A DNA stretch of 64,000 bases from Lentisphaerota bacterium (GTDB taxonomy: Bacteria > Verrucomicrobiota > Lentisphaeria > Victivallales > Victivallaceae), in NCBI GenBank assembly GCA_015061525.1, contig SUWK01000004.1:1-64000 (forward strand). The letters are read 5' to 3'. Positions 1 to 64,000 of this stretch are shown in pieces (the stretch's first letter is position 1; each line of letters opens with the position of its first letter). A program made the position numbers and the translations under genes. The notes beneath the pieces were generated by a model, which worked only from the letters and a program-made list of their open reading frames with translations, was not told the origin of the DNA and did not search any database.

Positions 1-677
1 TCCATTAAGAATTTTTGCAAATTATTGATAATGCAAGTTTCCAATTGAGTTTCAAGATAGTCGCAGTCAGGAGACATTCCGAGAAATTCAGCGACAACGG
101 GATTTTTTATAAATTCCAACTTGTCTGCTTGATAATCTGCGGTCAGAGTTTTCATTTCAGACTTGACCGCATCAGGAGTTGTGGTTTGTAGCAGACGATA
201 ATAATATTGGCTGGAGATATTGCGCTGCAAAGTTTTTACAGACCATGCCTCGGTTGCGGCTTCTGCTGCATACCACTTTCTCGCGGCTTCATCATTGACT
301 TGCAACAGCACACGAAAGTGCGTCCAGGATAATCTTTCCAATTTTGGACTTGCCGAGTCCAAAATCTGCGGGAAGTATTTGTAAAATCGGACAAATTTGT
401 ATAACGTACTGTAATCAAATCCCTTGCCATATATTGCCGTAAGTTCGTCTGCAAGAGAAAATATAACTTTAGCACCATATTCGGCACGATTTTCATTTTG
501 GAGTTCCTCTTCGGCGATTCGTTTGCCAAGCAGCCAGTTTCGTTTGACCAAAGCAAAATTCACTGCTTTGTAAGCATAATCTTGAGCCGTATCAATAATG
601 ATTTTTGCGTCCTGCAAAAGATTTTCAGATTTTATGTAGTTTATTTCATTCCCGCCTGGCTTTATTAATTTTGTCAT
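1..677 (-). CDS. YhcG/DUF1016-family PDDEXK nuclease-like protein (3' end outside window)
   Basis: This gene is absent from the ORF track because it runs off the left edge. Translating the minus strand from the ATG at 677 gives an open frame of about 225 residues starting MTKLIKPGGNE. A GGAGGT ribosome binding site lies 4 nt upstream. The segment around SWTHFRVLLQV, followed by WSVKTLQRNISSQYYYRLL, matches the N-terminal domain of YhcG/DUF1016 proteins. In that family this domain precedes a PDDEXK nuclease fold, which would lie outside the window. Such proteins are often found in defence or restriction-modification islands, but their role is poorly established. The family call is from motif memory. 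The function is inferred. Confidence 0.75.
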   Translation of the reverse strand, partial: MTKLIKPGGNEINYIKSENLLQDAKIIIDTAQDYAYKAVNFALVKRNWLLGKRIAEEELQNENRAEYGAKVIFSLADELTAIYGKGFDYSTLYKFVRFYKYFPQILDSASPKLERLSWTHFRVLLQVNDEAARKWYAAEAATEAWSVKTLQRNISSQYYYRLLQTTTPDAVKSEMKTLTADYQADKLEFIKNPVVAEFLGMSPDCDYLETQLETCIINNLQKFLM

Positions 678-711
678 AGTGACCTCCGTACAAACTCATA
701 TCTTCATGAGT

Positions 712-740
712 AATATATCACGATTTTATTTTCTTTTCAA
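712..740 (-). promoter_or_regulatory. Predicted sigma70-type promoter of the DUF1016 gene
   Basis: On the minus strand, TTGAAA (735-740) and TATATT (712-717) are separated by 17 bp. An inverted repeat CTCAT/ATGAG lies just downstream in the leader and could be an operator or leader hairpin. The rest of 678-875 shows nothing further. Confidence 0.6.
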
Positions 741-875
741 ATGACAAATATCTTAAAAAATATTCTTATTCCTCACTGCTGACATACGAAAAAGAAGCCA
801 GGCTGAATCCATGCGATCAAGCTGAATAACGCAACGACAATGCCGTTCCGCAAAGATATTTTTCTTTCCAGTTGC

Positions 876-2285
876 TCATTTTCCGGACTCCAATTTTTTC
901 AAAACTTTCCGGGCTTTGGGGTAGCCGAGTTCGGCGGATTTGTGCAAGTATTTTAACGCAAGTTGACGGTTCTTGCGGACTCCGCGCCCATTGGTATAGC
1001 ATTTATACAGGGCGTAGTACGCTGACGGATGTTCCTGCTTCGCAGATTTACGGAAAAGTTTAACAGCCATTTTTTCATCAGATTCGATACCGTCATATCC
1101 ATTCAAATAGCGCAGGGCAAGATTGTATAATGCCATATCATCGTTCAAGTCAGCGGCTTTTTTCAGCCACATAATGCGCTCTGCATCCGAAATTTCAACG
1201 CCGTAATCAACTACGGCAAGTTGATTCATTGCCCATAAATCTCCAGCCACAGCTGCTTTCTTGTTCCAGAAAAATGCCTGTTGTAAATCGCGCTTGACAC
1301 CTCTTCCGTAAAAATAGCAGTTGCCTAAATTATACATTGCATCAACGTAGGGTTCTTCTGACTCCGAAGCAAGCTTGAAATATTCAAAGGCTTTGCCCAA
1401 ATCCCGCTTCACTCCTTTACCATCCTTGTAGCGGTTTCCCAATCGGTAATATGCTTTGCCATAACCAAGTTCAGCAGCTCGTAAGTAATATTTGATTGCC
1501 GTTTTGTGGCATTTTTTCACGCCATCGCCAAAAGTATAACATTCTGCCAAATTATACAATGCCACGGCATCGTCTTGTTCCGCAGAAAGTTTATACCACT
1601 TTACAGCTGCAGTATGATCCTGTTTTACCCCGGTTCCATCTGCATAACAGACGCCAAGATTGCATTGAGATTCGGCATCACCTTGCTCTGCTGCCAACAT
1701 ATAATACTTTGCAGCAAGACGCATATTTTTTCTGGTCCCGATTGCGTTGTCGTAACAACGGGCAAGATTGAATTGCGCACTCACTAATCCGGCAGCCGCA
1801 GCAATTTTATAGAAATCAACTGCCAGGGTCGGATTCTTTTCTGTTCCAATACCTTCTTCGCAGCAATGACCAAGGCGATTCACCGCAAGCGAGTTTCCCA
1901 TATTCCCGGCTTTGCGGTACAATTCCACTGCCTTGACCGGATCTGTATCAACGCCAATTCCTTCTTCGTAAAAAATACCAAGTTGGCAAATGGCGTCTTG
2001 ATCATCTTGTTCAGCGGATTTTTCATACCAGTAAAAAGCCTTGACATAATCAATTTCAGTACCACTTCCGCATTGGTAACACATAGCTAAATTGAATTGT
2101 CCGGTTGCATCGCCGGCTTCAGCAGAACGGGTGTACCAATAGAAGGCTTTTTCGTGGTCAACTTCCACACCTTCGCCTTCATCATAACTCCATGCCAAGT
2201 CGCATTGAGCATCCGCATCACCGGCTTCAGCGGCACGGATAAGTTCTGCAATATGTTTTTCAGTTTCCGGATCGTGATTCAGCAT
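876..2285 (-). CDS. Sel1-repeat (SLR) tetratricopeptide-like protein
   Basis: The protein has 469 residues and consists almost wholly of about twelve Sel1-like repeats of 36 residues. Typical units end in forms such as A-x-x-W-Y-x-x-S-A-E and contain a G-x-G-V turn. Sel1 repeats form alpha-solenoids that bind other proteins, so this is probably a scaffold or adaptor, and no enzymatic domain is visible. I moved the start from the track's 2342 to the ATG at 2285 (MLNHDPETEK). AAGGAG sits 7 nt upstream of it, and the longer form would overlap dxs. It follows dxs by 28 nt on the same strand and is probably cotranscribed with uppS-dxs. There is no signal peptide. Confidence 0.85.
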   Translation of the reverse strand: MLNHDPETEKHIAELIRAAEAGDADAQCDLAWSYDEGEGVEVDHEKAFYWYTRSAEAGDATGQFNLAMCYQCGSGTEIDYVKAFYWYEKSAEQDDQDAICQLGIFYEEGIGVDTDPVKAVELYRKAGNMGNSLAVNRLGHCCEEGIGTEKNPTLAVDFYKIAAAAGLVSAQFNLARCYDNAIGTRKNMRLAAKYYMLAAEQGDAESQCNLGVCYADGTGVKQDHTAAVKWYKLSAEQDDAVALYNLAECYTFGDGVKKCHKTAIKYYLRAAELGYGKAYYRLGNRYKDGKGVKRDLGKAFEYFKLASESEEPYVDAMYNLGNCYFYGRGVKRDLQQAFFWNKKAAVAGDLWAMNQLAVVDYGVEISDAERIMWLKKAADLNDDMALYNLALRYLNGYDGIESDEKMAVKLFRKSAKQEHPSAYYALYKCYTNGRGVRKNRQLALKYLHKSAELGYPKARKVLKKLESGK

Positions 2286-2313
2286 ATCGCAACTCCTTGA
2301 AAGGTGTAGGTTT

Positions 2314-4170
2314 TTATGAAACGACACTGTTTTCGGCACCAATTTTTTCTGCGATCGCGGCGGCGGTCAAGCCGTATTTTTCGCGGAGTTTGCCGACTTC
2401 TCCATGACCGATTATCTCATCATCGGGCCAACCGAAACCGATAATGGGAGCGTGGGCGATTCCGGCACAGCTTTCTGTCAAAGCAGAATACAAGCCGCCG
2501 GAAATAGAATGGTTTTCGATCGTGTACTGGCGGAATTTTGCCAAACTGCGGGCAAGCGTTTTATCAAACGGTTTCAGGAAGCGGGCATCGATCACGGTCG
2601 CATGAATCCCGGATTTTTCCAGAATATCGGCAGTTTCCAGTGCGGTGACAAGTTCCGCTCCGAAACTCCAGATGACGACTGCGTTTTCATCATTGCTCTG
2701 CCGGACGATCGCCGCTTTGCCAAATTCAAGCTCCGGAAATTCCGGGAAATCATACGCTTTGACGCCTCCTCTCGGATAGCGGATGACGGCAGGATGTTTC
2801 AAGTTGAGAGCAAATTCAAGATATTTTTCAACTTCCATGCAAGTCGCCGGAGCCATAACCGTCAAACCGGGAATGCTCCGCAGAAAACTGCAATTGTATA
2901 TGCCGTGATGAGTCGCACCATCTTCCACCGCCCCTGCCCGGTCGGCAGCGATCACCAGCGGAACTTTCGCCAGTACGCCGTCATGGTAGACACCATCCAG
3001 CGCCCGCTGTAAAAAGGTGTCATAAATGGCACAAACCGGACGTTTGCCGTTGGCGGCAAGTGAAGAAGCAAAAGTTACAGCGTGTTCTTCAGCGATCCCG
3101 GTATCGTAGGTGCGTTCCGGAAACTTTTCCGCAAAGTTTTTCAATCCGGTCCCCTCGAGCATCGCCGCTGAAACGGCAACTATTTCCGGATCAGCTTCAC
3201 CGAGTTTCACCATCGCATTGCCGAAGGCTTTGGAAAATCCGGGCGAGGATTCCGGCAGAGTTCCCTTTTCCGGGTCGCATCCGGCAATGCCGTGGTAACG
3301 GGTGGGATCAGCTTCAGCGAAACTGCACCCTGCCCCCTTGGAAGTTACCGCATGAAGCACCACCGGTCCGCCGGATTCTTTGAGTTGGGAAAGAACCGAA
3401 ATCAATTTCCTTAAATCATGCCCGTCCACCGGGCCGATATAACGCAACCCAAGTGTCTCAAAAAAGTTTCCCCCGGGCGGCATCAGCAATCTTTTGATGC
3501 GGTAAACGCTCCTGCGCACCAGCTGAAACAGTTTCGGACGGCGCACCAGACGGCTTTTGAAACGGTAACGGAACCGGTTGTAGAAACTGCCGGAAATAAC
3601 GCGCCCCAGATAACGGGACAAAGCTCCGACATTGCGGGAGATCGACATCTGATTGTCATTGATTATCAAAATAAGCCGTTCTTTGCCCCGGGTCGTTGAA
3701 ATATTGTTCAACGCTTCAAGGGTTCCCCCGCACCCGACACAGCCGTCACCGACAACGGCGATCACCCGCGCGCTGGAATCACTCTGCGCGGCGGCGGCAC
3801 CGAGAGCCAGAGAAAGAGCCGTTCCGGCGTGTCCGGCCGGAGCCGGATCATAGGGGGATTCCTCCGGAGCAGGGAAACCGGAAATGCCGCCGATCTTCCG
3901 CAATGAAGCAAACTTTTCCCGCCGTCCGGTGAGGATTTTATGGGCATAAGATTGGTGCCCGACATCAAAAAATATCTTCTCTTCCGGAGTGTTGAATACC
4001 CGGTGCAGAGCTATCGTCAGTTCCACTGCGCCGCAGTTGGAAGCAAGATGTCCACCGTTTTCGGCAACGGTGGAAATGATCATCTGCCGCAGCTCATCAG
4101 CAACAGTAAACAGTTCTGCTTCCGGCAGCTGCCGCAAATCAGCAGGAGAATTTATCTGATCAAGGATCAC
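2314..4170 (-). CDS. dxs: 1-deoxy-D-xylulose-5-phosphate synthase
   Basis: The 618-residue protein is of normal length for DXS. DXS condenses pyruvate and glyceraldehyde 3-phosphate with thiamine diphosphate, the first step of the MEP isoprenoid pathway. The thiamine-binding block runs from GDGCVGCGG to NDNQMSIS, the transketolase-like core contains GIAEEHAV, and the C-terminal domain contains GEVGKLREKYG. The gene starts 7 nt after the uppS stop, so the two are very likely cotranscribed and supply precursor for the undecaprenyl carrier. The residues GHQSYAHKILTGR are the usual early DXS motif. Cytoplasmic. Confidence 0.96.
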   Translation of the reverse strand: MILDQINSPADLRQLPEAELFTVADELRQMIISTVAENGGHLASNCGAVELTIALHRVFNTPEEKIFFDVGHQSYAHKILTGRREKFASLRKIGGISGFPAPEESPYDPAPAGHAGTALSLALGAAAAQSDSSARVIAVVGDGCVGCGGTLEALNNISTTRGKERLILIINDNQMSISRNVGALSRYLGRVISGSFYNRFRYRFKSRLVRRPKLFQLVRRSVYRIKRLLMPPGGNFFETLGLRYIGPVDGHDLRKLISVLSQLKESGGPVVLHAVTSKGAGCSFAEADPTRYHGIAGCDPEKGTLPESSPGFSKAFGNAMVKLGEADPEIVAVSAAMLEGTGLKNFAEKFPERTYDTGIAEEHAVTFASSLAANGKRPVCAIYDTFLQRALDGVYHDGVLAKVPLVIAADRAGAVEDGATHHGIYNCSFLRSIPGLTVMAPATCMEVEKYLEFALNLKHPAVIRYPRGGVKAYDFPEFPELEFGKAAIVRQSNDENAVVIWSFGAELVTALETADILEKSGIHATVIDARFLKPFDKTLARSLAKFRQYTIENHSISGGLYSALTESCAGIAHAPIIGFGWPDDEIIGHGEVGKLREKYGLTAAAIAEKIGAENSVVS

Positions 4171-4177
4171 AGCAAAA

Positions 4178-4873
4178 TTACTTCTTTTTGGTCAATCCGC
4201 CAAAACGGCGGTCACGGGAGGCGAAGTTTTCCAGAGCCTTTGCCAGTTCCTCTTTGCCGAAGTCCGGCCAGTAGACCGGAGTAACGTAGAGTTCAGAGTA
4301 GGAAAGCTGCCACAAAAGGAAGTTGCTGATACGCATTTCTCCACTGGTACGGATCATCATATCCGGATCGGGAATGTCCGGGGCATAGAGGTAATTGCGG
4401 AACTCTTCTTCAGTCAGGGGTTCATCGCTTTTCCGCTCTTTGAGCATCTTATTCATCGCATCGATCATCTCGGCGCGGCCGCCGTAGCTCAACGCGATAT
4501 TCAAAGTGAAACCGTCATTTTTTGCCGTGGCATCGATAGCTTTCTGTAAAGCGGTGCGGGAAATCAGCGGCAAATCGGAAGTACGGCCGATGGTGCGCAA
4601 ACGAACATTGTTTTTCATCATTTCAGGGAGCATATCGGTAGTAAATTCCCGGATCAGCTCCATAAGCACGCGAACTTCGTCAGCCGGACGCTTCCAGTTT
4701 TCGGTACTGAAGGCGTAAACCGTCAGATACTTGATCCCGAATTCTCTGGCAGCCTCCACGACTTTTGCGATATTTTTCGCTCCGGCGCGATGCCCGTCGC
4801 TGCGGGTAAGCCCGCGTTCCTGTGCCCAGCGTCCGTTGCCATCCATAATAATTGCCAAATGTTGTACCGGCAT
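4178..4873 (-). CDS. uppS: Undecaprenyl diphosphate synthase (cis-prenyltransferase)
   Basis: This 231-residue protein extends farnesyl diphosphate with isopentenyl units to make the C55 carrier lipid used for peptidoglycan and other surface polymers. The signature IIMDGNGRWAQERG near residue 8 carries the catalytic aspartate, and TVYAFSTENWKRP and the later IRTSGEMRISNFLLWQ are diagnostic. The length fits the family. It is the first gene of a minus-strand unit with dxs and the Sel1 gene, and has its own predicted promoter. A slightly basic tail follows the conserved RRFGG. Confidence 0.97.
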   Translation of the reverse strand: MPVQHLAIIMDGNGRWAQERGLTRSDGHRAGAKNIAKVVEAAREFGIKYLTVYAFSTENWKRPADEVRVLMELIREFTTDMLPEMMKNNVRLRTIGRTSDLPLISRTALQKAIDATAKNDGFTLNIALSYGGRAEMIDAMNKMLKERKSDEPLTEEEFRNYLYAPDIPDPDMMIRTSGEMRISNFLLWQLSYSELYVTPVYWPDFGKEELAKALENFASRDRRFGGLTKKK

Positions 4874-4917
4874 GATTTTTCTCCATAGTTTTGATTATTG
4901 AAATAAATCTTCCGCGT

Positions 4918-4946
4918 AAAATACCACACAAATTTTAATTTGTCAA
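4918..4946 (-). promoter_or_regulatory. Predicted promoter of the uppS-dxs-Sel1 unit
   Basis: On the minus strand, TTGACA (4941-4946) and TATTTT (4918-4923) are separated by exactly 17 bp. The promoter lies about 45 bp upstream of the uppS ATG and diverges from the FHA-ftsH promoter. Confidence 0.75.
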
Positions 4947-5018
4947 GGGAAAATATTGTCAACTGCTGCAGCTTTTGTCTTTATCGGCAGAAAAATCAGT
5001 TTTTTTGCTTCATCATAC

Positions 5019-5047
5019 TTGCAAAAACAGCAATACAGTGTTATATT
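5019..5047 (+). promoter_or_regulatory. Predicted promoter of the FHA-ftsH unit
   Basis: TTGCAA (5019-5024) and TATATT (5042-5047) have a 17-bp spacer, about 47 bp upstream of the FHA gene ATG. Confidence 0.7.
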
Positions 5048-5093
5048 CTCCTGATGATAGAAATGTTCAACACCAAACTATACAGGTCAGATT

Positions 5094-5636
5094 ATGGCAA
5101 TTACACCGAAACTCACGGTTCTCTTTGAGAAGCTCCGCGGTCAGACATTTGAGCTGGACAAGGATACCCTCTCCATCGGCCGTAAAGATGAAATGGATAT
5201 CACCCTTAAAGACGGCAGTGTCAGCGGACATCATGCCGATATTTTCCGCACAGAACAGGATGGAGAAGTCAAATACCTCCTCCGCGACAACGGCAGTACC
5301 AACGGAACCAAGGTCAACAACCAGCCGGTCACTGAACATGTACTCTGTAATTCCGACTTGATCACCTTCGGCAATGTCGAAGTCCTCTTTGACGGAGAAC
5401 AGAATGCCGCAGACGGCACTTCGGAATTCACTCACCTGACTCATACCATCGACATCAGTTCACTGGAAAAAAACACTACTGCTCCGCAGGTACTGACCAA
5501 CTTCAATCCGTTGAGTGTCAAAGAAGCGCAAAAAGAAGCCATGTTCAAGCGCAGTCTGCTGATCACTCTCGGACTGATTGCGATCGGTCTGTTTTCTCTG
5601 GTAGTTCTGGTGCTGGTGAAGATCCTCTCCAAGTAA
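5094..5636 (+). CDS. FHA-domain protein with C-terminal membrane anchor
   Basis: The protein has 180 residues. An FHA domain (about residues 10-105) shows the phosphothreonine-binding hallmarks SIGRKDEMD, SVSGHHAD and DNGSTNGT. A linker follows, and a single hydrophobic helix at the extreme C-terminus (LLITLGLIAIGLFSLVVLVL) implies a tail-anchored protein with the FHA domain in the cytoplasm. It probably recruits Ser/Thr-phosphorylated partners to the membrane. The kinase is not in this window. It lies 83 bp upstream of ftsH on the same strand. The ribosome binding site is weak. Confidence 0.85.
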   Translation: MAITPKLTVLFEKLRGQTFELDKDTLSIGRKDEMDITLKDGSVSGHHADIFRTEQDGEVKYLLRDNGSTNGTKVNNQPVTEHVLCNSDLITFGNVEVLFDGEQNAADGTSEFTHLTHTIDISSLEKNTTAPQVLTNFNPLSVKEAQKEAMFKRSLLITLGLIAIGLFSLVVLVLVKILSK

Positions 5637-5719
5637 ACAAAAGATTTTTCCGCACAAGTTTACTGCACTGGATAATTCCCGTACTGAATTTCATTTACTT
5701 TCAAACCATCTTCTGATAT

Positions 5720-7753
5720 ATGAAACAGGATCAATCCAATAGCAAAGATTTTCCGCAGCAGCAGCCCGGATCGAAAAAAACTCCGCCGCGCAGCAACGCT
5801 TATGTTGCCGTGTGGGTGGTGATCTTCATCATCCTCGGCATACTGTTGTTTTTTAAAGACCACAACAACATCCAGAGCCGGGAAATAACCCAGTCCCAGT
5901 TTGAAAAATTCGTTTTTGAAGACAATGCGGTTGCGACCGCCCGTCTCACTCCGGACGGCGACGGGATTTTCAAGGTCGAAGGTGAATTTAAAACCGGTCA
6001 GAAACCGGTCAACTCTCCGGAAGCCTACAGCTGCCGGATTTTGATGAACAACAATCTTGCCGAAAAACTGCCCGGATTCTGCAAAATGGAGATAAAAACC
6101 GACAATGCCGGTTTCTGGAACTTCATTCTTGCCAGCATCCTGCCGGTGATCCTCATTATCGTGGTCATCTACTTTATCTCCATGAGACAGATGCGGATGA
6201 ACGGCAGAGGTGCGATGGATTTCGGCCGCAGTAAAGCGCGGATGATCCCGCCCAATGAACTCAATGTCCACTTTTCCGATGTCGCCGGAGCCGATGAAGC
6301 CAAAGAGGAGATTATGGAGATCGTTGAATATCTCCGCGATCCGCTGCGCTTCCAGTTGGTCGGCGGACGCATTCCCAAAGGCTGTCTTTTAGTCGGAAGT
6401 CCAGGTACCGGAAAAACTTTGATGGCAAAGGCGGTCGCCTGCGAAGCCGGTGTTCCATTCTTCTCCATCAGCGGTTCCGACTTCGTGGAGATGTTCGTCG
6501 GTGTCGGTGCCAGCCGAGTCCGCGATATGTTTGAACAGGCAAGAAAAAATATGCCCTGCCTGATTTTTATCGATGAAATCGATGCCGTTGGCCGTTCCCG
6601 CTTCTCCGGCTGGGGCGGCGGTCACGATGAAAGAGAACAGACCCTCAACGCCATGCTCGTTGAGATGGATGGACTGGAGAGCAGCAACGGAGTCATCGTT
6701 CTTGCCGCGACCAACCGTCCCGATGTCCTCGATCCGGCATTGCTGCGTCCCGGACGCTTCGACCGTCAGGTGGTAATGGATCTGCCTGACATCCGCGGCA
6801 GACGGCAGATACTTGATGTCCATGTCAAAAAAATCAAAACCGCTCCCGATGTCGATCTCGATGTGGTCGCCCGTGCCACCCCCGGATTCAGCGGCGCTGA
6901 ACTGGCAAATCTGTGCAATGAAGCCGCCCTTCTTGCCGCACGGCGCGGCCACGAAGAGGTCATTCAAGCCGATATGGAAGAGGCCCGCGACAAGGTCAGT
7001 TACGGTACCGAACGCCGCAGCCGCAAAATCAATGACCGGGAACGCCGCGTTACCGCCTTCCACGAAGCCGGTCACACGCTGGTCGCATTGCACAATGAAT
7101 ACTGCGTACCGGTTCATAAAGTCACCATAATCCCGCGCGGACAGGCTGCTCTCGGTGCAACCTTTATGATACCCAAAGAAGACACCTATTTGCGCACCAG
7201 ACGCGAACTTATGGCTGACATGGATATGAGCATCGGCGGCAGAGTCGCCGAAGAGATCATTTTTGATGATATTTCCACCGGAGCATCGGCGGACATCCAG
7301 CACATGACCGCCATTGCACGGCGCATGGTCTGTATGTTCGGCATGAGCGAAAAACTCGGCAATGTCAAGCTGGGCGATTTCACCAGTCACCCGCATTTGC
7401 GTATCGACGGTCCGCCGCCGGAAGGTATTTCCAACGAAACCGAACGCGAAATCGACCTCGAAGTACGCCGCCTCATCAATGAAGCGACCGACCGTACCCG
7501 GAATATCTTGAGTACACACCGCGATCAATTGGAAAAAATCGCTGAAGCTCTCTTGGAAAAAGAGACCCTTTCCATCGCCGAACTGTATGATCTGCTCGGC
7601 ATGAAGCAGGAGGAATCTGTGGAAAACGCTGATAAAGCATCCGATGCTCCGGCATCCGATGCCCCTGAAACTTGTCAGGAGGAGTCAGCAGAGTTTTCCC
7701 AAGGTACAACTGAAACTGTCAGCGACAGTGATGGAAACAATTCCGATGCTTGA
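5720..7753 (+). CDS. ftsH: ATP-dependent zinc metalloprotease FtsH
   Basis: This 677-residue membrane-bound AAA+ protease degrades misfolded membrane and short-lived regulatory proteins. In order: a first membrane helix near residues 32-47, a periplasmic segment, a second helix near 135-155, an AAA+ domain with Walker [10 protein letters not shown] and Walker [14 protein letters not shown], the SRH segment with [19 protein letters not shown], then the peptidase with zinc motif [13 protein letters not shown]. The last 45 residues form an acidic low-complexity tail. The next gene starts inside its last codons, so expression is probably coupled. Confidence 0.97.
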
Positions 7754-8048
7754 AAATTGCATCAGTGAAGTCGCTTGCGGTGTACGGATAAAACTTCACG
7801 TACACCCGGGCGCCAAGCGCAACGGAATATCCGGTTTCTTCGGAGATTCGATCAAGTTTGATCTGCAAACCCCGCCGGTTGACGGCAAGGCAAATGCGGC
7901 ACTGCTTAAAATTCTGGCAAAAATGCTCAAATGCTCCAAAAGTTCGATCGATCTTGTCTCCGGAGAAAGCTCCCGTGATAAAATTTTGGAAATCAGAGGG
8001 TTCAATAAAGACTCCCTCATCAAAATATTGAATGATAACACATTATGA
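7746..8048 (+). CDS. DUF167/YggU-family protein
   Basis: This small protein has about 100 residues and the YggU/DUF167 signature: HVHPGAKRN, then TPPVDGKANAALLKILAK and SGESSRDKILEI. The family is widespread and structurally known, but its biochemical role is unclear. The track start (7644) lies far inside ftsH. I prefer the ATG at 7746 (MLENCISEV), which fits family length and overlaps the ftsH end by 8 bp. The ATG at 7731 is also possible. Its stop overlaps the next start (ATGA), so it belongs to a tightly packed ftsH-yggU-apgM-recX string. Confidence 0.85.
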   Translation: MLENCISEVACGVRIKLHVHPGAKRNGISGFFGDSIKFDLQTPPVDGKANAALLKILAKMLKCSKSSIDLVSGESSRDKILEIRGFNKDSLIKILNDNTL

Positions 8049-9262
8049 AAGAGAAACAGAAAGTTGTAATTTTTCTTGCCGACGGAATGGCGGATGATCC
8101 GCAGGAATCCCTCAATGGCAAAACGCCGCTCGAATTTGCAAACACCCCCGGCATGGATGAGATCGCCCGTACCGGCATCAACGGTTCATTTCGCACCCTG
8201 CCCCCCGGCTTGCCCACCTCATCGGATGTGGCGAACATGTCGGTTCTGGGGTTTCAGCCGGAACACAACTACCCCGGACGCGGTCCCATTGAAGCAGTAA
8301 GTCAGGGTATTGAACTTGCCCCCGGAGATGTGGCATGGCGGTGCAATCTGGTCTATGTTTCAGATGACGGGATTTTGAAAGATTATTCAGCCGGACACAT
8401 CAGCGATGCCGATGCGGCAGAATTGATGGCAGCATTGAAAGCGGAATTTGATTCACCGCAAGTAACCTTTCACAGCGGAGTGAGCTACCGCAATCTTCTG
8501 GTGCTTCACGGCAGAGAATTTTCTGCTGATGTCGATTACTTCAAGCCGGATTCATCACAGGATCTGCCGCTTGCCGGGCTCCGTCTCTCCCCGGCAAAAG
8601 ATACCGCTGAAGCCCGGCATACGGTGGATTTTCTGATCGATCTGGAAGAACGCGCTGCCAGATTTCTTGCCGGTCATCCGCTCAATGCCGGAAAATCCGC
8701 CCCCGCCAACCGGATCTGGCCGTGGAGCCCTGGATACCGTCCGGAAATCGCGGACTTTTCCAAACTTTACTGCGGCAGAACCGGAGCGGTCATCAGCGCA
8801 GTCGATGTGATCAAAGGCATCGGGATTTGCAGCAATATGGAAGTCATCGAAGTTCCCGGCGCGACCGGATTTCTTGACACCAATTATGCCGGCAAGGTCA
8901 ATGCCGCATTGGAAGCATTGAAAAAACATGATCTGGTCTATCTCCACGTTGAAGCAATCGACGAATGTTCCCACATGGGCGATTTGAAGCTCAAACTTCA
9001 GGCGATCGAAGAATTCGATGCAAAAATAGTTATGCCGGTATTGGAAGCTCTCCGCGGAAAGAATGTGAATTTTGCCGTCCTGCCCGACCATCCGGTTCCG
9101 GTAAAACTGCGTCAGCACACCACCACGCCGGTGCCGCTGGCGATCTGCGGTCCGGAGTTCAAAGCGGACAATATCACTTCGTTCAGCGAACAATTGTCCC
9201 CCAAAGGTGAACTTGGACTGTTGAGCAGAGATGAACTTGTCCGCAAACTGCTGGGAATTTGA
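8045..9262 (+). CDS. Cofactor-independent phosphoglycerate mutase-like (ApgM family; proposed homoserine kinase)
   Basis: The 405-residue protein belongs to the alkaline-phosphatase superfamily. The N-terminal metal/nucleophile region reads FLADGMADDP, followed by LPTSSDVANMSVLGF. A C-terminal metal site lies around VHVEAIDECSHMGDL and LPDHPVPV. ApgM-type proteins interconvert 2- and 3-phosphoglycerate, but a bacterial branch of about this size has been proposed as a homoserine kinase in threonine synthesis. Sequence alone does not decide between these. The start overlaps the YggU stop by 4 bp and recX follows after 3 bp. Cytoplasmic. Confidence 0.85.
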   Translation: MKEKQKVVIFLADGMADDPQESLNGKTPLEFANTPGMDEIARTGINGSFRTLPPGLPTSSDVANMSVLGFQPEHNYPGRGPIEAVSQGIELAPGDVAWRCNLVYVSDDGILKDYSAGHISDADAAELMAALKAEFDSPQVTFHSGVSYRNLLVLHGREFSADVDYFKPDSSQDLPLAGLRLSPAKDTAEARHTVDFLIDLEERAARFLAGHPLNAGKSAPANRIWPWSPGYRPEIADFSKLYCGRTGAVISAVDVIKGIGICSNMEVIEVPGATGFLDTNYAGKVNAALEALKKHDLVYLHVEAIDECSHMGDLKLKLQAIEEFDAKIVMPVLEALRGKNVNFAVLPDHPVPVKLRQHTTTPVPLAICGPEFKADNITSFSEQLSPKGELGLLSRDELVRKLLGI

Positions 9263-9265
9263 AAA

Positions 9266-9745
9266 ATGGGGCAAATTCCGGTCTCCGCACTTGAAAAAGC
9301 GATGAAAATATTGGACCGCCGCGCCTGTTCGGCAGCGGAACTGCGTTCAAAACTGTTTCAGGCGGGATTTCCGGAAGATGAGGTCAGCTGCGCGGTGGAA
9401 GAGTGTAAACGCCGCCGCTTTATCGACGATACTCTGCTTGCAGAGGACTATACTACCTTACTTCGGATGCGCAACACCGGCAGCCGGGTGATAAGACAGA
9501 AGCTCGTCAGGCGGGGCTTGGCAGCGGAGATCATTGATTCAGCGTTGCCGGAGGAAAATTCCCCGGCGGCGGAACGCGAAGCTGCCCTCCGGGCATTGGA
9601 TTACAAATGGCGGCTGCTGTCACGGGAAAGTGATTTGCGCAAAAAGCGGGAAAAAGCATTCCGTTACCTTGCCGGACGCGGTTTTCCCTCCGGTTTGATT
9701 TTTGATTTGCTCAATGAAAAATGCCGCAGCAATGAAGAATATTAA
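9266..9745 (+). CDS. recX: RecX-family regulatory protein
   Basis: The 159-residue protein shows the repeated three-helix pattern of RecX: SALEKAMKILDRRACSAAELRSKL, then CKRRRFIDDTLLAEDY, then GSRVIRQKLVRRGL, ending KAFRYLAGRGFPSGLIFDLL. RecX modulates RecA filament assembly during recombination and SOS induction. recA is not in the window, although the two are often neighbours. It starts 3 bp after the ApgM-like gene and is probably cotranscribed with it. Confidence 0.85.
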   Translation: MGQIPVSALEKAMKILDRRACSAAELRSKLFQAGFPEDEVSCAVEECKRRRFIDDTLLAEDYTTLLRMRNTGSRVIRQKLVRRGLAAEIIDSALPEENSPAAEREAALRALDYKWRLLSRESDLRKKREKAFRYLAGRGFPSGLIFDLLNEKCRSNEEY

Positions 9746-9753
9746 AAAAATTC

Positions 9754-9782
9754 TTGAACAGCAATCAAATTGGTGATATATT
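9754..9782 (+). promoter_or_regulatory. Predicted promoter of cstA
   Basis: TTGAAC (9754-9759) and TATATT (9777-9782) have a 17-bp spacer, followed by an AGGGGAA ribosome binding site close to the cstA ATG. This separates cstA from the upstream ftsH-recX run. Confidence 0.7.
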
Positions 9783-9822
9783 ATATTATATTACAATTGT
9801 TTTTTAACAGGGGAAATGAAAT

Positions 9823-11271
9823 ATGAAATTGTTTTTGCTCGGTTTACTGATTCTGGTTTGCGGTTACTTTCTCTATGGGAAAATAATTGAAAAGATCTTC
9901 GGACCGGATGACCGGGAGGTCCCGGCAAAGAAAAATTATGACGGATTGGACTATCTGGTATTGCCGGATTGGAAAAATAAACTCATTCAACTGCTCAATA
10001 TCGCCGGTGTAGGCCCGGTGATCGGGGTTATCATCGGCATAAAATTCGGAGAGATCGTCTTTCTGCTCATCCCGATCGGCTGTATCCTTGCCGGAGCTGT
10101 TCACGACTTCACTGCCGGAATGATGTCATTGCGCAATGAAGGAGCCAATCTCACCGGATTGATAAAACTCACCACCGGCAAAAAGGTCTATATCATATTT
10201 TCCCTGTTTCTGATCATCGCATTGCTGCTGGTCGTGGCAGTATTCATCACCACTCCGGCGCAGCTGCTTGCCGGTCTTTTGCAGTGTAAATACGGTCTTA
10301 TCGGCAGTGTTATTGCCATATTCATCTACTATGTTGCGGCAACCTTGTTTCCGGTGGACAAGATCATCGGCAGAGTTTATCCGCTTTTCGGCGGCTTGCT
10401 GTTGCTTGGAACGGTGATACTTTTCGGCAAACTGATGTACGAAAGTTTTGCCGATTCCTCGCTGCTGGTCGAAAGCACCGGCTTCAAACAGGGCAAATTC
10501 ACCAGTCCGGTCATACCGATGCTTTTTGTTACGATCGCCTGCGGAATACTTTCCGGATTCCATGCGACACAGGCGCCGATCGTGGCACGAACGATGTCCA
10601 GTGAACATCAGGCGCGCGGAGTCTTTTTCGGCATGATGACCCTCGAAGGCTTCATCGCCATGGTCTGGTCAGCAGGTGCGATGGCGGTCTATAACCGCGC
10701 GCCGGAATGGATGGGTAAAAATGCCACGATGGTACTGCACAAAATAACCTCTGACTTCCTCGGCAGCAATCTGGCACTCGTAGTTGTTTTGAGTGTGATA
10801 ATCCTTGCCATTACCAGCGGAGATACGGCGATGCGCAGTTTGCGTCTCAGTCTGGCGGAAATGTTCAGACTCAATCAGAAACCGATCACCAACCGCCTTT
10901 TGATAACAGTCCCGCTGATTGTGGTTGTCTCCCTGCTTCTGGTGTGGAGCAACGTCAACAGCAAAAGTTTCAATATGCTGTGGAACTATTTTGCCTGGAG
11001 CAATCAGGTGATGGCGGTATTCACCTTTATCGCCGGAACGGTCTATCTTGCTTCGCGCAATAAACCAAGCATGGTTACAGCTTTGCCGGGAATGTTCATC
11101 ACTTTTGTTGTGACCAGCTACATTTTGTGGATTTCTCCGGAACACGGAGGACCGGTCGGATTCGGACTGGAACTTCCCTATGCTTACATGGCAGCCGGTT
11201 TCGTCGCAATCGTAGTTTTTGTCTGGGCAATCATGCACGGCAAAGAGAATTCCGGAAAATTTGAAAAATAA
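9823..11271 (+). CDS. cstA: CstA-family carbon starvation/peptide or pyruvate transporter
   Basis: This 482-residue polytopic inner-membrane protein has about a dozen hydrophobic segments. Early conserved segments include the Y-D-G-L-D-Y block, LNIAGVGPVIGVIIG and a charged HDFTAGMMSLR loop, and SGFHATQAPIVARTMSSE is diagnostic of CstA. It matches the shorter CstA form rather than the roughly 700-residue enterobacterial proteins. Characterised members import peptides or pyruvate under starvation, and the substrate here is unknown. It has its own predicted promoter. The next gene follows after 11 bp. Confidence 0.9.
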   Translation: MKLFLLGLLILVCGYFLYGKIIEKIFGPDDREVPAKKNYDGLDYLVLPDWKNKLIQLLNIAGVGPVIGVIIGIKFGEIVFLLIPIGCILAGAVHDFTAGMMSLRNEGANLTGLIKLTTGKKVYIIFSLFLIIALLLVVAVFITTPAQLLAGLLQCKYGLIGSVIAIFIYYVAATLFPVDKIIGRVYPLFGGLLLLGTVILFGKLMYESFADSSLLVESTGFKQGKFTSPVIPMLFVTIACGILSGFHATQAPIVARTMSSEHQARGVFFGMMTLEGFIAMVWSAGAMAVYNRAPEWMGKNATMVLHKITSDFLGSNLALVVVLSVIILAITSGDTAMRSLRLSLAEMFRLNQKPITNRLLITVPLIVVVSLLLVWSNVNSKSFNMLWNYFAWSNQVMAVFTFIAGTVYLASRNKPSMVTALPGMFITFVVTSYILWISPEHGGPVGFGLELPYAYMAAGFVAIVVFVWAIMHGKENSGKFEK

Positions 11272-11282
11272 CAGTTGATACA

Positions 11283-12611
11283 ATGAAAGAATCTGCCGCA
11301 TCTGACAACAGCTCTCTCAGGAAGGCACTCCGCCGCCGCTGGTTTCCTTTATGGAAAATCGACGGTTATATTTTCCGTGAATTTATGATCAAATACACCA
11401 TCCTGCTTCTGGTGTTCATCATCCTTTTTGTCTTGAATGACATCTACCGGGATATTTCCGACTTCTTTGATGCCAAAGCCGACTGGCGGGAGGTGGTGAT
11501 GTATCTCATTTATAAAATGCCGGGCAATATCCGTTTCATATTGCCTATATCCATGCTGTTGGGATGTATGTGGACGATGGCGACTTTCGGCAAGAATCTG
11601 GAAGTGACAGCGATGCGGGCATCCGGATTGTCATTGTTCCGCTGCGGTTGGGCAATATTTTTCATGGGGTTGGTCGTCAGCGCTGTGAATATCTATTTCA
11701 ATGAGACATTGGTTCCGGAGACCAGTGTCAAAGCTGAAAGACTGTTTGATGCCAGTGCGGACAAACGGCGTTATGTCCATTCGCTGTTGGCGTACCGCAG
11801 TGATGACGGAAAGCGCAGATGGCTCTTTCAGCTTTTCTCCGGCGGCAGAAAATATCAGAATGTCACCGTAAAAACCGTCTGGAACAACGCAATGATCGAT
11901 GCGATACTCGGCACGTACGGCAGCGATAAATATGAAAAAACTTTGAAGTCCATGCTGGATGAAAAACGTTATCAGGAATTGGCATCCCTTGCACCGGAAG
12001 AACGTAAAGAGCGGATATTCAAACTTTTGAACGGCCGGAAACTTGACCTCACCATTCCGGAAGCGGAATACGATTATGAGACAAACTGCTGGCACTTTTA
12101 CAAAGGCAGATTTTTAAGCTATGATACCAATGAAGAAACCATGTTCAAAGCCAGCAGCGGTACGACTGCCATGCACAAAGATATCGGATTTGAAAAATTG
12201 ATATTCCCGAAAGCTGCCATTGATGAAAGCCCGCAGGATATAATCAATTCGGTAAAGGAAAAAGATGATCTCTCCACCCCGGTCATCTGGCAGGTACTCA
12301 AGCGCAACCCCAATATGCCGAAACAGGTGCGCTGTATTTATGAGACGGTATTCTTTTACCGGATAGCATTCCCGTGGGCAAGTTTTCTGGCGGTATTTCT
12401 CGGCATACCGCTTGCGGCAAAAAATGAACGTACCGGCAGTATGCTGGCAATAATTTCGGCAATAGTTCTGATTGTCGTTTATATCGTTGTTGCCCAACTG
12501 TTTCTGATGCTTGGCAAAAGCGGTGCCGTCAACCCGGTCTTTGCCGGATTGGCCCCGACCATCGCCTTTATCACCGCCGGAGCCTGGCGGCTGATTTCTG
12601 ACCGGAATTGA
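11283..12611 (+). CDS. LptF/LptG-family permease
   Basis: The 442-residue protein belongs to the YjgP/YjgQ family, the transmembrane subunits of the LptB2FG exporter that extracts lipopolysaccharide from the inner membrane. The N-terminus IDGYIFREFMIKYTILLLVFI is followed by two more helices, including PISMLLGCMWTMATFGKNLE. A large periplasmic beta-jellyroll region spans about residues 140-335, and three C-terminal helices follow. Whether it is LptF or LptG cannot be told here, and no second copy is visible. The tatD gene follows immediately. Confidence 0.87.
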   Translation: MKESAASDNSSLRKALRRRWFPLWKIDGYIFREFMIKYTILLLVFIILFVLNDIYRDISDFFDAKADWREVVMYLIYKMPGNIRFILPISMLLGCMWTMATFGKNLEVTAMRASGLSLFRCGWAIFFMGLVVSAVNIYFNETLVPETSVKAERLFDASADKRRYVHSLLAYRSDDGKRRWLFQLFSGGRKYQNVTVKTVWNNAMIDAILGTYGSDKYEKTLKSMLDEKRYQELASLAPEERKERIFKLLNGRKLDLTIPEAEYDYETNCWHFYKGRFLSYDTNEETMFKASSGTTAMHKDIGFEKLIFPKAAIDESPQDIINSVKEKDDLSTPVIWQVLKRNPNMPKQVRCIYETVFFYRIAFPWASFLAVFLGIPLAAKNERTGSMLAIISAIVLIVVYIVVAQLFLMLGKSGAVNPVFAGLAPTIAFITAGAWRLISDRN

Positions 12612-12613
12612 AT

Positions 12614-13450
12614 ATGTTTAAGATCATCGACACCCACTTCCATCTGCCAAGTGCGGAAGAAAAAAGTTTTGAAGCGTTTGAAGAACAGTTTCAAAACGAT
12701 GTCAGCCGTGCGGCAGAAGCGTTATCTTTGAATAAAGAAGATTTTTCCTTTGCATTCGTAGCCGCGGGGGGCGATCACACCGAAAGCTGCCGGGCAAAAG
12801 AGTACGCCGCATTGCATGACAATGTCCGTTACTCCTGCGGTGTCCATCCGCATCAGGCAGAGAACTATTTGGCAGATCCGCAGGATTTCAGCATATTCAA
12901 AAACGATCCGAAACTTTGTGCTATCGGTGAAATCGGTCTGGATTATTTTTATGAAAAATCTCCGGTTATTGAACAACGTCAGGTCTTTGAAGAGTTTCTC
13001 CAACTGGCACTGGATTGGGATCTGCCCGCGATGCTCCATATCCGGGATAAAGAGGGTGGATTTGAAGCCGGAAACGATGCGTTGGAGCGTTTGAGCAGAT
13101 TTGCGGCAAAAGGCGGCAGATTTGTCATCCATTGCTGTACGATTCCGGAAGAAAAAATCGACAGTTTTCTGGATTTGGGGGCAATGATCGGAGTGACCGG
13201 CATGATCACATTCAAACGGGCGGAAAATGTCCGCAGTATGCTGAAAAAAGTCCCTGCGGAACGTCTGCTGCTGGAAACCGATTCTCCATATCTTGCTCCC
13301 ATACCGTTCCGGGGCGGAGAAAATTCACCGGGCTTGCTTCCGCTGGCGGCACAGATGCTTGCCGTGGAACGCGATATGAGTCTGGCTGAATTATGTGAAC
13401 TCACCACCGGCAATGCCGAAAAGTTTTATTTCAGTACCAAACAGGATTGA
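12614..13450 (+). CDS. TatD-family metal-dependent hydrolase/DNase
   Basis: The 278-residue amidohydrolase-superfamily protein has the metal ligands of TatD: IDTHFHL at the N-terminus, GEIGLDYFYEKS, MLHIRD, FVIHCC and LLLETDSPYLAPIP near the C-terminus. TatD proteins are 3'-5' exonucleases or general metallohydrolases implicated in DNA repair and RNA quality control. The track begins at a TTG overlapping the previous stop. I prefer the ATG two codons later (12614). It precedes the membrane-protein gene by 6 bp. Confidence 0.92.
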   Translation: MFKIIDTHFHLPSAEEKSFEAFEEQFQNDVSRAAEALSLNKEDFSFAFVAAGGDHTESCRAKEYAALHDNVRYSCGVHPHQAENYLADPQDFSIFKNDPKLCAIGEIGLDYFYEKSPVIEQRQVFEEFLQLALDWDLPAMLHIRDKEGGFEAGNDALERLSRFAAKGGRFVIHCCTIPEEKIDSFLDLGAMIGVTGMITFKRAENVRSMLKKVPAERLLLETDSPYLAPIPFRGGENSPGLLPLAAQMLAVERDMSLAELCELTTGNAEKFYFSTKQD

Positions 13451-13456
13451 CGATTT

Positions 13457-14011
13457 ATGAGCGTGGAACGGTTTATTTTTGAAATGATTTCCGGGTCGGT
13501 AATATTTGCGGCTCTGGGTTGCGGATTTTTCCTTGCTTCAGAAAAAACGATTTCCCGATTGGAAAAACTCTGCCGTAACAAAGTTATCGGTCTTGTGATT
13601 GCACTGCCGGCACTTATATCATGTATCCCGCATGCACAGATCGTGGCGCCGGGTATATTGCAGAATCCGGCAGTATTATGGCTTCTGGCACTTGCAATAC
13701 CGGTATTGAGTTATTTTTATATTGATTTTTATGCGGCACGTGCCATTGGCGGAGCGATCATAATTCTGGCATACGATCTCATCCACGTTGCCTATGAAGA
13801 GGCATTTGCCGGAGCCGCAGTGTTTACGATAGCAGCATGGATATTCGGCTTTGCCGGAATATGGATCTCGGGCAAACCGTGTGCCTTGCGCGACTGGTTC
13901 AGACTGGCGGCGCGCAAAAACAGTTTCAAAATCGCATCTGCGGCGGCAGCATTCTTCTGTGCGGTGCTTTTCCTTGCGGCACTTTTCATCGGATTCGGCA
14001 GACTGCAATGA
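13457..14011 (+). CDS. Hypothetical integral membrane protein
   Basis: The 184-residue protein has about five predicted membrane helices. I recognise no family signature. Basic loops separate the helices (SRLEKLCRNKVIG, SGKPCALRDWFRLAARKNSFK). Its stop codon overlaps the start of the pflX-like gene in an ATGA arrangement, and it sits 6 bp after tatD, so it belongs to this compact transcription unit. Function unknown. Confidence 0.7.
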   Translation: MSVERFIFEMISGSVIFAALGCGFFLASEKTISRLEKLCRNKVIGLVIALPALISCIPHAQIVAPGILQNPAVLWLLALAIPVLSYFYIDFYAARAIGGAIIILAYDLIHVAYEEAFAGAAVFTIAAWIFGFAGIWISGKPCALRDWFRLAARKNSFKIASAAAAFFCAVLFLAALFIGFGRLQ

Positions 14012-14889
14012 GTGTATGTGAGCTTTGCCCGCGCCGGTGCGGGATCGACCGGAGCATGACCCCGGGTTACTGCGGCATGACCGATGAAATAAAAATCGCC
14101 CGTGCCGGACTGCACTTTTGGGAAGAACCGGTCATAAGCGGAGACAAAGGTTCGGGAACCGTATTTTTTTCCGGATGCAATCTGCGCTGTGTATTCTGTC
14201 AGAATTACAACATCAGCAGCGGCGGAAACGGTAAACCGGTCACAGTTGAACGGCTGAAAGAGATCTATCAGGAATTGGTTGCCAAAGGCGCGCACAATAT
14301 CAATCTGGTAACGCCTGGGCATTATATTGAACCGATCATCAAATCATTGGAAAAATCCCCCGGAGTACCGGTAGTTTGGAACTCAAACGGATATGATTCC
14401 GTTGAAAGTTTGCGAAAACTGGAAGGCAAAGTGCAAATATTTTTGCCGGATTTGAAATATGCCGATAATAACGCGGCAAAGAAATACAGCGGAGCGGCAG
14501 ACTATTTTGAAACTGCATGCGCGGCAATTGATGAAATGTACCGTCAGACCGGAGATTTTGAATTTGATGCTGACGGAATGTTGAAAAAAGGGGTGATAAT
14601 CCGTCATCTGATTTTGCCGGGATCGATCGAAAACAGTTTAAAAGTAATCGACTATGTCAGCAAACGCTTTTCTCCGGGGCAGGTGCTTTTCGGATTGATG
14701 CGTCAGTATATTCCCTGCGGGATGGTTTCTGAAGAAAAATTTCCGGAAATCAACCGGAAAGTGACTGATGAAGAGTACCAGATCGTGGAAGATGCACTGT
14801 TTGCTTCCGGTATCGAAGACGGTTATGTACAGGATGAAAGCTCCGCAAGTGAAGCGTTTATCCCGGATTTTGATAATACGGGAGTGTAG
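14008..14889 (+). CDS. pflX: Radical SAM protein, PflX-like (COG1313)
   Basis: The 293-residue protein is homologous to pyruvate formate-lyase activating enzymes. The N-terminus carries a cysteine cluster (CELCPRRCG, then GYCG). The radical SAM motif CNLRCVFCQNYNIS supplies the CX3CX2C ligands of the [4Fe-4S] cluster, and the block LHFWEEPVISG before it is typical of PflX. The substrate is unknown for the family. The track's start at 13837 is out of register with the neighbour. The ATG at 14008 overlaps the previous stop by 4 bp and starts directly at the cysteine cluster. The gene is followed at once by the 14.9-kb repeat. Confidence 0.9.
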   Translation: MSVCELCPRRCGIDRSMTPGYCGMTDEIKIARAGLHFWEEPVISGDKGSGTVFFSGCNLRCVFCQNYNISSGGNGKPVTVERLKEIYQELVAKGAHNINLVTPGHYIEPIIKSLEKSPGVPVVWNSNGYDSVESLRKLEGKVQIFLPDLKYADNNAAKKYSGAADYFETACAAIDEMYRQTGDFEFDADGMLKKGVIIRHLILPGSIENSLKVIDYVSKRFSPGQVLFGLMRQYIPCGMVSEEKFPEINRKVTDEEYQIVEDALFASGIEDGYVQDESSASEAFIPDFDNTGV

Positions 14890-14892
14890 AAC

Positions 14893-15335
14893 GGCGGATA
14901 ACGGGCGGCAAACGTGCCGCTGCGGGGTGTCGCGCCCTCCCGTTGGTCGTGCTTGATCGATTTAAGCCGCGACTGCGGCGTACAACTACCTCACGCCTGC
15001 CGGGCTTTCAGCCCGGCGACAGGCGCAAACTCCAGCAGCTCAAGGCGCGTTATCGCACAGCAGGGCGTGTTTTGTCAAGGCGGCGGCGAGGGCGTGGGCT
15101 CACGCCCTCAACCGAGCCGACGTCCGCAGACAAGGCGCGCTCCTGTCAAGCAAAATCAAACACTACCTCACGCCTGTCCGGCATCAGCCGGACGACAGGC
15201 GCAAACTCCAGCAGCTCAAGGCGCGTTATCGCACAGCAGGGCGTGTTTTGTCAAGGCGGCGGCGAGGGCGTGGGCTCACGCCCTCAACCGAGCCGACGTC
15301 CGCAGACAAGGCGCGCTCCTGCAAAGCGAGAACGC
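14893..15335. repeat. Dispersed structured repeat A, locus 1 (leader plus two tandem 160-bp units)
   Basis: This 460-bp intergenic region lies between convergent genes. A leader (from about 14903) beginning GGCGGCAAACGTGCCGC recurs almost identically at 33662. Two near-identical units of about 160 bp follow (14985-15145 and 15162-15321, offset 176-177 bp). Each contains a first hairpin (CCGGGC/GCCCGG in unit 1, GTCCGGC/GCCGGAC in unit 2) and a second GGGC-TCAC-GCCC hairpin within GAGGGCGTGGGCTCACGC. The stems of the first hairpin differ between units by compensating changes. The reading frames across it (14914-15411, 14943-15374) have no recognisable coding signal and are rejected. The region is clearly GC-richer than its neighbours. 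Confidence 0.85.
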
Positions 15336-15352
15336 GCCGATCTTTTTACTTT

Positions 15353-18031
15353 TTACTTCCCGGGGCGCAGATGATCGAGATAACGGCCGATGCGGAAGGT
15401 ACGGACGATAAAAGGATTCTGCCGGGTGATATCACGGATGGATTCGATGAATTTTTTCTGCTTGGCTTTGTAGTCGGCAGAGTCACGATCTTTGGCGAGA
15501 TAAAGTTCGCGGTGCATCATGCCGAGGGTCATGCCATGCTGGAGAAATTCGACGCGGGCAAGCGATTCGGGATCATCTTTGACCAGAGCTTTGGCACGAT
15601 CAAGACAATCCTGCAGCTCTTTGGCGCGGGCATCGGTGACCAGATCAAAGAGTTTGCCGCGTTTAATTGCCTGTTCATCGGAGATTTTTTCAAGCAGCAG
15701 ATGATATTTTTTGATTTCGGGAGCGGCTTTGCCGAAACCGGATTTGCAGAAATCGTCGAAGATGGTTTCAAAATCGACCTTTTCATAGTTGAGCTGTGCT
15801 TTGGCGGCGGCGTAGTAGGTGAAGCCTTTGAATGCCCAGATACCTTCAAAGCAGTCGATATCGTTGCCGACGAGATTGTTGGCTTTCATAAGTTCGATAT
15901 CGTTGAACATCTTGCGTCCGAAGTTCTGCGGCATCAGGTGGTTGCGATAGCCCCAGAACGCGTTGGGGCGCCACAGAAGCGGGTTGCCGAAACGGCTCCA
16001 GGCGGCGATGGTTTTCAAACCTTTCTGACGGCCGTCTTCATTGGTGTAGTTGCACGCCACACTGAAAAGGATAAGCGACGGATGCGGTTTCAGCTTGACC
16101 GGACGGTCGGCGTAAGCGGAATAAGCGTAGAAGCAGAATTGCTTGCCGGGAACCTCTTTGAGGATCTCTTCCACGACCTGATTGGTGAAGTGGAGGACAC
16201 GGTCGCTCAAGGCGACATATTTGATCTTTTTGCGAACCGGGACGAAAACAGACATTTCGATCGGCATGGAGTTCACGGGATCAAGTTTGCGGCACTCTTC
16301 ACACAGACAGAAACTGGTATAACCGCCGTCGTTGAAGCAGAGAGAAACGGCTTCTTTGTAAGGATATTTTTTGAAGATGGCGATTTTCTCTTTGGCGATG
16401 ACCTTGGGCAGATCTTTATTGGAGTGGCACAAGCGGGGACGTTCGCCCTGTTTGCGGGAACCGTCCGGCTGAACGGCGAAGTATTCCGGATGCTTTTTCC
16501 CGTAATCTTTGTACAAATGACCGTAAGCGTGTCCCCAGTCCAGAATACGCTCTTCTTTGGGCGGTTTCCAACCGAGACGTTTTTCATCATCGTTGAAGCC
16601 GTGCCAGTGGAGATATTCGCGGTTGAATGGAGCATCTTTGCCGTATTTCTGCTCAAGAGCGAGCAATTCCTCCGCTGAAATACCGAAAATACCGCCGGTA
16701 GCAGCATAGTTGCCCTGCAAAAGGGTAAAAGAACGGGTGGAACGCGCCATGTAGAGCTTGGCGGTTTCATTGATATCGATTTCAGGAGCGATGATCACAC
16801 TCTTTTTGGGAATGACCTTGCCGGAAACTCCCGGCCAGAGATAGCGGATGCCCATGGATTCAAGGAACAAACTCAAAGCGTGGGAAGCACCTTTGACCGG
16901 ACCGCCGACAAAAAGGTGGTTGCCTTTGCGTTTGATAACTACCGTATCGCGGGAAGAGTGGGCAGGTTTGAGACCGAATTTTTCAGCGGCGGCACCATCA
17001 CCGATGATGACCGCATTCTGTTTGGCATCGGGATATTTATCCACGATTTTAAAATCTTTACCGCTCATTTTATCGAGGTGATATTTGAGTTCCAATGCGA
17101 GATTTTTGATCTCCTGATTGTCAGTTGCCGGATAGATGACCGCCATGGTCTTGCTGTCACACAGAACCAAGCCCGGTTTGTACTTGGGGAAACCGGAACG
17201 CAAAGCCGGTTTGTTTTTAAAGGAGTCTTCCAGTTTGAGATTGCCTGGTGCGCCGAGCGGTTTATCGCCCCAACTGCTGAGTTTTGAATTGACTTCCACC
17301 TCTTTGACACTGTTCAAAGCCTTAAAATACAACTCTTTAAGGACTTCAACAGCGTTGCCTTCCGGGGTGAAGATAAAGTTGCCGACATCATCGGGATAAC
17401 CGAGAGATTTTTTGTTTTTATTGAAATAGGATTTCAGACGCATCAGCGAGGGGGATATCCACCAGACCTGTCCTTTGCCGACGGAATAGCGTGTAGCGGC
17501 GGCAATTTTTTTACCATCCGGCATGACATACCATGCCAGAACTTCAGTTTTGGGATCGAGCTTGGAGGCACCGCCGCCCATGCCGAGCTGCCAATCCGGA
17601 AGAATATTGGTACTGCTGCCAACAGTCACACCTTTAGCTTTGTCGACATTGACAAATTCGCTGAATCCGAATATCTGCGAACCGGATTTGGAAAATTCTT
17701 TTTTCCCCATCATATCCAGCGGGATATAGCAGTTGACGATCAATGTGCCGCCGTCATTGAGATACGCCATCAATTGTTCGCGGCTTTCCGGCGTAATGAG
17801 CAGCGGTTTGATCTTCTCATATTTGATCAGATTTCCGATGTAGACGGCGCTGAAATTTTTATATTCAGCTATTGGAACCGTACCGACTTTGCACACCCAC
17901 GGATTTTTGGAACAAACGTCAGCCAACATAACTTTGGTATCATACTTGTAACCGCCGACCGACAACGGGCGCGGAGCTGCAGCCAGAATCATTCCGGCAA
18001 ATACAGCCATCAGCAAACTTGACCTTTTCAT
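15353..18031 (-). CDS. Secreted DUF4838-domain protein (glycoside hydrolase-like), 892 aa
   Basis: A signal peptide (MKRSSLLMAVFAGMILAAAPRP) precedes an N-terminal glutamine-amidotransferase-like fold (about residues 25-250, with LMAYLNDGGTLIV and SVGKGQVWWISPSL). A GH67/GH20-type accessory domain follows (about 290-400, with LKYHLDKMSGKDFKIV and YLWPGVSGKVIP), then the DUF4838 region with RPRLCHSNKDLP and a cysteine cluster CLCEECRKLDP. DUF4838 proteins resemble alpha-glucuronidase-like hydrolases, but their substrates are mostly unknown. The same architecture recurs in the genes at 18829 and 48145. It lies 19 bp downstream of the frameshifted prepilin gene and is probably transcribed with it. 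Confidence 0.85.
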   Translation of the reverse strand: MKRSSLLMAVFAGMILAAAPRPLSVGGYKYDTKVMLADVCSKNPWVCKVGTVPIAEYKNFSAVYIGNLIKYEKIKPLLITPESREQLMAYLNDGGTLIVNCYIPLDMMGKKEFSKSGSQIFGFSEFVNVDKAKGVTVGSSTNILPDWQLGMGGGASKLDPKTEVLAWYVMPDGKKIAAATRYSVGKGQVWWISPSLMRLKSYFNKNKKSLGYPDDVGNFIFTPEGNAVEVLKELYFKALNSVKEVEVNSKLSSWGDKPLGAPGNLKLEDSFKNKPALRSGFPKYKPGLVLCDSKTMAVIYPATDNQEIKNLALELKYHLDKMSGKDFKIVDKYPDAKQNAVIIGDGAAAEKFGLKPAHSSRDTVVIKRKGNHLFVGGPVKGASHALSLFLESMGIRYLWPGVSGKVIPKKSVIIAPEIDINETAKLYMARSTRSFTLLQGNYAATGGIFGISAEELLALEQKYGKDAPFNREYLHWHGFNDDEKRLGWKPPKEERILDWGHAYGHLYKDYGKKHPEYFAVQPDGSRKQGERPRLCHSNKDLPKVIAKEKIAIFKKYPYKEAVSLCFNDGGYTSFCLCEECRKLDPVNSMPIEMSVFVPVRKKIKYVALSDRVLHFTNQVVEEILKEVPGKQFCFYAYSAYADRPVKLKPHPSLILFSVACNYTNEDGRQKGLKTIAAWSRFGNPLLWRPNAFWGYRNHLMPQNFGRKMFNDIELMKANNLVGNDIDCFEGIWAFKGFTYYAAAKAQLNYEKVDFETIFDDFCKSGFGKAAPEIKKYHLLLEKISDEQAIKRGKLFDLVTDARAKELQDCLDRAKALVKDDPESLARVEFLQHGMTLGMMHRELYLAKDRDSADYKAKQKKFIESIRDITRQNPFIVRTFRIGRYLDHLRPGK

Positions 18032-18050
18032 AAATCATTCTCCCTTTTAG

Positions 18051-18799
18051 TTAATTCACTGCCGGGTCATTCGCCCGCCAGAAATAATGAAATTTTTTCT
18101 TTGTCGCGTTATCTTTGGAATTACGGTCTTCCGCCACTGGAATATCCCGTACCCTGATCGTCCCGATATGTCCATCCAAATATGCTATATTTGCCGTTTT
18201 ATTGTGACGGAATCCGACAGTTGTGGTAAATTCGCTGGTGTTGATTCGGGTGACAGTTCCTGATTTCGGGTTCGGAGAATCCAATCCGGCGGCTTCGGTT
18301 ATCAGCGGCGCCTGGCTCGGCCGTTTGAATTTATTGGCTTTGTTGGCATCCGTCAGCGCCCCATAATAGTAAAAGAACCTTGACCATGCAATATGACTGT
18401 CGGATGATGTTCCAAACAGCCTGCCGGGGCAACCGGAAAAAACCAGATTGGTTTTGGAATAGTTGTAGTTGGAATAACGTGAAACCAACTGGTAATAGTA
18501 TTTATACGGATAAGGCATGGAGTCTCTTTTTATCCACGGCAAATAGTCGTTGAAATCACTGATATAAAACAAATGCAGTTGAGTGAACTGTTTCATATTA
18601 CTGCCGCAACTTGCCGCCCTGCCGCGGTTGCGGGCGTTCTGCAAAGCGGGAAGCAGAATTGCTGCCAGAATTGCGATGATGGCGATGACCACAAGCAGTT
18701 CAATAAGAGTAAAGCGGTACGCTTTACTCCCGCCATGGCGGGAGTAAAGCGGTACGCTTTACTCCCGCCATGGCGGGGAGTTTCAGAAATATTTTTCAT
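18051..18799 (-). pseudogene. Prepilin-type protein with H-X9-DG domain, out of frame because of a 35-bp tandem duplication
   Basis: The natural start is the ATG at 18799 (MKNISETPRHGG), with AAGGA upstream. From there the frame reaches only nonsense (68 aa). The mature part, [18 protein letters not shown] to the end, is in another frame (track 18051-18692, using an internal GTG). Two tandem copies of a 35-bp palindromic unit lie between. Removing one copy restores [17 protein letters not shown] joined to [13 protein letters not shown] and a protein of about 237 residues. The C-terminal H-X9-DG motif is present ([12 protein letters not shown]). The gene is broken, phase variable, or has a duplication that arose in the sequenced lineage. 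It lies between two DUF4838 genes on the same strand. Confidence 0.85.
18709..18782. repeat. Two tandem copies of a 35-bp palindromic cassette in the prepilin leader
   Basis: The unit consists of AAAGCGGTACGCTTT followed by a palindrome with arms ACTCCCGCC/GGCGGGAGT around AT. The two copies are identical except for one extra G in the copy nearer the start codon. The unit length is not a multiple of three, so copy number sets the reading frame of the prepilin. The innermost arm overlaps the codons for F-T of the pilin motif. Confidence 0.9.
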
Positions 18800-18828
18800 A
18801 TACGATCTTTTCCTTTCTATTCAGATGA

Positions 18829-21483
18829 TTATCTCAAATACGGACTGTAAAAACCGATTTTTTCCGGATTGACTGCTGCCGGATCAGTGAGCGCATATTC
18901 CCGGATGATACGGATGAATTCTTTGCGTAAAGCGGGAAATTCCGGAGAATTGTTTTTCTTGGCGAAGTGAAGTTTACGGCAGACTTTGCCGACATTCAGA
19001 CCTTTTTCCAGAAAGTTGATGCGGGTGATGACTTCATCATCGCCTTTGGCAAGATCACGTGCCTTATCCAGCAGTTTCCCGAGGGAAACAAGATCATTTT
19101 CAGAAACAAGTTCGATGTAATGGGTATTGGTTTCAGCGGCTTTGTTGAAAAGCGTCTCCAGTAAATTGAAATACTCTTTTACCGCAGGAGCGGCGGCATT
19201 GAAGCCTTTTTCGCAAAAATCATTGAAAATGGTATCGTAATCAACGCCCGCATAGTTCCATTGCGCCTTGCCGAATGCGTAATAAACCAGAGTCTTGCAT
19301 GCCCACTGCATTTCAAAGTCATCGAGGTCGTCACCGATGATATTGTTGGCTTTAAAGAGTTCAAGGTCGTTGAAAAGTTTTCTGGCAAAGTTCTGCGGTA
19401 TCACCACATCCCGGAAACCGGAGAGTGCATTGGGGCGCCACAGCATCGGATTGCCGAAGTGGGTCCAGGCGGCAACGGTTTTCAACGCTTTCTGCCGGTA
19501 GGCTTCGCTGGTGTATCTGCCGGCAACGCTGAAAAGAATAAGCGACGGATGCGGTTTGACTTTGACCGGCGGTTTTTCGTATTCAGCATAGGCATACAAG
19601 GTAAACTTTTTTCCGGGAACCTCTTTTAAAACGCCTTCAGCGATGCGGTTGCTGAAAGTCAGCACCCGGTCGGCAAATGAGACATATTCGATACGTTTGC
19701 GCACCGGGGCAAAAACCAGCATGGATGCCTTATGCGCATTGACCGGGTCAAGTTTGCGGCAGTTTGAACACATGCACATACTGGAGTGACCACCGTCATT
19801 CAGACAGAGCGAAACCGCCTTTTTTTCCGGATAAGCCTTGAACTGCGCCACCTTTTCAGCGACGATGAGTTTTACCAGTTCTTCATTGGAGTGGCACAGC
19901 CGGGGCCGGGCGGGCTGCTTGCGGCTGCCGTCGGGCTGCAGAGCAAAACATTGCGGATATTTTTTACCGTAAACTTTAAAGAGGTGGTTGAATGCATGTC
20001 CCCATTCATAGATTTTTTTGGTTTTATGATCATATCCGAAACGGCGGGGATCTTCATTGACACCGTGCCACTGGAAATAGCCCCGGTTGTATTTACCGTC
20101 ACGGGAATATTTCGCCCATATCTTTTCCATTTCTTCGGAAGTGAAGCCGAACTTCTTGATCGATCCCGCCCAGCGGTCACGGAAACCGTTGTCACGAACC
20201 GAACGGACCATATAGAATTTGGCAACATGATTTATATCCATTTCCGGAGCAATGATCTCTTTTTTGCGGGGAATAACCTTGCCGCTCACCCCCGGCCAGA
20301 GGTAGCGGCAGCCGAGAACTTCGAGGAAAACGGTCACCGCCTGCGAAATACCGCAGCTGATGCCGCCGACAAAAAGGTGATTGCCTTTGCGGCGGATCAT
20401 GATGGTGTCGCGGTCGGGAACAGAAATTTTAAAACCGAATTTTGCGGCGGCAGTTTCCGGACCGCCGAGGATGACCGCTTTCTGACTTGCATCGGGATAC
20501 GCGGTGACGATCTTGAAATCTTTACCGCTCATTTTGTCCAGATGAAACTTCACTTCCCGTGCCAGAGCTCCGGTCTCCTTTCCGGCGGAATAAATGACCG
20601 CCTGACCTTTGCTGTCGCACAGCACAAGTCCCGGCTTGTACTCCGGGAAACCGGAACGCAGAATCGGTTTGTTTTCAAAAGTGTCGTTGAGTTTCATATT
20701 TCCCGGTGCGCCGAGCGGCTTGGTTCCCCAATCCTGTGCGCTTTTATTGACGGAGATACCGGAAGCACTGTTGAATGCCCGGTTGTAGATGCCTTCCAGA
20801 GACTCCACCGCTTCACCGGCGCGGGAGGCGATAAAGTTGCCCTGATCATCCGGCACCCCGAGACTGATTTTCCTTTTGCTGTAATATTCTTTGAGACGGT
20901 TCAACGGAACGCTGATCCACCAGAGCTGCCCTTTACCGAACTTTTTGCGAACGACCGCAGGAAGAGTTTTGCCGTTTTCCAGAACGAAAGATGCCAGGAC
21001 TTCAGCTTCCGGAGCAAGCCGGTTTGCCGCGACAGAACCGCCGTGCTGCCAGTCATAAAGCTCTTTACCATCCCCAAGTTTCACTCCGGAGATCTTATCT
21101 TTGCAGGAAAAAGTCTCCTTGAAACCGAAAAGTTTCACCATCTCTTTGCGGTTCTTTTTATTCAGCAGACTGCGGGGCATGTCTCCGCTGGTGATGATGA
21201 TACCGCCGTCATTGAGGTAATCCAGAACATTTTTACGGGCGGCAGGAGTATTCCACATGACTTCTTCCGGAGCTTTTTTAAGCTGTTCACCCAGAAAAAC
21301 CGCGCTGTATTTCTTGTAATCACAGGTTTCCGGAGTTACCGATTCGCCGATCCAGCAGTTTTTGTTGACGATCTCCCCCATGATGCGGCGCGATTCATAG
21401 CGGTAACCGCCGACAGCGACCGGACGGGCGGCAAAGAGCACCGCCGCACAACAGCACAGAATAAATCCGGACAAACGTTTCAT
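18829..21483 (-). CDS. Secreted DUF4838-domain protein (glycoside hydrolase-like), 884 aa
   Basis: A signal peptide (MKRLSGFILCCCAAVLFAARP) is followed by the same three-part architecture as the gene at 15353: a glutamine-amidotransferase-like domain (VLDYLNDGGIIITSG, KKFGKGQLWWISVPL), a GH67N-like domain (VKFHLDKMSGKDFKIV, YLWPGVSGKVIP), and DUF4838 (RPRLCHSNEELV, CMCSNCRKLDPVN, VKPHPSLILFSV). The track start at 21540 is replaced by the ATG at 21483, which has GGAGGAAG just upstream and opens the signal peptide. A predicted AraC-type operator lies 95-125 bp upstream. Probably the first gene of a unit with the prepilin and the second DUF4838 gene. Substrate unknown. Confidence 0.87.
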   Translation of the reverse strand: MKRLSGFILCCCAAVLFAARPVAVGGYRYESRRIMGEIVNKNCWIGESVTPETCDYKKYSAVFLGEQLKKAPEEVMWNTPAARKNVLDYLNDGGIIITSGDMPRSLLNKKNRKEMVKLFGFKETFSCKDKISGVKLGDGKELYDWQHGGSVAANRLAPEAEVLASFVLENGKTLPAVVRKKFGKGQLWWISVPLNRLKEYYSKRKISLGVPDDQGNFIASRAGEAVESLEGIYNRAFNSASGISVNKSAQDWGTKPLGAPGNMKLNDTFENKPILRSGFPEYKPGLVLCDSKGQAVIYSAGKETGALAREVKFHLDKMSGKDFKIVTAYPDASQKAVILGGPETAAAKFGFKISVPDRDTIMIRRKGNHLFVGGISCGISQAVTVFLEVLGCRYLWPGVSGKVIPRKKEIIAPEMDINHVAKFYMVRSVRDNGFRDRWAGSIKKFGFTSEEMEKIWAKYSRDGKYNRGYFQWHGVNEDPRRFGYDHKTKKIYEWGHAFNHLFKVYGKKYPQCFALQPDGSRKQPARPRLCHSNEELVKLIVAEKVAQFKAYPEKKAVSLCLNDGGHSSMCMCSNCRKLDPVNAHKASMLVFAPVRKRIEYVSFADRVLTFSNRIAEGVLKEVPGKKFTLYAYAEYEKPPVKVKPHPSLILFSVAGRYTSEAYRQKALKTVAAWTHFGNPMLWRPNALSGFRDVVIPQNFARKLFNDLELFKANNIIGDDLDDFEMQWACKTLVYYAFGKAQWNYAGVDYDTIFNDFCEKGFNAAAPAVKEYFNLLETLFNKAAETNTHYIELVSENDLVSLGKLLDKARDLAKGDDEVITRINFLEKGLNVGKVCRKLHFAKKNNSPEFPALRKEFIRIIREYALTDPAAVNPEKIGFYSPYLR

Positions 21484-21545
21484 TTTCTTCCTCCATGTAA
21501 AAGTTGCAATAATAATGATGATGACAGAACTTCGGAACATCCATT

Positions 21546-21607
21546 AATATAAAGCAACTGTTTATTCTTCCATGTTCAAAATGCGCAATAATTTGCTTAA
21601 AATGCTC
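21546..21607 (-). promoter_or_regulatory. Predicted AraC-type operator and activator-dependent promoter
   Basis: Two direct repeats AAAATGCGC (21578) and AAAATGCTC (21599) are exactly 21 bp apart, or two helical turns. On the minus strand a TATATT -10 (21546-21551) follows with a poor -35 (CATGGA), as expected for an activated promoter. The same arrangement precedes the 62.5-kb operon. The intergenic stretch 21484-21809 holds this site and the divergent promoter of the next gene. Confidence 0.6.
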
Positions 21608-21737
21608 AAAACACATCATCTGCGCCGAAGTACACAGATATATCCATAATTTACCATCACATTCTGCTTTTGTCAAGCGACAATATTTTTCTGTACGGGA
21701 CGCAGCGGTAAAAAAATAGATTTTTTTGAACAGCCCC

Positions 21738-21765
21738 TTGAAAAAATCTTCATGACATGTATATT
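21738..21765 (+). promoter_or_regulatory. Predicted promoter of the 21.8-kb oxidoreductase gene
   Basis: TTGAAA (21738-21743) and TATATT (21760-21765) have a 16-bp spacer, about 45 bp before the ATG at 21810. Confidence 0.55.
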
Positions 21766-21809
21766 ATCGTCAGACCATTGAAAAGCAACCTTACAAAGAG
21801 AGTTTCATT

Positions 21810-23030
21810 ATGAAAAAAGTAGCTTTTGTTGGCGCCAGTATGCGCGCCGCCGCCTTTGTCAATGTATTGAAAAAACATTTTTCCAACGATTACACGATTG
21901 CCGCAGTCATGGACATCGATCCGGGAAAAATGAAAGGTTTTCTCAAGATCCACTCCCTCGATGTCCCGACCTACACCGATTTCGATAAAATGTGCGCTGA
22001 AATCGCCCCCGATATGGTCATCGTTTCAACCATTGATGTCGCTCATGCCGATTATGTCATAAAATGCCTCGACCGCAAGATCGCCTGTGTCTCCGAAAAA
22101 CCGCTTTGCATCAGCGCCGGACAGTGCAAGGCGATCAAAGCTGCACAGGAGCGCAACCCCGAAGTTTTCGCAGTGACCAGCCACAACGCCCGCTACACCC
22201 CGATAACTTTGAAAATGAAAGAGCTCATCACCAATGGAACCATCGGCAAGGTAATGCGCATGGAATATACCGAAATGCTTGACCGCTTCCATGGCAAAAG
22301 CTACTTCCAGCGCTGGAACTCCCGCCGTAAAAACTCCAACGGTCTGCAGCTTCACAAGAGCTGCCACCACTTTGACAAGATGAACTTCCTGCTGGATTCT
22401 TACGCCACCGAAGTCACTTCAAGCGGAACATTGACCGCTTACGGCAAAGATGCCCCGCACAAGTTCCGGGGCGAAAACTGCCACACCTGTCCCCATGCTT
22501 CAGAGTGTCCGGATTTCAAAAAATACAATGCCGAACTTTTTGATTCCGAGATGTACACTCCTGACATGTGTATCTATTCCCCGGAGATCGACATCGAAGA
22601 CAACTACTGCGCCGGAATAAAATTCGCCAACGGCGTATTCTGTACCTATTCACTCTGCGCCCACGCCCAGTACGAGGGCGAAATCATCATCGTCGAAGGC
22701 GAAACCGGCCGTCTCGAAGCCCGCCGGGTCTACTTCCGTGAACGGGTTATAAATGAAAGCAATGTCCATGATGACAAACTCCTCTGGGATACCAGTTTGA
22801 AACTTTACCGCTACCGTCAGTCCGAATGCGAAGAGATCGAAGTATTTGAAGGCGAAGGCGGTCACGGAGGAGCTGATCTTGGTATCTTCAAAGAGATTTT
22901 CAGCATCCCCCCCTCCCCCACCGTGCCAAAACTGGAAGAAGGTATTCAGGCAGTTCTCACCGGATGTGCGCTGGTCGAAAGCATGCAGACCGGACGCAAA
23001 TGCATGGTTCAGGAACAGATGGCAGAATAA
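21810..23030 (+). CDS. Gfo/Idh/MocA-family oxidoreductase
   Basis: The 406-residue protein has an N-terminal NAD(P)-binding Rossmann domain (VAFVGASMRAAAFVNVL, MVIVSTIDVAHADYVIKCL) and the family catalytic segment VSEKPLCISAGQCKAIK. The C-terminal beta-sheet domain begins near residue 130 and contains the active-site-like LHKSCHHFDKMNFL. An inserted cysteine cluster (ENCHTCPHASECPDF) could bind a metal. Members oxidise or reduce sugars and inositols, and the substrate here is unknown. It is transcribed alone, divergent from the DUF4838 gene. Confidence 0.88.
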   Translation: MKKVAFVGASMRAAAFVNVLKKHFSNDYTIAAVMDIDPGKMKGFLKIHSLDVPTYTDFDKMCAEIAPDMVIVSTIDVAHADYVIKCLDRKIACVSEKPLCISAGQCKAIKAAQERNPEVFAVTSHNARYTPITLKMKELITNGTIGKVMRMEYTEMLDRFHGKSYFQRWNSRRKNSNGLQLHKSCHHFDKMNFLLDSYATEVTSSGTLTAYGKDAPHKFRGENCHTCPHASECPDFKKYNAELFDSEMYTPDMCIYSPEIDIEDNYCAGIKFANGVFCTYSLCAHAQYEGEIIIVEGETGRLEARRVYFRERVINESNVHDDKLLWDTSLKLYRYRQSECEEIEVFEGEGGHGGADLGIFKEIFSIPPSPTVPKLEEGIQAVLTGCALVESMQTGRKCMVQEQMAE

Positions 23031-23239
23031 TTTGCCGAAACTGCAGAATATAAAAACTGCTTGCTCAACGATCCGGAAAAATCAGAAAACGATGTTTTTT
23101 CAGAATTTTCCGGATATTTGTGTTTTTTGTTATTGTCCCAAATTTTGTGAAACTTTTATGTTAATTTGTAATGATAATCGTTATTGTACAAAAAATATAC
23201 TGCAAAAACAGTAATTTGTCAAACAATAAAACGGTTTGA

Positions 23240-23370
23240 TTGCAGTCGGCGGATGCAGTGTGATGCAAGGTCGATGGTAAATCAAGGCGATGGTGAGGGA
23301 GTGTACTCAGGTACTCGACCGAACCGGAGTCCGAAGATTTGCCAAGAGATTGCGCGCAATGCGCCGCCGC
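23240..23370. repeat. Dispersed structured repeat A, locus 3 (diverged copy)
   Basis: Within the 470-bp gap 23031-23501, the segment CAAGGCGATGGTGAGGGAGTG to CCGGAGTCCGAAGA aligns with the 15.1-kb units. It keeps the framework GAGGG-GTG, CTC-ACCGA and GTCCG-AGA. Its central hairpin is GTAC-TCAG-GTAC (23303-23314) where locus 1 has GGGC-TCAC-GCCC. No coding signal was found. The remainder of the gap is AT-rich and holds a possible Fur-like palindrome near 23171 and the tad promoter. Confidence 0.7.
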
Positions 23371-23425
23371 AGGTTATATTTTTCGCAAAAAATGAGACAA
23401 AACCTATTTTTTCAGAAAAAACAAT

Positions 23426-23454
23426 TTGCCAAATTGCAATTATGGAATTATATT
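23426..23454 (+). promoter_or_regulatory. Predicted promoter of the tadB operon
   Basis: TTGCCA (23426-23431) and TATATT (23449-23454) have a 17-bp spacer, 48 bp before the tadB ATG. A GAGGAG ribosome binding site lies 10 nt before the start. Confidence 0.65.
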
Positions 23455-23501
23455 TATAAAAAGTATTGTTGTATTGCAAGTATTTGAGGAGTTTTGCAAC
23501 T

Positions 23502-24386
23502 ATGTTGAGCGGTTCGTTTTGGCCCAGTATCTGTGCATTTGCCGGTGTCCTGTTCGCGGCGATCGCGATAATAGACTTCACAACATACGTAGCAGCACGT
23601 TACCGCGAACGTTATCTGGAAGAGGCCCGCACCGAACTTGATGACATCCTGATCCAGATCCCGGCCTCGCGGGTATTGGATATCAGTATCGCCTTCAGTG
23701 CCGTGGGCGTGGTCGTTTCCACGCTGGTGATGACCTTGTCCGCCGAAAAGATATCGGTTCAAACGCTGATAGTCGTTGCGCTCACTTCGGCTTGCGTACT
23801 CTTTCCGGTGCCCCGTTTCATTTTGCGGTATTTGAAAATACGCCGGCTGAATAAGTTCAGCACCCAGCTCGAAGATGCACTCAATATGATCTCCGGCGCT
23901 CTCAAAGCCGGATTCAGTATCAATCAGGCTCTGGAGGAGGTCGCCGATCAGGACATCCATCCGCTTTCCGTGGAGTTCCGTTTGCTCACCCAGGAGATCC
24001 GTTTGGGAGTTTCCCTCGAACAGGCGCTGGACAACATGTCCCGCCGTCTGGAATCAGAAGACTTTGAGCTTGTCGCAGTTGCCATTTCAACTGCCCGCAA
24101 GACCGGCGGTGAATTGACCAGCACCCTCTCCCGGGTCGCAGGATTGATCCGGGAACGGGTCCGCATCGCCCAGAAAGTTCGTGCGCTTACCGCGATGGGG
24201 CGGCTTCAGGCAATAATGATCGGTCTGATGCCATATTTGCTGCTGCTCGGTATGTATCATGTCAGTCCGACACTGATAAATTCATTTTTCTCAACTCCGG
24301 CAGGTATCATCGGTCTGATCCTGGTGACCATCATGGATGTGGCAGGATTTCTGTGGATCAGAAAGATCACCAAAATCGAGGTGTAA
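23502..24386 (+). CDS. tadB: TadB-like type II secretion system F-domain protein
   Basis: The 294-residue inner-membrane protein has a hydrophobic N-terminus, two central helices (near residues 70-110) and a cytoplasmic T2SSF domain with LEDALNMISGALKAGFSINQALEEVA, EIRLGVSLEQALDNMSRR and ISTARKTGGELTSTL, followed by two C-terminal helices. TadB and TadC form the membrane platform of Flp/Tad pilus assembly. I moved the start to 23502 (MLSGSFWP), which has GAGGAG upstream. The tadC-like gene follows after 4 bp. The ATPase tadA and secretin are not in the window. Confidence 0.88.
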   Translation: MLSGSFWPSICAFAGVLFAAIAIIDFTTYVAARYRERYLEEARTELDDILIQIPASRVLDISIAFSAVGVVVSTLVMTLSAEKISVQTLIVVALTSACVLFPVPRFILRYLKIRRLNKFSTQLEDALNMISGALKAGFSINQALEEVADQDIHPLSVEFRLLTQEIRLGVSLEQALDNMSRRLESEDFELVAVAISTARKTGGELTSTLSRVAGLIRERVRIAQKVRALTAMGRLQAIMIGLMPYLLLLGMYHVSPTLINSFFSTPAGIIGLILVTIMDVAGFLWIRKITKIEV

Positions 24387-24390
24387 AATC

Positions 24391-25263
24391 ATGAGCAGTA
24401 CATTGAGTCTTATAACCGCATTGCTGTGGGGCGGATGCATTGGCATATCAAGCTGGATATTTCTGTACACATTCAGCAAGATAAGATTGGAAAAAAACCG
24501 GGAAATGTTCAAACCGGTCCCGTTGTTGTTCCGCTTGTTCATGCCTTTTTTGCCGATTGTGCGTCCGCTGGTCAATGAAAAACTTTTCGGAACAGTCATG
24601 CTCAGCGATGAAAACCGTTTACAGATGGCCGGATACGATGAAGTCATACCGCCTGGGGATTTTGTCGGTTTGCGGATAATTTTTTTCATACTCGGGATCG
24701 TTTTCCTTTTCATCGGTGCCGGTGCCGGAAATATGATGATGTGCGTAATCATCGCAGTTCTTTTTGTCTTTTTCCCGACCATGTGGCTCTCCGGTGTCAT
24801 CAAAAAACGGCACACTTCGATCATGAAAGCTCTGCCGAACGTACTTGATTTGCTCACATTATCGGTCGAATCCGGACGCGATCTGCTCTCCTCTCTGCGG
24901 GATATTCTGGAACGGCGCAAGATGGACCCGCTCGGTGAAGAGTTGATGCGGACATTTCAGGAGATCCAGCTCGGCAGAAAACGTACCGAAGCTCTGCGCG
25001 CTTTGAGCAAACGGGTCAAACAGGTGGATCTTTCCGCAACGATAAATGCCATCGTACAGGCAGAGGAATACGGTGTTAGTATCGGACAATTGCTCCGGAT
25101 CCAGGGGGATATGCAGCGCAACAAACGTTTTGCCATGGCTGAAAAACTGGCAAACGAATCCAGCGTAAAAATCATCATTCCGGTGGTTATTTGTATTCTT
25201 CCGGCAGTATTTGTCATCCTGATGGGACCGCTGGCAATGAATGCGATACGGATGTTCCAGTGA
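24391..25263 (+). CDS. tadC: TadC-like type II secretion system F-domain protein
   Basis: The 290-residue partner of the preceding TadB has the same topology: an N-terminal helix, two central helices (DFVGLRIIFFILGIVFLF and the next), and a T2SSF domain (MKALPNVLDLLTLSVESGRDLLSSL, EIQLGRKRTEALRALSKR, VQAEEYGVSIGQLL). A C-terminal helix follows. The track start 24337 overlaps tadB. The ATG at 24391 has GAGGTG upstream. The stop overlaps the DUF192 start by one base (TGATG), so translation is probably coupled. Confidence 0.88.
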   Translation: MSSTLSLITALLWGGCIGISSWIFLYTFSKIRLEKNREMFKPVPLLFRLFMPFLPIVRPLVNEKLFGTVMLSDENRLQMAGYDEVIPPGDFVGLRIIFFILGIVFLFIGAGAGNMMMCVIIAVLFVFFPTMWLSGVIKKRHTSIMKALPNVLDLLTLSVESGRDLLSSLRDILERRKMDPLGEELMRTFQEIQLGRKRTEALRALSKRVKQVDLSATINAIVQAEEYGVSIGQLLRIQGDMQRNKRFAMAEKLANESSVKIIIPVVICILPAVFVILMGPLAMNAIRMFQ

Positions 25264-25613
25264 TGTTCAAAAAACTGTCAAGGAAAAGTGATGGAGCTGT
25301 TCTGGCAGAAAATGCTTTTTTTGCCGGGACATGGTTCGACCGTCTCCGCGGCATGATCGGACGGAAGTTTGCCGCTGCGCCTTTTGATGCCATGGTGTTT
25401 GAACGCTGCAATGCCATCCATTGCTGCTGGATGCAGGAAGCGATAGATGTATTGTTTGTAACACCGGAACTGGAGGTCATAAAAGTTTGTCACGGCGTGA
25501 AACCGTGGCGTTTCGCCCGGACTTCCGGGAAGAATGCCGATACGATCGAACTGCCGGCAGGAACACTGCAGCAGTTTGCCGTAAAAGCCGGTGACCATCT
25601 GGAATGGAAGTGA
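25263..25613 (+). CDS. DUF192-family protein
   Basis: The 116-residue protein matches DUF192: AGTWFDRLRGMIGRKF, then AIHCCWMQEAIDVLFV and the downstream VCHGVKPWRFA. The family is found near secretion and pilus genes in many bacteria, with no settled function. It lacks a signal peptide, whereas many DUF192 proteins are exported. It is embedded in the tad operon, overlaps the tadC stop by one base, and precedes the FHA gene by about 67 bp. Confidence 0.82.
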   Translation: MFKKLSRKSDGAVLAENAFFAGTWFDRLRGMIGRKFAAAPFDAMVFERCNAIHCCWMQEAIDVLFVTPELEVIKVCHGVKPWRFARTSGKNADTIELPAGTLQQFAVKAGDHLEWK

Positions 25614-25680
25614 ATATGGGGTGACCGTACTGCGGAAAACTCCTTTTAAAAGAGGAATATGAAAGGATTTTTTTAACAAA

Positions 25681-27135
25681 ATGAAAATACAATTTATCAA
25701 CGGTGAACGTGCCGGCGAGACAGTGGATTTTCAGGAAACCGAAATCTCGATCGGACGTGAAGATGGCAATACCATCCAGCTGCTTACCGGCGGCGTGTCA
25801 CGCTATCATGCCCAAATCAGCAAAAAGGAGGACGGCAACTGGATAGTTTGCGATCTTGACAGTACCAACGGAGTGAAGCTCGATGGTATAAATGTTGTCG
25901 GTGAACAGATTTTGATCCCGGGCTCAATGCTGGTCATAGGAGAGCAGCAGTTGCTTATCCTTGAAACTGGTCCAATGAGTAAGGTCAATTTTTTCTCCGC
26001 CGGTCAATCATTTGATACCGTTTGTGATACCCAACTGGACGAACCGGCAAAACCGGTTCCGCCTCAAACTTCCGGAAAAAATCGCGTTCCTTCCATATCC
26101 AGCGAAAAACTGCTTGCCGATCTGAAATCTGCCGGCAACGGTCTGTTCGGCCGCAATGACAAAACTTCACAAACGCCCGTATCGCAAAAAAACAGTGATT
26201 TGCCGGAAGGAGCACCCAAACGTTCAAAAATGCTTTTCAACGTCATATTTTATGCGGCGTTGATCATCTGTGTCGCCTGTGTTGCCAAAATGTTTCTGGA
26301 CAAAAAAAGTGTTATAACTCCCGATCGCAATCCTTCAGATACCTACGCAGCAGAGGATGCCGTGGTCTACTTTGAACGCATCAACTACGATCCCGTTGCC
26401 AAGTCCGCATTCCGGTTTGAAATGAAAATTGAAAACGGCAAAATGACCTGCCTCCTTGATGACATCGCCGGATACCGGCACTTCAAACGGGAAATCGACC
26501 TTGCCGGAAATTATGAAACGGAACTCGAAGTTTTGCTTCAGAAATTGAAAAAAAGCGGAATTTTACAAATCAAGCCCAAAAACGTTTCCACCGTCAATCC
26601 GGAACGGGACCGCATCCATTTGATACTGGTCAGCGGTACCCAGCTCGCCGATTACAAATGTACCAGCAGCGAAAGCGGAGTTGAATTTGACAAATGCGAT
26701 CAGGCGATCCGGGACTTTCTCAACGGGTTCGGTCTGATAACCATCGCCCAGAACAGGGAAGAACTGGAAACTGAAGCAAAAAATCACCTCCGCAACGCCA
26801 AAGATAAACAGGCAAACTACATCAGTGATTTGAGTCTGCTGCGCGAAGCCGCCCGGGAATATGAAGCGGCAATAAGCTGTTATGAGCAGTTCACCCCGGC
26901 GCCTCCGGAATTGAAAGAAGCCAGAACCGGTTTCAATGCTGTAAATGCATTGCGCACCATGAAACTCAAAGAATGCAACAACGAATTCAAACGCTGTCAC
27001 CGCCGTATGGATTATTCCGGCATGGCCAGAGCCTGTCAGGATATTATGAAAATAGCCGGTGAAAAATCCAAAGCATACCGGGAGGCAGCAGAGATGCTGC
27101 GCAGCGTAAAACGTGCCATGGATAAGAGAAGGTGA
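25681..27135 (+). CDS. FHA-domain membrane protein of the tad operon
   Basis: The 484-residue protein starts with an FHA domain (residues 1-95; SIGREDGNTIQL, GGVSRYHAQI, DLDSTNGVKL). A disordered linker follows, then one membrane helix (about 186-205, MLFNVIFYAALIICVACVAKMF) and an extracytoplasmic half. Its last 130 residues are helical and could be TPR- or coiled-coil-like. The topology suggests that phosphothreonine recognition in the cytoplasm is relayed to the envelope. Tad systems in other bacteria can include FHA proteins. It precedes the PEGA lipoprotein by 6 bp. Confidence 0.8.
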   Translation: MKIQFINGERAGETVDFQETEISIGREDGNTIQLLTGGVSRYHAQISKKEDGNWIVCDLDSTNGVKLDGINVVGEQILIPGSMLVIGEQQLLILETGPMSKVNFFSAGQSFDTVCDTQLDEPAKPVPPQTSGKNRVPSISSEKLLADLKSAGNGLFGRNDKTSQTPVSQKNSDLPEGAPKRSKMLFNVIFYAALIICVACVAKMFLDKKSVITPDRNPSDTYAAEDAVVYFERINYDPVAKSAFRFEMKIENGKMTCLLDDIAGYRHFKREIDLAGNYETELEVLLQKLKKSGILQIKPKNVSTVNPERDRIHLILVSGTQLADYKCTSSESGVEFDKCDQAIRDFLNGFGLITIAQNREELETEAKNHLRNAKDKQANYISDLSLLREAAREYEAAISCYEQFTPAPPELKEARTGFNAVNALRTMKLKECNNEFKRCHRRMDYSGMARACQDIMKIAGEKSKAYREAAEMLRSVKRAMDKRR

Positions 27136-27141
27136 TTTGAT

Positions 27142-28488
27142 ATGAAAAATACAGTTTCACACATAATATGCACCCTTTTGGCAGCCTCTATACTGCTTTC
27201 GATGACGGGATGCAATAAAAAGCAAAGTTCAAATTCGGTCAAAATAACTTTTTCCGGCCCCCAAGGTATGACTATGAGTTACCGCGGCAAAGAGATGAAT
27301 GGGCTCACCCGGAAAGTAGTTCCCGGCACCTACATCTTTAAATTTTCCGCTCCGGGTCACAAAACCATTTGGAAGAGCTGTACGATCAGTTCTGCCGACA
27401 ACAATTCAACGCTGCCGGTATCTCTCGAACCGGAACGTTCCGTGATCCTTGTAACATGTTCGACCGATGATTCCGGACGGGATTCAAACGTTTCATTGTC
27501 GCTCAACGGGATCGAACAGGGTGCAACGCCGTGCCTTATCACCGGGTTGCCCATAGGAGAACACCTTCTGGAATTCTCCCACCCCGGTCATGCGACAAAA
27601 AATCTCCGGATAAAGATCGACAGCGCCCGCCCGCAGCCGGTGATAAAAGAGCGGCTCACATCAAACAGCGGCACCATGCAGGTCGTCGGTACCCCATCCG
27701 GTTCAATGCTTTATGTCAATGAAAAACCGGCAGGTCCGATCCCGTATCAGGCGAAATACGCTGCCGGAACCTATCTGCTGGAACTCCGCGCCCCCGGATA
27801 CATCGCTCAAACCAAAGAGCTCACCGTCAATGCAAATAAAACAGTAAAGACCTCATTTGCGTTACAGCCGGAACCCAGTTCGATCTTCATTGAAACCGAA
27901 CCATCCAACGCCGTCTGTGTGGTTCGCGGAGAAAAGCGCGGTACGACTCCTATAAAAATCAACAATCTTCAGCCCGGCAACTACAAGATCGAAGTCAGTC
28001 TGCCCGGTTATGAAACCATTGAAGAGATGGTCGAGGTAAAAGCCGGCAGCCATGAAAAACTCAAAATAACTCTGGAAAGCGGTCTCGGTCAGGCCCGCCT
28101 CAACATCCGCCCCGCCGGAGTCGATGTACTGGTCAACGGCAAGGTGATCGGCCGGACAGAAAAAGGCACCAGTACCTTGAACGATGTAAAACCGATATTG
28201 CTGTCAAATCTGGAACCCGGGAACTACACCTGCATCATTTCCCATCCCTTTGCCAAGCCGCGCAAGCAGAAAAAATTTGTCTTCAGAGTAAGCAAAAACA
28301 AAACTACCGAATGCCCGGTCGTCGAACTCTGGGTCCCGGATCATGAACTGACGTACAGAAACGGGGTTCAGGATATGGTAAAAATGATCCGGATATCAGA
28401 AAACGAAGTTGAATTTGAACTTATGCCGGGAATGATCGTTACCGAAAGACGCAGCAATGTCAGTATCCGCAAACTCGCGCCGAGATGA
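27142..28488 (+). CDS. PEGA-repeat lipoprotein
   Basis: The 448-residue protein has a lipoprotein signal peptide with the lipobox SMTGC (mature cysteine near residue 24). About five PEGA-type beta repeats follow, each ending in forms like L-x-P-G-x-Y-x-x-x-V-x-x-P-G-Y (for example NLQPGNYKIEVSLPGYET). PEGA domains are surface or periplasmic modules often linked to Ser/Thr kinases and S-layer or pilus systems. The context here (FHA protein upstream, tadBC) supports an envelope role for a phospho-regulated apparatus. The next gene starts inside its last codons. Confidence 0.82.
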   Translation: MKNTVSHIICTLLAASILLSMTGCNKKQSSNSVKITFSGPQGMTMSYRGKEMNGLTRKVVPGTYIFKFSAPGHKTIWKSCTISSADNNSTLPVSLEPERSVILVTCSTDDSGRDSNVSLSLNGIEQGATPCLITGLPIGEHLLEFSHPGHATKNLRIKIDSARPQPVIKERLTSNSGTMQVVGTPSGSMLYVNEKPAGPIPYQAKYAAGTYLLELRAPGYIAQTKELTVNANKTVKTSFALQPEPSSIFIETEPSNAVCVVRGEKRGTTPIKINNLQPGNYKIEVSLPGYETIEEMVEVKAGSHEKLKITLESGLGQARLNIRPAGVDVLVNGKVIGRTEKGTSTLNDVKPILLSNLEPGNYTCIISHPFAKPRKQKKFVFRVSKNKTTECPVVELWVPDHELTYRNGVQDMVKMIRISENEVEFELMPGMIVTERRSNVSIRKLAPR

Positions 28489-30118
28489 TCAACTCCCCGA
28501 AGCTTTGTTGATCGAAAACCGGACAAACCAGTTTCAGAGCATAGTTTGGCCGTTGGCGTTTTTTATCCTGTTTTTCGCCTTTTGGATCGGGGGCAGAGAG
28601 CTTTTCCGTCAGGAAGGGTTGTATGCCTGTTGCGCCCGGGAATTCATCCCGGGGACTCCGCTCACGGCACACGGGATCGTACAAAAAGATGTGCCGCCAT
28701 TGTATCCGGTATTGGTTCATCTGCTGAATAAAACCGGAATATCCATGGAGTGTGCATTGCGCCTGCTTTCCATAACCATGCTCGGAGCGTGGAGTATTCT
28801 GGCGGCGGCAGTTGCCGCCAGACGCCGTAATCTCCGTGCCGGAGTGGTAACATTTCTCTGCTGTTGCGGGACAATATTCGCCATGGGAAAAGGAATAGAC
28901 GGCACGCCGGCAACCATGTCCGCATTCTTTTTGCTGGCAGGACAATTATGTTTTTTCCATTTCGGCAACCGTCTGGCAAGCTGGAACAAAGCATGGCTGA
29001 GCGCTTCACTGCTGTGGATACTGGCATTGCTCTCCGGAGGACCGATCGTTCTTTTATATTGTTTTGTTCCGATACTGTTTCTCCGCCGTCCGCTTTCAGT
29101 AAGCAGTAAATTCAATACGCCGGGATTTTTTGTTGCCTGTGCATTGTTTGTACTGACAGCAATTCTGTGGATAGTTGGAACGGGGAACAATAACCTTGAT
29201 CTTTTACCGGATGAATTTTCCAGTTGGGATAATTTCAAACGTCTGCTGACCTTCCCGCTTCTTCTGCCGGTCAGGTTTTTCCCCTGGTCATTATTGATGT
29301 GGATGCCGTTTTGCGCCGCGCTGCAGGCGGTTGATCAAACGCCGGTATTCAGCAGATATTTGCGGACTTTATTTGCAGTATCAATAGTACTGATGTGGAT
29401 ACTGCCGCTGCGTCCTGCCAGTGAACTGTTTTTCGTGACCGGGCCGTTGGCAATCATGACCGGATTGAATTATGAGCTGGGAATACGCCGTTACCGCAAG
29501 TGGTTTATCAACGCACTCTGGGGATTTGAAATACTCATCTTTGCGGCGGCATTGATAATGGCACTGCTTTTGCTCCCCAATAAATGGTTGACCGTATTGC
29601 CATTTGTCGATCCCGGGAAACTGATTTACCGGGCAGAATATGCTATTGTCATTTTTGCGACACTGATTTTGCTGACAATTCATGCAATATTCTTTCACAT
29701 ACACCGCCGCCGGTATCCGATCTGGCACATGATTTTCAAAATGACGGTATGTTGTGCGGTATTCTGCAATATACTCATACTGCCGGATTATATCACCGAA
29801 CGCCGCTGGCGTACCTTGGGGCAGGATATTTCTGCAGCCCTGCCAGCTGAAGCAAAAACTGAAACCTTGTATAAATTCGACATCAACGGTATGTATTGCG
29901 GACTCTTTTACGCCGGAGTTCCGGTGCAGAAAATAAAGACTCTGGAAGAACTTCCTGCCGGAAAAACGGTCTATCTGCTCGCCTCCGGATTCCCCCGGCA
30001 CTTCGGCTGGCGGTGGTCTCCGCTGCTGCCGCCGGACTACCGGTTTGAAGGAGAACACCTCACCATGTGGCGCGGAGTTCCCGTCCCGCCGGATGAAGAA
30101 GAGGATATCGAACAGTGA
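28457..30118 (+). CDS. Polytopic membrane glycosyltransferase-like protein (GT39/ArnT type)
   Basis: The 553-residue protein has 10-12 hydrophobic helices. After the first helix the motif GGRELFRQEGLYACCAREF resembles the D/E-containing loop of ArnT/PMT-like GT-C transferases, which move sugars from polyprenyl phosphate carriers to proteins or lipids. An extracytoplasmic C-terminal part of about 85 residues follows the last helix. The start is uncertain: 28457 overlaps the PEGA gene by 32 bp, and a later TTG is possible. Glycosylation of pilin or envelope partners is an inference from context only. Confidence 0.65.
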   Translation: MSVSANSRRDDQLPEALLIENRTNQFQSIVWPLAFFILFFAFWIGGRELFRQEGLYACCAREFIPGTPLTAHGIVQKDVPPLYPVLVHLLNKTGISMECALRLLSITMLGAWSILAAAVAARRRNLRAGVVTFLCCCGTIFAMGKGIDGTPATMSAFFLLAGQLCFFHFGNRLASWNKAWLSASLLWILALLSGGPIVLLYCFVPILFLRRPLSVSSKFNTPGFFVACALFVLTAILWIVGTGNNNLDLLPDEFSSWDNFKRLLTFPLLLPVRFFPWSLLMWMPFCAALQAVDQTPVFSRYLRTLFAVSIVLMWILPLRPASELFFVTGPLAIMTGLNYELGIRRYRKWFINALWGFEILIFAAALIMALLLLPNKWLTVLPFVDPGKLIYRAEYAIVIFATLILLTIHAIFFHIHRRRYPIWHMIFKMTVCCAVFCNILILPDYITERRWRTLGQDISAALPAEAKTETLYKFDINGMYCGLFYAGVPVQKIKTLEELPAGKTVYLLASGFPRHFGWRWSPLLPPDYRFEGEHLTMWRGVPVPPDEEEDIEQ

Positions 30119-31188
30119 GCAAGCGTGTGTTGGTCGCCATGTCAGGCGGAGTTGATTCCACCGTTGCCGCCTATTTAATGAAACTGCAGAATTGCGATAT
30201 TACAGCGGTAAATTTGCAAATGCATCCCGATACGCCGGTCGATGAAACATTGATCGAAAGCTGCCGGATGCTGAATATCCCGCTGATCATAAGAAATTGC
30301 CAACAGGAATTTTTTGAAAAAGTCCTGCTGCCGGGGGCAAAGGAATATGCTTCGGGACGAACCCCGAACCCCTGCTGCGAATGCAATGCCGCCTTGAAGT
30401 TCCACGAGCTGTTTGCCGCCGCAAATGAACTGGGAATAGATACCGTGGTCACCGGACATTACGCGGCACTTGTTTATGATAACGGCATCGTAAAACTCGG
30501 CAGTGCCAAAGACCGCAGCAAAGACCAGAGTTACTTCCTCTACCGCCTGACACAAGCGGAACTGGCGCGCTGCTGTTTCCCGCTGGGGCAAATGACCAAA
30601 ACTGAAGTCAGAGGATTTGCCGCCGAAGCAAAATTGATTTGCGCTTCACGTCCGGACAGTCAGGATGCCTGTTTCCAGATACCCGGCGAATGCTGCGGCG
30701 ACACCTTGAGCCGCTTGTGCCGTATCCGCGGCAAACAGGGCCGTTTCATCTATCAGGGCAAAACAGTCGGCAGACACACCGGTATCCACCGCTACACTAT
30801 CGGGCAGCGGCAGGGACTGGGCGTGGCATTGGGAGTTCCCGCATATATAAAGAGCATCAACGCCCGGAAAGGCGACATAGAGTTATGTACAAATCCGGCG
30901 GAATTGGAGTGTTCCATTTTCCGCATCACCAGAGCCAACTGGCAGCACATCCCCTCTGCCCCGGATCAACGCATGGAAGTAAAAGTGCGCTACCGCACCA
31001 AAAGTGCCGGCGGCTTCTATCAAGCCGAAACGGAAACCTCCGGCATCGTTACTCTTGAAGCTCCGCAACGCGCCGTAACCCCCGGTCAGGCGGCAGTATT
31101 TTACGATTCAGATGGTTTCCTCTGCGGCGGCGGAGTGATCGAACTTCTGTCTTCAGAAGCAGTTTTAGAAAACTCACAGCCGCAGTAA
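30115..31188 (+). CDS. mnmA: tRNA-specific 2-thiouridylase
   Basis: The 357-residue protein catalyses 2-thiolation of wobble uridine in tRNAs for Glu, Gln and Lys. The PP-loop ATP motif SGGVDSTVAAYL is at the N-terminus, and the first catalytic cysteine lies in NPCCECNAALKF. TGHYAALV follows, and the second cysteine in DSQDACFQIPG replaces the more usual D-S-x-x-I-C-F-I. The C-terminal domain has YTIGQRQGLGVA. It uses a GTG start overlapping the previous stop. Its last 88 bp overlap the convergent queH gene. Confidence 0.93.
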   Translation: MSKRVLVAMSGGVDSTVAAYLMKLQNCDITAVNLQMHPDTPVDETLIESCRMLNIPLIIRNCQQEFFEKVLLPGAKEYASGRTPNPCCECNAALKFHELFAAANELGIDTVVTGHYAALVYDNGIVKLGSAKDRSKDQSYFLYRLTQAELARCCFPLGQMTKTEVRGFAAEAKLICASRPDSQDACFQIPGECCGDTLSRLCRIRGKQGRFIYQGKTVGRHTGIHRYTIGQRQGLGVALGVPAYIKSINARKGDIELCTNPAELECSIFRITRANWQHIPSAPDQRMEVKVRYRTKSAGGFYQAETETSGIVTLEAPQRAVTPGQAAVFYDSDGFLCGGGVIELLSSEAVLENSQPQ

Positions 31189-31682
31189 TTCTGCCGGTAG
31201 AATTCCAGTTCGGCGGCGAGCCGGGTCCCGGCAAGATAACCGTTTTTCTTTTTGAAATCAAGCGGAATAAAATGGTTCCACATTTTGCCGCAATCAAAAA
31301 TCTTTTTACTGGATTTGCGGGGACTTACGGTCAATGTGGTGGCAAAGCTGCAATCGTGTTTCTCTGCCGCCACTGCCGCCCGGGAAAGCGAATACGCAAA
31401 ACACCTTTCGCATCGGGAACCGCCTTCGGGCTGATCTTCAAATCCGCGGACAGCGTTCAGCCATGCACCGTGGTCATAGGGATCGGCTTCGACCGGGATA
31501 TTGAAATATTCTCCGAGTTTCAAGACACACTCCAACCGGCGGAGGTATTCGGCTTCACTGTCCAGATTGCTGTTGGAAAAATAGAGAATTTCCGGCGTCA
31601 AATCCGCTTCAATTACAAACGGATGGCGCACACATCCTCCGGCGCACGGCGCACAGCAGCAATGAAGAAGCAAATTTTTCAT
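31101..31682 (-). CDS. queH: Epoxyqueuosine reductase QueH
   Basis: The 193-residue protein is of the DUF208/QueH type, the non-orthologous alternative to QueG for the last step of queuosine synthesis. The metal/Fe-S ligands are visible as LHCCCAPCAGG at the N-terminus, SRCERCFAYSLSRAA in the middle and NYCGCEFS near the end. A 19-residue tail follows. The start was moved from 31712 to the ATG at 31682, which directly precedes the cysteine cluster and has AGGG upstream. Its 3' end, including the conserved C-G-C codons, is antisense to the end of mnmA. Confidence 0.92.
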   Translation of the reverse strand: MKNLLLHCCCAPCAGGCVRHPFVIEADLTPEILYFSNSNLDSEAEYLRRLECVLKLGEYFNIPVEADPYDHGAWLNAVRGFEDQPEGGSRCERCFAYSLSRAAVAAEKHDCSFATTLTVSPRKSSKKIFDCGKMWNHFIPLDFKKKNGYLAGTRLAAELEFYRQNYCGCEFSKTASEDRSSITPPPQRKPSES

Positions 31683-31718
31683 ATTATTTTCCCTGAATTG
31701 ATCTTTTGTCATCCGTTT

Positions 31719-31746
31719 AAAATAACCTTTTTTTCACTTTTGTCAA
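31719..31746 (-). promoter_or_regulatory. Predicted promoter of queH
   Basis: On the minus strand, TTGACA (31741-31746) and TATTTT (31719-31724) have a 16-bp spacer, about 37 bp upstream of the chosen ATG. Confidence 0.6.
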
Positions 31747-31765
31747 AGAATATCGCCATGTTTAT

Positions 31766-31794
31766 TTGAAAAATATTCATTCAGAGTATATTTT
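31766..31794 (+). promoter_or_regulatory. Predicted promoter of the marR-DUF177 unit
   Basis: TTGAAA (31766-31771) is followed after 17 bp by TATTTT (31789-31794). A TATATT two bases upstream is the alternative. A strong GGGAGGGG ribosome binding site precedes the marR ATG. Confidence 0.5.
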
Positions 31795-31833
31795 ATTAAG
31801 AAAACATAATTATAAGGGAGGGGAACCAGAAAA

Positions 31834-32307
31834 ATGAACGACTCAAAAAATCAGGAATTCCGGAGCGATCTCATCAGTGTCGGTGAACGTCTCCGCGACA
31901 TCTGCGCCGCCAGAGTTCCGGCAAATCTCGGCCGTTACACCGGCAGCCAGCTGCGGATGATCAACCGGATCTATGAATTGACCCGTCAGTGCCCGGAAGG
32001 TATCCAGTTGAAAAAACTTGCTCAAGTGCTCAAAATCACCCCAGCCGCCACGTCGGAAATGGTCGAGACACTCGTAAAACGCGGCGCACTGGAGCGGCGG
32101 GTTTCCCCCAGCGACCGGCGGGCAATGGCGTTGCGGCTGGCTCCGGAACTGGAAGATTTGTTCCAGATGTCAGTCAACCATCTCGACAGTCATTTGCAAC
32201 GTTTTTTCGCCGGACTGACTGACGGAGAAGCCGCCGTGGCAAGTTCAGTAATACATAAACTCAATATCTTTTTAAGTGCAGCCGTACAGCAGGAGAAAGA
32301 GCAATGA
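31834..32307 (+). CDS. MarR-family transcriptional regulator
   Basis: The 157-residue winged-helix protein has the MarR layout: an N-terminal dimerisation helix, a recognition region IQLKKLAQVLKITPAATSEMVETLVKRGALERR, and the wing VSPSDRRAMALRLAPE. MarR proteins respond to small ligands and usually repress neighbouring or divergent genes. It is cotranscribed with a DUF177 gene by a 4-bp ATGA overlap, an unusual partner. The ligand is unknown. Confidence 0.87.
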   Translation: MNDSKNQEFRSDLISVGERLRDICAARVPANLGRYTGSQLRMINRIYELTRQCPEGIQLKKLAQVLKITPAATSEMVETLVKRGALERRVSPSDRRAMALRLAPELEDLFQMSVNHLDSHLQRFFAGLTDGEAAVASSVIHKLNIFLSAAVQQEKEQ

Positions 32308-32771
32308 TCATCTTTTCAGTATCCGCATTGGAAAAAGCTCCGGTGACATTGCGCGGCACCGAGAGCATCGAATTTTTTGAACTGGACGAAAACGATTCAC
32401 TGACCGTTTCAAAAGAACTCCAATATGAACTTACCGGCAGTAAAGTTTCCGGCGGCATATTGATCCATGGCAAATGCACAACCGCCGTCTCCGGCATCTG
32501 CGGCCGCTGCCTTGAGGAAATCGAAAAGCCCGTCGACGCTGTCATCGACCTCTTCTTTGACCCGGAAGAGATCCCCGAAGAACTGGATGTTTCTGAAGAT
32601 GTCCGCGAAGAAGTCCTTCTGGCTTTCCCGATGAACCTCCTCTGCTCAAACGATTGCGAAGGACTCTGCCGTAACTGCGGCGGCAACCTCAACCGCAACG
32701 AATGTACCTGCAACGGCAACTCCTCCTCCGGTGACTTCCGCTGGAGCGCTCTTGACTCGCTCAAGCTGTGA
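32304..32771 (+). CDS. DUF177/YceD-family protein
   Basis: The 155-residue protein has the DUF177 hallmarks: GRCLEEIEKPVDAVIDLFF in the middle and the C-terminal zinc-like cysteine cluster LLCSNDCEGLCRNCGGNLN. In most bacteria this gene sits directly upstream of rpmF and is linked to 23S rRNA or large-subunit biogenesis. Here no rpmF follows, and a long palindrome begins 5 bp after the stop. It overlaps the marR stop by 4 bp. Confidence 0.85.
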   Translation: MIIFSVSALEKAPVTLRGTESIEFFELDENDSLTVSKELQYELTGSKVSGGILIHGKCTTAVSGICGRCLEEIEKPVDAVIDLFFDPEEIPEELDVSEDVREEVLLAFPMNLLCSNDCEGLCRNCGGNLNRNECTCNGNSSSGDFRWSALDSLKL

Positions 32772-32775
32772 GTCT

Positions 32776-32833
32776 TTGGGGGAGGGAAAAACCTCTCTTT
32801 TCCCGGGAAAAGAGAGGTTTTTCCCTCCCCCAA
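32776..32833. repeat. 58-bp palindrome of repeat family B; possible terminator of DUF177
   Basis: The arms, beginning GGGGGAGGGAAAAACC, form a perfect stem of about 27-29 bp with no real loop (centre TCCC|GGGA). It starts 5 bp after the DUF177 stop and could act as a strong terminator or cruciform. An imperfect homologue with the same flank (CCCACCCTTTT-CCAGAGAAAAGCG type) occurs inverted at 40625-40732 inside a prepilin ORF. A flank-only copy lies at 33286-33330. Confidence 0.85.
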
Positions 32834-32869
32834 GCCCCCACCCTTTTCCAGAGAAAAGCGAGGTATGTT

Positions 32870-33286
32870 GCCGCTCCGTTGTCGCGGCAGCAAGTACAGC
32901 CCAGAGAGCGATAAAGAACGGATTGTCGTTTTACACTATAAAACTTATCACATCCGAACTCGCGCAAGCGAGCACTTCATGTTTGCCGAATGGCAAACGC
33001 TTCACATTGCGAAGCAATGCTTCACGCAGGATTTATCCTGCTCTTCACGTTGATTTGCATTCCGCAAATCAACACCTACGCCGCTCCGTTGTCGCGGCAG
33101 CAAGTACAGCCCAGAGAGCGATAAAGAACGGATTGTCGTTTTACACTATAAAACTTATCACATCCGAACTCGCGAAGCGAGCACTTCATGTTTGCCGAAT
33201 GGCAAACGCTTCACATTGCGAAGCAATGCTTCACGCAGGATTTATCCTGCTCTTCACGTTGATTTGCGGCAACGCAAATCAACACC
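32870..33286. repeat. Two tandem 210-bp repeats carrying CTTCAC-punctuated hairpin arrays
   Basis: The copies are 32870-33079 and 33080-33286. Each begins CCGCTCCGTTGTCGCGGC and ends with five short hairpins separated by CTTCAC or CTTCAT: CTCGC/GCGAG, GTTTGCC/GGCAAAC, ATTGC/GCAAT, GCAGGA/TCCTGC, GTTGATTTGC/GCAAATCAAC. Loops differ between copies while stems are kept. A third partial array is at 33375-33420. The ORFs across the island (32731-33429, 32865-33053, 33192-33443) are repeat artefacts. This and the flanking palindromes fill 32772-33450. Confidence 0.9.
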
Positions 33287-33430
33287 AAGCCCCCACCCTT
33301 TTCCAGAGAAAAGCGGAGTATGTTTTGCTCCCGCCTTGTCCCGCCATAGCCCTGGGCGACGGCGGACGGTCGCAAAACTTATCACATCCGAACTCGCGAA
33401 GCGAGCACTTCATGTTTGCCGCAGGCTGAA
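33286..33430. repeat. Partial copies of repeat B flank and of the hairpin array
   Basis: The segment 33286-33330 repeats the flank first seen at 32831-32870 (CCCCCACCCTTTTCCAGAG). The segment 33375-33420 repeats the start of the array (AACTTATCACATCCGAACTC to CATGTTTGCC) and is then cut short. Mosaic, truncated copies suggest repeated recombination. Confidence 0.8.
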
Positions 33431-33450
33431 AGCAGTTTTTTGAATTGCAG

Positions 33451-33478
33451 TTGATTTGAAAAATCAAAAAAATATATT
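33451..33478 (+). promoter_or_regulatory. Predicted promoter of the small membrane protein gene
   Basis: TTGATT (33451-33456) and TATATT (33473-33478) have a 16-bp spacer, about 36 bp before the ATG. Confidence 0.5.
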
Positions 33479-33513
33479 ACTTTGGTAATTGCAGATACAG
33501 AAAGGAGTTTGCT

Positions 33514-33651
33514 ATGGCTGTATTAATTTATATTCTCATTGCGTTGGCAGTTTTTCTCATTGCCAGAGAGCTTTGGTGCTGGTATTGGAAAATAAATGCC
33601 GTACTGGAAAAACTTGACGAAATCTCACAAAAACTCGACAAAATAAAGTAA
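33514..33651 (+). CDS. Small single-span membrane protein, 45 aa
   Basis: This frame is too short for the ORF track. It has a strong AAAGGAG site 6 nt before the ATG and encodes MAVLIYILIALAVFLIARE, a membrane helix, followed by LWCWYWKINAVLEKLDEI and a short amphipathic lysine-rich tail. Small proteins with a membrane helix followed by W-C-W-Y-W-K-I-N-like residues are, as I recall, found in various bacteria without a known role. Together the promoter, ribosome binding site and composition make it credible. It is isolated between two repeat blocks. Confidence 0.65.
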   Translation: MAVLIYILIALAVFLIARELWCWYWKINAVLEKLDEISQKLDKIK

Positions 33652-33656
33652 CCGCC

Positions 33657-33942
33657 GTCAGGCGGCGGCAAACGTGCCGCTGCGAGGTGTCGCGCCCTTC
33701 CCGTTGGTCGGGCTTGATCGATGAACAAAAAAATACGCCGCGACAGCGGCGCGACTCAAACACTACCTTGCCTGTCGCGCCGGAGGCACGACAAAAGGCA
33801 CAACAGCCAGCGGGCATCGCTCAGGGGCGTTATCGCACAGCCGGGCGGGTTTTGCAAGCGAGAAGCGAGGGGAGTGAACTTGCGTTCTCGACCCGAGCGG
33901 CGAGCGCAGCAAGGCGCGCTCCGGCAAAGCGAGAACGCCCCG
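33657..33942. repeat. Dispersed structured repeat A, locus 2
   Basis: This 290-bp intergenic element starts right after the small gene's stop and ends at the ftsI stop. Its leader GGCGGCAAACGTGCCGC and TTGATCGAT match 14.9 kb, and the 3' end GCAAGGCGCGCTCC and GCAAAGCGAGAACG match too. Hairpin 1 is GTCG(C)GCC/GGC(A)CGAC (33774-33792). Hairpin 2 is GAAC-TTGC-GTTC (33876-33887). Both occupy the positions of hairpins with different sequences at locus 1. No coding potential is recognised. Confidence 0.85.
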
Positions 33943-33944
33943 TG

Positions 33945-35792
33945 TCACTCCGGGAAATCCGGGGGGATCAGGAGGATGCGCAAAACGCGTTCAAGAGTCT
34001 GCTTGAAAATCGGAGCAGAAACCGTCCCGCCGCCGAGATTTTTTCCTCTGGGCTGATCGACCGTCACCACCATTACCAGTTCCGGATTGCGTGCCGGAAC
34101 GAAACCGGCAAAACTGGTGAAATATGCGCCGGGGACATAGCCGCGTTTGGGGATATGTTTACGGGCGGTTCCGGTTTTTCCGGCGACTTCATAACCGGGG
34201 ATGGCGGCGCGTTTACCTGTACCGTCTTTGGCGGTGACGGTACAGAGCATATCGACGAGCTGTTTGTGGGCTTCGGAGTTTTCAAAGACCGGAACCGGAA
34301 CGGCGCGGGGATGGATGATATCTTTGCCGTTTTCGGTATCGCGGTAACGGTCGATGATGTTGAGTTTGGGCAGCTTGCCGGTAGCGATGGCACAGTAACC
34401 GCGCAATAATTGAAGCATGGTAATATTGGTCGTATAGCCGATCGGGACACGGGTTGAATCGACTTTAGCGCGCGGCAGCTGCGGTACATATCCGCGTGAT
34501 TCGCGAACAAAAGGTAATCCGGTACGCTGACCGAAACCGAAGATCCGCCGCACCTCATTGAGCCGGAGATCGCCCAGTTTCAGTCCGACCTTGGCGGCGC
34601 CGACATTACTGGATTTTTTCAATATTTCCCCGGTAGTGAGCATACCGTAGCGGCCGACGTCTCTCAATACTTTTCCGGCATACAGCCAGCTGCCGTTTTC
34701 GCAATCGAATTGTTCGGATGGGGTAACAACTCCCCAGTCCAGAGCTTTGCCGACGAAAAATGGTTTGAATACGGAACCGGGTTCATAGGTTTCGGTGGCG
34801 AAGCGGGTTCCGGTCTGATTTTTCACAAAGGTCGAACGGTCGGACGGGTTCCAGGTCGGCCGCTGGGCAAGCGCGAGGATATCGCCGGTACGCGGATCGG
34901 CGATGGCGGCATAGATATTATCGGGGTTCCATTTGGCAAAAGCGGCATCGAGTTCTTCTTCCAGTATCGCCTGAATATTTTCTCTTATGGTGAGGTAGAC
35001 ATCCTTGCCGTCACTGGCTTCACTCAAAGATTGTTCGCCGTATGAAAGCACACCGCCGCGGCGGGCGCGTTCAAAGCGGTGCATACCATCGGTGCTTTGC
35101 ATACTCTTATTGAGAGCGCGTTCGATGCCGCCTTTAGCCTGTTCTTTATCGTTGACCACATCGGTATAGCCGAGCAGATCGGCGGCAAGAGTTCCTTTGG
35201 GATGGTTGCGGACATAAATGTTTTTGAAACTGAAGGTCGGCAATATCCGGGAAAGTTTTGCTTCTGCAAGTTTTGCTTTGAGCAAATCGGCGGTCTTTTT
35301 CTCTGCTTCGCGTTCCAGAAGGATGTATTGATTGCGCTTCTGCCTGACCGTACCATCTTTGGCAATGACAGTATGAAACGGTTCAAGCGCCCGGTAGTAT
35401 TCCATGAACGGCTTGTGGAAAACCTGTGAAAATATCAAAGCAAGTTTCCGCCGCCGCTGTTCGCGCAGAGCCGGAGCTTTGGCACGGACTTCGGGTTTAT
35501 TGGACTTATCATACTTATCAAAAGCATCGTGGATGGCAGCATGAGGAGAAAAAGCGATGGAGATCCGCGGCATATTGGCGACGAGCAAATTTCCGTCTGC
35601 ATCAAAAATTTCACCGCGCTTACCGATGATTTTAACTTTGGCGAGATATTTTATCCGCGCTTTTTCTTTCAACTCCTTATGCCGGGTGATCTGCAGATGG
35701 TATGCCCGCCAGACAAAACAGCAAAAAACCGGCACCCAGAGCGATGCCAATACGATCATACGGAAGCGGACATTTTTCAGCAATGGAGCCAA
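33945..35792 (-). CDS. ftsI: Class B penicillin-binding protein, FtsI/PBP3-like transpeptidase
   Basis: The 615-residue protein has an N-terminal membrane helix (MIVLASLWVPVFCCFVWRAYHL), a dimerisation module with GKRGEIFDADGNLLVAN, and a transpeptidase domain. The catalytic motifs are SxxK in YEPGSVFKPF, SxN in LKKSSNVGAAK and KTG in VAGKTGTARK. It cross-links septal peptidoglycan. It is the fourth gene of a mraZ-rsmH-ftsL-ftsI series, and its end abuts repeat A instead of murE, so the dcw cluster is broken here. Confidence 0.92.
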   Translation of the reverse strand: MAPLLKNVRFRMIVLASLWVPVFCCFVWRAYHLQITRHKELKEKARIKYLAKVKIIGKRGEIFDADGNLLVANMPRISIAFSPHAAIHDAFDKYDKSNKPEVRAKAPALREQRRRKLALIFSQVFHKPFMEYYRALEPFHTVIAKDGTVRQKRNQYILLEREAEKKTADLLKAKLAEAKLSRILPTFSFKNIYVRNHPKGTLAADLLGYTDVVNDKEQAKGGIERALNKSMQSTDGMHRFERARRGGVLSYGEQSLSEASDGKDVYLTIRENIQAILEEELDAAFAKWNPDNIYAAIADPRTGDILALAQRPTWNPSDRSTFVKNQTGTRFATETYEPGSVFKPFFVGKALDWGVVTPSEQFDCENGSWLYAGKVLRDVGRYGMLTTGEILKKSSNVGAAKVGLKLGDLRLNEVRRIFGFGQRTGLPFVRESRGYVPQLPRAKVDSTRVPIGYTTNITMLQLLRGYCAIATGKLPKLNIIDRYRDTENGKDIIHPRAVPVPVFENSEAHKQLVDMLCTVTAKDGTGKRAAIPGYEVAGKTGTARKHIPKRGYVPGAYFTSFAGFVPARNPELVMVVTVDQPRGKNLGGGTVSAPIFKQTLERVLRILLIPPDFPE

Positions 35793-35825
35793 GATCTACT
35801 CTCCTGCGGCAAAAATTCACTGCAT

Positions 35826-36290
35826 TCAGAAATGGCGGAAACTGTTCACACGGGGAAGATTTCCGGCAACAGAAACCGGTGCCGGAGCAGGAAATTTGAC
35901 CAGAGAAGCCTGAAGCGGAGTGAGTATCTCCATATTGATCTGCCGCACCTGCCGGTGTTCGACAATGACCAGCGGCAAACGGAACTGACGGACTTTCTGC
36001 GTGATATGAGCATAGCTGGAGAGACGGGAATTTTCGTTGCTCAACATTTTCAGACTCCGGTGAGTTTCGGCAATTTCCTGTCTGGTAAGTTCGATCTGCC
36101 GGGAAGTGTTGCGGATGTCACGAACCAGAGACATATAGTAGAGGAAAATTCCGACGGTAAGAGCGACCAGAGTACCCACACAGCAAATGGCGTTGAGAAA
36201 GCAGATAAAACTTCTGCCTGCGGCGGCGGCCTCAACAGCAGAATTCCGGCGTGTTTTGTTTTTTGTCATTGTTCCACGGTAAACTTTCAT
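35826..36290 (-). CDS. ftsL: FtsL-like cell-division membrane protein
   Basis: The 154-residue bitopic protein has a short basic cytoplasmic N-terminus, one helix (FLNAICCVGTLVALTVGIFLYY) and a coiled-coil-like periplasmic stretch (IELTRQEIAETHRSLKMLSNENSRL). FtsL forms a complex with FtsB and FtsQ in the divisome. Sequence identity in this family is very low, so the call rests on position between rsmH and ftsI and on topology. The start at 36290 (MKVYRGTMTKN) has a GGGAGGGA site. The track start is too far upstream. Confidence 0.75.
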   Translation of the reverse strand: MKVYRGTMTKNKTRRNSAVEAAAAGRSFICFLNAICCVGTLVALTVGIFLYYMSLVRDIRNTSRQIELTRQEIAETHRSLKMLSNENSRLSSYAHITQKVRQFRLPLVIVEHRQVRQINMEILTPLQASLVKFPAPAPVSVAGNLPRVNSFRHF

Positions 36291-36330
36291 AATATTCCCT
36301 CCCTGCAGTATATCAAAAAAATCAAATATT

Positions 36331-37284
36331 TTACACTCTTTCAGCCACCCGCAGTTTGGCGCACGCGGCACGCGGGTTTTCTTTCAATTCATCATTTGCG
36401 GCACACACCGCTTTTTTAGTCACACACTTCAAAGTTGCCTTATGATTGCAGCAGCAGACCGGCAGCCTGGGCGGACAGATACATTCAGTGCTTTCTTCAC
36501 GGAAGAAGTTTTTAACGATACGGTCTTCCAGTGAATGAAAACTTATCACGGCGATCCTGCCGCCGATATTCAGCAATCCGGGCGATGATTCCAGAGCGGT
36601 CTCCAACTGGCGCAACTCATCGTTGACGGCGATGCGTACCGCCTGAAACAGCAAGGTCGGATGCGGCAGTTTTCCCGGACGCGAACGCCCCATTACCTGA
36701 TCGGCTATCGCCACCAGATCGGCGGTACGGGCAAACGGTTCACTTTCCCGTCTGGCGATAACAGCGGCGGCAAGTTTTCCGGCGCAGGTCAATTCACCAT
36801 AGTTGCGGAAAGCATGGATAAGCTCATTTTCGCTTGCTTTATTCAACCAGCGGCCGGCAGTAAGAGCACTGCGGCGATCCATACGCATATCCAGCGGTCC
36901 ATCCTGCCGCCATGAAAATCCGCGTTCGGCGCAGTCAAGCTGCGGTGAGGAAACACCTATATCAAGCAAAATACCATCCACATCATCCCAACCGTGTTCA
37001 ACAGCGATCGCGGCAAGTTCAGCATAATTGCCGCGCACCAGAGTCACCCGGCCGGAAGCAAATTCCAGTTTTTTCTTTGCCGCTGCCAGAGCCAGATCAT
37101 CACGGTCGATACCGAGCAGTTCCAGTTTGGGATAGCGTTCAAGCAGCAGACTGCTGTGCCCTCCCCCGCCGATGGTGCCGTCGATCAGACGCATCCGGCG
37201 ATCCGGATCAAAGGTAAGATGTTCCACGACCTCGCGGTACAGCACCGGGAGGTGATGAAATCGGACATTATTTTCCATACTCAT
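36331..37284 (-). CDS. rsmH: 16S rRNA (cytosine-1402-N4)-methyltransferase
   Basis: The 317-residue protein (MraW) shows LPVLYREVVEHLTF, the SAM-binding GTIGGGGHSSLLLERYP and LLGIDRDDLAL, and the late family motif VISFHSLEDRIVKNFF. It methylates C1402 in the 16S decoding centre. Its start overlaps the mraZ stop (ATGA). The ftsL-like gene follows. Confidence 0.96.
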   Translation of the reverse strand: MSMENNVRFHHLPVLYREVVEHLTFDPDRRMRLIDGTIGGGGHSSLLLERYPKLELLGIDRDDLALAAAKKKLEFASGRVTLVRGNYAELAAIAVEHGWDDVDGILLDIGVSSPQLDCAERGFSWRQDGPLDMRMDRRSALTAGRWLNKASENELIHAFRNYGELTCAGKLAAAVIARRESEPFARTADLVAIADQVMGRSRPGKLPHPTLLFQAVRIAVNDELRQLETALESSPGLLNIGGRIAVISFHSLEDRIVKNFFREESTECICPPRLPVCCCNHKATLKCVTKKAVCAANDELKENPRAACAKLRVAERV

Positions 37285-37775
37285 TTACCCAGCACCCCCT
37301 GAAGCAGTCCGGCGAAGTCATCTCCGGCTTCGCAGACCTGTTGGATTTCATTGAGGTAGTCGTCCGGATTTTCCGGCAGCAGCCAGTTTTCCGGGGCGCA
37401 AATACGGATATGAGTGACCGCACCGATAAGTTTCAGCTTGCGGTCGACACCGATGGAGATCAGTTTCTCCTTGTCAAGAGCGATCCGTCCCTGCTTATCA
37501 CAACGGCAGCGGCGGGATTCCGAACCGAGATAAGCGAGGGCCATCTGCATTTTAGGATTGGCGATGGCGAGTTTGGCAGCCTTGCTGCAAAACTCCATAA
37601 AGGTTTGAACGGGAAGCAGAAGCAGGGCTTTACTGCGGGCGGGGATCATCACCAGTTCGGTCTCGCGGTCTTTGTCGCGCCAGTCACTGGGCAGGCAGAC
37701 GCGCCCCTGCGCATCAAGCGCATGGTCGTAATTCCCGACAAAGAGGCCGGGGAAGAAATTTTCTGCCGTATTCAA
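37281..37775 (-). CDS. mraZ: Division/cell wall cluster transcriptional regulator MraZ
   Basis: The 164-residue protein has two AbrB-like DXXXR modules: LDAQGRVCLPSDWRD in the first half and CDKQGRIALDKEKL in the second. MraZ forms a ring-shaped DNA-binding oligomer and usually controls its own dcw operon through repeats near the promoter. It starts with TTG, with GGAG 9 nt upstream. The predicted promoter lies about 45 bp upstream. Confidence 0.93.
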   Translation of the reverse strand: MNTAENFFPGLFVGNYDHALDAQGRVCLPSDWRDKDRETELVMIPARSKALLLLPVQTFMEFCSKAAKLAIANPKMQMALAYLGSESRRCRCDKQGRIALDKEKLISIGVDRKLKLIGAVTHIRICAPENWLLPENPDDYLNEIQQVCEAGDDFAGLLQGVLGK

Positions 37776-37818
37776 GGTAGCTACTCCTTTTTATCCCTTT
37801 TTTACCCTACATCTACCT

Positions 37819-37846
37819 AATGTATCCATTTTTTTCAAAATGTCAA
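37819..37846 (-). promoter_or_regulatory. Predicted promoter of the mraZ-ftsI unit
   Basis: On the minus strand, TTGACA (37841-37846) and TACATT (37819-37824) have a 16-bp spacer. Repeated purine-rich AAAAAAGG/AAAAAGGAG stretches just downstream might serve as MraZ boxes, though this is speculative. Confidence 0.65.
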
Positions 37847-37899
37847 CCTTTTTTCTAAAAAAAATGCAAATTTTTCCAAAAATTTTCAAAAAACGGGAT

Positions 37900-37928
37900 T
37901 TGTAAAGATTTCCGAATGGTGCTATTTT
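37900..37928 (+). promoter_or_regulatory. Predicted promoter of the rhodanese lipoprotein gene
   Basis: TTGTAA (37900-37905) and TATTTT (37923-37928) have a 17-bp spacer, about 30 bp before the ATG, with GAGGAG between. Confidence 0.6.
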
Positions 37929-37958
37929 ACAACGGAAAACAAAAACAGAGGAGCTGTT

Positions 37959-38336
37959 ATGAAATTGAAAAAATTGATTCTGTCCGGCGGGATCGCCACG
38001 GTTTTATGCATGGCATCCGGCGGCTGCAGCGGAGCTGGAAGCAACGATCAGAAATCCTTGCCGGCAGGAGCAGTGCTGATCGATGTCCGGAGTGTGGAGG
38101 AGTTCAATGCCGGACACCTTGCCGGAGCGGTGAATATTCCGCACACGGAAATTGCAGAAAAGATTTCCGGTGTCGCAAAAGAGAAGTCAACACCGCTTTA
38201 TCTTTACTGCCGCAGCGGCCGCCGGGTGGGAATTGCCATGGAAGAATTGAGCAAACTCGGCTACACAAAAATGGTCAACCTCGGCGGAGCAGAAGAAGCC
38301 TCACAAAAACTGAACCGCCCGCTCGTAACCGGGTAA
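37959..38336 (+). CDS. Rhodanese-like lipoprotein
   Basis: The 125-residue protein has a lipoprotein signal peptide (lipobox in CMASGGC) and a single rhodanese domain. The domain shows VLIDVRSVEEFNAGHLAGAVNIPH and the active-site loop YLYCRSGRRVGIA, with the catalytic cysteine present. Such domains transfer sulfane sulfur or bind persulfide, and this one would act in the periplasm attached to a membrane. It is monocistronic and convergent with the AraC gene (13 bp between stops). Confidence 0.88.
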   Translation: MKLKKLILSGGIATVLCMASGGCSGAGSNDQKSLPAGAVLIDVRSVEEFNAGHLAGAVNIPHTEIAEKISGVAKEKSTPLYLYCRSGRRVGIAMEELSKLGYTKMVNLGGAEEASQKLNRPLVTG

Positions 38337-38349
38337 AGATCTCGCCACA

Positions 38350-39231
38350 TCATAATTCGCTCCAGCGACGGCGGTATTCGATGGGGGAGATATTAAAATG
38401 TTTGCGGAAAGTTTGACAGAAGTGATTGGAACTGCGGAATCCGCACGCCGGAGCCAATTCTTCCAGCGGCATAGTCGTATTGATCAACTTTACCACCGCC
38501 TTTTGCAAACGGTATCGCAATAAATATTGGTACGGAGATATTCCGGTGGCTTTCAAAAAAATCACCCGGAACTGGACGTCGTGCAAGTTCACAGCTGCGG
38601 CAATTTCAGGTACACCGATATTTTCAGAAAAGTGCATCCGCAAAAAGTGCAGAGCCGCCCCGATCCTCGGATCGGCATTTTCAACCTTCTCCACTGCATC
38701 GATCTGCCCGGATGCTGCAAGTTCAATAAACATCTGCCGCAAAGTATCACGGGCATATCTCAACGCCTCTTCCTGGCGAAAATTGCACATCGCCACAGCA
38801 CGCATCAATGCAGAAAAAAAGTAATCACTATGCTCAATAGAAAACATCGAACACGCACAGCTCCCCGGCAGATGATTTCCCTGAAAAAGCGGATAGAGCA
38901 TATGGACAATAAACACCTTGCCGCTTGAGCATCCGTCAGCGAAACGAAACGCGTGCATCCTGCCCGCCGGCACAAACAGCAAATTACCCGGTTCCAACTG
39001 AAACTCACCGTCATCAGTACGGCAGACAAATCTGCCGGAATAGACCGCCCAGAGCATCGTATCGTCGATACGGCGTTCATCGACCTGCCACGGCAACCCG
39101 ATCTGCCACAGAGAAACTTTCAAAATTGTCGGCATTGAAGATTCCAGTATCCCACTCATAACATTAGCTGTTTCAGCACTTATAAGATGCTTCAACCTAT
39201 CCTTTTTCTCATTGCCGTATTTTGTAGCCAT
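38350..39231 (-). CDS. AraC-family transcriptional regulator
   Basis: The 293-residue protein has an N-terminal cupin-like sensor domain (DGEFQLEPGNLLFVPAGRMHAF) and a C-terminal pair of AraC helix-turn-helix motifs (IGVPEIAAAVNLHDVQFRVIFLKATGISPYQYLLRYRL, then LEELAPACGFRSSNHFCQTFRKHFNISPIEYR). Such regulators often sense sugars. It is divergent from the sialidase-like gene and shares an overlapping promoter region with it. The regulated sugar is unknown. Confidence 0.9.
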   Translation of the reverse strand: MATKYGNEKKDRLKHLISAETANVMSGILESSMPTILKVSLWQIGLPWQVDERRIDDTMLWAVYSGRFVCRTDDGEFQLEPGNLLFVPAGRMHAFRFADGCSSGKVFIVHMLYPLFQGNHLPGSCACSMFSIEHSDYFFSALMRAVAMCNFRQEEALRYARDTLRQMFIELAASGQIDAVEKVENADPRIGAALHFLRMHFSENIGVPEIAAAVNLHDVQFRVIFLKATGISPYQYLLRYRLQKAVVKLINTTMPLEELAPACGFRSSNHFCQTFRKHFNISPIEYRRRWSEL

Positions 39232-39266
39232 CGTCGTTTTTCGATATTTATCACTTTTTTTTACAA

Positions 39267-39307
39267 TTGCTTTTTCATAATGTACGTGTTATAGTAGGTT
39301 TTGTCAA
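39267..39307. promoter_or_regulatory. Overlapping divergent promoters of the AraC and sialidase-like genes
   Basis: Plus strand: TTGCTT (39267-39272) and TATAGT (39290-39295), 17-bp spacer. Minus strand: TTGACA (39302-39307) and TACATT (39279-39284), 17-bp spacer. The two promoters overlap, so they probably exclude each other or share regulation. Confidence 0.6.
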
Positions 39308-39337
39308 GAGCAACAACATATTTCATAAGGATTTACC

Positions 39338-40504
39338 ATGTATTTACAAACACCGCTCATGATCTCATCACCGGACGAAACCTATGCTTTAAAGCACCGT
39401 TTATGGCAAGGGTGTCCGTCACTTTTAAGAACTCCGAAAGGACGGCTTTATGCAGCCTGGTACTCCGGCGGCGCCGGGGAACCGGACAAAGACAATTACA
39501 ATCTTATCATACGCAGTGACGACGACGGATGGACCTGGAGTGAACCGCTGACGGTCTGGCCCGGCGAAAGCGAAAAGCACTATATTTCCATCGACATCCA
39601 GCTGTGGCTTGATCCGCAAAACCGGATGTGGGTATTCATCACCCAGAGATATCTGCTGGACAATATGCTCTTGACCGATCCGGGGCATCTGGCAACGTGG
39701 GCGTTTATCTGCGACGATCCCGATGCGGACGAATTGGTATTCAGTGAGCCGAAGTACATTGCAAATGGTTTCACCCGCACCCAGCCGACGGTACTTTCCA
39801 ACGGTGATTGGCTGCTTTGCGCCTACGACTGGTGCAGTGAAAATTACCGTTACAGCCGTTCAAAAGATCATGGTGAAACGTGGGAACGATGTGAAGCCGG
39901 ACGGAAATTCGGGATTGCCTTTGACGAAGGCATGATTCTTGAACGTAAAGATAAAACTCTTGCCTATTATGCCCGCACGGCGGAAAAACTTCTTGCATGG
40001 AGTGTCTCCGATGACTTGGAAGGCAGCCATTGGAAAGACGGCGAATATATCCCGATTTTAAGCGGCTGCAGCCGCTTTTTCATCAAACGTCTGCGTTCCG
40101 GCCGCGTGCTGCTCATCCACAACGATTCCCAGCTCCGCCGCACTGATCTGTGCGCCAAGCTCTCCGAAGATGACGGCAAAACCTGGCCATACTCTTTGCA
40201 TTTGGACGAAGCACAGGACAAAGCGCACCATGTGACCTATCCGGATGCCGTCGAAACTGAAGACGGCTATATCCAGATGCTTTATGATTGCGGGCGCAGT
40301 ACATTCAAAGAGATCCGCATGGCACAATTTACTGAAGAAGATATTATCGCCGGAGAATTGCTTGATCACGGCTCCTACTTGCGCCGCATCATCAGCAAAG
40401 CTCCCGGACGTACCGATAAAGATTATGCCGAAAAGAAACAGAATGAACGGGAAATTTGGAGCAAAGAGGTCTTTGCCAAAGTCATTCCGGAATATTTGAA
40501 ATAA
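39338..40504 (+). CDS. Sialidase-superfamily (BNR/Asp-box) protein
   Basis: The 388-residue protein of the six-bladed beta-propeller sialidase type shows three Asp boxes (S-x-D-x-G-x-T-W): SDDDGWTW, SKDHGETW and SEDDGKTW. There is no signal peptide, so it appears cytoplasmic. Many proteins of this group are not true sialidases and act on other glycans or are uncharacterised. The AAGGAT site is 6-7 nt before the ATG. It is followed after 33 bp by the prepilin-like ORF and the DUF4838 gene on the same strand. Confidence 0.8.
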   Translation: MYLQTPLMISSPDETYALKHRLWQGCPSLLRTPKGRLYAAWYSGGAGEPDKDNYNLIIRSDDDGWTWSEPLTVWPGESEKHYISIDIQLWLDPQNRMWVFITQRYLLDNMLLTDPGHLATWAFICDDPDADELVFSEPKYIANGFTRTQPTVLSNGDWLLCAYDWCSENYRYSRSKDHGETWERCEAGRKFGIAFDEGMILERKDKTLAYYARTAEKLLAWSVSDDLEGSHWKDGEYIPILSGCSRFFIKRLRSGRVLLIHNDSQLRRTDLCAKLSEDDGKTWPYSLHLDEAQDKAHHVTYPDAVETEDGYIQMLYDCGRSTFKEIRMAQFTEEDIIAGELLDHGSYLRRIISKAPGRTDKDYAEKKQNEREIWSKEVFAKVIPEYLK

Positions 40505-40537
40505 GTAATTGTAACCAATAAAGAAAGGCTCTGATCT

Positions 40538-41524
40538 ATGAAAAGAAACACAAACAATACTCTTTTTACTCTGATTGAACTTTTGGTGAATACTTCTATC
40601 CCGCCAATGCGTTTTTTCAAATGCGGCGACCAACGGGAGCGGCGGAATACTTCGCTTTTCTTGAAAAAGGGTGAGGGTTTGGGAGAGGGGAAAAACCTCT
40701 TTTCCCGTGAAAAGAAGTTTTTCCCCTCTCCCATAAAACCTTTCACTTTAATCGAACTGCTGGTTACTGTTGCACAACAGAACTGTTTTTCAAAAATAAA
40801 AAAATACACATCCTTACGCCCGGCAGGGCGCACTTCACGCATTTTTTGCGGGAGCAAAAAATGCTCTTCACACCTTCACATCTTCACTCAATCAGCGTTC
40901 ACGCTGATTGAACTATTGGTCGTTATCGCCATCATCGCCATTCTTGCTGCAATGCTCCTCCCGGCGCTGCAGAGCGCGCGCGCCCGTGCCATGACCACCA
41001 ACTGCGTTTCCATGCGCAAACAGGTCGGTTCATGGCTTCAAATGTATACGGATACCTTTGACGGCTGGCTGGTTCCGGCAGACTGGGGCGACCAGGGTAA
41101 AAATGAACGCTGGTACAGCGCACTCTATCAGTCCAATATCACAAAGTGGAACCGCCTTGATCAATATTTCGGCTGTCCCGCCCGCCCCGGAACCGCCGGA
41201 ACACCGACCGATGGCGCCTCCATCGCCTACAACCGCCGCCTCGGCGATATGCTCAACGGTATGTTTAAAATCTCCTCCTGCAAACGTCCTGCCAAAAAAT
41301 TCACCATTGCCGACTCGCTGTCCGGCTATGTTTTTGACGAAGAGCGCCGCGTATCCCGATTATTCGACTCCACAAAACCCTCCAAAGAAGGCTTTGCCCC
41401 GAACCACAACCGCCGCAACGGCACGATGCTCTATCTTGACGGACACGCTGAAGCAATGGAACTGGTCAACCGCGATTTGCCCACTGCCGCCGGGTACTGG
41501 TTCCCGATGCGCGATGAACTTTAA
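40538..41524 (+). CDS. Prepilin-type protein with two inserted palindromic elements in its leader
   Basis: The 328-residue frame contains the pilin motif three times: LFTLIELLV at residues 9-17, FTLIELLV at 69-76 and the functional [24 protein letters not shown] from 121. The DNA between copies is a repeat-B palindrome and a CTTCAC hairpin array, inserted in frame (177 and 156 bp). The C-terminal pilin-associated motif is present with one extra residue ([14 protein letters not shown]10 rather than X9). Glycine is missing before F. Whether a protein with a 120-residue leader is processed is doubtful, so it may be a decaying gene. The DUF4838 gene follows 17 bp later. Confidence 0.7.
40625..40732. 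repeat. Repeat family B copy inside the prepilin ORF
   Basis: The reverse complement matches 32776-32885. An imperfect long palindrome (GGGAGAGGGGAAAAAC at 40681, with its complement ending at 40732) is flanked by the CCCTCACCCTTTTTCAAGAAAAGCG and CCGCCGCTCCCGTTG-like segments. It lies between the first and second F-T-L-I-E-L-L-V copies. Confidence 0.8.
40817..40908. repeat. CTTCAC-punctuated hairpin array inside the prepilin ORF
   Basis: Hairpins GCCC/GGGC, GCATTTTTTGC/GCAAAAAATGC and AATCAGCG/CGCTGATT are separated by four CTTCAC words (40832, 40865, 40873, 40881). The right arm of the last hairpin is made of the T-L-I codons of the third pilin motif. Same grammar as the 33-kb arrays but different stem sequences. 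Confidence 0.85.
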
Positions 41525-41541
41525 AAAAACAGAGGATGAAG

Positions 41542-43773
41542 ATGGGAAAAATATTTTACATTTTATTGACGGCATGGTTCTGTTGCGCGCTTTCAGCGAC
41601 GGAGTACAAAAGCTGTGAACTGAATATTGAAACGGTCAAGGGACAGGAAAAAGCCGCATCCGAACTTTTGTATCACTGGCAAAAGATCGCCGGAAACAAA
41701 GTGGCTTCCGCACCGGAAGCATTGAAAGTGGTTATCGGCCGCCAACCACCGAAAAAACGCGCGCCCAAAAAAGGAGAATCCAACTGGTTTTTCACCAAAG
41801 GCACCCTCTACATCTGGGGAGACGACAACGGCAGCCGCAACGGTACTCTCTTTGCAGTGTACGATTTTCTGGAAAAGAAGCTTGGTGTCCGCTGGATATT
41901 CCCCGGCAAAGATGGAATTTACGCTCCAGTACAGAAAACCATCAAACTCGAAGAACGCGAAAGATCCAGCCGTCGTCCGGCATTTTTGTGGACAACTCTC
42001 CGCGGTTACTTCTGGAGAGCTCGCGCAAAGCAAAGCGGTATTGCGCTTCCCCCGGAGCTTATCCTGACGGAAAAAGAGCTTGCCCGCCGCAATAGCGACA
42101 ACAAACTCTTTATGCTTCGTATGCGCCACGGCAGAGTCGCCAAAGTCCGTTACGGCCACGCCTTCGGGAAATGGGCGGAACGCTTCGGCGAAACTCATCC
42201 GGAGTACTTCGGTATGGATGCCTACGGCAAACACCGTCCGGCAGCCAAACGCCCTGACCGCTCCAAACTCTGCCTCACCAATCCCGCTGTTCAGGAGCAG
42301 ATCATCGCCGATTGGAAAGCCGCCGGAATGCCGAAATACTGGAACGTCTGTCCCAACGACGGCAGTCTCGGTTTCTGCCGCTGTCCCAAGTGCATGGCGC
42401 TTGACACCAGAACTCCGGAAGAAAGCTTCTACGATCATCTCACCGACCGCTATCTCTGGTTCTGGAACCAGCTGATTGCCAAAATGCGCCCATTGCGGCA
42501 GGATGTGGTACTGGTCACCTACGTTTACAGTTACTACCGCTTTCCGCCGCGCCGTGAAAAGGTGGAATATCCCGACAACCTCCTGTGCGGTCTGGTTCCG
42601 TCCATACTGGAAGACAATGCCGAGCTGTTCTCTCAATGGCAGAAAGCAGGCTTGAAACACTGCTTCCTGCGTCCGAATGATTTGTGCAGTTATTCTGCGG
42701 CTATCCGCGGCTGGGAAAAGGTGATTTACGATAAATTTCAGCAAACGCGGACGTTCAACATCTCCGGCGTTGACTATGATTCAAGCTTCGGCAGAGCTGC
42801 ACTTGATCTGGAAGGCTATGTGGTTGCCCGCATGATCACCGCGCCGGAAAAGAGCTTTGAGGAAATATATACCGAATACTGCGATGCTTTCGGTCCGGCA
42901 TCTTCTGCCGTACGCAAGGTTTACGACAACATCCGCCAGGCCGGAGAAGCAGCGCTGAAACTGGAGATGAATCGCATAGAAAACAAACGTCTGCTCGACG
43001 ATTCTCTGCTCAAGTTCAACACCCGGAAACTGTCCGGAGTCTACCGTTCCGCCCTTGCAATGCTTCAAAATCTTCCGGAGAAATCCATCACACTGGACAA
43101 CCGCCCGAAGCTTGAACGGCTGAAACTCGCGCTGGAACACTCTATTCTGGCACATGAATTCACATCCGCCGCTTCCGGAAACGATCAGAATTTTTTGGAA
43201 AAATGCGCGGAAAAATTGCTGGCGTTCCGCATAAAAAACAGTCGTTCTCTCTATGATCTCTGGCGTTATGTATTCTACGGTACTGAACGTAAAATCTGGC
43301 AGCGCACCCGTTGCGGAACGGCGTTCTTGAAAAAAAATCCTCAAAAATCAGCCGATTTGGCAAGCTATTGGCGCAGTTCATTCGATACTCCGGCGCTGGA
43401 CAACTGGAGTGCAAAAGAGGCATTTGACGGATTTTCAGATAAGGAAGCTTCCTTCGACCGCTTCAGCATCTCAGTCAAAAAAGGCAATAAAAAAGTAAGC
43501 TTGCTTTCCCGGGAAGTTCCGGTAACTCCCGGTGCAAAATACAGGATTTCATTCGATGCCAAGTCAAGCGGCAAAACAGCTTTTGAACTCAAAGTCACCG
43601 GCGATGGAAAAAATTTGGCAGAACTCAAACTTGAAGCAGGTTCAAAAAACTGGAAAAGCGCAAGTACCGAATTGACGGTCCCCGCAAACTGCAACTGTGT
43701 TTCAATGCAACTGCTGCGAGGAAAAACCACCGCACAAAGCTGGATCGACAATATCGAATTCACCCGGCTGTAA
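41542..43773 (+). CDS. Secreted DUF4838-domain protein with C-terminal carbohydrate-binding-like domain
   Basis: The 743-residue protein has a signal peptide (MGKIFYILLTAWFCCALSA), a GH67N-like domain (SELLYHWQKIAG, AVYDFLEKKLGVRWIFPG) and a DUF4838 region (HAFGKWAERFGETHPEYFGMD, CPNDGSLGFCRCPKCMALD). The last 130 residues form a beta-rich CBM4/9-like domain (SREVPVTPGAKYRISFDAK). It lacks the amidotransferase-like N-terminus of the 900-residue paralogues. The ATG at 41542 has AGAGG 6 nt upstream, preferred to 41536. A bidirectional terminator follows. Substrate unknown. Confidence 0.85.
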   Translation: MGKIFYILLTAWFCCALSATEYKSCELNIETVKGQEKAASELLYHWQKIAGNKVASAPEALKVVIGRQPPKKRAPKKGESNWFFTKGTLYIWGDDNGSRNGTLFAVYDFLEKKLGVRWIFPGKDGIYAPVQKTIKLEERERSSRRPAFLWTTLRGYFWRARAKQSGIALPPELILTEKELARRNSDNKLFMLRMRHGRVAKVRYGHAFGKWAERFGETHPEYFGMDAYGKHRPAAKRPDRSKLCLTNPAVQEQIIADWKAAGMPKYWNVCPNDGSLGFCRCPKCMALDTRTPEESFYDHLTDRYLWFWNQLIAKMRPLRQDVVLVTYVYSYYRFPPRREKVEYPDNLLCGLVPSILEDNAELFSQWQKAGLKHCFLRPNDLCSYSAAIRGWEKVIYDKFQQTRTFNISGVDYDSSFGRAALDLEGYVVARMITAPEKSFEEIYTEYCDAFGPASSAVRKVYDNIRQAGEAALKLEMNRIENKRLLDDSLLKFNTRKLSGVYRSALAMLQNLPEKSITLDNRPKLERLKLALEHSILAHEFTSAASGNDQNFLEKCAEKLLAFRIKNSRSLYDLWRYVFYGTERKIWQRTRCGTAFLKKNPQKSADLASYWRSSFDTPALDNWSAKEAFDGFSDKEASFDRFSISVKKGNKKVSLLSREVPVTPGAKYRISFDAKSSGKTAFELKVTGDGKNLAELKLEAGSKNWKSASTELTVPANCNCVSMQLLRGKTTAQSWIDNIEFTRL

Positions 43774-43784
43774 AACCGTACAAA

Positions 43785-43817
43785 CAAAACGGCGGAAGGA
43801 TATCTTCCGCCGTTTTG
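43785..43817. terminator. Bidirectional Rho-independent terminator
   Basis: CAAAACGGCGGAAG pairs with CTTCCGCCGTTTTG across a 5-base loop. A- and T-tracts on the two sides serve both convergent genes. Confidence 0.9.
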
Positions 43818-43836
43818 TTTTAAACGTTTAAAGGTG

Positions 43837-44592
43837 TTATTTTCCTTTTTTGTTCCGTATAACTTTGATGCTCACGCCGGAGGCGGAAGCAGCAGGTTTG
43901 TGATCTTTTTTCAATGGGTAATGTGCCAATAAGCCGGGGATTTTACCCGGTTGGTCATGGGTAAGCAGACGGTTCAGATCATCGGTCGTAAGCGCCCGGT
44001 CAAATACGGTGACATCTTCAATGGCGCACCGGATGTTGTGCCGTTTGCCCATGCCGCCGAAATTCATCACATATTCCGGAGCGGCGTAGCCCATAGGAAG
44101 AATAACCTTTTTATGCTGACTGGCGATATTGTTCCGGTTGATATATACGACAAAATCACCGTCACAGTAAATGAGTGTCACCCGGACAAACTCATCGACC
44201 GGCACCTGACTGTTTTCGGCACGCCAGAAAACATTGTAGCGGGCGATCTCCGGCTTGGCAACTCCCGGAACTTTGGCGGCAGCCTGAAATCCGGCATAGC
44301 CGCCGGTCGGGAACGATTTCATCTGAAAAAAAGCCTTTATCGAAGTCAGCCCTTCGGCGGGGTCAGGCTTGGCATCCAGAGTGAACAGCACCCTGCCGCG
44401 GTTCTTGACGTTTTCGGGGATGACCATATCCTTTTTTGCCATCTTCACTTTGAAACTCACCGTAAAAACCGGCCGCATCATCGTATTCTGCCACTTAAGC
44501 TGAATAAATTCCCGTTTGCCGCTCAATTCAACCGCGCCGAGAACAAACGCCGCCGCAAGCAAAGACAGACACAAAAAGTTTTTCATCATCAT
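43837..44592 (-). CDS. Secreted LamG/concanavalin-like domain protein
   Basis: The 251-residue protein has a signal peptide (MMMKNFLCLSLLAAAFVLGAVE) and one jelly-roll domain of LamG type. The pattern FVRVTLIYCDGDFVVYINRNNIA and the closing AIEDVTVFDRALTTDDLNRLL are typical. Such domains bind carbohydrate or protein. Three consecutive ATG codons make the start ambiguous by two residues, and the track start at 44673 overlaps the upstream gene. It starts 2 bp after the stop of the 44594 DUF4838 gene and is probably translationally coupled to it. Confidence 0.75.
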   Translation of the reverse strand: MMMKNFLCLSLLAAAFVLGAVELSGKREFIQLKWQNTMMRPVFTVSFKVKMAKKDMVIPENVKNRGRVLFTLDAKPDPAEGLTSIKAFFQMKSFPTGGYAGFQAAAKVPGVAKPEIARYNVFWRAENSQVPVDEFVRVTLIYCDGDFVVYINRNNIASQHKKVILPMGYAAPEYVMNFGGMGKRHNIRCAIEDVTVFDRALTTDDLNRLLTHDQPGKIPGLLAHYPLKKDHKPAASASGVSIKVIRNKKGK

Positions 44593-44593
44593 A

Positions 44594-46936
44594 TTACCGT
44601 TTGACATAGACCGTTCCGAAAGCGGATTCATTGGCAAATGAGCCGTCAGACCAGCTGGAAACTTCTTTTTCATTGCTCACAGCATCAAAGACCGTCCGAC
44701 CGACATTCATCCGCACCTTGAAATCTTTCACGGAATCAGAATATCCCAATTCCGCCAGCGGTATGGCGATAACCATCTGCCACCTGTTTCCGGACTTCTG
44801 TGCGGAAACGGCCGCATTGCAGCTCCACTTGACATCACTCAAGCGGCCGTCCCACAATTCGCCCTCCGGAGTGATGACCAATTGATAGTAACCGTCATTT
44901 GATTTCTGCGGTCCGGCACTGATAAAGAGTTCAAAAGAGGAGTTACCGCGCCAGTTGCGGTTGTCCCTGCCCCATTTGATGCCGGAAACTTTCACATTTT
45001 TCTGATCGGATTCGGCGGCGATGATCAGTTTATCTCCCTGCACGGCACAGTAGACCGAAGCCGGATATGCCGAAGGGATAACTTTATTTTCCTTGCGCAG
45101 ACGGACATTCATGTTATTAAAAAATCCTTTGTTGGCAAGAGCGTGTTTTTTCACCTCTTCAAAGGAGATTTTTCCTTTGAATAAAGTTGCTGTCATCTCC
45201 CGTTTGGGAACGTTGTAACGGCGGGAATATTCGCCGTTGATCAACTCTGCTTCGCGGGCGATGCGTTCAATAAAAAGTTTATTTCCGGATTTGCGGACAG
45301 CGGCTCCGGCAAGGGCAAGCTGTTTTTTGATATATTCCATATCCCCCTGCTGAAAGAGCATCGCCGGGAAATTGGTATCGTATTTGTTCCAGATATACGG
45401 AGAAGGATCACTCTCCCAGCGTTGAGCGATACGGCGGTTGATGTTGCGCATGAATTCAGCAGCCGGTCCGTAATAAAAATTGTAGTAATCAGCTTCCAGA
45501 GTTTCCATATCAGCATGCGGGTCCCAGAGCAGACGGCCGAGGATATGAAACACCTTTTTCATACCGTGCCAGTAGGTGCGGCACATCTCTGAACCGTTTT
45601 TCTGCTTGTACTTTTTCAGCAGTTCCGGTGCAGTTCCCGGACGTGCGCCGTCAACGATACATTCGGTATGGTAGCCGTTGACTCCTATTGAAAGATAATA
45701 CTGCAAATCCTGCTGAAGTATTTTCAACAGCGGCACATCAAAAGCCGGACTGCCGCCGAATTTGACATAATCGCGGATATAGAGCGGATTGCCGAACTTT
45801 TTCCATTCCAGAATGAGTTTGTTCCAGCGGGCGTTGACCGAAGACGCCGGATCATTTATCCGGTGTTTGTAATCTCTGCGATAGGTACACAAACTGATAA
45901 AGAGATTGGGGTGGAGCTTTTTGAGTTTCGGCGGTTCGACTGCAGTAAGATAGGCGTAGACGAAAATCTGCACATCGGGATAACGCTTGCAGAATTTTTC
46001 GGCAATAATGTTGCAGAAGCGGAAATAGCGGGTGGAATAGACTCCGCGTTTGTATTCATCGGGGTCATCCATGGCGCGCTCCTCCGGAGAATCCCCCCAG
46101 CCCATGCCGTCATTCATGCCCATGGCGATCATGGTGGTTTCAGGATATTTCTCCATATAGTCGAACATCCGCTTGACCACGAGATCCTGAAGCTCTTTAT
46201 TACCGACGTTGATCATCCGTTTGGTGGAATAGTTCCACTTTTCAAACTTCTGCCGTTTGCCGTCGATGAGCGGGAAATATTCCGGATGCTGATCAAAATC
46301 TTTGTTGTTTATCCAGTAATAAAAGGCGTGTCCGGTATGCTTGATGTCATAACCGCGGCGGATGAGTTCGCTTCTCTGACCGTTTTCTTTCATGTGGAAA
46401 GGGCGGAAATTGTAACAGTTCATCATCTCCCAGTCCAAAAAATCCGCCTGTAACCCTTTGTAGGCAAAACCTGCGACTCCGCGCAAACTGTATGCCGGAT
46501 TGCTCATCCATGCGCCGGGGGTCAGATCAACTTTTTTTCCCGGAGTACCGTTATCCAGCGGGCGCACCCGGCGGTAGAAACCGGCGCGTTTTTCCAGAAA
46601 ATCACACGCGGCGTAGATCGCGGCGCGTTCCACATTGCCGATGAGATAAACTTTATTTGCTTCAATGACCACGGCAAAACCGTCATCTTTCAGCGTTTTA
46701 CCGCTGAAAAATTTCTTAAAAACCGCGGACAGATTTTTGTCGGCGACGGTTCCGGCAATGACTTCGATCTTTTCAAAATTGTCCGGCAGAGCAGCTTCTC
46801 CCTCGGCAAGGACTTTTTTCAGAACTTCGACCACGCCCTGATACTGGAATTTTACCGGCTTAAAAACAAAAACATCTGCACCGCTCAAAGCGATGCAGAA
46901 TGCGGACAACAACAGAAAAAAACAAATTCTTTTCAC
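44594..46936 (-). CDS. Secreted DUF4838-domain protein with C-terminal CBM9-like domain
   Basis: The 780-residue protein has a signal peptide (MKRICFFLLLSAFCIALSGA), a GH67N-like domain (residues 20-120; ACDFLEKRAGFYRR) and a DUF4838/TIM-barrel-like middle (HTGHAFYYWINNKDFDQHPEYFPL, MIAMGMNDGMGWGDS). The final 150 residues read as a family-9 carbohydrate-binding module (FELFISAGPQKSNDGYYQLVITPEGELWDG, WQMVIAIPLAELGY). It is cotranscribed with the upstream prepilin gene and the downstream LamG gene. Substrate unknown. Confidence 0.83.
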   Translation of the reverse strand: MKRICFFLLLSAFCIALSGADVFVFKPVKFQYQGVVEVLKKVLAEGEAALPDNFEKIEVIAGTVADKNLSAVFKKFFSGKTLKDDGFAVVIEANKVYLIGNVERAAIYAACDFLEKRAGFYRRVRPLDNGTPGKKVDLTPGAWMSNPAYSLRGVAGFAYKGLQADFLDWEMMNCYNFRPFHMKENGQRSELIRRGYDIKHTGHAFYYWINNKDFDQHPEYFPLIDGKRQKFEKWNYSTKRMINVGNKELQDLVVKRMFDYMEKYPETTMIAMGMNDGMGWGDSPEERAMDDPDEYKRGVYSTRYFRFCNIIAEKFCKRYPDVQIFVYAYLTAVEPPKLKKLHPNLFISLCTYRRDYKHRINDPASSVNARWNKLILEWKKFGNPLYIRDYVKFGGSPAFDVPLLKILQQDLQYYLSIGVNGYHTECIVDGARPGTAPELLKKYKQKNGSEMCRTYWHGMKKVFHILGRLLWDPHADMETLEADYYNFYYGPAAEFMRNINRRIAQRWESDPSPYIWNKYDTNFPAMLFQQGDMEYIKKQLALAGAAVRKSGNKLFIERIAREAELINGEYSRRYNVPKREMTATLFKGKISFEEVKKHALANKGFFNNMNVRLRKENKVIPSAYPASVYCAVQGDKLIIAAESDQKNVKVSGIKWGRDNRNWRGNSSFELFISAGPQKSNDGYYQLVITPEGELWDGRLSDVKWSCNAAVSAQKSGNRWQMVIAIPLAELGYSDSVKDFKVRMNVGRTVFDAVSNEKEVSSWSDGSFANESAFGTVYVKR

Positions 46937-46959
46937 GATGACCTCAATAATTTAAAATA

Positions 46960-47718
46960 TCAGCGGGTAATCGTCTTATAAGCATTTTTCTGACTGAAAT
47001 ATCCCATGTAAGTTGCTCCGCCGGCCTTATCGGCATAGCCTTCACCGCCGGTAAGTTTAACATGTTCAGTATACTTTGAATGCAGCAGATTTGCATCCAG
47101 ACTCTCGACGTGTCCGTCAATAAAATGGGTGTTGTTGGTGTTATTGTGTTTGGTCCAGAAGTGACCGTCAGATTGGGTTCCGTTGCGGGGATCAAGGACT
47201 GACTTCTGATTGACAACACCACTGTCGCCCAAAGCACCGGTATCGCTGAAAATGATCGACTTATTGGGAAGTTTGCGCAAAAACAACGTACGACCCTGAA
47301 AATGTGTACCCTGGGTAAAATACCGTTTATACAACCGCATAATACCATAGGAATACCACTTACCGGGATTGGGATTACCCAGACCGGGACACGCTTTGAT
47401 CTGCAGATATTTGTATTCTTCAGAGTTGTTGGTCTTGGCAAAATAGCCCTCTTTGATCAAAAGGAAATACCATGGGCTGTCTGAATCATTTCCGATAGTG
47501 TACATTCCATCCCAGTCATTGCCATAGAGCTGCACCATGGTACCGATCTGCTTCAAATTGGATGTACACTGGCTGGAAATTCCGCGCGCCCGGGCTTTCT
47601 GCAAAGTGGGCAGCAAAATCGCAGCAAGAATAGCGATGATCGCGATAACAACGAGAAGTTCAATAAGGGTAAAGCAGTCCTGCTTTACCCGCCTGCAGGC
47701 GAGACAAACATTTGACAT
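46960..47718 (-). CDS. Prepilin-type protein with H-X9-DG domain
   Basis: The 252-residue protein has the leader [15 protein letters not shown] followed by [31 protein letters not shown], and a C-terminal H-X9-DG motif ([12 protein letters not shown]). These type II secretion-like pseudopilins are expanded in Lentisphaerota and Planctomycetota, and their role is not established. The residue before F is cysteine rather than the usual glycine. I prefer the ATG at 47718, with GGAG 9 nt upstream; the track start gives a 64-residue extension. The leader codons contain two palindromes. It lies 23 bp upstream of a DUF4838 gene. Confidence 0.85.
47670..47702. repeat. Palindromic cassette in the prepilin leader codons
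   Basis: Adjacent palindromes GTAAAGCAG/CTGCTTTAC and CGCCTGCAGGCG occupy the codons between MSNVC and F-T-L-I-E. The layout is the same as the 18.7-kb cassette (AAAGCG/CGCTTT followed by CCGCC/GGCGG), but with compensating differences in both stems. Confidence 0.8.
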
Positions 47719-48070
47719 AACAACATTCTCCATAAAAATTTTCAAAAAACCTCTGCTGTCTAATTTAGCATTGGGATGCATGTTTTACAAATTTAACATG
47801 TACGGAATCTTATCAAAGATGTATGGAATCTCATCACCACATAAATCTGATGCAAACACCTCATCCACTTTCTCCGGCATTGCATTACAGTTTGCAGATA
47901 CCGTTTTTATGGCTTACCCGAAGTGAAAATGGATCTGAAACATCTGATTTACAAACGTTGTATCATTTCTTATGAAACAATAAAAACAAATGATGGCTGT
48001 ATCAGTATTGTGACAGACTGTAACGATACTGAAAAATCCACCTCGTTTTCAAAAATTTTAACGCATTTTT

Positions 48071-48098
48071 TTGACAAATAAAAAAAATATGCTATCTT
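48071..48098 (+). promoter_or_regulatory. Predicted promoter of the 48.1-kb DUF4838 gene, with possible operator
   Basis: TTGACA (48071-48076) and TATCTT (48093-48098) have a 16-bp spacer. Directly upstream, CTCGTTTTC to CGCATTTTT (48042-48070) resembles the 21.5- and 62.6-kb operators with a one-base spacing change. The rest of the gap 47719-48070 shows nothing convincing. A 50-codon ORF at 47929-48081 is rejected. Confidence 0.5.
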
Positions 48099-48144
48099 AA
48101 GTTCTAAATCATCTAAACAACCCAATAAAAAAGAAAGGCCCATC

Positions 48145-50910
48145 ATGAAAAAACTTATATGTTTCGCAGCGTTGCTGTGCTGTGCGCTGGCTTTGCCCGG
48201 AGCTGAACTCAATCCGGTCGCTCTGGTCGGCTACAAGTGGGACATCAACGAACTGAACTCCTCGATCCTCTATTCCGCCCGGGTCGATACGGTACGCTTC
48301 GTCAACAAATGGCTGCCACCTGCCGAATATGGTAAATTTTCCGCTGTCTACATCGGAGAAAGATTGCGCGGTCTGGGCAAAAATGACAACTGGAACGATC
48401 CGCAGGCGATAAAAGATGTGCTTGCGTACCTCAATAACGGCGGTGTCATTATCACTTCCGGGATCACTCCGGCAGATCTGCTCGACTCCGGTAAATTCCC
48501 GAAAGAATTTGCATCGATTTTCGGTTTTGCCCGTTTGTTCAAGCCGGACAAAACCAAAGGCATGAAGGTCAAAGGTGAAAAAATGATCTTCCCGCTCAAC
48601 CCGACCAGAGCTGCAGCCAAGCCTGCTGCAACGCTCCAAGTCATCGGAAGTCTGCTTGGAGATAACGGAAAAGAATATCCTGTTATCACCAGTTTTGCTG
48701 TCGGCAAAGGTAAAGTGATCTGGATCGCCCCCTGTTACGGCTTGTTTTTGCGGACATGCAAAAAAACCGGAGCAGTGATGGGATTTCCCGATGACAGAGG
48801 AGATTATATCTTGAGCGACGAGGGAAAAATCCGCGAAATGCTCATCAAGTTATACACCGATACCTTCCTCGCCATTCCCCAAGTCAAACTCCTGCCTCCG
48901 CTGGAAAAATGGGACAACAAACCGCTCGGTGCCCCCGGCAACCTCACCTATACCGGGAAGTTCAAAAATCAGGCAAATCTCAAAAACAAAGCTCCGGTTC
49001 TCAAGCCGGGCGTCCCGCTGTGCAAAGAGGGCAAACTTGCCGTAATTTATACTCCAGCCAAAGACAAACGTTTCGCCAGACTTGCCGGAGAATTGAAGTA
49101 CCATCTGGATAAAATGACCGGAAAATCTTTTACCATCACCTCCAGACTTCCGGCAGCTTCTCAAAATGCCATCATCTTCGCCGATGAAACAGTCGCCGCC
49201 AAATACGGTATCGACATCAAAAAACTCGAACAGGACACCATGCTGCTTGCCAGAAAAGGCAATCATCAAATCGTAAGCGGTAAAGAGTGCGGTATCTCCC
49301 AGGCGTTGACCGTCCTGCTTGAATCCATCGGCTGCCGCTATCTGTGGCCGGGTGCTGACGGAAAGATCATCCCCAAAAAAGCTGAACTCATCCTGCCCGA
49401 ACTCAACAAGTGCTACACCCCGAAACTGCGGGTCCGCAATATCCGTGAAAGACTTCATGTCAACAACCGGGTGCTGGCGCATTTGTTCACTTTTGGTGTA
49501 TCCGATAAAGATTATCACGAACGCTATAAAGCTATTGAAATCGATGCCCCGGGCAACCGCAAATACTTTGAATGGCACGGCTTGAACGATTCAGCCAAAA
49601 CCACCGGCTGGGTACAGGGACCGGAACAAACTTATGAATGGGGGCACTCATTCAACGACTTCCATCTTCGACACGGACGGAAGAATCCGGACTTCTTTGC
49701 CTTGCAGCCGGACGGCAAACGTTACGCAATGGAGCGTCCCCGCCTCTGCCACTCGAACCCGAAACTTCTGGATCAGATCGCCGCTGACCGCATTGCCAAA
49801 TTCCGCAAATACCCCCACAAAGTCGCCCTTTCCCTATGTCTGAGCGACGGCGGTTACAGCAGCATGTGTCTGTGCGAAAACTGCCGCAAAATGGATCCGG
49901 TGAACGCCCCTCCCCGTGATCTGGGAATATTCAAACCGACTCGCGGTCGCGTTCCTTATGTTGAATTCACCGACCGCGTCCTTGCCTTCAGCAACGCCAT
50001 CGTGGAAAAAGTCCACAAAGTTCTGCCGGGCAAAAAATTCGCAATATATGCTTACAGCCGTTATGTCAAACCTCCGGTCAGAGTCAAACCGCATCCGGAT
50101 CTCATCATCCTGACCGTCGACGGTCTTTATGTCAGCGATGCCAGCCGGGCGGCAATGCACAAATCCATCGCATCCTGGGCGAGTTTCGGCAATCCGCTGC
50201 TCTGGCGGCCCAATGCGCTCCAGGGACACCGCTACATGACCCTGCCCCAAAACCACGCCCGCCGGATGTTCAACGATGTCGAACTGTATAAAGCCAACGG
50301 CCTGATCGGCACCGACTTTGACGGTCTGGAAAAAAGCTGGTCATGCAAAGCATGGATCTACTATGCCCTCAGCAAGGCGCACTGGAACTGCGACCAGCTC
50401 GATTACGATGTCATAATGAATGACTTCTGCGAAGCCGGTTTCGGCCCTGCCGCCCCCCATGTCAAAGCTTATCTGGACAAACTGGAAGCTCTTTCTGATG
50501 CCGCCGCCGCCCGTAACAAAACCCTCCGTCACAGTACAGACTACGCCTACGTTGTCGATGCAAAAGCCGTGGCTGAACTCAATGCATTTCTGGCAAAAGC
50601 CGCTGAAGCCGCTGAAAAAACTCCGGAATATCTCAAGCGGGTAAAATTCCTTCAGGAAGGAATGAAATACGCTGATCTCAACAACAAACTCACCGTCACC
50701 AAAGGTAAAGATCCCAAAGCGTATGCAAAATATCAGCAGGAGCTGATAGCTCTGGTCAAAGCTCACGTGCTGCTCGACCCGCGGATCATCGGTGCTCCTG
50801 ACACCGGAGCATACAACTCCCACCTCCCCCGTCAGGCAAGAATAAACGGTAATCTGGCTGCGGAAAAATATATTCAGGAAAATAAACTTTTCCACTTGAT
50901 CAGACGCTGA
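48145..50910 (+). CDS. Secreted DUF4838-domain protein (glycoside hydrolase-like), 921 aa
   Basis: A signal peptide (MKKLICFAALLCCALALPGAE) precedes an amidotransferase-like domain (VLAYLNNGGVIITSG, FAVGKGKVIWIAPC), a GH67N-like domain (LKYHLDKMTGKSFTIT, YLWPGADGKIIP) and DUF4838 (RPRLCHSNPKLLDQ, CLCENCRKMDPVN, VKPHPDLIILTVDG, LWRPNALQGHR). It is a clear paralogue of the 15353 and 18829 genes. GAAAGG lies 6 nt upstream of the ATG. It is transcribed alone, with its own promoter and a strong terminator, and without an adjacent prepilin in the same unit. Substrate unknown. Confidence 0.87.
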   Translation: MKKLICFAALLCCALALPGAELNPVALVGYKWDINELNSSILYSARVDTVRFVNKWLPPAEYGKFSAVYIGERLRGLGKNDNWNDPQAIKDVLAYLNNGGVIITSGITPADLLDSGKFPKEFASIFGFARLFKPDKTKGMKVKGEKMIFPLNPTRAAAKPAATLQVIGSLLGDNGKEYPVITSFAVGKGKVIWIAPCYGLFLRTCKKTGAVMGFPDDRGDYILSDEGKIREMLIKLYTDTFLAIPQVKLLPPLEKWDNKPLGAPGNLTYTGKFKNQANLKNKAPVLKPGVPLCKEGKLAVIYTPAKDKRFARLAGELKYHLDKMTGKSFTITSRLPAASQNAIIFADETVAAKYGIDIKKLEQDTMLLARKGNHQIVSGKECGISQALTVLLESIGCRYLWPGADGKIIPKKAELILPELNKCYTPKLRVRNIRERLHVNNRVLAHLFTFGVSDKDYHERYKAIEIDAPGNRKYFEWHGLNDSAKTTGWVQGPEQTYEWGHSFNDFHLRHGRKNPDFFALQPDGKRYAMERPRLCHSNPKLLDQIAADRIAKFRKYPHKVALSLCLSDGGYSSMCLCENCRKMDPVNAPPRDLGIFKPTRGRVPYVEFTDRVLAFSNAIVEKVHKVLPGKKFAIYAYSRYVKPPVRVKPHPDLIILTVDGLYVSDASRAAMHKSIASWASFGNPLLWRPNALQGHRYMTLPQNHARRMFNDVELYKANGLIGTDFDGLEKSWSCKAWIYYALSKAHWNCDQLDYDVIMNDFCEAGFGPAAPHVKAYLDKLEALSDAAAARNKTLRHSTDYAYVVDAKAVAELNAFLAKAAEAAEKTPEYLKRVKFLQEGMKYADLNNKLTVTKGKDPKAYAKYQQELIALVKAHVLLDPRIIGAPDTGAYNSHLPRQARINGNLAAEKYIQENKLFHLIRR

Positions 50911-50931
50911 AAAAAAACAGTAAAACGCTTC

Positions 50932-50965
50932 CGGCGGTCAGTAAATCCACTGACCGCCGTTTTTT
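50932..50965 (+). terminator. Rho-independent terminator after the 48.1-kb DUF4838 gene
   Basis: CGGCGGTCAGT pairs with ACTGACCGCCG across a 6-base loop, followed by TTTTTT. Confidence 0.95.
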
Positions 50966-50969
50966 CTGC

Positions 50970-50998
50970 TTGAATAACAACCGGATAATGATTATATT
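50970..50998 (+). promoter_or_regulatory. Predicted promoter of the DA1-like gene
   Basis: TTGAAT (50970-50975) and TATATT (50993-50998) have a 17-bp spacer, about 41 bp before the ATG. Confidence 0.65.
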
Positions 50999-51039
50999 AG
51001 TATCAAGACAGATCGTAACAACATTATTCAGGAACAATT

Positions 51040-51927
51040 ATGAATAAAAAAATTCTTTTGTTTTTTATATTTTCCTTTACCGCAATAATGCTCAACGCCG
51101 GAAATAAAGAGTGCTCGACCTGTGGCAGATCCGGCAATCTCCGCATCTTTTTCGGGAAAGAATTTTTTTGTTCAAAAAAATGTATCCCGGAAAAATTCTA
51201 TTGTTCGATCTGCGGTGAACTTCCTAAAGGCAAATACCATTATTTTACCGATCTCAACGGCAGAACACACCATTACTGTCACCCCTGCTTTCAAAACAAT
51301 CCCCGCTGTTCCGCCTGCAACCGTCCGCATGAAAGCAATTCCGCAAACAGTATCTGCCAAGACTGTAAAAATGGAATGATAACCTACAATAAAGCGTGGA
51401 GCATAATGCAGAAACTGCGCCGGGAACTCGCAGCTGACTACGGTTATGATGCAAAGCACAAAATCTCGTTGAAACTGGTCGATAAAAACACAATGGTACG
51501 CACCAGCGGTTCAAAATCCGCAATCGGCTACACCCAATATAAGATCCGTTACAAAACTCACAAAAACAAGCGGGGTGCCACCCGGACAACCGATATCCGG
51601 CATGAATGCAATATCTTTTTACTCAAAACCCTCAATGAGAAAAAAGCTCACGCAGTTCTGGTTCACGAACTCACCCACGACTATCTGTTTCACCATCTGG
51701 GCAAACCTGTCAACAGCAAAGTCAATGAAGGTATCTGTGAAGCAATGGCAGGAGCATGGCTGATGAAACACGGAGAAACAGAGCTTTTTGAACAGATGAA
51801 AAAAAATCCCGACCCTACTTACGGGGCGGGATTCAGATCACTTTATCCGCAACTTCAGCGTTACGGATTCAAAAACATGCTTGAACGCAACAGAAATGCG
51901 TTCAAGCCGTTCATCAGAAAACGTTAG
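51040..51927 (+). CDS. Secreted DA1-like metallopeptidase with zinc-ribbon/LIM-like N-terminus
   Basis: The 295-residue protein has a signal peptide (residues 1-20) and a cysteine-rich region (25-109) with CSTCGRSG, CSKKC, CSICGE, YCHPC, CSACNRP and CQDC, which reads as several zinc ribbons or LIM-like modules. A C-terminal DA1-like domain (about 115-295) follows. The zincin motif HELTHDYLFHHL (209-213 for HELTH) and the third-ligand glutamate in NEGICEAMAGAWL match plant DA1 peptidases. Plant DA1 has ubiquitin-binding motifs plus LIM and peptidase domains. Here export implies extracytoplasmic substrates. It is convergent with ackA, with stops overlapping by 4 bp. Confidence 0.8.
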   Translation: MNKKILLFFIFSFTAIMLNAGNKECSTCGRSGNLRIFFGKEFFCSKKCIPEKFYCSICGELPKGKYHYFTDLNGRTHHYCHPCFQNNPRCSACNRPHESNSANSICQDCKNGMITYNKAWSIMQKLRRELAADYGYDAKHKISLKLVDKNTMVRTSGSKSAIGYTQYKIRYKTHKNKRGATRTTDIRHECNIFLLKTLNEKKAHAVLVHELTHDYLFHHLGKPVNSKVNEGICEAMAGAWLMKHGETELFEQMKKNPDPTYGAGFRSLYPQLQRYGFKNMLERNRNAFKPFIRKR

Positions 51928-53123
51928 CAGCTCACCAATTTCTGGGTGGTCTTGGCGATCATCAGCTCTTCATCGGTCGGCATGACGATAGCTTTGATTT
52001 TGCTGTCGGCACTTGAAATAACACCGGCTTTGCCGCGGAAAGTGTTGTTGGCTTCTTCGTCGAGGTAAATACCCAACGGAGCAAGCTGTTCAACGACCAT
52101 CTTGCGGATCTCATTGGAAAATTCACCGATACCGCCGGTGAAAACGACCGCCTGGACTTTACCGGCAACCATGAAATAGGAACCGATGTATTTCACGATG
52201 CGGCGGACGAACATCTTGACTGCCAATTTGGCGCGTTCATTGCCGGAATCAGCAGCCGCGAGCATATCGCGCATATCACCGGTACCGATACCGCCGACAC
52301 CGAAAAGACCGGACTTCTTGTTGAGGATGGTATCGACTTCCGCCGGAGTGGAACCGAGGTCGATCATACGGACGACCGCTGCCGGATCGATGTCACCGGA
52401 ACGGGTTCCCATCATCAGACCTTCAAGCGGGGTCAAGCCCATAGTGGTATCGACAACTTTACCGCCTTTGATCGCCGCCATGGAGCAGCCGTTGCCGAGG
52501 TGGCAGGTGATGATATCGGTGTTTTCGACATCCTGATTGAGGAACTTGGCAGCGGCAAGGGTCACATAGTGGTGGCTGGTGCCGTGGAAACCGTATTTAC
52601 GGATGCCGTATTTTTCATAGTATTCATAAGGAATGGCGTAGAGGTAGGCTTCCGGAGCCATGGTCTGGTGGAACTGGGTATCGAAAACGCCGACATTGGG
52701 CACTCCGGGCATCGCCTTTTCGCAGGCTTCGATACCGGCGAGGTTGGCGGGGTTGTGGAGCGGTCCGAGGGGAAAGCATTCGCGGACGATGGCTTTGACC
52801 TTTTCATCGACGATAACGGGGGCGGTGATCTTTTCGCCGCCGTGAAGGACACGGTGACCGATGGCGCTGATTTCAGAAAGGGATTTGATGACACCGATTT
52901 CGGGATCGACCAGCTTTTTGCAGATTTCTGTAAACGCTTCGACGTGATCTTTGACCGGAATCTCCTGCTCGAACTTGAAGCCGTCCGGGCGCTTGAAAAT
53001 AAGGTTGGGCCCGATGGTGCCGAGACGTTCAAAAACACCCTTGGCAAGAACGGTTTCGTTTTCCATCGAATAAAGCGTGAACTTCATCGAACTGCTACCG
53101 GCATTGATAACCAGAATCTTCAT
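51924..53123 (-). CDS. ackA: Acetate kinase
   Basis: The 399-residue protein converts acetyl phosphate and ADP to acetate and ATP, the energy-yielding end of fermentation. The signatures MKILVINAGSSSMKFTLYS, the H-R-V-L-H-G-G block and MGLTPLEGLMMGTRSGDIDPA are all present, as are FTGGIGE and the ATPase-fold elements. The start was moved from 53183 to the ATG at 53123, which begins the conserved N-terminus and has GGAG upstream. No pta gene is next to it in this window. It is preceded by a near-consensus promoter. Confidence 0.96.
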   Translation of the reverse strand: MKILVINAGSSSMKFTLYSMENETVLAKGVFERLGTIGPNLIFKRPDGFKFEQEIPVKDHVEAFTEICKKLVDPEIGVIKSLSEISAIGHRVLHGGEKITAPVIVDEKVKAIVRECFPLGPLHNPANLAGIEACEKAMPGVPNVGVFDTQFHQTMAPEAYLYAIPYEYYEKYGIRKYGFHGTSHHYVTLAAAKFLNQDVENTDIITCHLGNGCSMAAIKGGKVVDTTMGLTPLEGLMMGTRSGDIDPAAVVRMIDLGSTPAEVDTILNKKSGLFGVGGIGTGDMRDMLAAADSGNERAKLAVKMFVRRIVKYIGSYFMVAGKVQAVVFTGGIGEFSNEIRKMVVEQLAPLGIYLDEEANNTFRGKAGVISSADSKIKAIVMPTDEELMIAKTTQKLVSC

Positions 53124-53173
53124 AATAACTCCTTTTTCTGTAAGACCATTTTTGTGTTCAGAAATAATCTTAT

Positions 53174-53202
53174 AATATAACACAAAAACAACACTTTGTC
53201 AA
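53174..53202 (-). promoter_or_regulatory. Near-consensus promoter of ackA
   Basis: On the minus strand, TTGACA (53197-53202) and TATATT (53174-53179) have a 17-bp spacer, about 50 bp before the ATG. Confidence 0.8.
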
Positions 53203-53214
53203 GGTTATACTGCT

Positions 53215-54708
53215 TCAAAATTCCTGAATCGGATGGACTCCCGGAGTCAACTGATACTGACACCAGCCGGTCTTGATATATTCACCGGCCTCCATATCCC
53301 AATCGACCTGCCGGGTATGCTGCGCCAGAGCCAGCCGGTTGGAAAGAGTATCTTCCGGAAGTGTTTCCGGATTCCAGGCAGCAGCGGCGGCGGCGCAGTG
53401 AATGGCAGTTTCCCTGCGGTCATGGAAGATATGCCAGGTGGTTTCAAGCATACCGGCAAGTTTTCTTTCTGCCGCCATTTTCCCCTGTCTCACGATGCCC
53501 TGCCAGTTGAGCCACGGGCAGACCAGCACATCAAAATTTTCCTGTTTGAAAAATTTTGCCACCGGCCAGTCGGGATCGGCATCTTCCGGAAGTGTTTCCG
53601 GATCGCGGTACTGCCAGTCGGCAATTATGATGTCGCGGGGAAGTTCTCTGTACAACTCACCGAGCTGATGTTCCGGCAGACCGCAGGCGGTATAGCCTTT
53701 CCAGCGGGGATCACCTTTGGTAATAAGCATGTCGTGCCACATGATGAGCCGCGTATTGCGTTGGGCAAGGAGATCATGGAAATAACAGATGTGTTCTTTG
53801 ACCAGAGATTTCAACTCTTTACGCCGGCAGTCCCGGCAGGTGGCGATATTGTCCGCCTCATCGCAACCGATATGGAAGAACGGCGGACCGTCGAAAAATT
53901 CACAGAGTTCCAACACCAGACCGGTCAAAACTTTGCGGGTTTCCGGATTGGTAAGGCACCAGCTCCACCCCTCCGGTTCAAAAAGCGGCTGAAGTTTCGG
54001 CTCATAACTCAACACCGCGTGTTTGCCGGTGATGGAACGGCTCGCTGAAGCATGTCCGAGCAAATTCAATTGCGGGACAAGGGTTATTCCCAGTTCTTTT
54101 CCCAGAGTGATCAGACGTTTCAAGGCGGCTTTGTCCAATTGTTTATCTTTCCAGACAAATTCCGGATGGCTTTCAAAGGGAAAAACGCCCCACGGCTCTA
54201 TGACCGCATAATTGAATTTGTGATATGCGGCAATGCGGAGCTGTTTTTCAATATCCCAGAGCGGAGTTTCCGGAAAAATGCACAGATGGATACCCCGGAA
54301 CGCGAGTGCCGGAAAATCATCGATATCACATTGGACAAGGAAATACCCGGAAACTCTCTCTGTTCCGCGCTGAACTTCCGCCAGCTGCCGGAGCGTTTTC
54401 ATGGCATTGAGCAGTGCAGTCTTGCCGTTGGCAGAGATTTCCAGAATATTTTCTGAAATATTGATTTTATAACTTTCGTCACAATTCAGCGTTTCCGGGA
54501 GAGTTTCAAGGCGGATCTCCGGCACGCTCTGCCAGTATGCAGAAAAAAGTTTCCCGGCAAGAGCGGCACAATTTTCGGCATCGCGCGGCAGCTTGAGAGT
54601 AACCATGCAATTGTCGCAGATAAGAAATTCATTCCCGTCCCGGAATTCAATTTTCTGCGGCCGGGGGATCAGCCGGTCGGTAAGGATTTTTATTTCACGA
54701 TCCGTCAT
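53215..54708 (-). CDS. Glycoside hydrolase family 20-like beta-N-acetylhexosaminidase
   Basis: The 497-residue protein has a GH20b-type N-terminal domain (IPRPQKIEFRDG) and a TIM barrel with FRGIHLCIF and LVPQLNLLGHA. The catalytic Asp-Glu pair lies in FFHIGCDEADN, matching H-x-G-x-D-E. There is no signal peptide, so it should act on imported oligosaccharides. It is the last gene of the seven-gene minus-strand operon beginning at 62530. GAGGTG precedes the ATG. Release of terminal N-acetylhexosamine is the family role. The true substrate is unknown. Confidence 0.82.
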   Translation of the reverse strand: MTDREIKILTDRLIPRPQKIEFRDGNEFLICDNCMVTLKLPRDAENCAALAGKLFSAYWQSVPEIRLETLPETLNCDESYKINISENILEISANGKTALLNAMKTLRQLAEVQRGTERVSGYFLVQCDIDDFPALAFRGIHLCIFPETPLWDIEKQLRIAAYHKFNYAVIEPWGVFPFESHPEFVWKDKQLDKAALKRLITLGKELGITLVPQLNLLGHASASRSITGKHAVLSYEPKLQPLFEPEGWSWCLTNPETRKVLTGLVLELCEFFDGPPFFHIGCDEADNIATCRDCRRKELKSLVKEHICYFHDLLAQRNTRLIMWHDMLITKGDPRWKGYTACGLPEHQLGELYRELPRDIIIADWQYRDPETLPEDADPDWPVAKFFKQENFDVLVCPWLNWQGIVRQGKMAAERKLAGMLETTWHIFHDRRETAIHCAAAAAAWNPETLPEDTLSNRLALAQHTRQVDWDMEAGEYIKTGWCQYQLTPGVHPIQEF

Positions 54709-54717
54709 AACGGCACC

Positions 54718-55794
54718 TCATATTTTTACAGTTGAACCGCTTTTGATACTTTCATAACAAGCATTCATGCAGGCGATGGTTTCGCGATGCCACTTCAAAT
54801 TTATTTTCGGCTGCTTATGATTGCGGATGCAATCGACAAATTCATCAATGAGTCCGATCCATTCATCGAAGTAGGTATACTGAACGGTATAACGGTCATT
54901 GGGTGCGCCGTTGTGATAGACATTGGGACCGAAGCAATCGCACTGGATCATACCTTTTTCGCCGGTGATGGTGACATTGACCTCCATGCGTTTTGGGAAG
55001 CGTTCCCATCCGGGGCCCGGCACTTTGAGCCGCTCTTCAAGGCGTGACCATGAAGGGTCAAAAAGGAATGCGGTACCATCTTTCATCTTTCCGGCTGCGA
55101 GCACCATGTCTTCCACTTCCAGCTCTTTGCGGAGATTCGGGGCGGCCTGGGCGAAAACTGAATCAAAACTTGAACCGGTCAGCCAGCGGATCAAGTCAAA
55201 GATGTGCGGATGGTCACACAATGCCCCTCCCCGGAAACGGTGATCGTCACCAGACAATGGCACGCGCTTGCCGTAACTTGCCTCCGGACTGCCCTGCCAC
55301 GGGAATGCCCAGACCGGAGAGAGAGTGATATTGGTCGCCTGGATCGAAAGCAGTTTGCCAAGCGCGCCTTCAGAAATCAGCTTCTGCAGCCGTTTCACCA
55401 CCGGATTGTAGTGCATTTCAAGTTCGATCTGGCAGACGATACCGGCCTTATCGACCATATCGATCATGGCATCATACTCATCCATATCGAATGAGGGTAT
55501 TTTCATGGAAAGAATATGGATACCGCGTTTGGCACAGAATTCCATATCCTTATAGTGCTGATCATTGGCAGAAGCGATGACGATGGCTTCTATGTCCGGG
55601 TGTTCGGCGATCATTTTCTCCGGATCGGGATAACATGGAACTCCGGTATTGTATAACTCATAAACCTTTTGAGCATCTTCATCCTGCGCGCAGGAGGCGA
55701 CCCAATCCAGTTTCTGATTTTCGAGCAGAGTCTGATAATATTTTCTGGTATGCCCGTGGGTCATGCCCATCATGGCGATTTTTACCGGTTCCAT
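54718..55794 (-). CDS. Gfo/Idh/MocA-family oxidoreductase
   Basis: The 358-residue protein has an N-terminal Rossmann domain (VKIAMMGMTHGHTRKYY, with GMTHGHT in place of G-x-G-x-x-G). A catalytic segment reads ILSMKIPSF where E-K-P is usual. The substrate domain contains FRGGALCDHPHIFDLIRWLTG. It probably acts on a sugar or sugar acid. It lies in the operon between the GH20 gene and the short orphan protein (2 bp from its stop to the next start). Confidence 0.87.
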   Translation of the reverse strand: MEPVKIAMMGMTHGHTRKYYQTLLENQKLDWVASCAQDEDAQKVYELYNTGVPCYPDPEKMIAEHPDIEAIVIASANDQHYKDMEFCAKRGIHILSMKIPSFDMDEYDAMIDMVDKAGIVCQIELEMHYNPVVKRLQKLISEGALGKLLSIQATNITLSPVWAFPWQGSPEASYGKRVPLSGDDHRFRGGALCDHPHIFDLIRWLTGSSFDSVFAQAAPNLRKELEVEDMVLAAGKMKDGTAFLFDPSWSRLEERLKVPGPGWERFPKRMEVNVTITGEKGMIQCDCFGPNVYHNGAPNDRYTVQYTYFDEWIGLIDEFVDCIRNHKQPKINLKWHRETIACMNACYESIKSGSTVKI

Positions 55795-55796
55795 CT

Positions 55797-56516
55797 TTAA
55801 AATCCTCCTTCCACATTGACAGGGAGATTGTTTGAAATACTTTCAAGCGCACAGTCAGCCAGTTTTACCGAACGGCGCGCCGCAGCGCTCCAGAGTTCCG
55901 GCAGCGAAGCATCTTTCAAAACTGCGTAAGCGGCACGGACGATCCAGATCGCATCGTCCGGCAAACCGAAAAGTTCGGTATCGACATCGGTGAAAGTGGT
56001 TTCTCCGTCCGTATTCCACAAATAAATGGAGTGCTGCGGAACTTGAGTATCCACTCCGCGGTCACATCCGACTCCGCGGCGGGCGATGATCTCGTGCCGG
56101 TCAACGTTTTTGGTATTGACCGGCAGATTAATTCCGCATTCGATACTGGCACTGATACCGTTGGCAAAACGGACGATACAGTTGCAGACCTTTTTACCGT
56201 CGCCGCCGGCGAAAATGCGGACGACCGGAGAATCAGCGAGATATTCGGCGAGATCAAGTTCGGCAGCCAGAAGTTTTTTCAGATCACCGCCGGCAGTGAA
56301 TTTGGCAAAACGCAAAGTTGAAACCTCTTCCAAAGTTGCGGAATCGATCATCTTTTTAAGTTCGATGATACGCCGTTCCACGCGGTGCGGAAGCAAAGGG
56401 AATGTTCCGGAAGTTGTTTCAACACAGAAGTAATCGCTTCCGGCAACGACAGTTCCGGCGGGAAAACCGTATTTGTCCCGCAGAAACTCCAGAGATTCAT
56501 TCATTCGGGTAATCAT
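55797..56516 (-). CDS. Stand-alone protein resembling a Gfo/Idh/MocA C-terminal domain
   Basis: The 239-residue protein lacks a Rossmann fold. Its second half reads like the beta-sheet domain of Gfo/Idh/MocA enzymes: CNCIVRFANGISASIECGINLP, EIIARRGVGCDRGV and the closing RRSVKLADCALESISNNLPVNV. The first 90 residues are not recognised. It overlaps nothing but starts 1 bp after the SIS gene's stop. It may partner the complete oxidoreductase encoded next to it. Weak homology only. Confidence 0.55.
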   Translation of the reverse strand: MITRMNESLEFLRDKYGFPAGTVVAGSDYFCVETTSGTFPLLPHRVERRIIELKKMIDSATLEEVSTLRFAKFTAGGDLKKLLAAELDLAEYLADSPVVRIFAGGDGKKVCNCIVRFANGISASIECGINLPVNTKNVDRHEIIARRGVGCDRGVDTQVPQHSIYLWNTDGETTFTDVDTELFGLPDDAIWIVRAAYAVLKDASLPELWSAAARRSVKLADCALESISNNLPVNVEGGF

Positions 56517-56517
56517 T

Positions 56518-57276
56518 TCAAAGACTCTTGATCAGGGGTTTATATTTCTTGAGATAAGCGGCATTCTTTTCGTCACCGCCGGGTGCGTTGGCACTGTTCC
56601 AGACCGGCGGAGTGATGCCGCGTTCGACACACTGACGGACCGTTTCTATTTCCAGCAAGTGGGCGATGGTGAAGTCCACCACATTGGAAACCGGTGCGAT
56701 GGGAGTGTCAAATCCCGGCACATTGACTATGGCATCTCCGACCGGATTGTAATCGTCGATGCACACGTCGGCAAAGTCAAAAAGGTTTTTACCGGAAGAA
56801 TGGCGGATGAAATGGTCGGCAGGCATCTCGTTCTGCCAGTAACTGCTGGCGACGGCGATGATTTTGCCGCCCCGTTTTTTGATTTCCATAGCGGCATCGA
56901 TGGTGGCGGGATTGATGCCGATGTTGTGAAAGATTATGACCAGATCATCCGGTTTGATATCATAATATTTGATGATGGAGGCGCCGAAGTTTTCCGTGCG
57001 TTCCAGTTCCAAATATTTGAGAGCCTGATTGAAAACCGAAAGTGCAGTTTCCATCAGCGGATCGATATTGGCAAGACCTCCGGCGCGGAAGAACATCTCG
57101 CCCATTGCAAGCGTGGTATGTCCACCGCCGGCATAGATGTGGATAAGTTTATCTTCCGCGATGGCATCCGCCATAAGTTTGGCGGCACGTTGGATATTTT
57201 CCGCCTGATTGTCCAGTACCTGCTGAATATTGGCAAACGCTTTTGCCACATATCCGAAATCATTTAATTTTGCCAT
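56518..57276 (-). CDS. SIS-domain phosphosugar-binding protein (COG4821-like)
   Basis: The 252-residue protein has a SIS fold: LIHIYAGGGHTTLAMGEMFFRAGG, then DDLVIIFHNIGINPATIDAAMEIKKRGGKIIAVASS and PIAPVSNVVDFTIAHLLEI. SIS domains bind phosphosugars as isomerases, deaminases or ligand sensors. This type is uncharacterised. AAGGAG lies 8 nt upstream. In this operon it might act on phosphorylated amino sugars released by the hydrolases. Confidence 0.82.
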   Translation of the reverse strand: MAKLNDFGYVAKAFANIQQVLDNQAENIQRAAKLMADAIAEDKLIHIYAGGGHTTLAMGEMFFRAGGLANIDPLMETALSVFNQALKYLELERTENFGASIIKYYDIKPDDLVIIFHNIGINPATIDAAMEIKKRGGKIIAVASSYWQNEMPADHFIRHSSGKNLFDFADVCIDDYNPVGDAIVNVPGFDTPIAPVSNVVDFTIAHLLEIETVRQCVERGITPPVWNSANAPGGDEKNAAYLKKYKPLIKSL

Positions 57277-57307
57277 TTATCATTCTCCTTGTTTGAAGTT
57301 TTATTTA

Positions 57308-59110
57308 TTATGCCGGGACATTTGAATCAAGTGCGTGTTTGCAGCAGTTTTGGGCAAATTTTGCCAAACGGTCAGCTGCGGCAGCACCGTCAAGCAATGC
57401 CGTATTATCATTAAAAAGCTGAATGATTTTTTGTTCAAGTTCGTATTGCAGATGGTAATCCTGTCTGCGCCTGGCAGTTTCCGCACCGGATGCCAGCACT
57501 GTATATTCGATCCAGAGCCGCAAACGGGCGATGTTTTTTTCCGGAAGCTGAAGATTCAACGCATCAAATTCATCAAGCAGTTTTTTTGAAAAATCCCGTA
57601 CCCCATGGTCCAGATCTGAAGTGATCCGATCGATCAATCCGGCGGCAACTCCCAGCATCACAGCACTTTGGGCAGATATAAGCTGATTTATATCACATTC
57701 CGGATCCCACAGAACCCGGCTGTGAAAACTGTACAATCTGCCGTCGGGCCAAAAGGCAGGGTAGGGACAGGAACAGTCATAGTATACCTGCATACCGTCA
57801 GCGATAAAGCGGCGCAATTCGTCGGCAACCAGTTCCGGCGCCGGATAACGCAGATAGCGGCTGCGGTCGATGCCCTCTTTGTAATCTGTAAACAGCAGCT
57901 GATAATAAGCAAAAATATTGGCGGAACTGTTGCGGGATCTCATTGCTTTGATCCAATCATTCCACAGCGGACCGTATTCGCGGTCATCGACTGGACATAC
58001 CGGGTCGGCTTCGGGATAATTTTTGCCCAGACCGTTTTTTACCGGTTCCAGACCGCTGTCGTAAAAGCGGTGATGATAGTGGCGCAGATAGGGACAGAAA
58101 ATGGTGTAGGTGCGGGAAAGATCTGCCATTTCCTGCGGCAGAGTCAGAAGCGAACAGTATGCCAGAAGTTCCAGATAGACCGGACGCGGAGAAAGTTTCA
58201 GCACTGCATCCGCCAGTCTCCGAACCTGATCAAAGGGGGTGATTTTTTTACATTCCGGGCATTGGCACCAGTTGTTTACTCCGTCGTGCGGCCAGAGCGC
58301 AAAAACCTTGATTTCCGGATGTTTTCCGATGTATTCCGCAATATTTTTTGCGATATAGTTTACCGCTTCCGGGTTGGAGAAGCAGGGCTGCAGCGGACCT
58401 TGAGAAAATTTATTCGGCATATCAGGCATGGAAATTTTGCTGCTCAGCCGTCTTTCTCCGTAGCGCATACCGAAATATTCCGGATGGGTTTCAAACAGTG
58501 ATTCTGCGATAAAGTTGTTCATCGCGTGGCCGCCGATATTGAGTTCAACGGCGCACAGATGTGCCAATTCGATCAATTCTTCGCAGTTTTCAGCTCCCTC
58601 CCACCGCCAGACGTGGATCATGGTGCAATTCCATTGATTGCGCGCCATCCAGCGGAGCATTTTGATAAAAAACGGTCTTTCGGTATCAGGGTAAAGTCCA
58701 TTCATCCCGCGGAATGCGACCTTGGGCATTGAAGCGGCACTTTCCGGGACGATGGGACCGAAACTGATTTCATCATCGTTTACATTGTTCCATTGAACTC
58801 CGGTCGTTTGGCGCAGCCAGGAATAAAAACCGTAAAGCACCCCGGGGTAACCGCCGCCGGAAATAAGGATTTTACCATCACAGTTTTCAATGGTGTAACT
58901 TTGGGCTTTGCGGAAATCTTCGGCGTATTCGGCAAAACTCCGTTCATCCGGGAGCAGGGGTGATGACGCATTGCTGTGCAGGATCAAACCGGTTTCAATG
59001 AACTGTATATTATGTTTTGCTGCCGCTTGAAGCACCAGAGCGAGTTCAGCGTTTATAAAGTTTGTTTCTGCTGCGGTGAGGTTTGATTGTATGATTTTTA
59101 CAATGCTCAT
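57308..59110 (-). CDS. Cytoplasmic DUF4838-domain glycoside hydrolase-like protein
   Basis: The 600-residue protein has no signal peptide, unlike the other DUF4838 proteins in the window. An N-terminal GH67N-like part (SGGGYPGVLYGFYSWLRQTTGVQW) leads into the DUF4838 region (MNNFIAESLFETHPEYFGMRYGERR, VFALWPHDGVNNWCQCPECKK). The C-terminal third is helical. It is the third gene of the operon starting at 62530. Its location suggests action on imported oligosaccharide, but the substrate is unknown. Confidence 0.82.
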   Translation of the reverse strand: MSIVKIIQSNLTAAETNFINAELALVLQAAAKHNIQFIETGLILHSNASSPLLPDERSFAEYAEDFRKAQSYTIENCDGKILISGGGYPGVLYGFYSWLRQTTGVQWNNVNDDEISFGPIVPESAASMPKVAFRGMNGLYPDTERPFFIKMLRWMARNQWNCTMIHVWRWEGAENCEELIELAHLCAVELNIGGHAMNNFIAESLFETHPEYFGMRYGERRLSSKISMPDMPNKFSQGPLQPCFSNPEAVNYIAKNIAEYIGKHPEIKVFALWPHDGVNNWCQCPECKKITPFDQVRRLADAVLKLSPRPVYLELLAYCSLLTLPQEMADLSRTYTIFCPYLRHYHHRFYDSGLEPVKNGLGKNYPEADPVCPVDDREYGPLWNDWIKAMRSRNSSANIFAYYQLLFTDYKEGIDRSRYLRYPAPELVADELRRFIADGMQVYYDCSCPYPAFWPDGRLYSFHSRVLWDPECDINQLISAQSAVMLGVAAGLIDRITSDLDHGVRDFSKKLLDEFDALNLQLPEKNIARLRLWIEYTVLASGAETARRRQDYHLQYELEQKIIQLFNDNTALLDGAAAADRLAKFAQNCCKHALDSNVPA

Positions 59111-59125
59111 TTTTTTGTCCTGATC

Positions 59126-61471
59126 TCATTGTTTGAATTGTGCGGTCAACTTATCAGCTGCTTCTGAAGCAAGCTTGTCATATTGAATAAACACTTCACT
59201 GATTTCTGCCAGAGCTTCCAGCGTTTCGGGAAGTTTTTGCTCATACGCGGCGTGGTCGATCACGGTGAGCGGGGTTTTGTAAAATTTATCCTGAACGGCG
59301 GTATGTTTCGCCTTGATGTCGGGGAGAGTTTTGAAGTCGATCGCAGTTCTGTCATCCGTTTCAAGGTGCATTACAAACGGAGCAAAAATAAAATAGAATT
59401 CATCGATACACAGCGGCATCAATTCATAGATATAACTGCGGCAATAGGCGTTTTCAGCATTGGCTTTGAGTGTTTTTTCAAAATCCGGGTTACATTCGTA
59501 TTTGCTTTGCAGATCGCATAATGAATCATAAAGCGAATAGTCGCTGCTTACTCCCAGTACACGCTGCAGCTGTGTATAAAGTTCTCTTATCAGCTGGAGC
59601 GATTTTAAGACTTTTGCAGCAGCAACTTCTCCCCGGCACCACCGGTTGTAATCGACCGTAAAACGGCAGTATGCGCCGGTGTGCAGACGCCCCGCCGTTG
59701 AACGGATTATATCGAGCAGGTCGCGCCGGACAAAATTATCAGCTTTGCCGAAGTCAACTTTGGCGATTGTACGGAAAAGTTCCGGCATAGCGGCAAATTC
59801 AGAAACGTGATCATCAACAAACTTTTTTTGAACTTCCAGCTGATCTTCTGTTGTGTTGCCGAGAATGCCGCAATAAGCATATTCAAAGGGGCGCAAATGG
59901 ATTTCGCCGCTCAAAGATTTGCGGGTGAAGCCGCGCATTTTGATCATCGGCTGGAATTTCTGCCAGATTTCCAGCATTGCCGGCAGATCTTTTTTGCCGT
60001 ATCTGTCAGCGGCAAATTTGGGCAGAAAAGCGGCAAGTTCCCGGTTTTCTCTGACTGGATTCCAGGAGTTTGCGCCCAGATATTCCAGCATAAGCGTATC
60101 GGAGTGCGAACACTCCGGCCAGAGTATCATTCCCTGACACATTTTGTCATTGGCGGCAGTTTCCAAACGTTCGGCGATGATGTCATAAAAGCCGCGAATA
60201 TCATTGCTCGGTTCATAGGCGTGAAAAATGCCGAATATCCACGGAAATTTACCGATAACGTCCCAGTTGGTAAAATTGTTTACTTCATCATCGGTTTCAG
60301 ATGTGTAGTCAAGGATTATGGTGTTGCGCGGATCCAATTCTTTGAACAGCGAACGCACCTCTTCCGGTTTCCACAGCAGCCAGAAATCCCACGAAGCCAG
60401 CAGCAGCGGTGCATCGGGATATTTTTCCCTCAGTTTATTGATCAATCTCCGGTAGGTATAGAGTTTCAGCTGATGGTTGGCATCGCGGTCAGAGAAGCAG
60501 TTGCGTTCACCCAGCCCGATGGTGTGAAATATCTTTGCTTCGCCGTATTCCCGGATATGGGTTTCGGTCAGATGAAAATAGTTATCCAGATTTTTTTCCT
60601 GCCGTATATCCCAGACCAGTCCGGTAGGTTCACTGTAAGCTCTGGTCGCCTGCGGCAAAAAATCCGGCTTGACTGCTTCAAGAAAATCTTTTGGCGTCCG
60701 GCTGTACCAGTGAGTCATCGTACCGAAATCTTCAGGGTGGAGCAAACCGCGTTCTCTGCCGTAAGCAAGTATCGCTTTGCGCAGTTCGCCGCGGTGCTGC
60801 AGACTCCAGAAGAGATCGCGGTCATCGTAGGAACGTTCCCGGGATTCCGGGACTTTGTATTCGGGATATTTGGCAAATTCCGGAAATGCCTTTTGAAACA
60901 GATCATCCATCCCGATACGGAGCATATACAAATTGAACCGTTTTTTCAGGCACCAGTCCAGTTCCCGCTTCCACTCTTCCAAATTCCAGTGTTCCGCTTG
61001 AAAACGGTTCAAGCTGCGGTGGGCAAAGTAACGCAGACCGCGATAGTGAAAACGGGGCGTTTCAGCAATATTCCAGTCGGCAAGCGAAATCTCCTGTCCG
61101 GCGGGGATGCGGTCGCCGTCCCAGAAGTAGCGGCAGCCCTGCAGTTCAAAAAAATGGTATACCGCATAGAAATATGCCCGCTTGCAGCCGGCGGCAAAAA
61201 AGAGCAGATTTCTGCCGTTTCCCCGCACTGAAACGATTTTGTAACTATCGCTTCCGGTAACAATATTCAACTCCGGCAGGGTGCCGTCAAGAATTTTGTC
61301 GTGAGTATAGCTGTTAACTGCATCTGATCCCAGAATGACCATATCTTCGCCGGCTGCCGGGACGGCAGTGATAACTGCTTTGCTGCCGGTGATTTGTTCA
61401 TAATATTTTTTGAACTCCTGCGCCGGCAGCTGAAAAAAGTCATTCGCGTCTGCAATCAGAATTCTCAACAT
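59126..61471 (-). CDS. Large glycoside hydrolase-like protein, GH89/alpha-N-acetylglucosaminidase type
   Basis: The 781-residue protein has no signal peptide. An N-terminal small domain is followed by RYFWDGDRIPAG and a barrel opening FHYRGLRYFAHRSLNRFQAEHWNLEEWKRELDWCLKKRFNLYML. This resembles the start of the NAGLU barrel, where a W-x-x-E-I-D-W segment occurs. Candidate acidic residues lie in TIGLGERNCFSD and MILWPECSHSD. A long helical C-terminal region (from about 560) is also like GH89. Classification from memory is tentative; DUF4838-like proteins are the alternative. Confidence 0.6.
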   Translation of the reverse strand: MLRILIADANDFFQLPAQEFKKYYEQITGSKAVITAVPAAGEDMVILGSDAVNSYTHDKILDGTLPELNIVTGSDSYKIVSVRGNGRNLLFFAAGCKRAYFYAVYHFFELQGCRYFWDGDRIPAGQEISLADWNIAETPRFHYRGLRYFAHRSLNRFQAEHWNLEEWKRELDWCLKKRFNLYMLRIGMDDLFQKAFPEFAKYPEYKVPESRERSYDDRDLFWSLQHRGELRKAILAYGRERGLLHPEDFGTMTHWYSRTPKDFLEAVKPDFLPQATRAYSEPTGLVWDIRQEKNLDNYFHLTETHIREYGEAKIFHTIGLGERNCFSDRDANHQLKLYTYRRLINKLREKYPDAPLLLASWDFWLLWKPEEVRSLFKELDPRNTIILDYTSETDDEVNNFTNWDVIGKFPWIFGIFHAYEPSNDIRGFYDIIAERLETAANDKMCQGMILWPECSHSDTLMLEYLGANSWNPVRENRELAAFLPKFAADRYGKKDLPAMLEIWQKFQPMIKMRGFTRKSLSGEIHLRPFEYAYCGILGNTTEDQLEVQKKFVDDHVSEFAAMPELFRTIAKVDFGKADNFVRRDLLDIIRSTAGRLHTGAYCRFTVDYNRWCRGEVAAAKVLKSLQLIRELYTQLQRVLGVSSDYSLYDSLCDLQSKYECNPDFEKTLKANAENAYCRSYIYELMPLCIDEFYFIFAPFVMHLETDDRTAIDFKTLPDIKAKHTAVQDKFYKTPLTVIDHAAYEQKLPETLEALAEISEVFIQYDKLASEAADKLTAQFKQ

Positions 61472-61492
61472 ATCTGAAGACCCTGCGGAATT

Positions 61493-62530
61493 TTACTTTT
61501 TGAGAACGCGTTTGTAATTTTCGCCGATGGTATCCCACAATTTCAAGGCATCAGGAGCACCGACAACGGTTCCGTAACCGCCGCGATAGGTCCAGGCGGC
61601 GATGCGGTCGACTCCGGCTTTTTCAGCGATATCCACCCATTTGCTGATCTGTTCCCATTCCTTGGGCTGCTTGTAGTATCCCATGAACCAGCGTTCCGCT
61701 TTTTTGCCGTATTTACGGGCGACGGCGACCGTGCGTTCGGTGATATCCCGGAAGAAATCCTCCGGCAGTGCCCAGTTGACGATGGTGGTCGAAAATACGT
61801 CAAAATATGGACAGCCTGCCACCATATCCCAGTTGTCGTAGCCGCGGTATTCGGAAACATAATATCCGTTCTGCGTAGCGTGAACACAACAGGTTATTTC
61901 CAGTTCCGGCTTCAGCTCTTTGAGAGCTTTGGAAGTTTCACTCAACACCACCAATGCTTCCCGCCAGCGGAAAAGTTTCACATCGTTGGTCATATAACGC
62001 GGCATGGGATAACCGTAGTAATCTTCAAAGCGCTTGCGGCAGACCGGGCAGTAACAGGTCCAATCATCCGCCACCCCGCCGGTGATTGAAGCAATGCCCT
62101 TGGGGAATGCGTAGTGCGGTTCATCCCAGAAGAAACCATCGGCATCGGTTTCCCGGGCCAGCGTGAGGCAGAAGTTTTTGAAGTAATCGCGGTAACTGTT
62201 GGTGTTGAAACAGGCGTAGGGAAGTTTTTCGCCGGTAAGTGCGGAAACCTGACGGTTCTCCACATTGTCCTGCAGAAACTTTGAAACTTGTTCACCGCCG
62301 AAGTATTTACCATTGCCCCAGGGATCAATGATGACTTTCAAACCGAGTTCGTGCGCTTTGTCCACGATTTTGGGAATATTGGGACGCCAGAAGTCAAAAT
62401 CAAATTCTGTGACCGCCAGAATAACGGCACTGCAGCCGTGGGAGATCATCTCTTTGAAATCAGTTTCGGCATGTTCCACATAGTTCAAGCCGTAGTAACT
62501 GACCGCAGTTTGGGTAATAGCCATAGACAT
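61493..62530 (-). CDS. Putative TIM-barrel glycoside hydrolase-like protein
   Basis: The 345-residue protein shows a (beta/alpha)8-like succession: HGCSAVILAVTEFDFDFW, LGLKVIIDPWG, DADGFFWDEPHYAFP, LEITCCVHATQNGYY and VDRIAAWTYRGGYGTV. A cysteine pair CYCPVCRKRF resembles that in DUF4838 proteins. No named family is certain. D-x-x-x-W-D-E could hold catalytic acids. There is no signal peptide. First gene of the operon. The start was moved to the ATG at 62530, with AAAGGA upstream; a second ATG lies two codons on. Confidence 0.65.
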   Translation of the reverse strand: MSMAITQTAVSYYGLNYVEHAETDFKEMISHGCSAVILAVTEFDFDFWRPNIPKIVDKAHELGLKVIIDPWGNGKYFGGEQVSKFLQDNVENRQVSALTGEKLPYACFNTNSYRDYFKNFCLTLARETDADGFFWDEPHYAFPKGIASITGGVADDWTCYCPVCRKRFEDYYGYPMPRYMTNDVKLFRWREALVVLSETSKALKELKPELEITCCVHATQNGYYVSEYRGYDNWDMVAGCPYFDVFSTTIVNWALPEDFFRDITERTVAVARKYGKKAERWFMGYYKQPKEWEQISKWVDIAEKAGVDRIAAWTYRGGYGTVVGAPDALKLWDTIGENYKRVLKK

Positions 62531-62573
62531 TTTCCTTTCTGTATTGATTGATCGAAGTTGCTTCCATGTTTTT

Positions 62574-62636
62574 AATATAAGACGTTTTTTAAACTTTGCC
62601 ATGATGAAAATGAGCTAAAATTTGTTCAAAATGCTC
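62574..62636 (-). promoter_or_regulatory. Predicted AraC-type operator and promoter of the seven-gene operon
   Basis: Direct repeats AAAATGAGC (62607) and AAAATGCTC (62628) are exactly 21 bp apart. On the minus strand the -10 is TATATT (62574-62579) with a poor -35 (ATGGCA). The arrangement matches 21546-21607 in sequence, spacing and distance to the -10 (within 1 bp). The divergent AraC gene is the likely regulator. Confidence 0.65.
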
Positions 62637-62687
62637 AAAAAACGGATTATATTGAAAAAAAATACGTTTTTTTATGAATAAAGCAAC

Positions 62688-62716
62688 TTGCAATATTTTC
62701 TCTGACCGTCTATATT
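62688..62716 (+). promoter_or_regulatory. Predicted promoter of the AraC-family gene at 62.7 kb
   Basis: TTGCAA (62688-62693) and TATATT (62711-62716) have a 17-bp spacer, followed by AGGAG. It lies 52 bp from the operator, so autoregulation is possible. Confidence 0.65.
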
Positions 62717-62739
62717 AAAACCGTCAGGAGAACAAAAGC

Positions 62740-63579
62740 ATGAATATCGATCAAATCCGCGAAAATGCAAAAAAGCTGAAGGAACCGGATAATCTTTACA
62801 AAGGATTGACATTGGCGGAAGATTTTGAACTTCCGGACAATATTCTGCTTTTTTATCACGACTTCTGCGCCGCCGCACCGAACGCCCACAACCGTTACAC
62901 GATGGTCTTTCCACTGGCAAAAATGCACTATTTTGTGGACAATCAGGAATATGATATCGATTCCGGAGATTTACTTTTCATCCCGCCCTACTCCCTGCGT
63001 TTTCTGTCTGCTCAATCCAGTGGGTATCAACGTCTGTTCATTACATTTCAACTTAAAAGGCCGCAAAGTTACCTGCCGGAAAAATGTCTGAATAAACTCT
63101 CGGATGCCGCGATGGGCTTTCTGCAGAAAATATTTGACAACTTCAACTCCGGCAACGCTCCGGAACTGGCACTGAACCTCTGGGGTTTTCTGACCAATCT
63201 TGCTCCGGGCAGACAATCCGGTCAGGCTTCAACATTAAGCCCGGAGATCGCACGCGCGGTGGCTTTCATCATCGACAATCTGCATACTGCGCCGGATACT
63301 CCGTCAATTGCAGCCAAAGTCAATATGAGCGTCAGCAATCTCCGCCGCCGTTTTCATAAGGAAACCGGAGTGTCCATACATCATTATATTTCGCAGCAGC
63401 GTCTGGATTTTGCCCGCTGCTACCTGCAAAAAAGTTTTATGAGGATCGAAGAGATCGCCGGTAGATGCGGTTTTCTCTCCGCCTCAAGTTTCAGCCATTT
63501 TTTTATTACCAACACAGGGATGTCTCCTCTGAACTACCGGAAAAATTTTCAGATAAACCACAAAGATGATTCCGATTAA
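62740..63579 (+). CDS. AraC-family transcriptional regulator
   Basis: The 279-residue protein has an N-terminal cupin-like ligand domain (VDNQEYDIDSGDLLFIPPYSLRF) and C-terminal AraC helix-turn-helix motifs (DTPSIAAKVNMSVSNLRRRFHKETGVSIHHYISQQRL and MRIEEIAGRCGFLSASSFSHFFITNTGMSPLNYR). It is divergent from the hydrolase operon and is the natural candidate to bind the 21-bp-spaced repeats. The effector would be a sugar from the degraded glycan (inference). Confidence 0.9.
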   Translation: MNIDQIRENAKKLKEPDNLYKGLTLAEDFELPDNILLFYHDFCAAAPNAHNRYTMVFPLAKMHYFVDNQEYDIDSGDLLFIPPYSLRFLSAQSSGYQRLFITFQLKRPQSYLPEKCLNKLSDAAMGFLQKIFDNFNSGNAPELALNLWGFLTNLAPGRQSGQASTLSPEIARAVAFIIDNLHTAPDTPSIAAKVNMSVSNLRRRFHKETGVSIHHYISQQRLDFARCYLQKSFMRIEEIAGRCGFLSASSFSHFFITNTGMSPLNYRKNFQINHKDDSD

Positions 63580-63588
63580 TTGCAGCAA

Positions 63589-63616
63589 TTGAAAACAAGC
63601 AGTGATATATTATAAC
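63589..63616 (+). promoter_or_regulatory. Possible promoter of the 63.6-kb gene
   Basis: TTGAAA (63589-63594) and TATAAC (63611-63616) have a 16-bp spacer, about 30 bp before the ATG. Confidence 0.45.
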
Positions 63617-63645
63617 CAAGCCAACATGAAATCAGGTGAAATATT

Positions 63646-64000
63646 ATGAAAAAATTTTTGTTTACATTATCTCTTGTCTTCTGCGGATATCTTCTTTCAG
63701 CAGCTCCGATGTTTCAGAATCAACAATCGTCATGGCAGATCATAATACCGCAAAAAGCAGATTCAACTCTTAACTTTGCGGCGCAGGAATTGCAGGAGCA
63801 TCTGTATAAGATCTCCGGAGCAAAACTTGCCATCAAACGTTCCAAAACTATTCCGGACTCCGGAGCGATCGTGATCGCAACACCGGAATATTTCAAACTT
63901 CCCGGCGATACCGGTAATTTTCCTTCCGGCAGAAACGGCAATGACTCCCTGCGGGTGAAAACAGCAAACGGCAATCTCTACCTCACCGGAAACGTCTCCC
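63646..64000 (+). CDS. Secreted DUF4838/GH67N-like protein (3' end outside window)
   Basis: The frame is open to the window edge (about 118 codons) and therefore missing from the track. The ATG at 63646 has AGGTGA 7 nt upstream. The product has a signal peptide (MKKFLFTLSLVFCGYLLSAAP) and a GH67N-like start (FAAQELQEHLYKISGAKLAI, SGAIVIATPEYFKL, NGNLYLTG). This matches the N-terminal domain found before DUF4838. The catalytic part is not visible. It follows the AraC gene by 66 bp and may be under the same control. Confidence 0.75.
   Translation, partial: MKKFLFTLSLVFCGYLLSAAPMFQNQQSSWQIIIPQKADSTLNFAAQELQEHLYKISGAKLAIKRSKTIPDSGAIVIATPEYFKLPGDTGNFPSGRNGNDSLRVKTANGNLYLTGNVS

Follow-up and report, generated by a model that had tools for sequence, protein, structure and literature searches.

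A conserved catabolic gene module linked to N-acetylhexosamine glycosidases in a Lentisphaerota bacterium and other bacterial lineages

Introduction

NagS (SCO4393) is the GlcNAc-6-P dehydratase of Streptomyces, in which residues H53, R64, E94 and D179 are essential and S91 and N228 important (PMC12680351). Its residues S54, S119 and S121 contact the phosphate, and single Ser-to-Ala changes at these positions barely lower activity (PMC12680351). Orthologues share at least 58.7% identity among Streptomycetaceae, and GlcNAc-6-P dehydratase activity is absent or negligible in homologues with 26–36% identity (PMC12680351). For the cleavage of glycosides by another chemistry, enzymatic beta-elimination following C3 oxidation is established (PMC10628242).

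Here, a seven-gene operon encoding a distant relative of NagS was analysed in a stretch of 64,000 nucleotides from a Lentisphaerota bacterium (hereafter the window). The module is real, conserved, catabolic and linked to N-acetylhexosamine glycosidases, and it is apparently undescribed in the literature. An initial annotation had likewise called the pathway undescribed, and a limited literature search retrieved no published description of the operon.

Organisation of the operon

The genes considered are the following, with the evidence for each in brackets:
53215–54708, minus strand: GH20 protein of 497 aa (PF00728, 3e-10; PF02838, 3e-7; D283-E284)
54718–55794, minus strand: Gfo/Idh/MocA oxidoreductase, hereafter Gfo (PF22725, PF02894 and PF01408 above cut-off)
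55797–56516, minus strand: protein of 239 aa read as an orphan Gfo/Idh/MocA C-terminal domain, hereafter the orphan (AF2 model, pLDDT 91; Foldseek match to Gfo/Idh/MocA, E 4e-11)
56518–57276, minus strand: SIS protein of the PRK02947/NagS superfamily with an altered phosphate site (SIS_2, 1e-32; PRK02947, 1e-70)
57308–59110, minus strand: DUF4838 protein of 600 aa, accessory (PF16126, 3e-18)
59126–61471, minus strand: GH89-like (NAGLU barrel) protein of 781 aa (PF05089, 1e-16; E322 and E453)
61493–62524, minus strand: TIM-barrel core enzyme of 343 aa without assigned family, hereafter TIM (eight beta-strands in the AF2 model; 265 relatives; invariant D134-E135)
62740–63579, plus strand: AraC-family regulator, divergent from the operon (HTH_18, 2e-21)

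According to the ORF calls in the window, the seven minus-strand genes form a run from 62524 down to 53215 with gaps of 1–31 bp (21, 15, 31, 1, 2 and 9 bp, gene by gene along the run). The initial annotation had described seven tightly spaced genes divergent from an AraC gene, and all of these ORFs were recovered at or near the same positions. The TIM gene has alternative open starts at 62530 and 62602; its start was set at 62524 because the orthologues align only from MAITQT onwards, which places 215 bp between this conserved start and that of the AraC gene. No N-terminal hydrophobic stretch was evident by hydropathy in any of the seven operon proteins, in agreement with their earlier description as lacking signal peptides, and neither a transporter nor a sulfatase was found among the seven genes, as had also been noted.

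The acetate kinase gene downstream was considered as an eighth member and rejected. No such gene was found at the loci of the relatives, and a strong promoter-like match at 53202–53174 belongs to this gene alone, so it probably lies outside the operon. A search for defence systems gave no match. The genome carries nagA and nagB, as does nearly the whole order, which rules out the operon as a substitute for a lost Nag pathway. It would therefore be an additional route, and plain GlcNAc would not need it.

Conservation and variable neighbours

Within the same order, 137 genomes were searched with the NAGLU-like protein, giving matches in 28, and many of the loci share the gene order. As the same order of genes is found in many other genomes, the operon is more than a chance arrangement. 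Between operons of this order, TIM, SIS and Gfo are 73–91% identical, and NAGLU, orphan and GH20 about 45–66%. With the TIM alignment as query, 265 relatives were retrieved from 84,980 species genomes. The best 80 relatives belong to Lentisphaerota, Kiritimatiellota, Verrucomicrobiota and Clostridia/Oscillospiraceae; by their record titles, these 80 come mainly from rumen or hindgut, and also from wastewater and groundwater.

Neighbours were counted at 81 TIM loci, of which many are truncated by the end of a contig. SIS is present at 60 of the 81, Gfo at 47 and the orphan at 45 (42 of these together with Gfo), and the four genes occur together in at least 40 loci of Lentisphaerota, Kiritimatiellota, Verrucomicrobiota and Clostridia. 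Candidate small orphan-like genes appear to precede Gfo even where the latter is remote. The conserved core thus consists of TIM, SIS, orphan and Gfo, and the hydrolases are variable: GH20 accompanies 41 of the 81 loci, a NAGLU-like gene 19 and GH123 four, and the DUF4838 gene (66.5 bits against a Pfam cut-off of 26.6) was not found in the other syntenic operons. These neighbours leave the amino-sugar context that had been assigned to the operon well supported. The emphasis shifts, however: the initial annotation had centred on the glycosidases, and although its GH20 and GH89-like calls hold, the core had been listed without being given weight.

The same counts bear on the possibility that this is an ordinary glycan-degradation operon, in which GH20 and GH89 free GlcNAc for NagA and NagB and the remaining genes are loosely associated. 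The presence of nagA and nagB and the above-threshold scores of the GH20 and GH89-like domains speak for it, but under this reading the core should be the looser part, and what is seen is the reverse: conservation and linkage are both stronger for the core genes than for the glycosidases. We consider this explanation distinctly unlikely.

Other recurrent neighbours are a second SIS gene (19 of 81 loci) and a PfkB kinase gene (16 of 81), both in operons of Kiritimatiellota and Clostridia. The regulator genes of the relatives are of a divergent AraC or an upstream LacI type, the LacI type being found at 26 of the 81 loci. An MFS sugar porter lies close upstream of TIM at 18, and at several of these, in Kiritimatiellota, the GH20 protein has a signal-like N-terminus; together these are consistent with the uptake of a small product in Kiritimatiellota. 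The earlier view that import must come from elsewhere fits the operon of the window but need not extend to these relatives.

Between the window and the Clostridia copies, TIM is about 72% and SIS 70–73% identical, against 52% for TypA, a slow housekeeping GTPase that was the sole baseline since this genome gave no match to KARI. The TIM tree groups the Clostridia in a single, fully supported clade, and its deep branches are weak. With TypA as the only yardstick, gene transfer between phyla is the simplest reading.

The SIS protein

The SIS protein scores 113 bits against a cut-off of 27 for SIS_2 (Pfam), and the nearest solved proteins are 3cvj and NagS, both distant (phmmer, E 1e-25). It retains the equivalents of the essential NagS set (H53, R64, E92 and D181) as well as N230, which corresponds to NagS N228. 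At the positions of NagS S54, S91, S119 and S121, it has T54, L89, H117 and I119, which are shared by all seven core SIS rows and invariant in a 12-row alignment. A second SIS protein (SIS2), encoded beside the PfkB kinase in related operons, retains all NagS contact residues compared, including that at the position of A229 in the window protein. With a distant phmmer match only, set against the identity of 58.7% or more among NagS orthologues, residues and distance together rule out that the window protein is NagS. The contrast between SIS and SIS2 speaks for an unphosphorylated substrate in the case of the core enzyme, with two reservations: the loss of the phosphate-site serines does not prove this, since NagS tolerates their replacement by alanine, and other distant homologues lacked NagS activity or nearly so.

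An unphosphorylated substrate could also be MurNAc, with the operon serving peptidoglycan salvage and SIS acting as a MurQ-like etherase, for NagS and MurQ are related SIS enzymes, each with a 2-acetamido sugar phosphate as substrate. The protein belongs to PRK02947 (1e-70), though, and falls outside the MurQ model PRK05441 (E 0.059), which rules out its being MurQ itself; GH89-like and GH123 neighbours are also ill-suited to peptidoglycan. Such salvage would be most improbable.

The TIM-barrel protein

The AF2 model of TIM, which is moderately confident (pLDDT 71), shows a (beta/alpha)8 barrel. The protein has no Pfam match above cut-off and no NCBIfam or PDB sequence family, and a PDB profile search gave no meaningful match. 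With the model as query, Foldseek retrieved barrels of a generic kind (GH164, GH5, tagatose epimerase and GH56), for which reason no family is given; structure prediction, which the initial annotation had proposed for this gene, thus provided the fold and left the family unassigned. The pair D134-E135 is invariant in the TIM alignment and, in the model, directly follows strand 4. GH20 and other substrate-assisted hexosaminidases carry an Asp-Glu pair directly after strand 4, and by this analogy the position suggests that TIM may be a hexosaminide-processing enzyme.

The oxidoreductase and the orphan protein

Gfo has both domains of its family, and its K98, D194 and H197 are invariant, with an Asp-to-His interval one residue shorter than in IolG. 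The GxGxxG NAD(P)-binding loop is absent, and (G/S/A)xTHGH is found in its place in 12 of 12 sequences. The orphan gave only a weak Pfam match (E 0.007) and no meaningful one in a PDB profile search. Its AF2 model matched inositol-dehydrogenase-type Gfo/Idh/MocA enzymes in Foldseek (TM 0.60, with the E-value listed above), and the orphan-versus-Gfo profile comparison was weak (E 0.058). On the basis of the model, and because these 239 aa include no Rossmann domain, we read the orphan as a Gfo/Idh/MocA C-terminal domain without the NAD domain. With the register set by eye against the IolG motif, none of 34 orphan sequences has Asp or His at the catalytic Asp/His positions, the residue at the His position being R, K, A, E or T. 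From these residues, the orphan is a probable non-catalytic half-subunit, and its near-constant pairing with Gfo suggests that the two form a mixed oligomer.

Resemblances of this pair to C-glycoside oxidoreductases, namely DgpA (a sequence match of Gfo) and DgpA2 (a fold match of the orphan), together with weak Gfo matches to disaccharide 3-dehydrogenase and glycoside 3-dehydrogenase models, would suit a 3-keto-glycoside pathway. Here, Gfo would oxidise C3 of a glycoside, elimination of the kind cited above would cleave the bond, the other core proteins would finish the conversion, and GH20 and GH89 would perform accessory trimming. Yet Gfo fails the curated 3-keto-disaccharide/glycoside dehydrogenase models by a wide margin (BT_2158/BT_2159; 39.4 against 650 and 22.9 against 750 bits); its best NCBIfam match is iolG (inositol 2-dehydrogenase), likewise below cut-off (80 against 355 bits); and the window operon contains no Pfam sugar epimerase/AP-endonuclease barrel, DUF1080 or DgpB/C-type partner. 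We regard this pathway as unlikely.

The iolG match might instead point to the breakdown of an amino-cyclitol or of a compound resembling an aminoglycoside, with acetyltransferases and glycosidases working alongside an inositol-dehydrogenase-like enzyme, as AAC(3)-family genes occur at two and GNAT genes at four of the 81 TIM loci. These acetyltransferases are rare and come from two unrelated families, however, the recurrent neighbours include no further gene recognised as part of an inositol pathway, and the genes that do recur are GH20, GH89-like and GH123. We judge this explanation very improbable.

The glycosidases

The GH20 assignment, set beforehand as a test of the annotation, stood. 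The protein scored 40.3 bits for GH20 (cut-off 22.3) and 31.7 bits for GH20b (cut-off 26.1) in Pfam and matched the PDB GH20 structure 8bal (3e-14). The D283-E284 pair is kept, with Glu in 15 of 17 aligned sequences and Lys in two Clostridia. The GH89 call survives as GH89-like only. The NAGLU barrel reached 61.2 bits against a Pfam cut-off of 25.5, and E322 and E453 are invariant in all 13 homologues, but the NAGLU_N domain had no match in this protein and the best phmmer hit to characterised or solved GH89 enzymes was remote (E 8e-5). Given this distance, alpha-GlcNAc specificity is at most putative, and the glycosaminoglycan, mucin or N-glycan fragments that the initial annotation named as likely are candidate substrates only.

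Proposed pathway

From the sequences, we infer a cytoplasmic N-acetylhexosamine pathway that would start from the unphosphorylated sugar. A transporter encoded elsewhere would bring in small amino-sugar oligosaccharides, and GH20 and the GH89-like enzyme would take off their terminal N-acetylhexosamine in beta and alpha linkage. The sugar that remains or is set free would then be handled by the core with no phosphorylation beforehand. SIS would abstract the C2 proton in the manner of NagS and MurQ, and the substituent at C3 would be lost or shifted; Gfo, joined to the orphan half-subunit in a mixed oligomer, would oxidise or reduce the sugar; and TIM, which has an Asp-Glu pair after strand 4 like substrate-assisted hexosaminidases, would cleave or rearrange it. 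In Kiritimatiellota and Clostridia, the PfkB kinase and the phosphate-type SIS may extend the route. That the operon is an inducible cytoplasmic one for oligosaccharides containing N-acetylhexosamine, with the pathway as proposed, we hold to have about an even chance of being right.

A bolder version would make this a new cross-phylum amino-sugar pathway, in which SIS performs C2 deprotonation and C3 elimination on an unphosphorylated N-acetylhexosamine or a 3-linked N-acetylhexosamine oligosaccharide, TIM is the first member of a new family of glycoside hydrolases or lyases, and the oxidoreductase is complexed with a non-catalytic half-subunit. We put this forward as a doubtful proposition.

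The catabolic core is more conserved between phyla than TypA, in lineages of rumen and hindgut, wastewater and groundwater, and it includes two proteins without assigned function and a SIS protein with a changed pocket, which makes for a clear prediction. If this prediction is true, an amino-sugar route would exist beside the Nag pathway, and annotation would become possible for hundreds of genomes. The retention in SIS2 of all the NagS contact residues compared is also relevant to whether NagS-type chemistry occurs in Streptomycetaceae alone, as has been claimed.

Comparison with known systems

The GH20 protein shares the catalytic domain, GH20b and the Asp-Glu pair with GH20 beta-N-acetylhexosaminidases (8bal, 9fyl/9fym) and differs in being predicted as cytoplasmic, whereas some Kiritimatiellota relatives look secreted. 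The GH89-like protein resembles GH89 and lysosomal NAGLU in its PF05089 barrel and in two invariant Glu residues at the expected places; it departs from them in the missing NAGLU_N match and signal peptide and in its remote sequence. By analogy, the acetyltransferase of some related operons may recall the lysosomal heparan route.

With the Gfo/Idh/MocA sugar oxidoreductases and DgpA, the window Gfo has in common a Rossmann and a C-terminal domain and the catalytic Lys, Asp and His. It differs from them in carrying xTHGH for the glycine-rich motif and in being paired with a separate C-terminal-domain protein devoid of catalytic residues; no description of such an arrangement was found. The SIS protein, finally, has the SIS_2/PRK02947 fold of NagS and keeps the equivalents of His53, Arg64, Glu94, Asp179 and Asn228, but it is distant in sequence, lacks the phosphate-contacting Ser54, Ser119 and Ser121, and has Leu in place of Ser91.

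Further genes in the window

Besides the DUF4838 gene of the operon, five further DUF4838 proteins are encoded within this one 64-kb window, so that a family whose function is unknown is unusually expanded here. One of the five carries a CBM_4_9 domain, and the gene for a BNR-repeat protein adjoins the group:

15353-18031, DUF4838 protein
18829-21540, DUF4838 protein
39338-40504, BNR-repeat protein
41536-43773, DUF4838 protein
44594-46936, DUF4838 protein
48145-50910, DUF4838 protein

The secreted-looking protein at 51040-51927 combines cysteine-rich zinc-finger-like repeats with a HELTH metallopeptidase motif and matches the DA1 family (PF12315, E 6e-11), which is known from eukaryotes.

Related operons in other genomes

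In TIM operons L082, L085, L094, L098, L104, L129, L140, L142, L144, L148, L149 and L150, the gene for SIS2, a paralogue of the core SIS protein, precedes one for a ribokinase-like PfkB kinase. All compared contact residues of NagS, the Streptomyces GlcNAc-6-P dehydratase, were kept in SIS2 (7/7 sequences aligned). Judged from sequence, the SIS2-PfkB operons are candidates for a phospho-amino-sugar branch outside Streptomycetaceae.

Acetyltransferase genes were located in two Clostridia operons and several Lentisphaerota operons:

L139:14258-15055, AAC(3)-family N-acetyltransferase (Clostridia)
L149:16340-17200, AAC(3)-family N-acetyltransferase (Clostridia)
L033:12138-13022, GNAT acetyltransferase (Lentisphaerota)
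L077:14139-14996, GNAT acetyltransferase (Lentisphaerota)
L130:8506-9363, GNAT acetyltransferase (Lentisphaerota)

The AAC(3)-family genes may encode amino-sugar acetyltransferases rather than resistance determinants. The GH20 proteins encoded nearby have Lys at the catalytic Glu position. The GNAT gene lies between SIS and the orphan Gfo/Idh/MocA C-terminal domain gene, often accompanied by a GH89-like gene, an arrangement that, by analogy, would resemble the acetylate-then-cleave step of lysosomal heparan breakdown.
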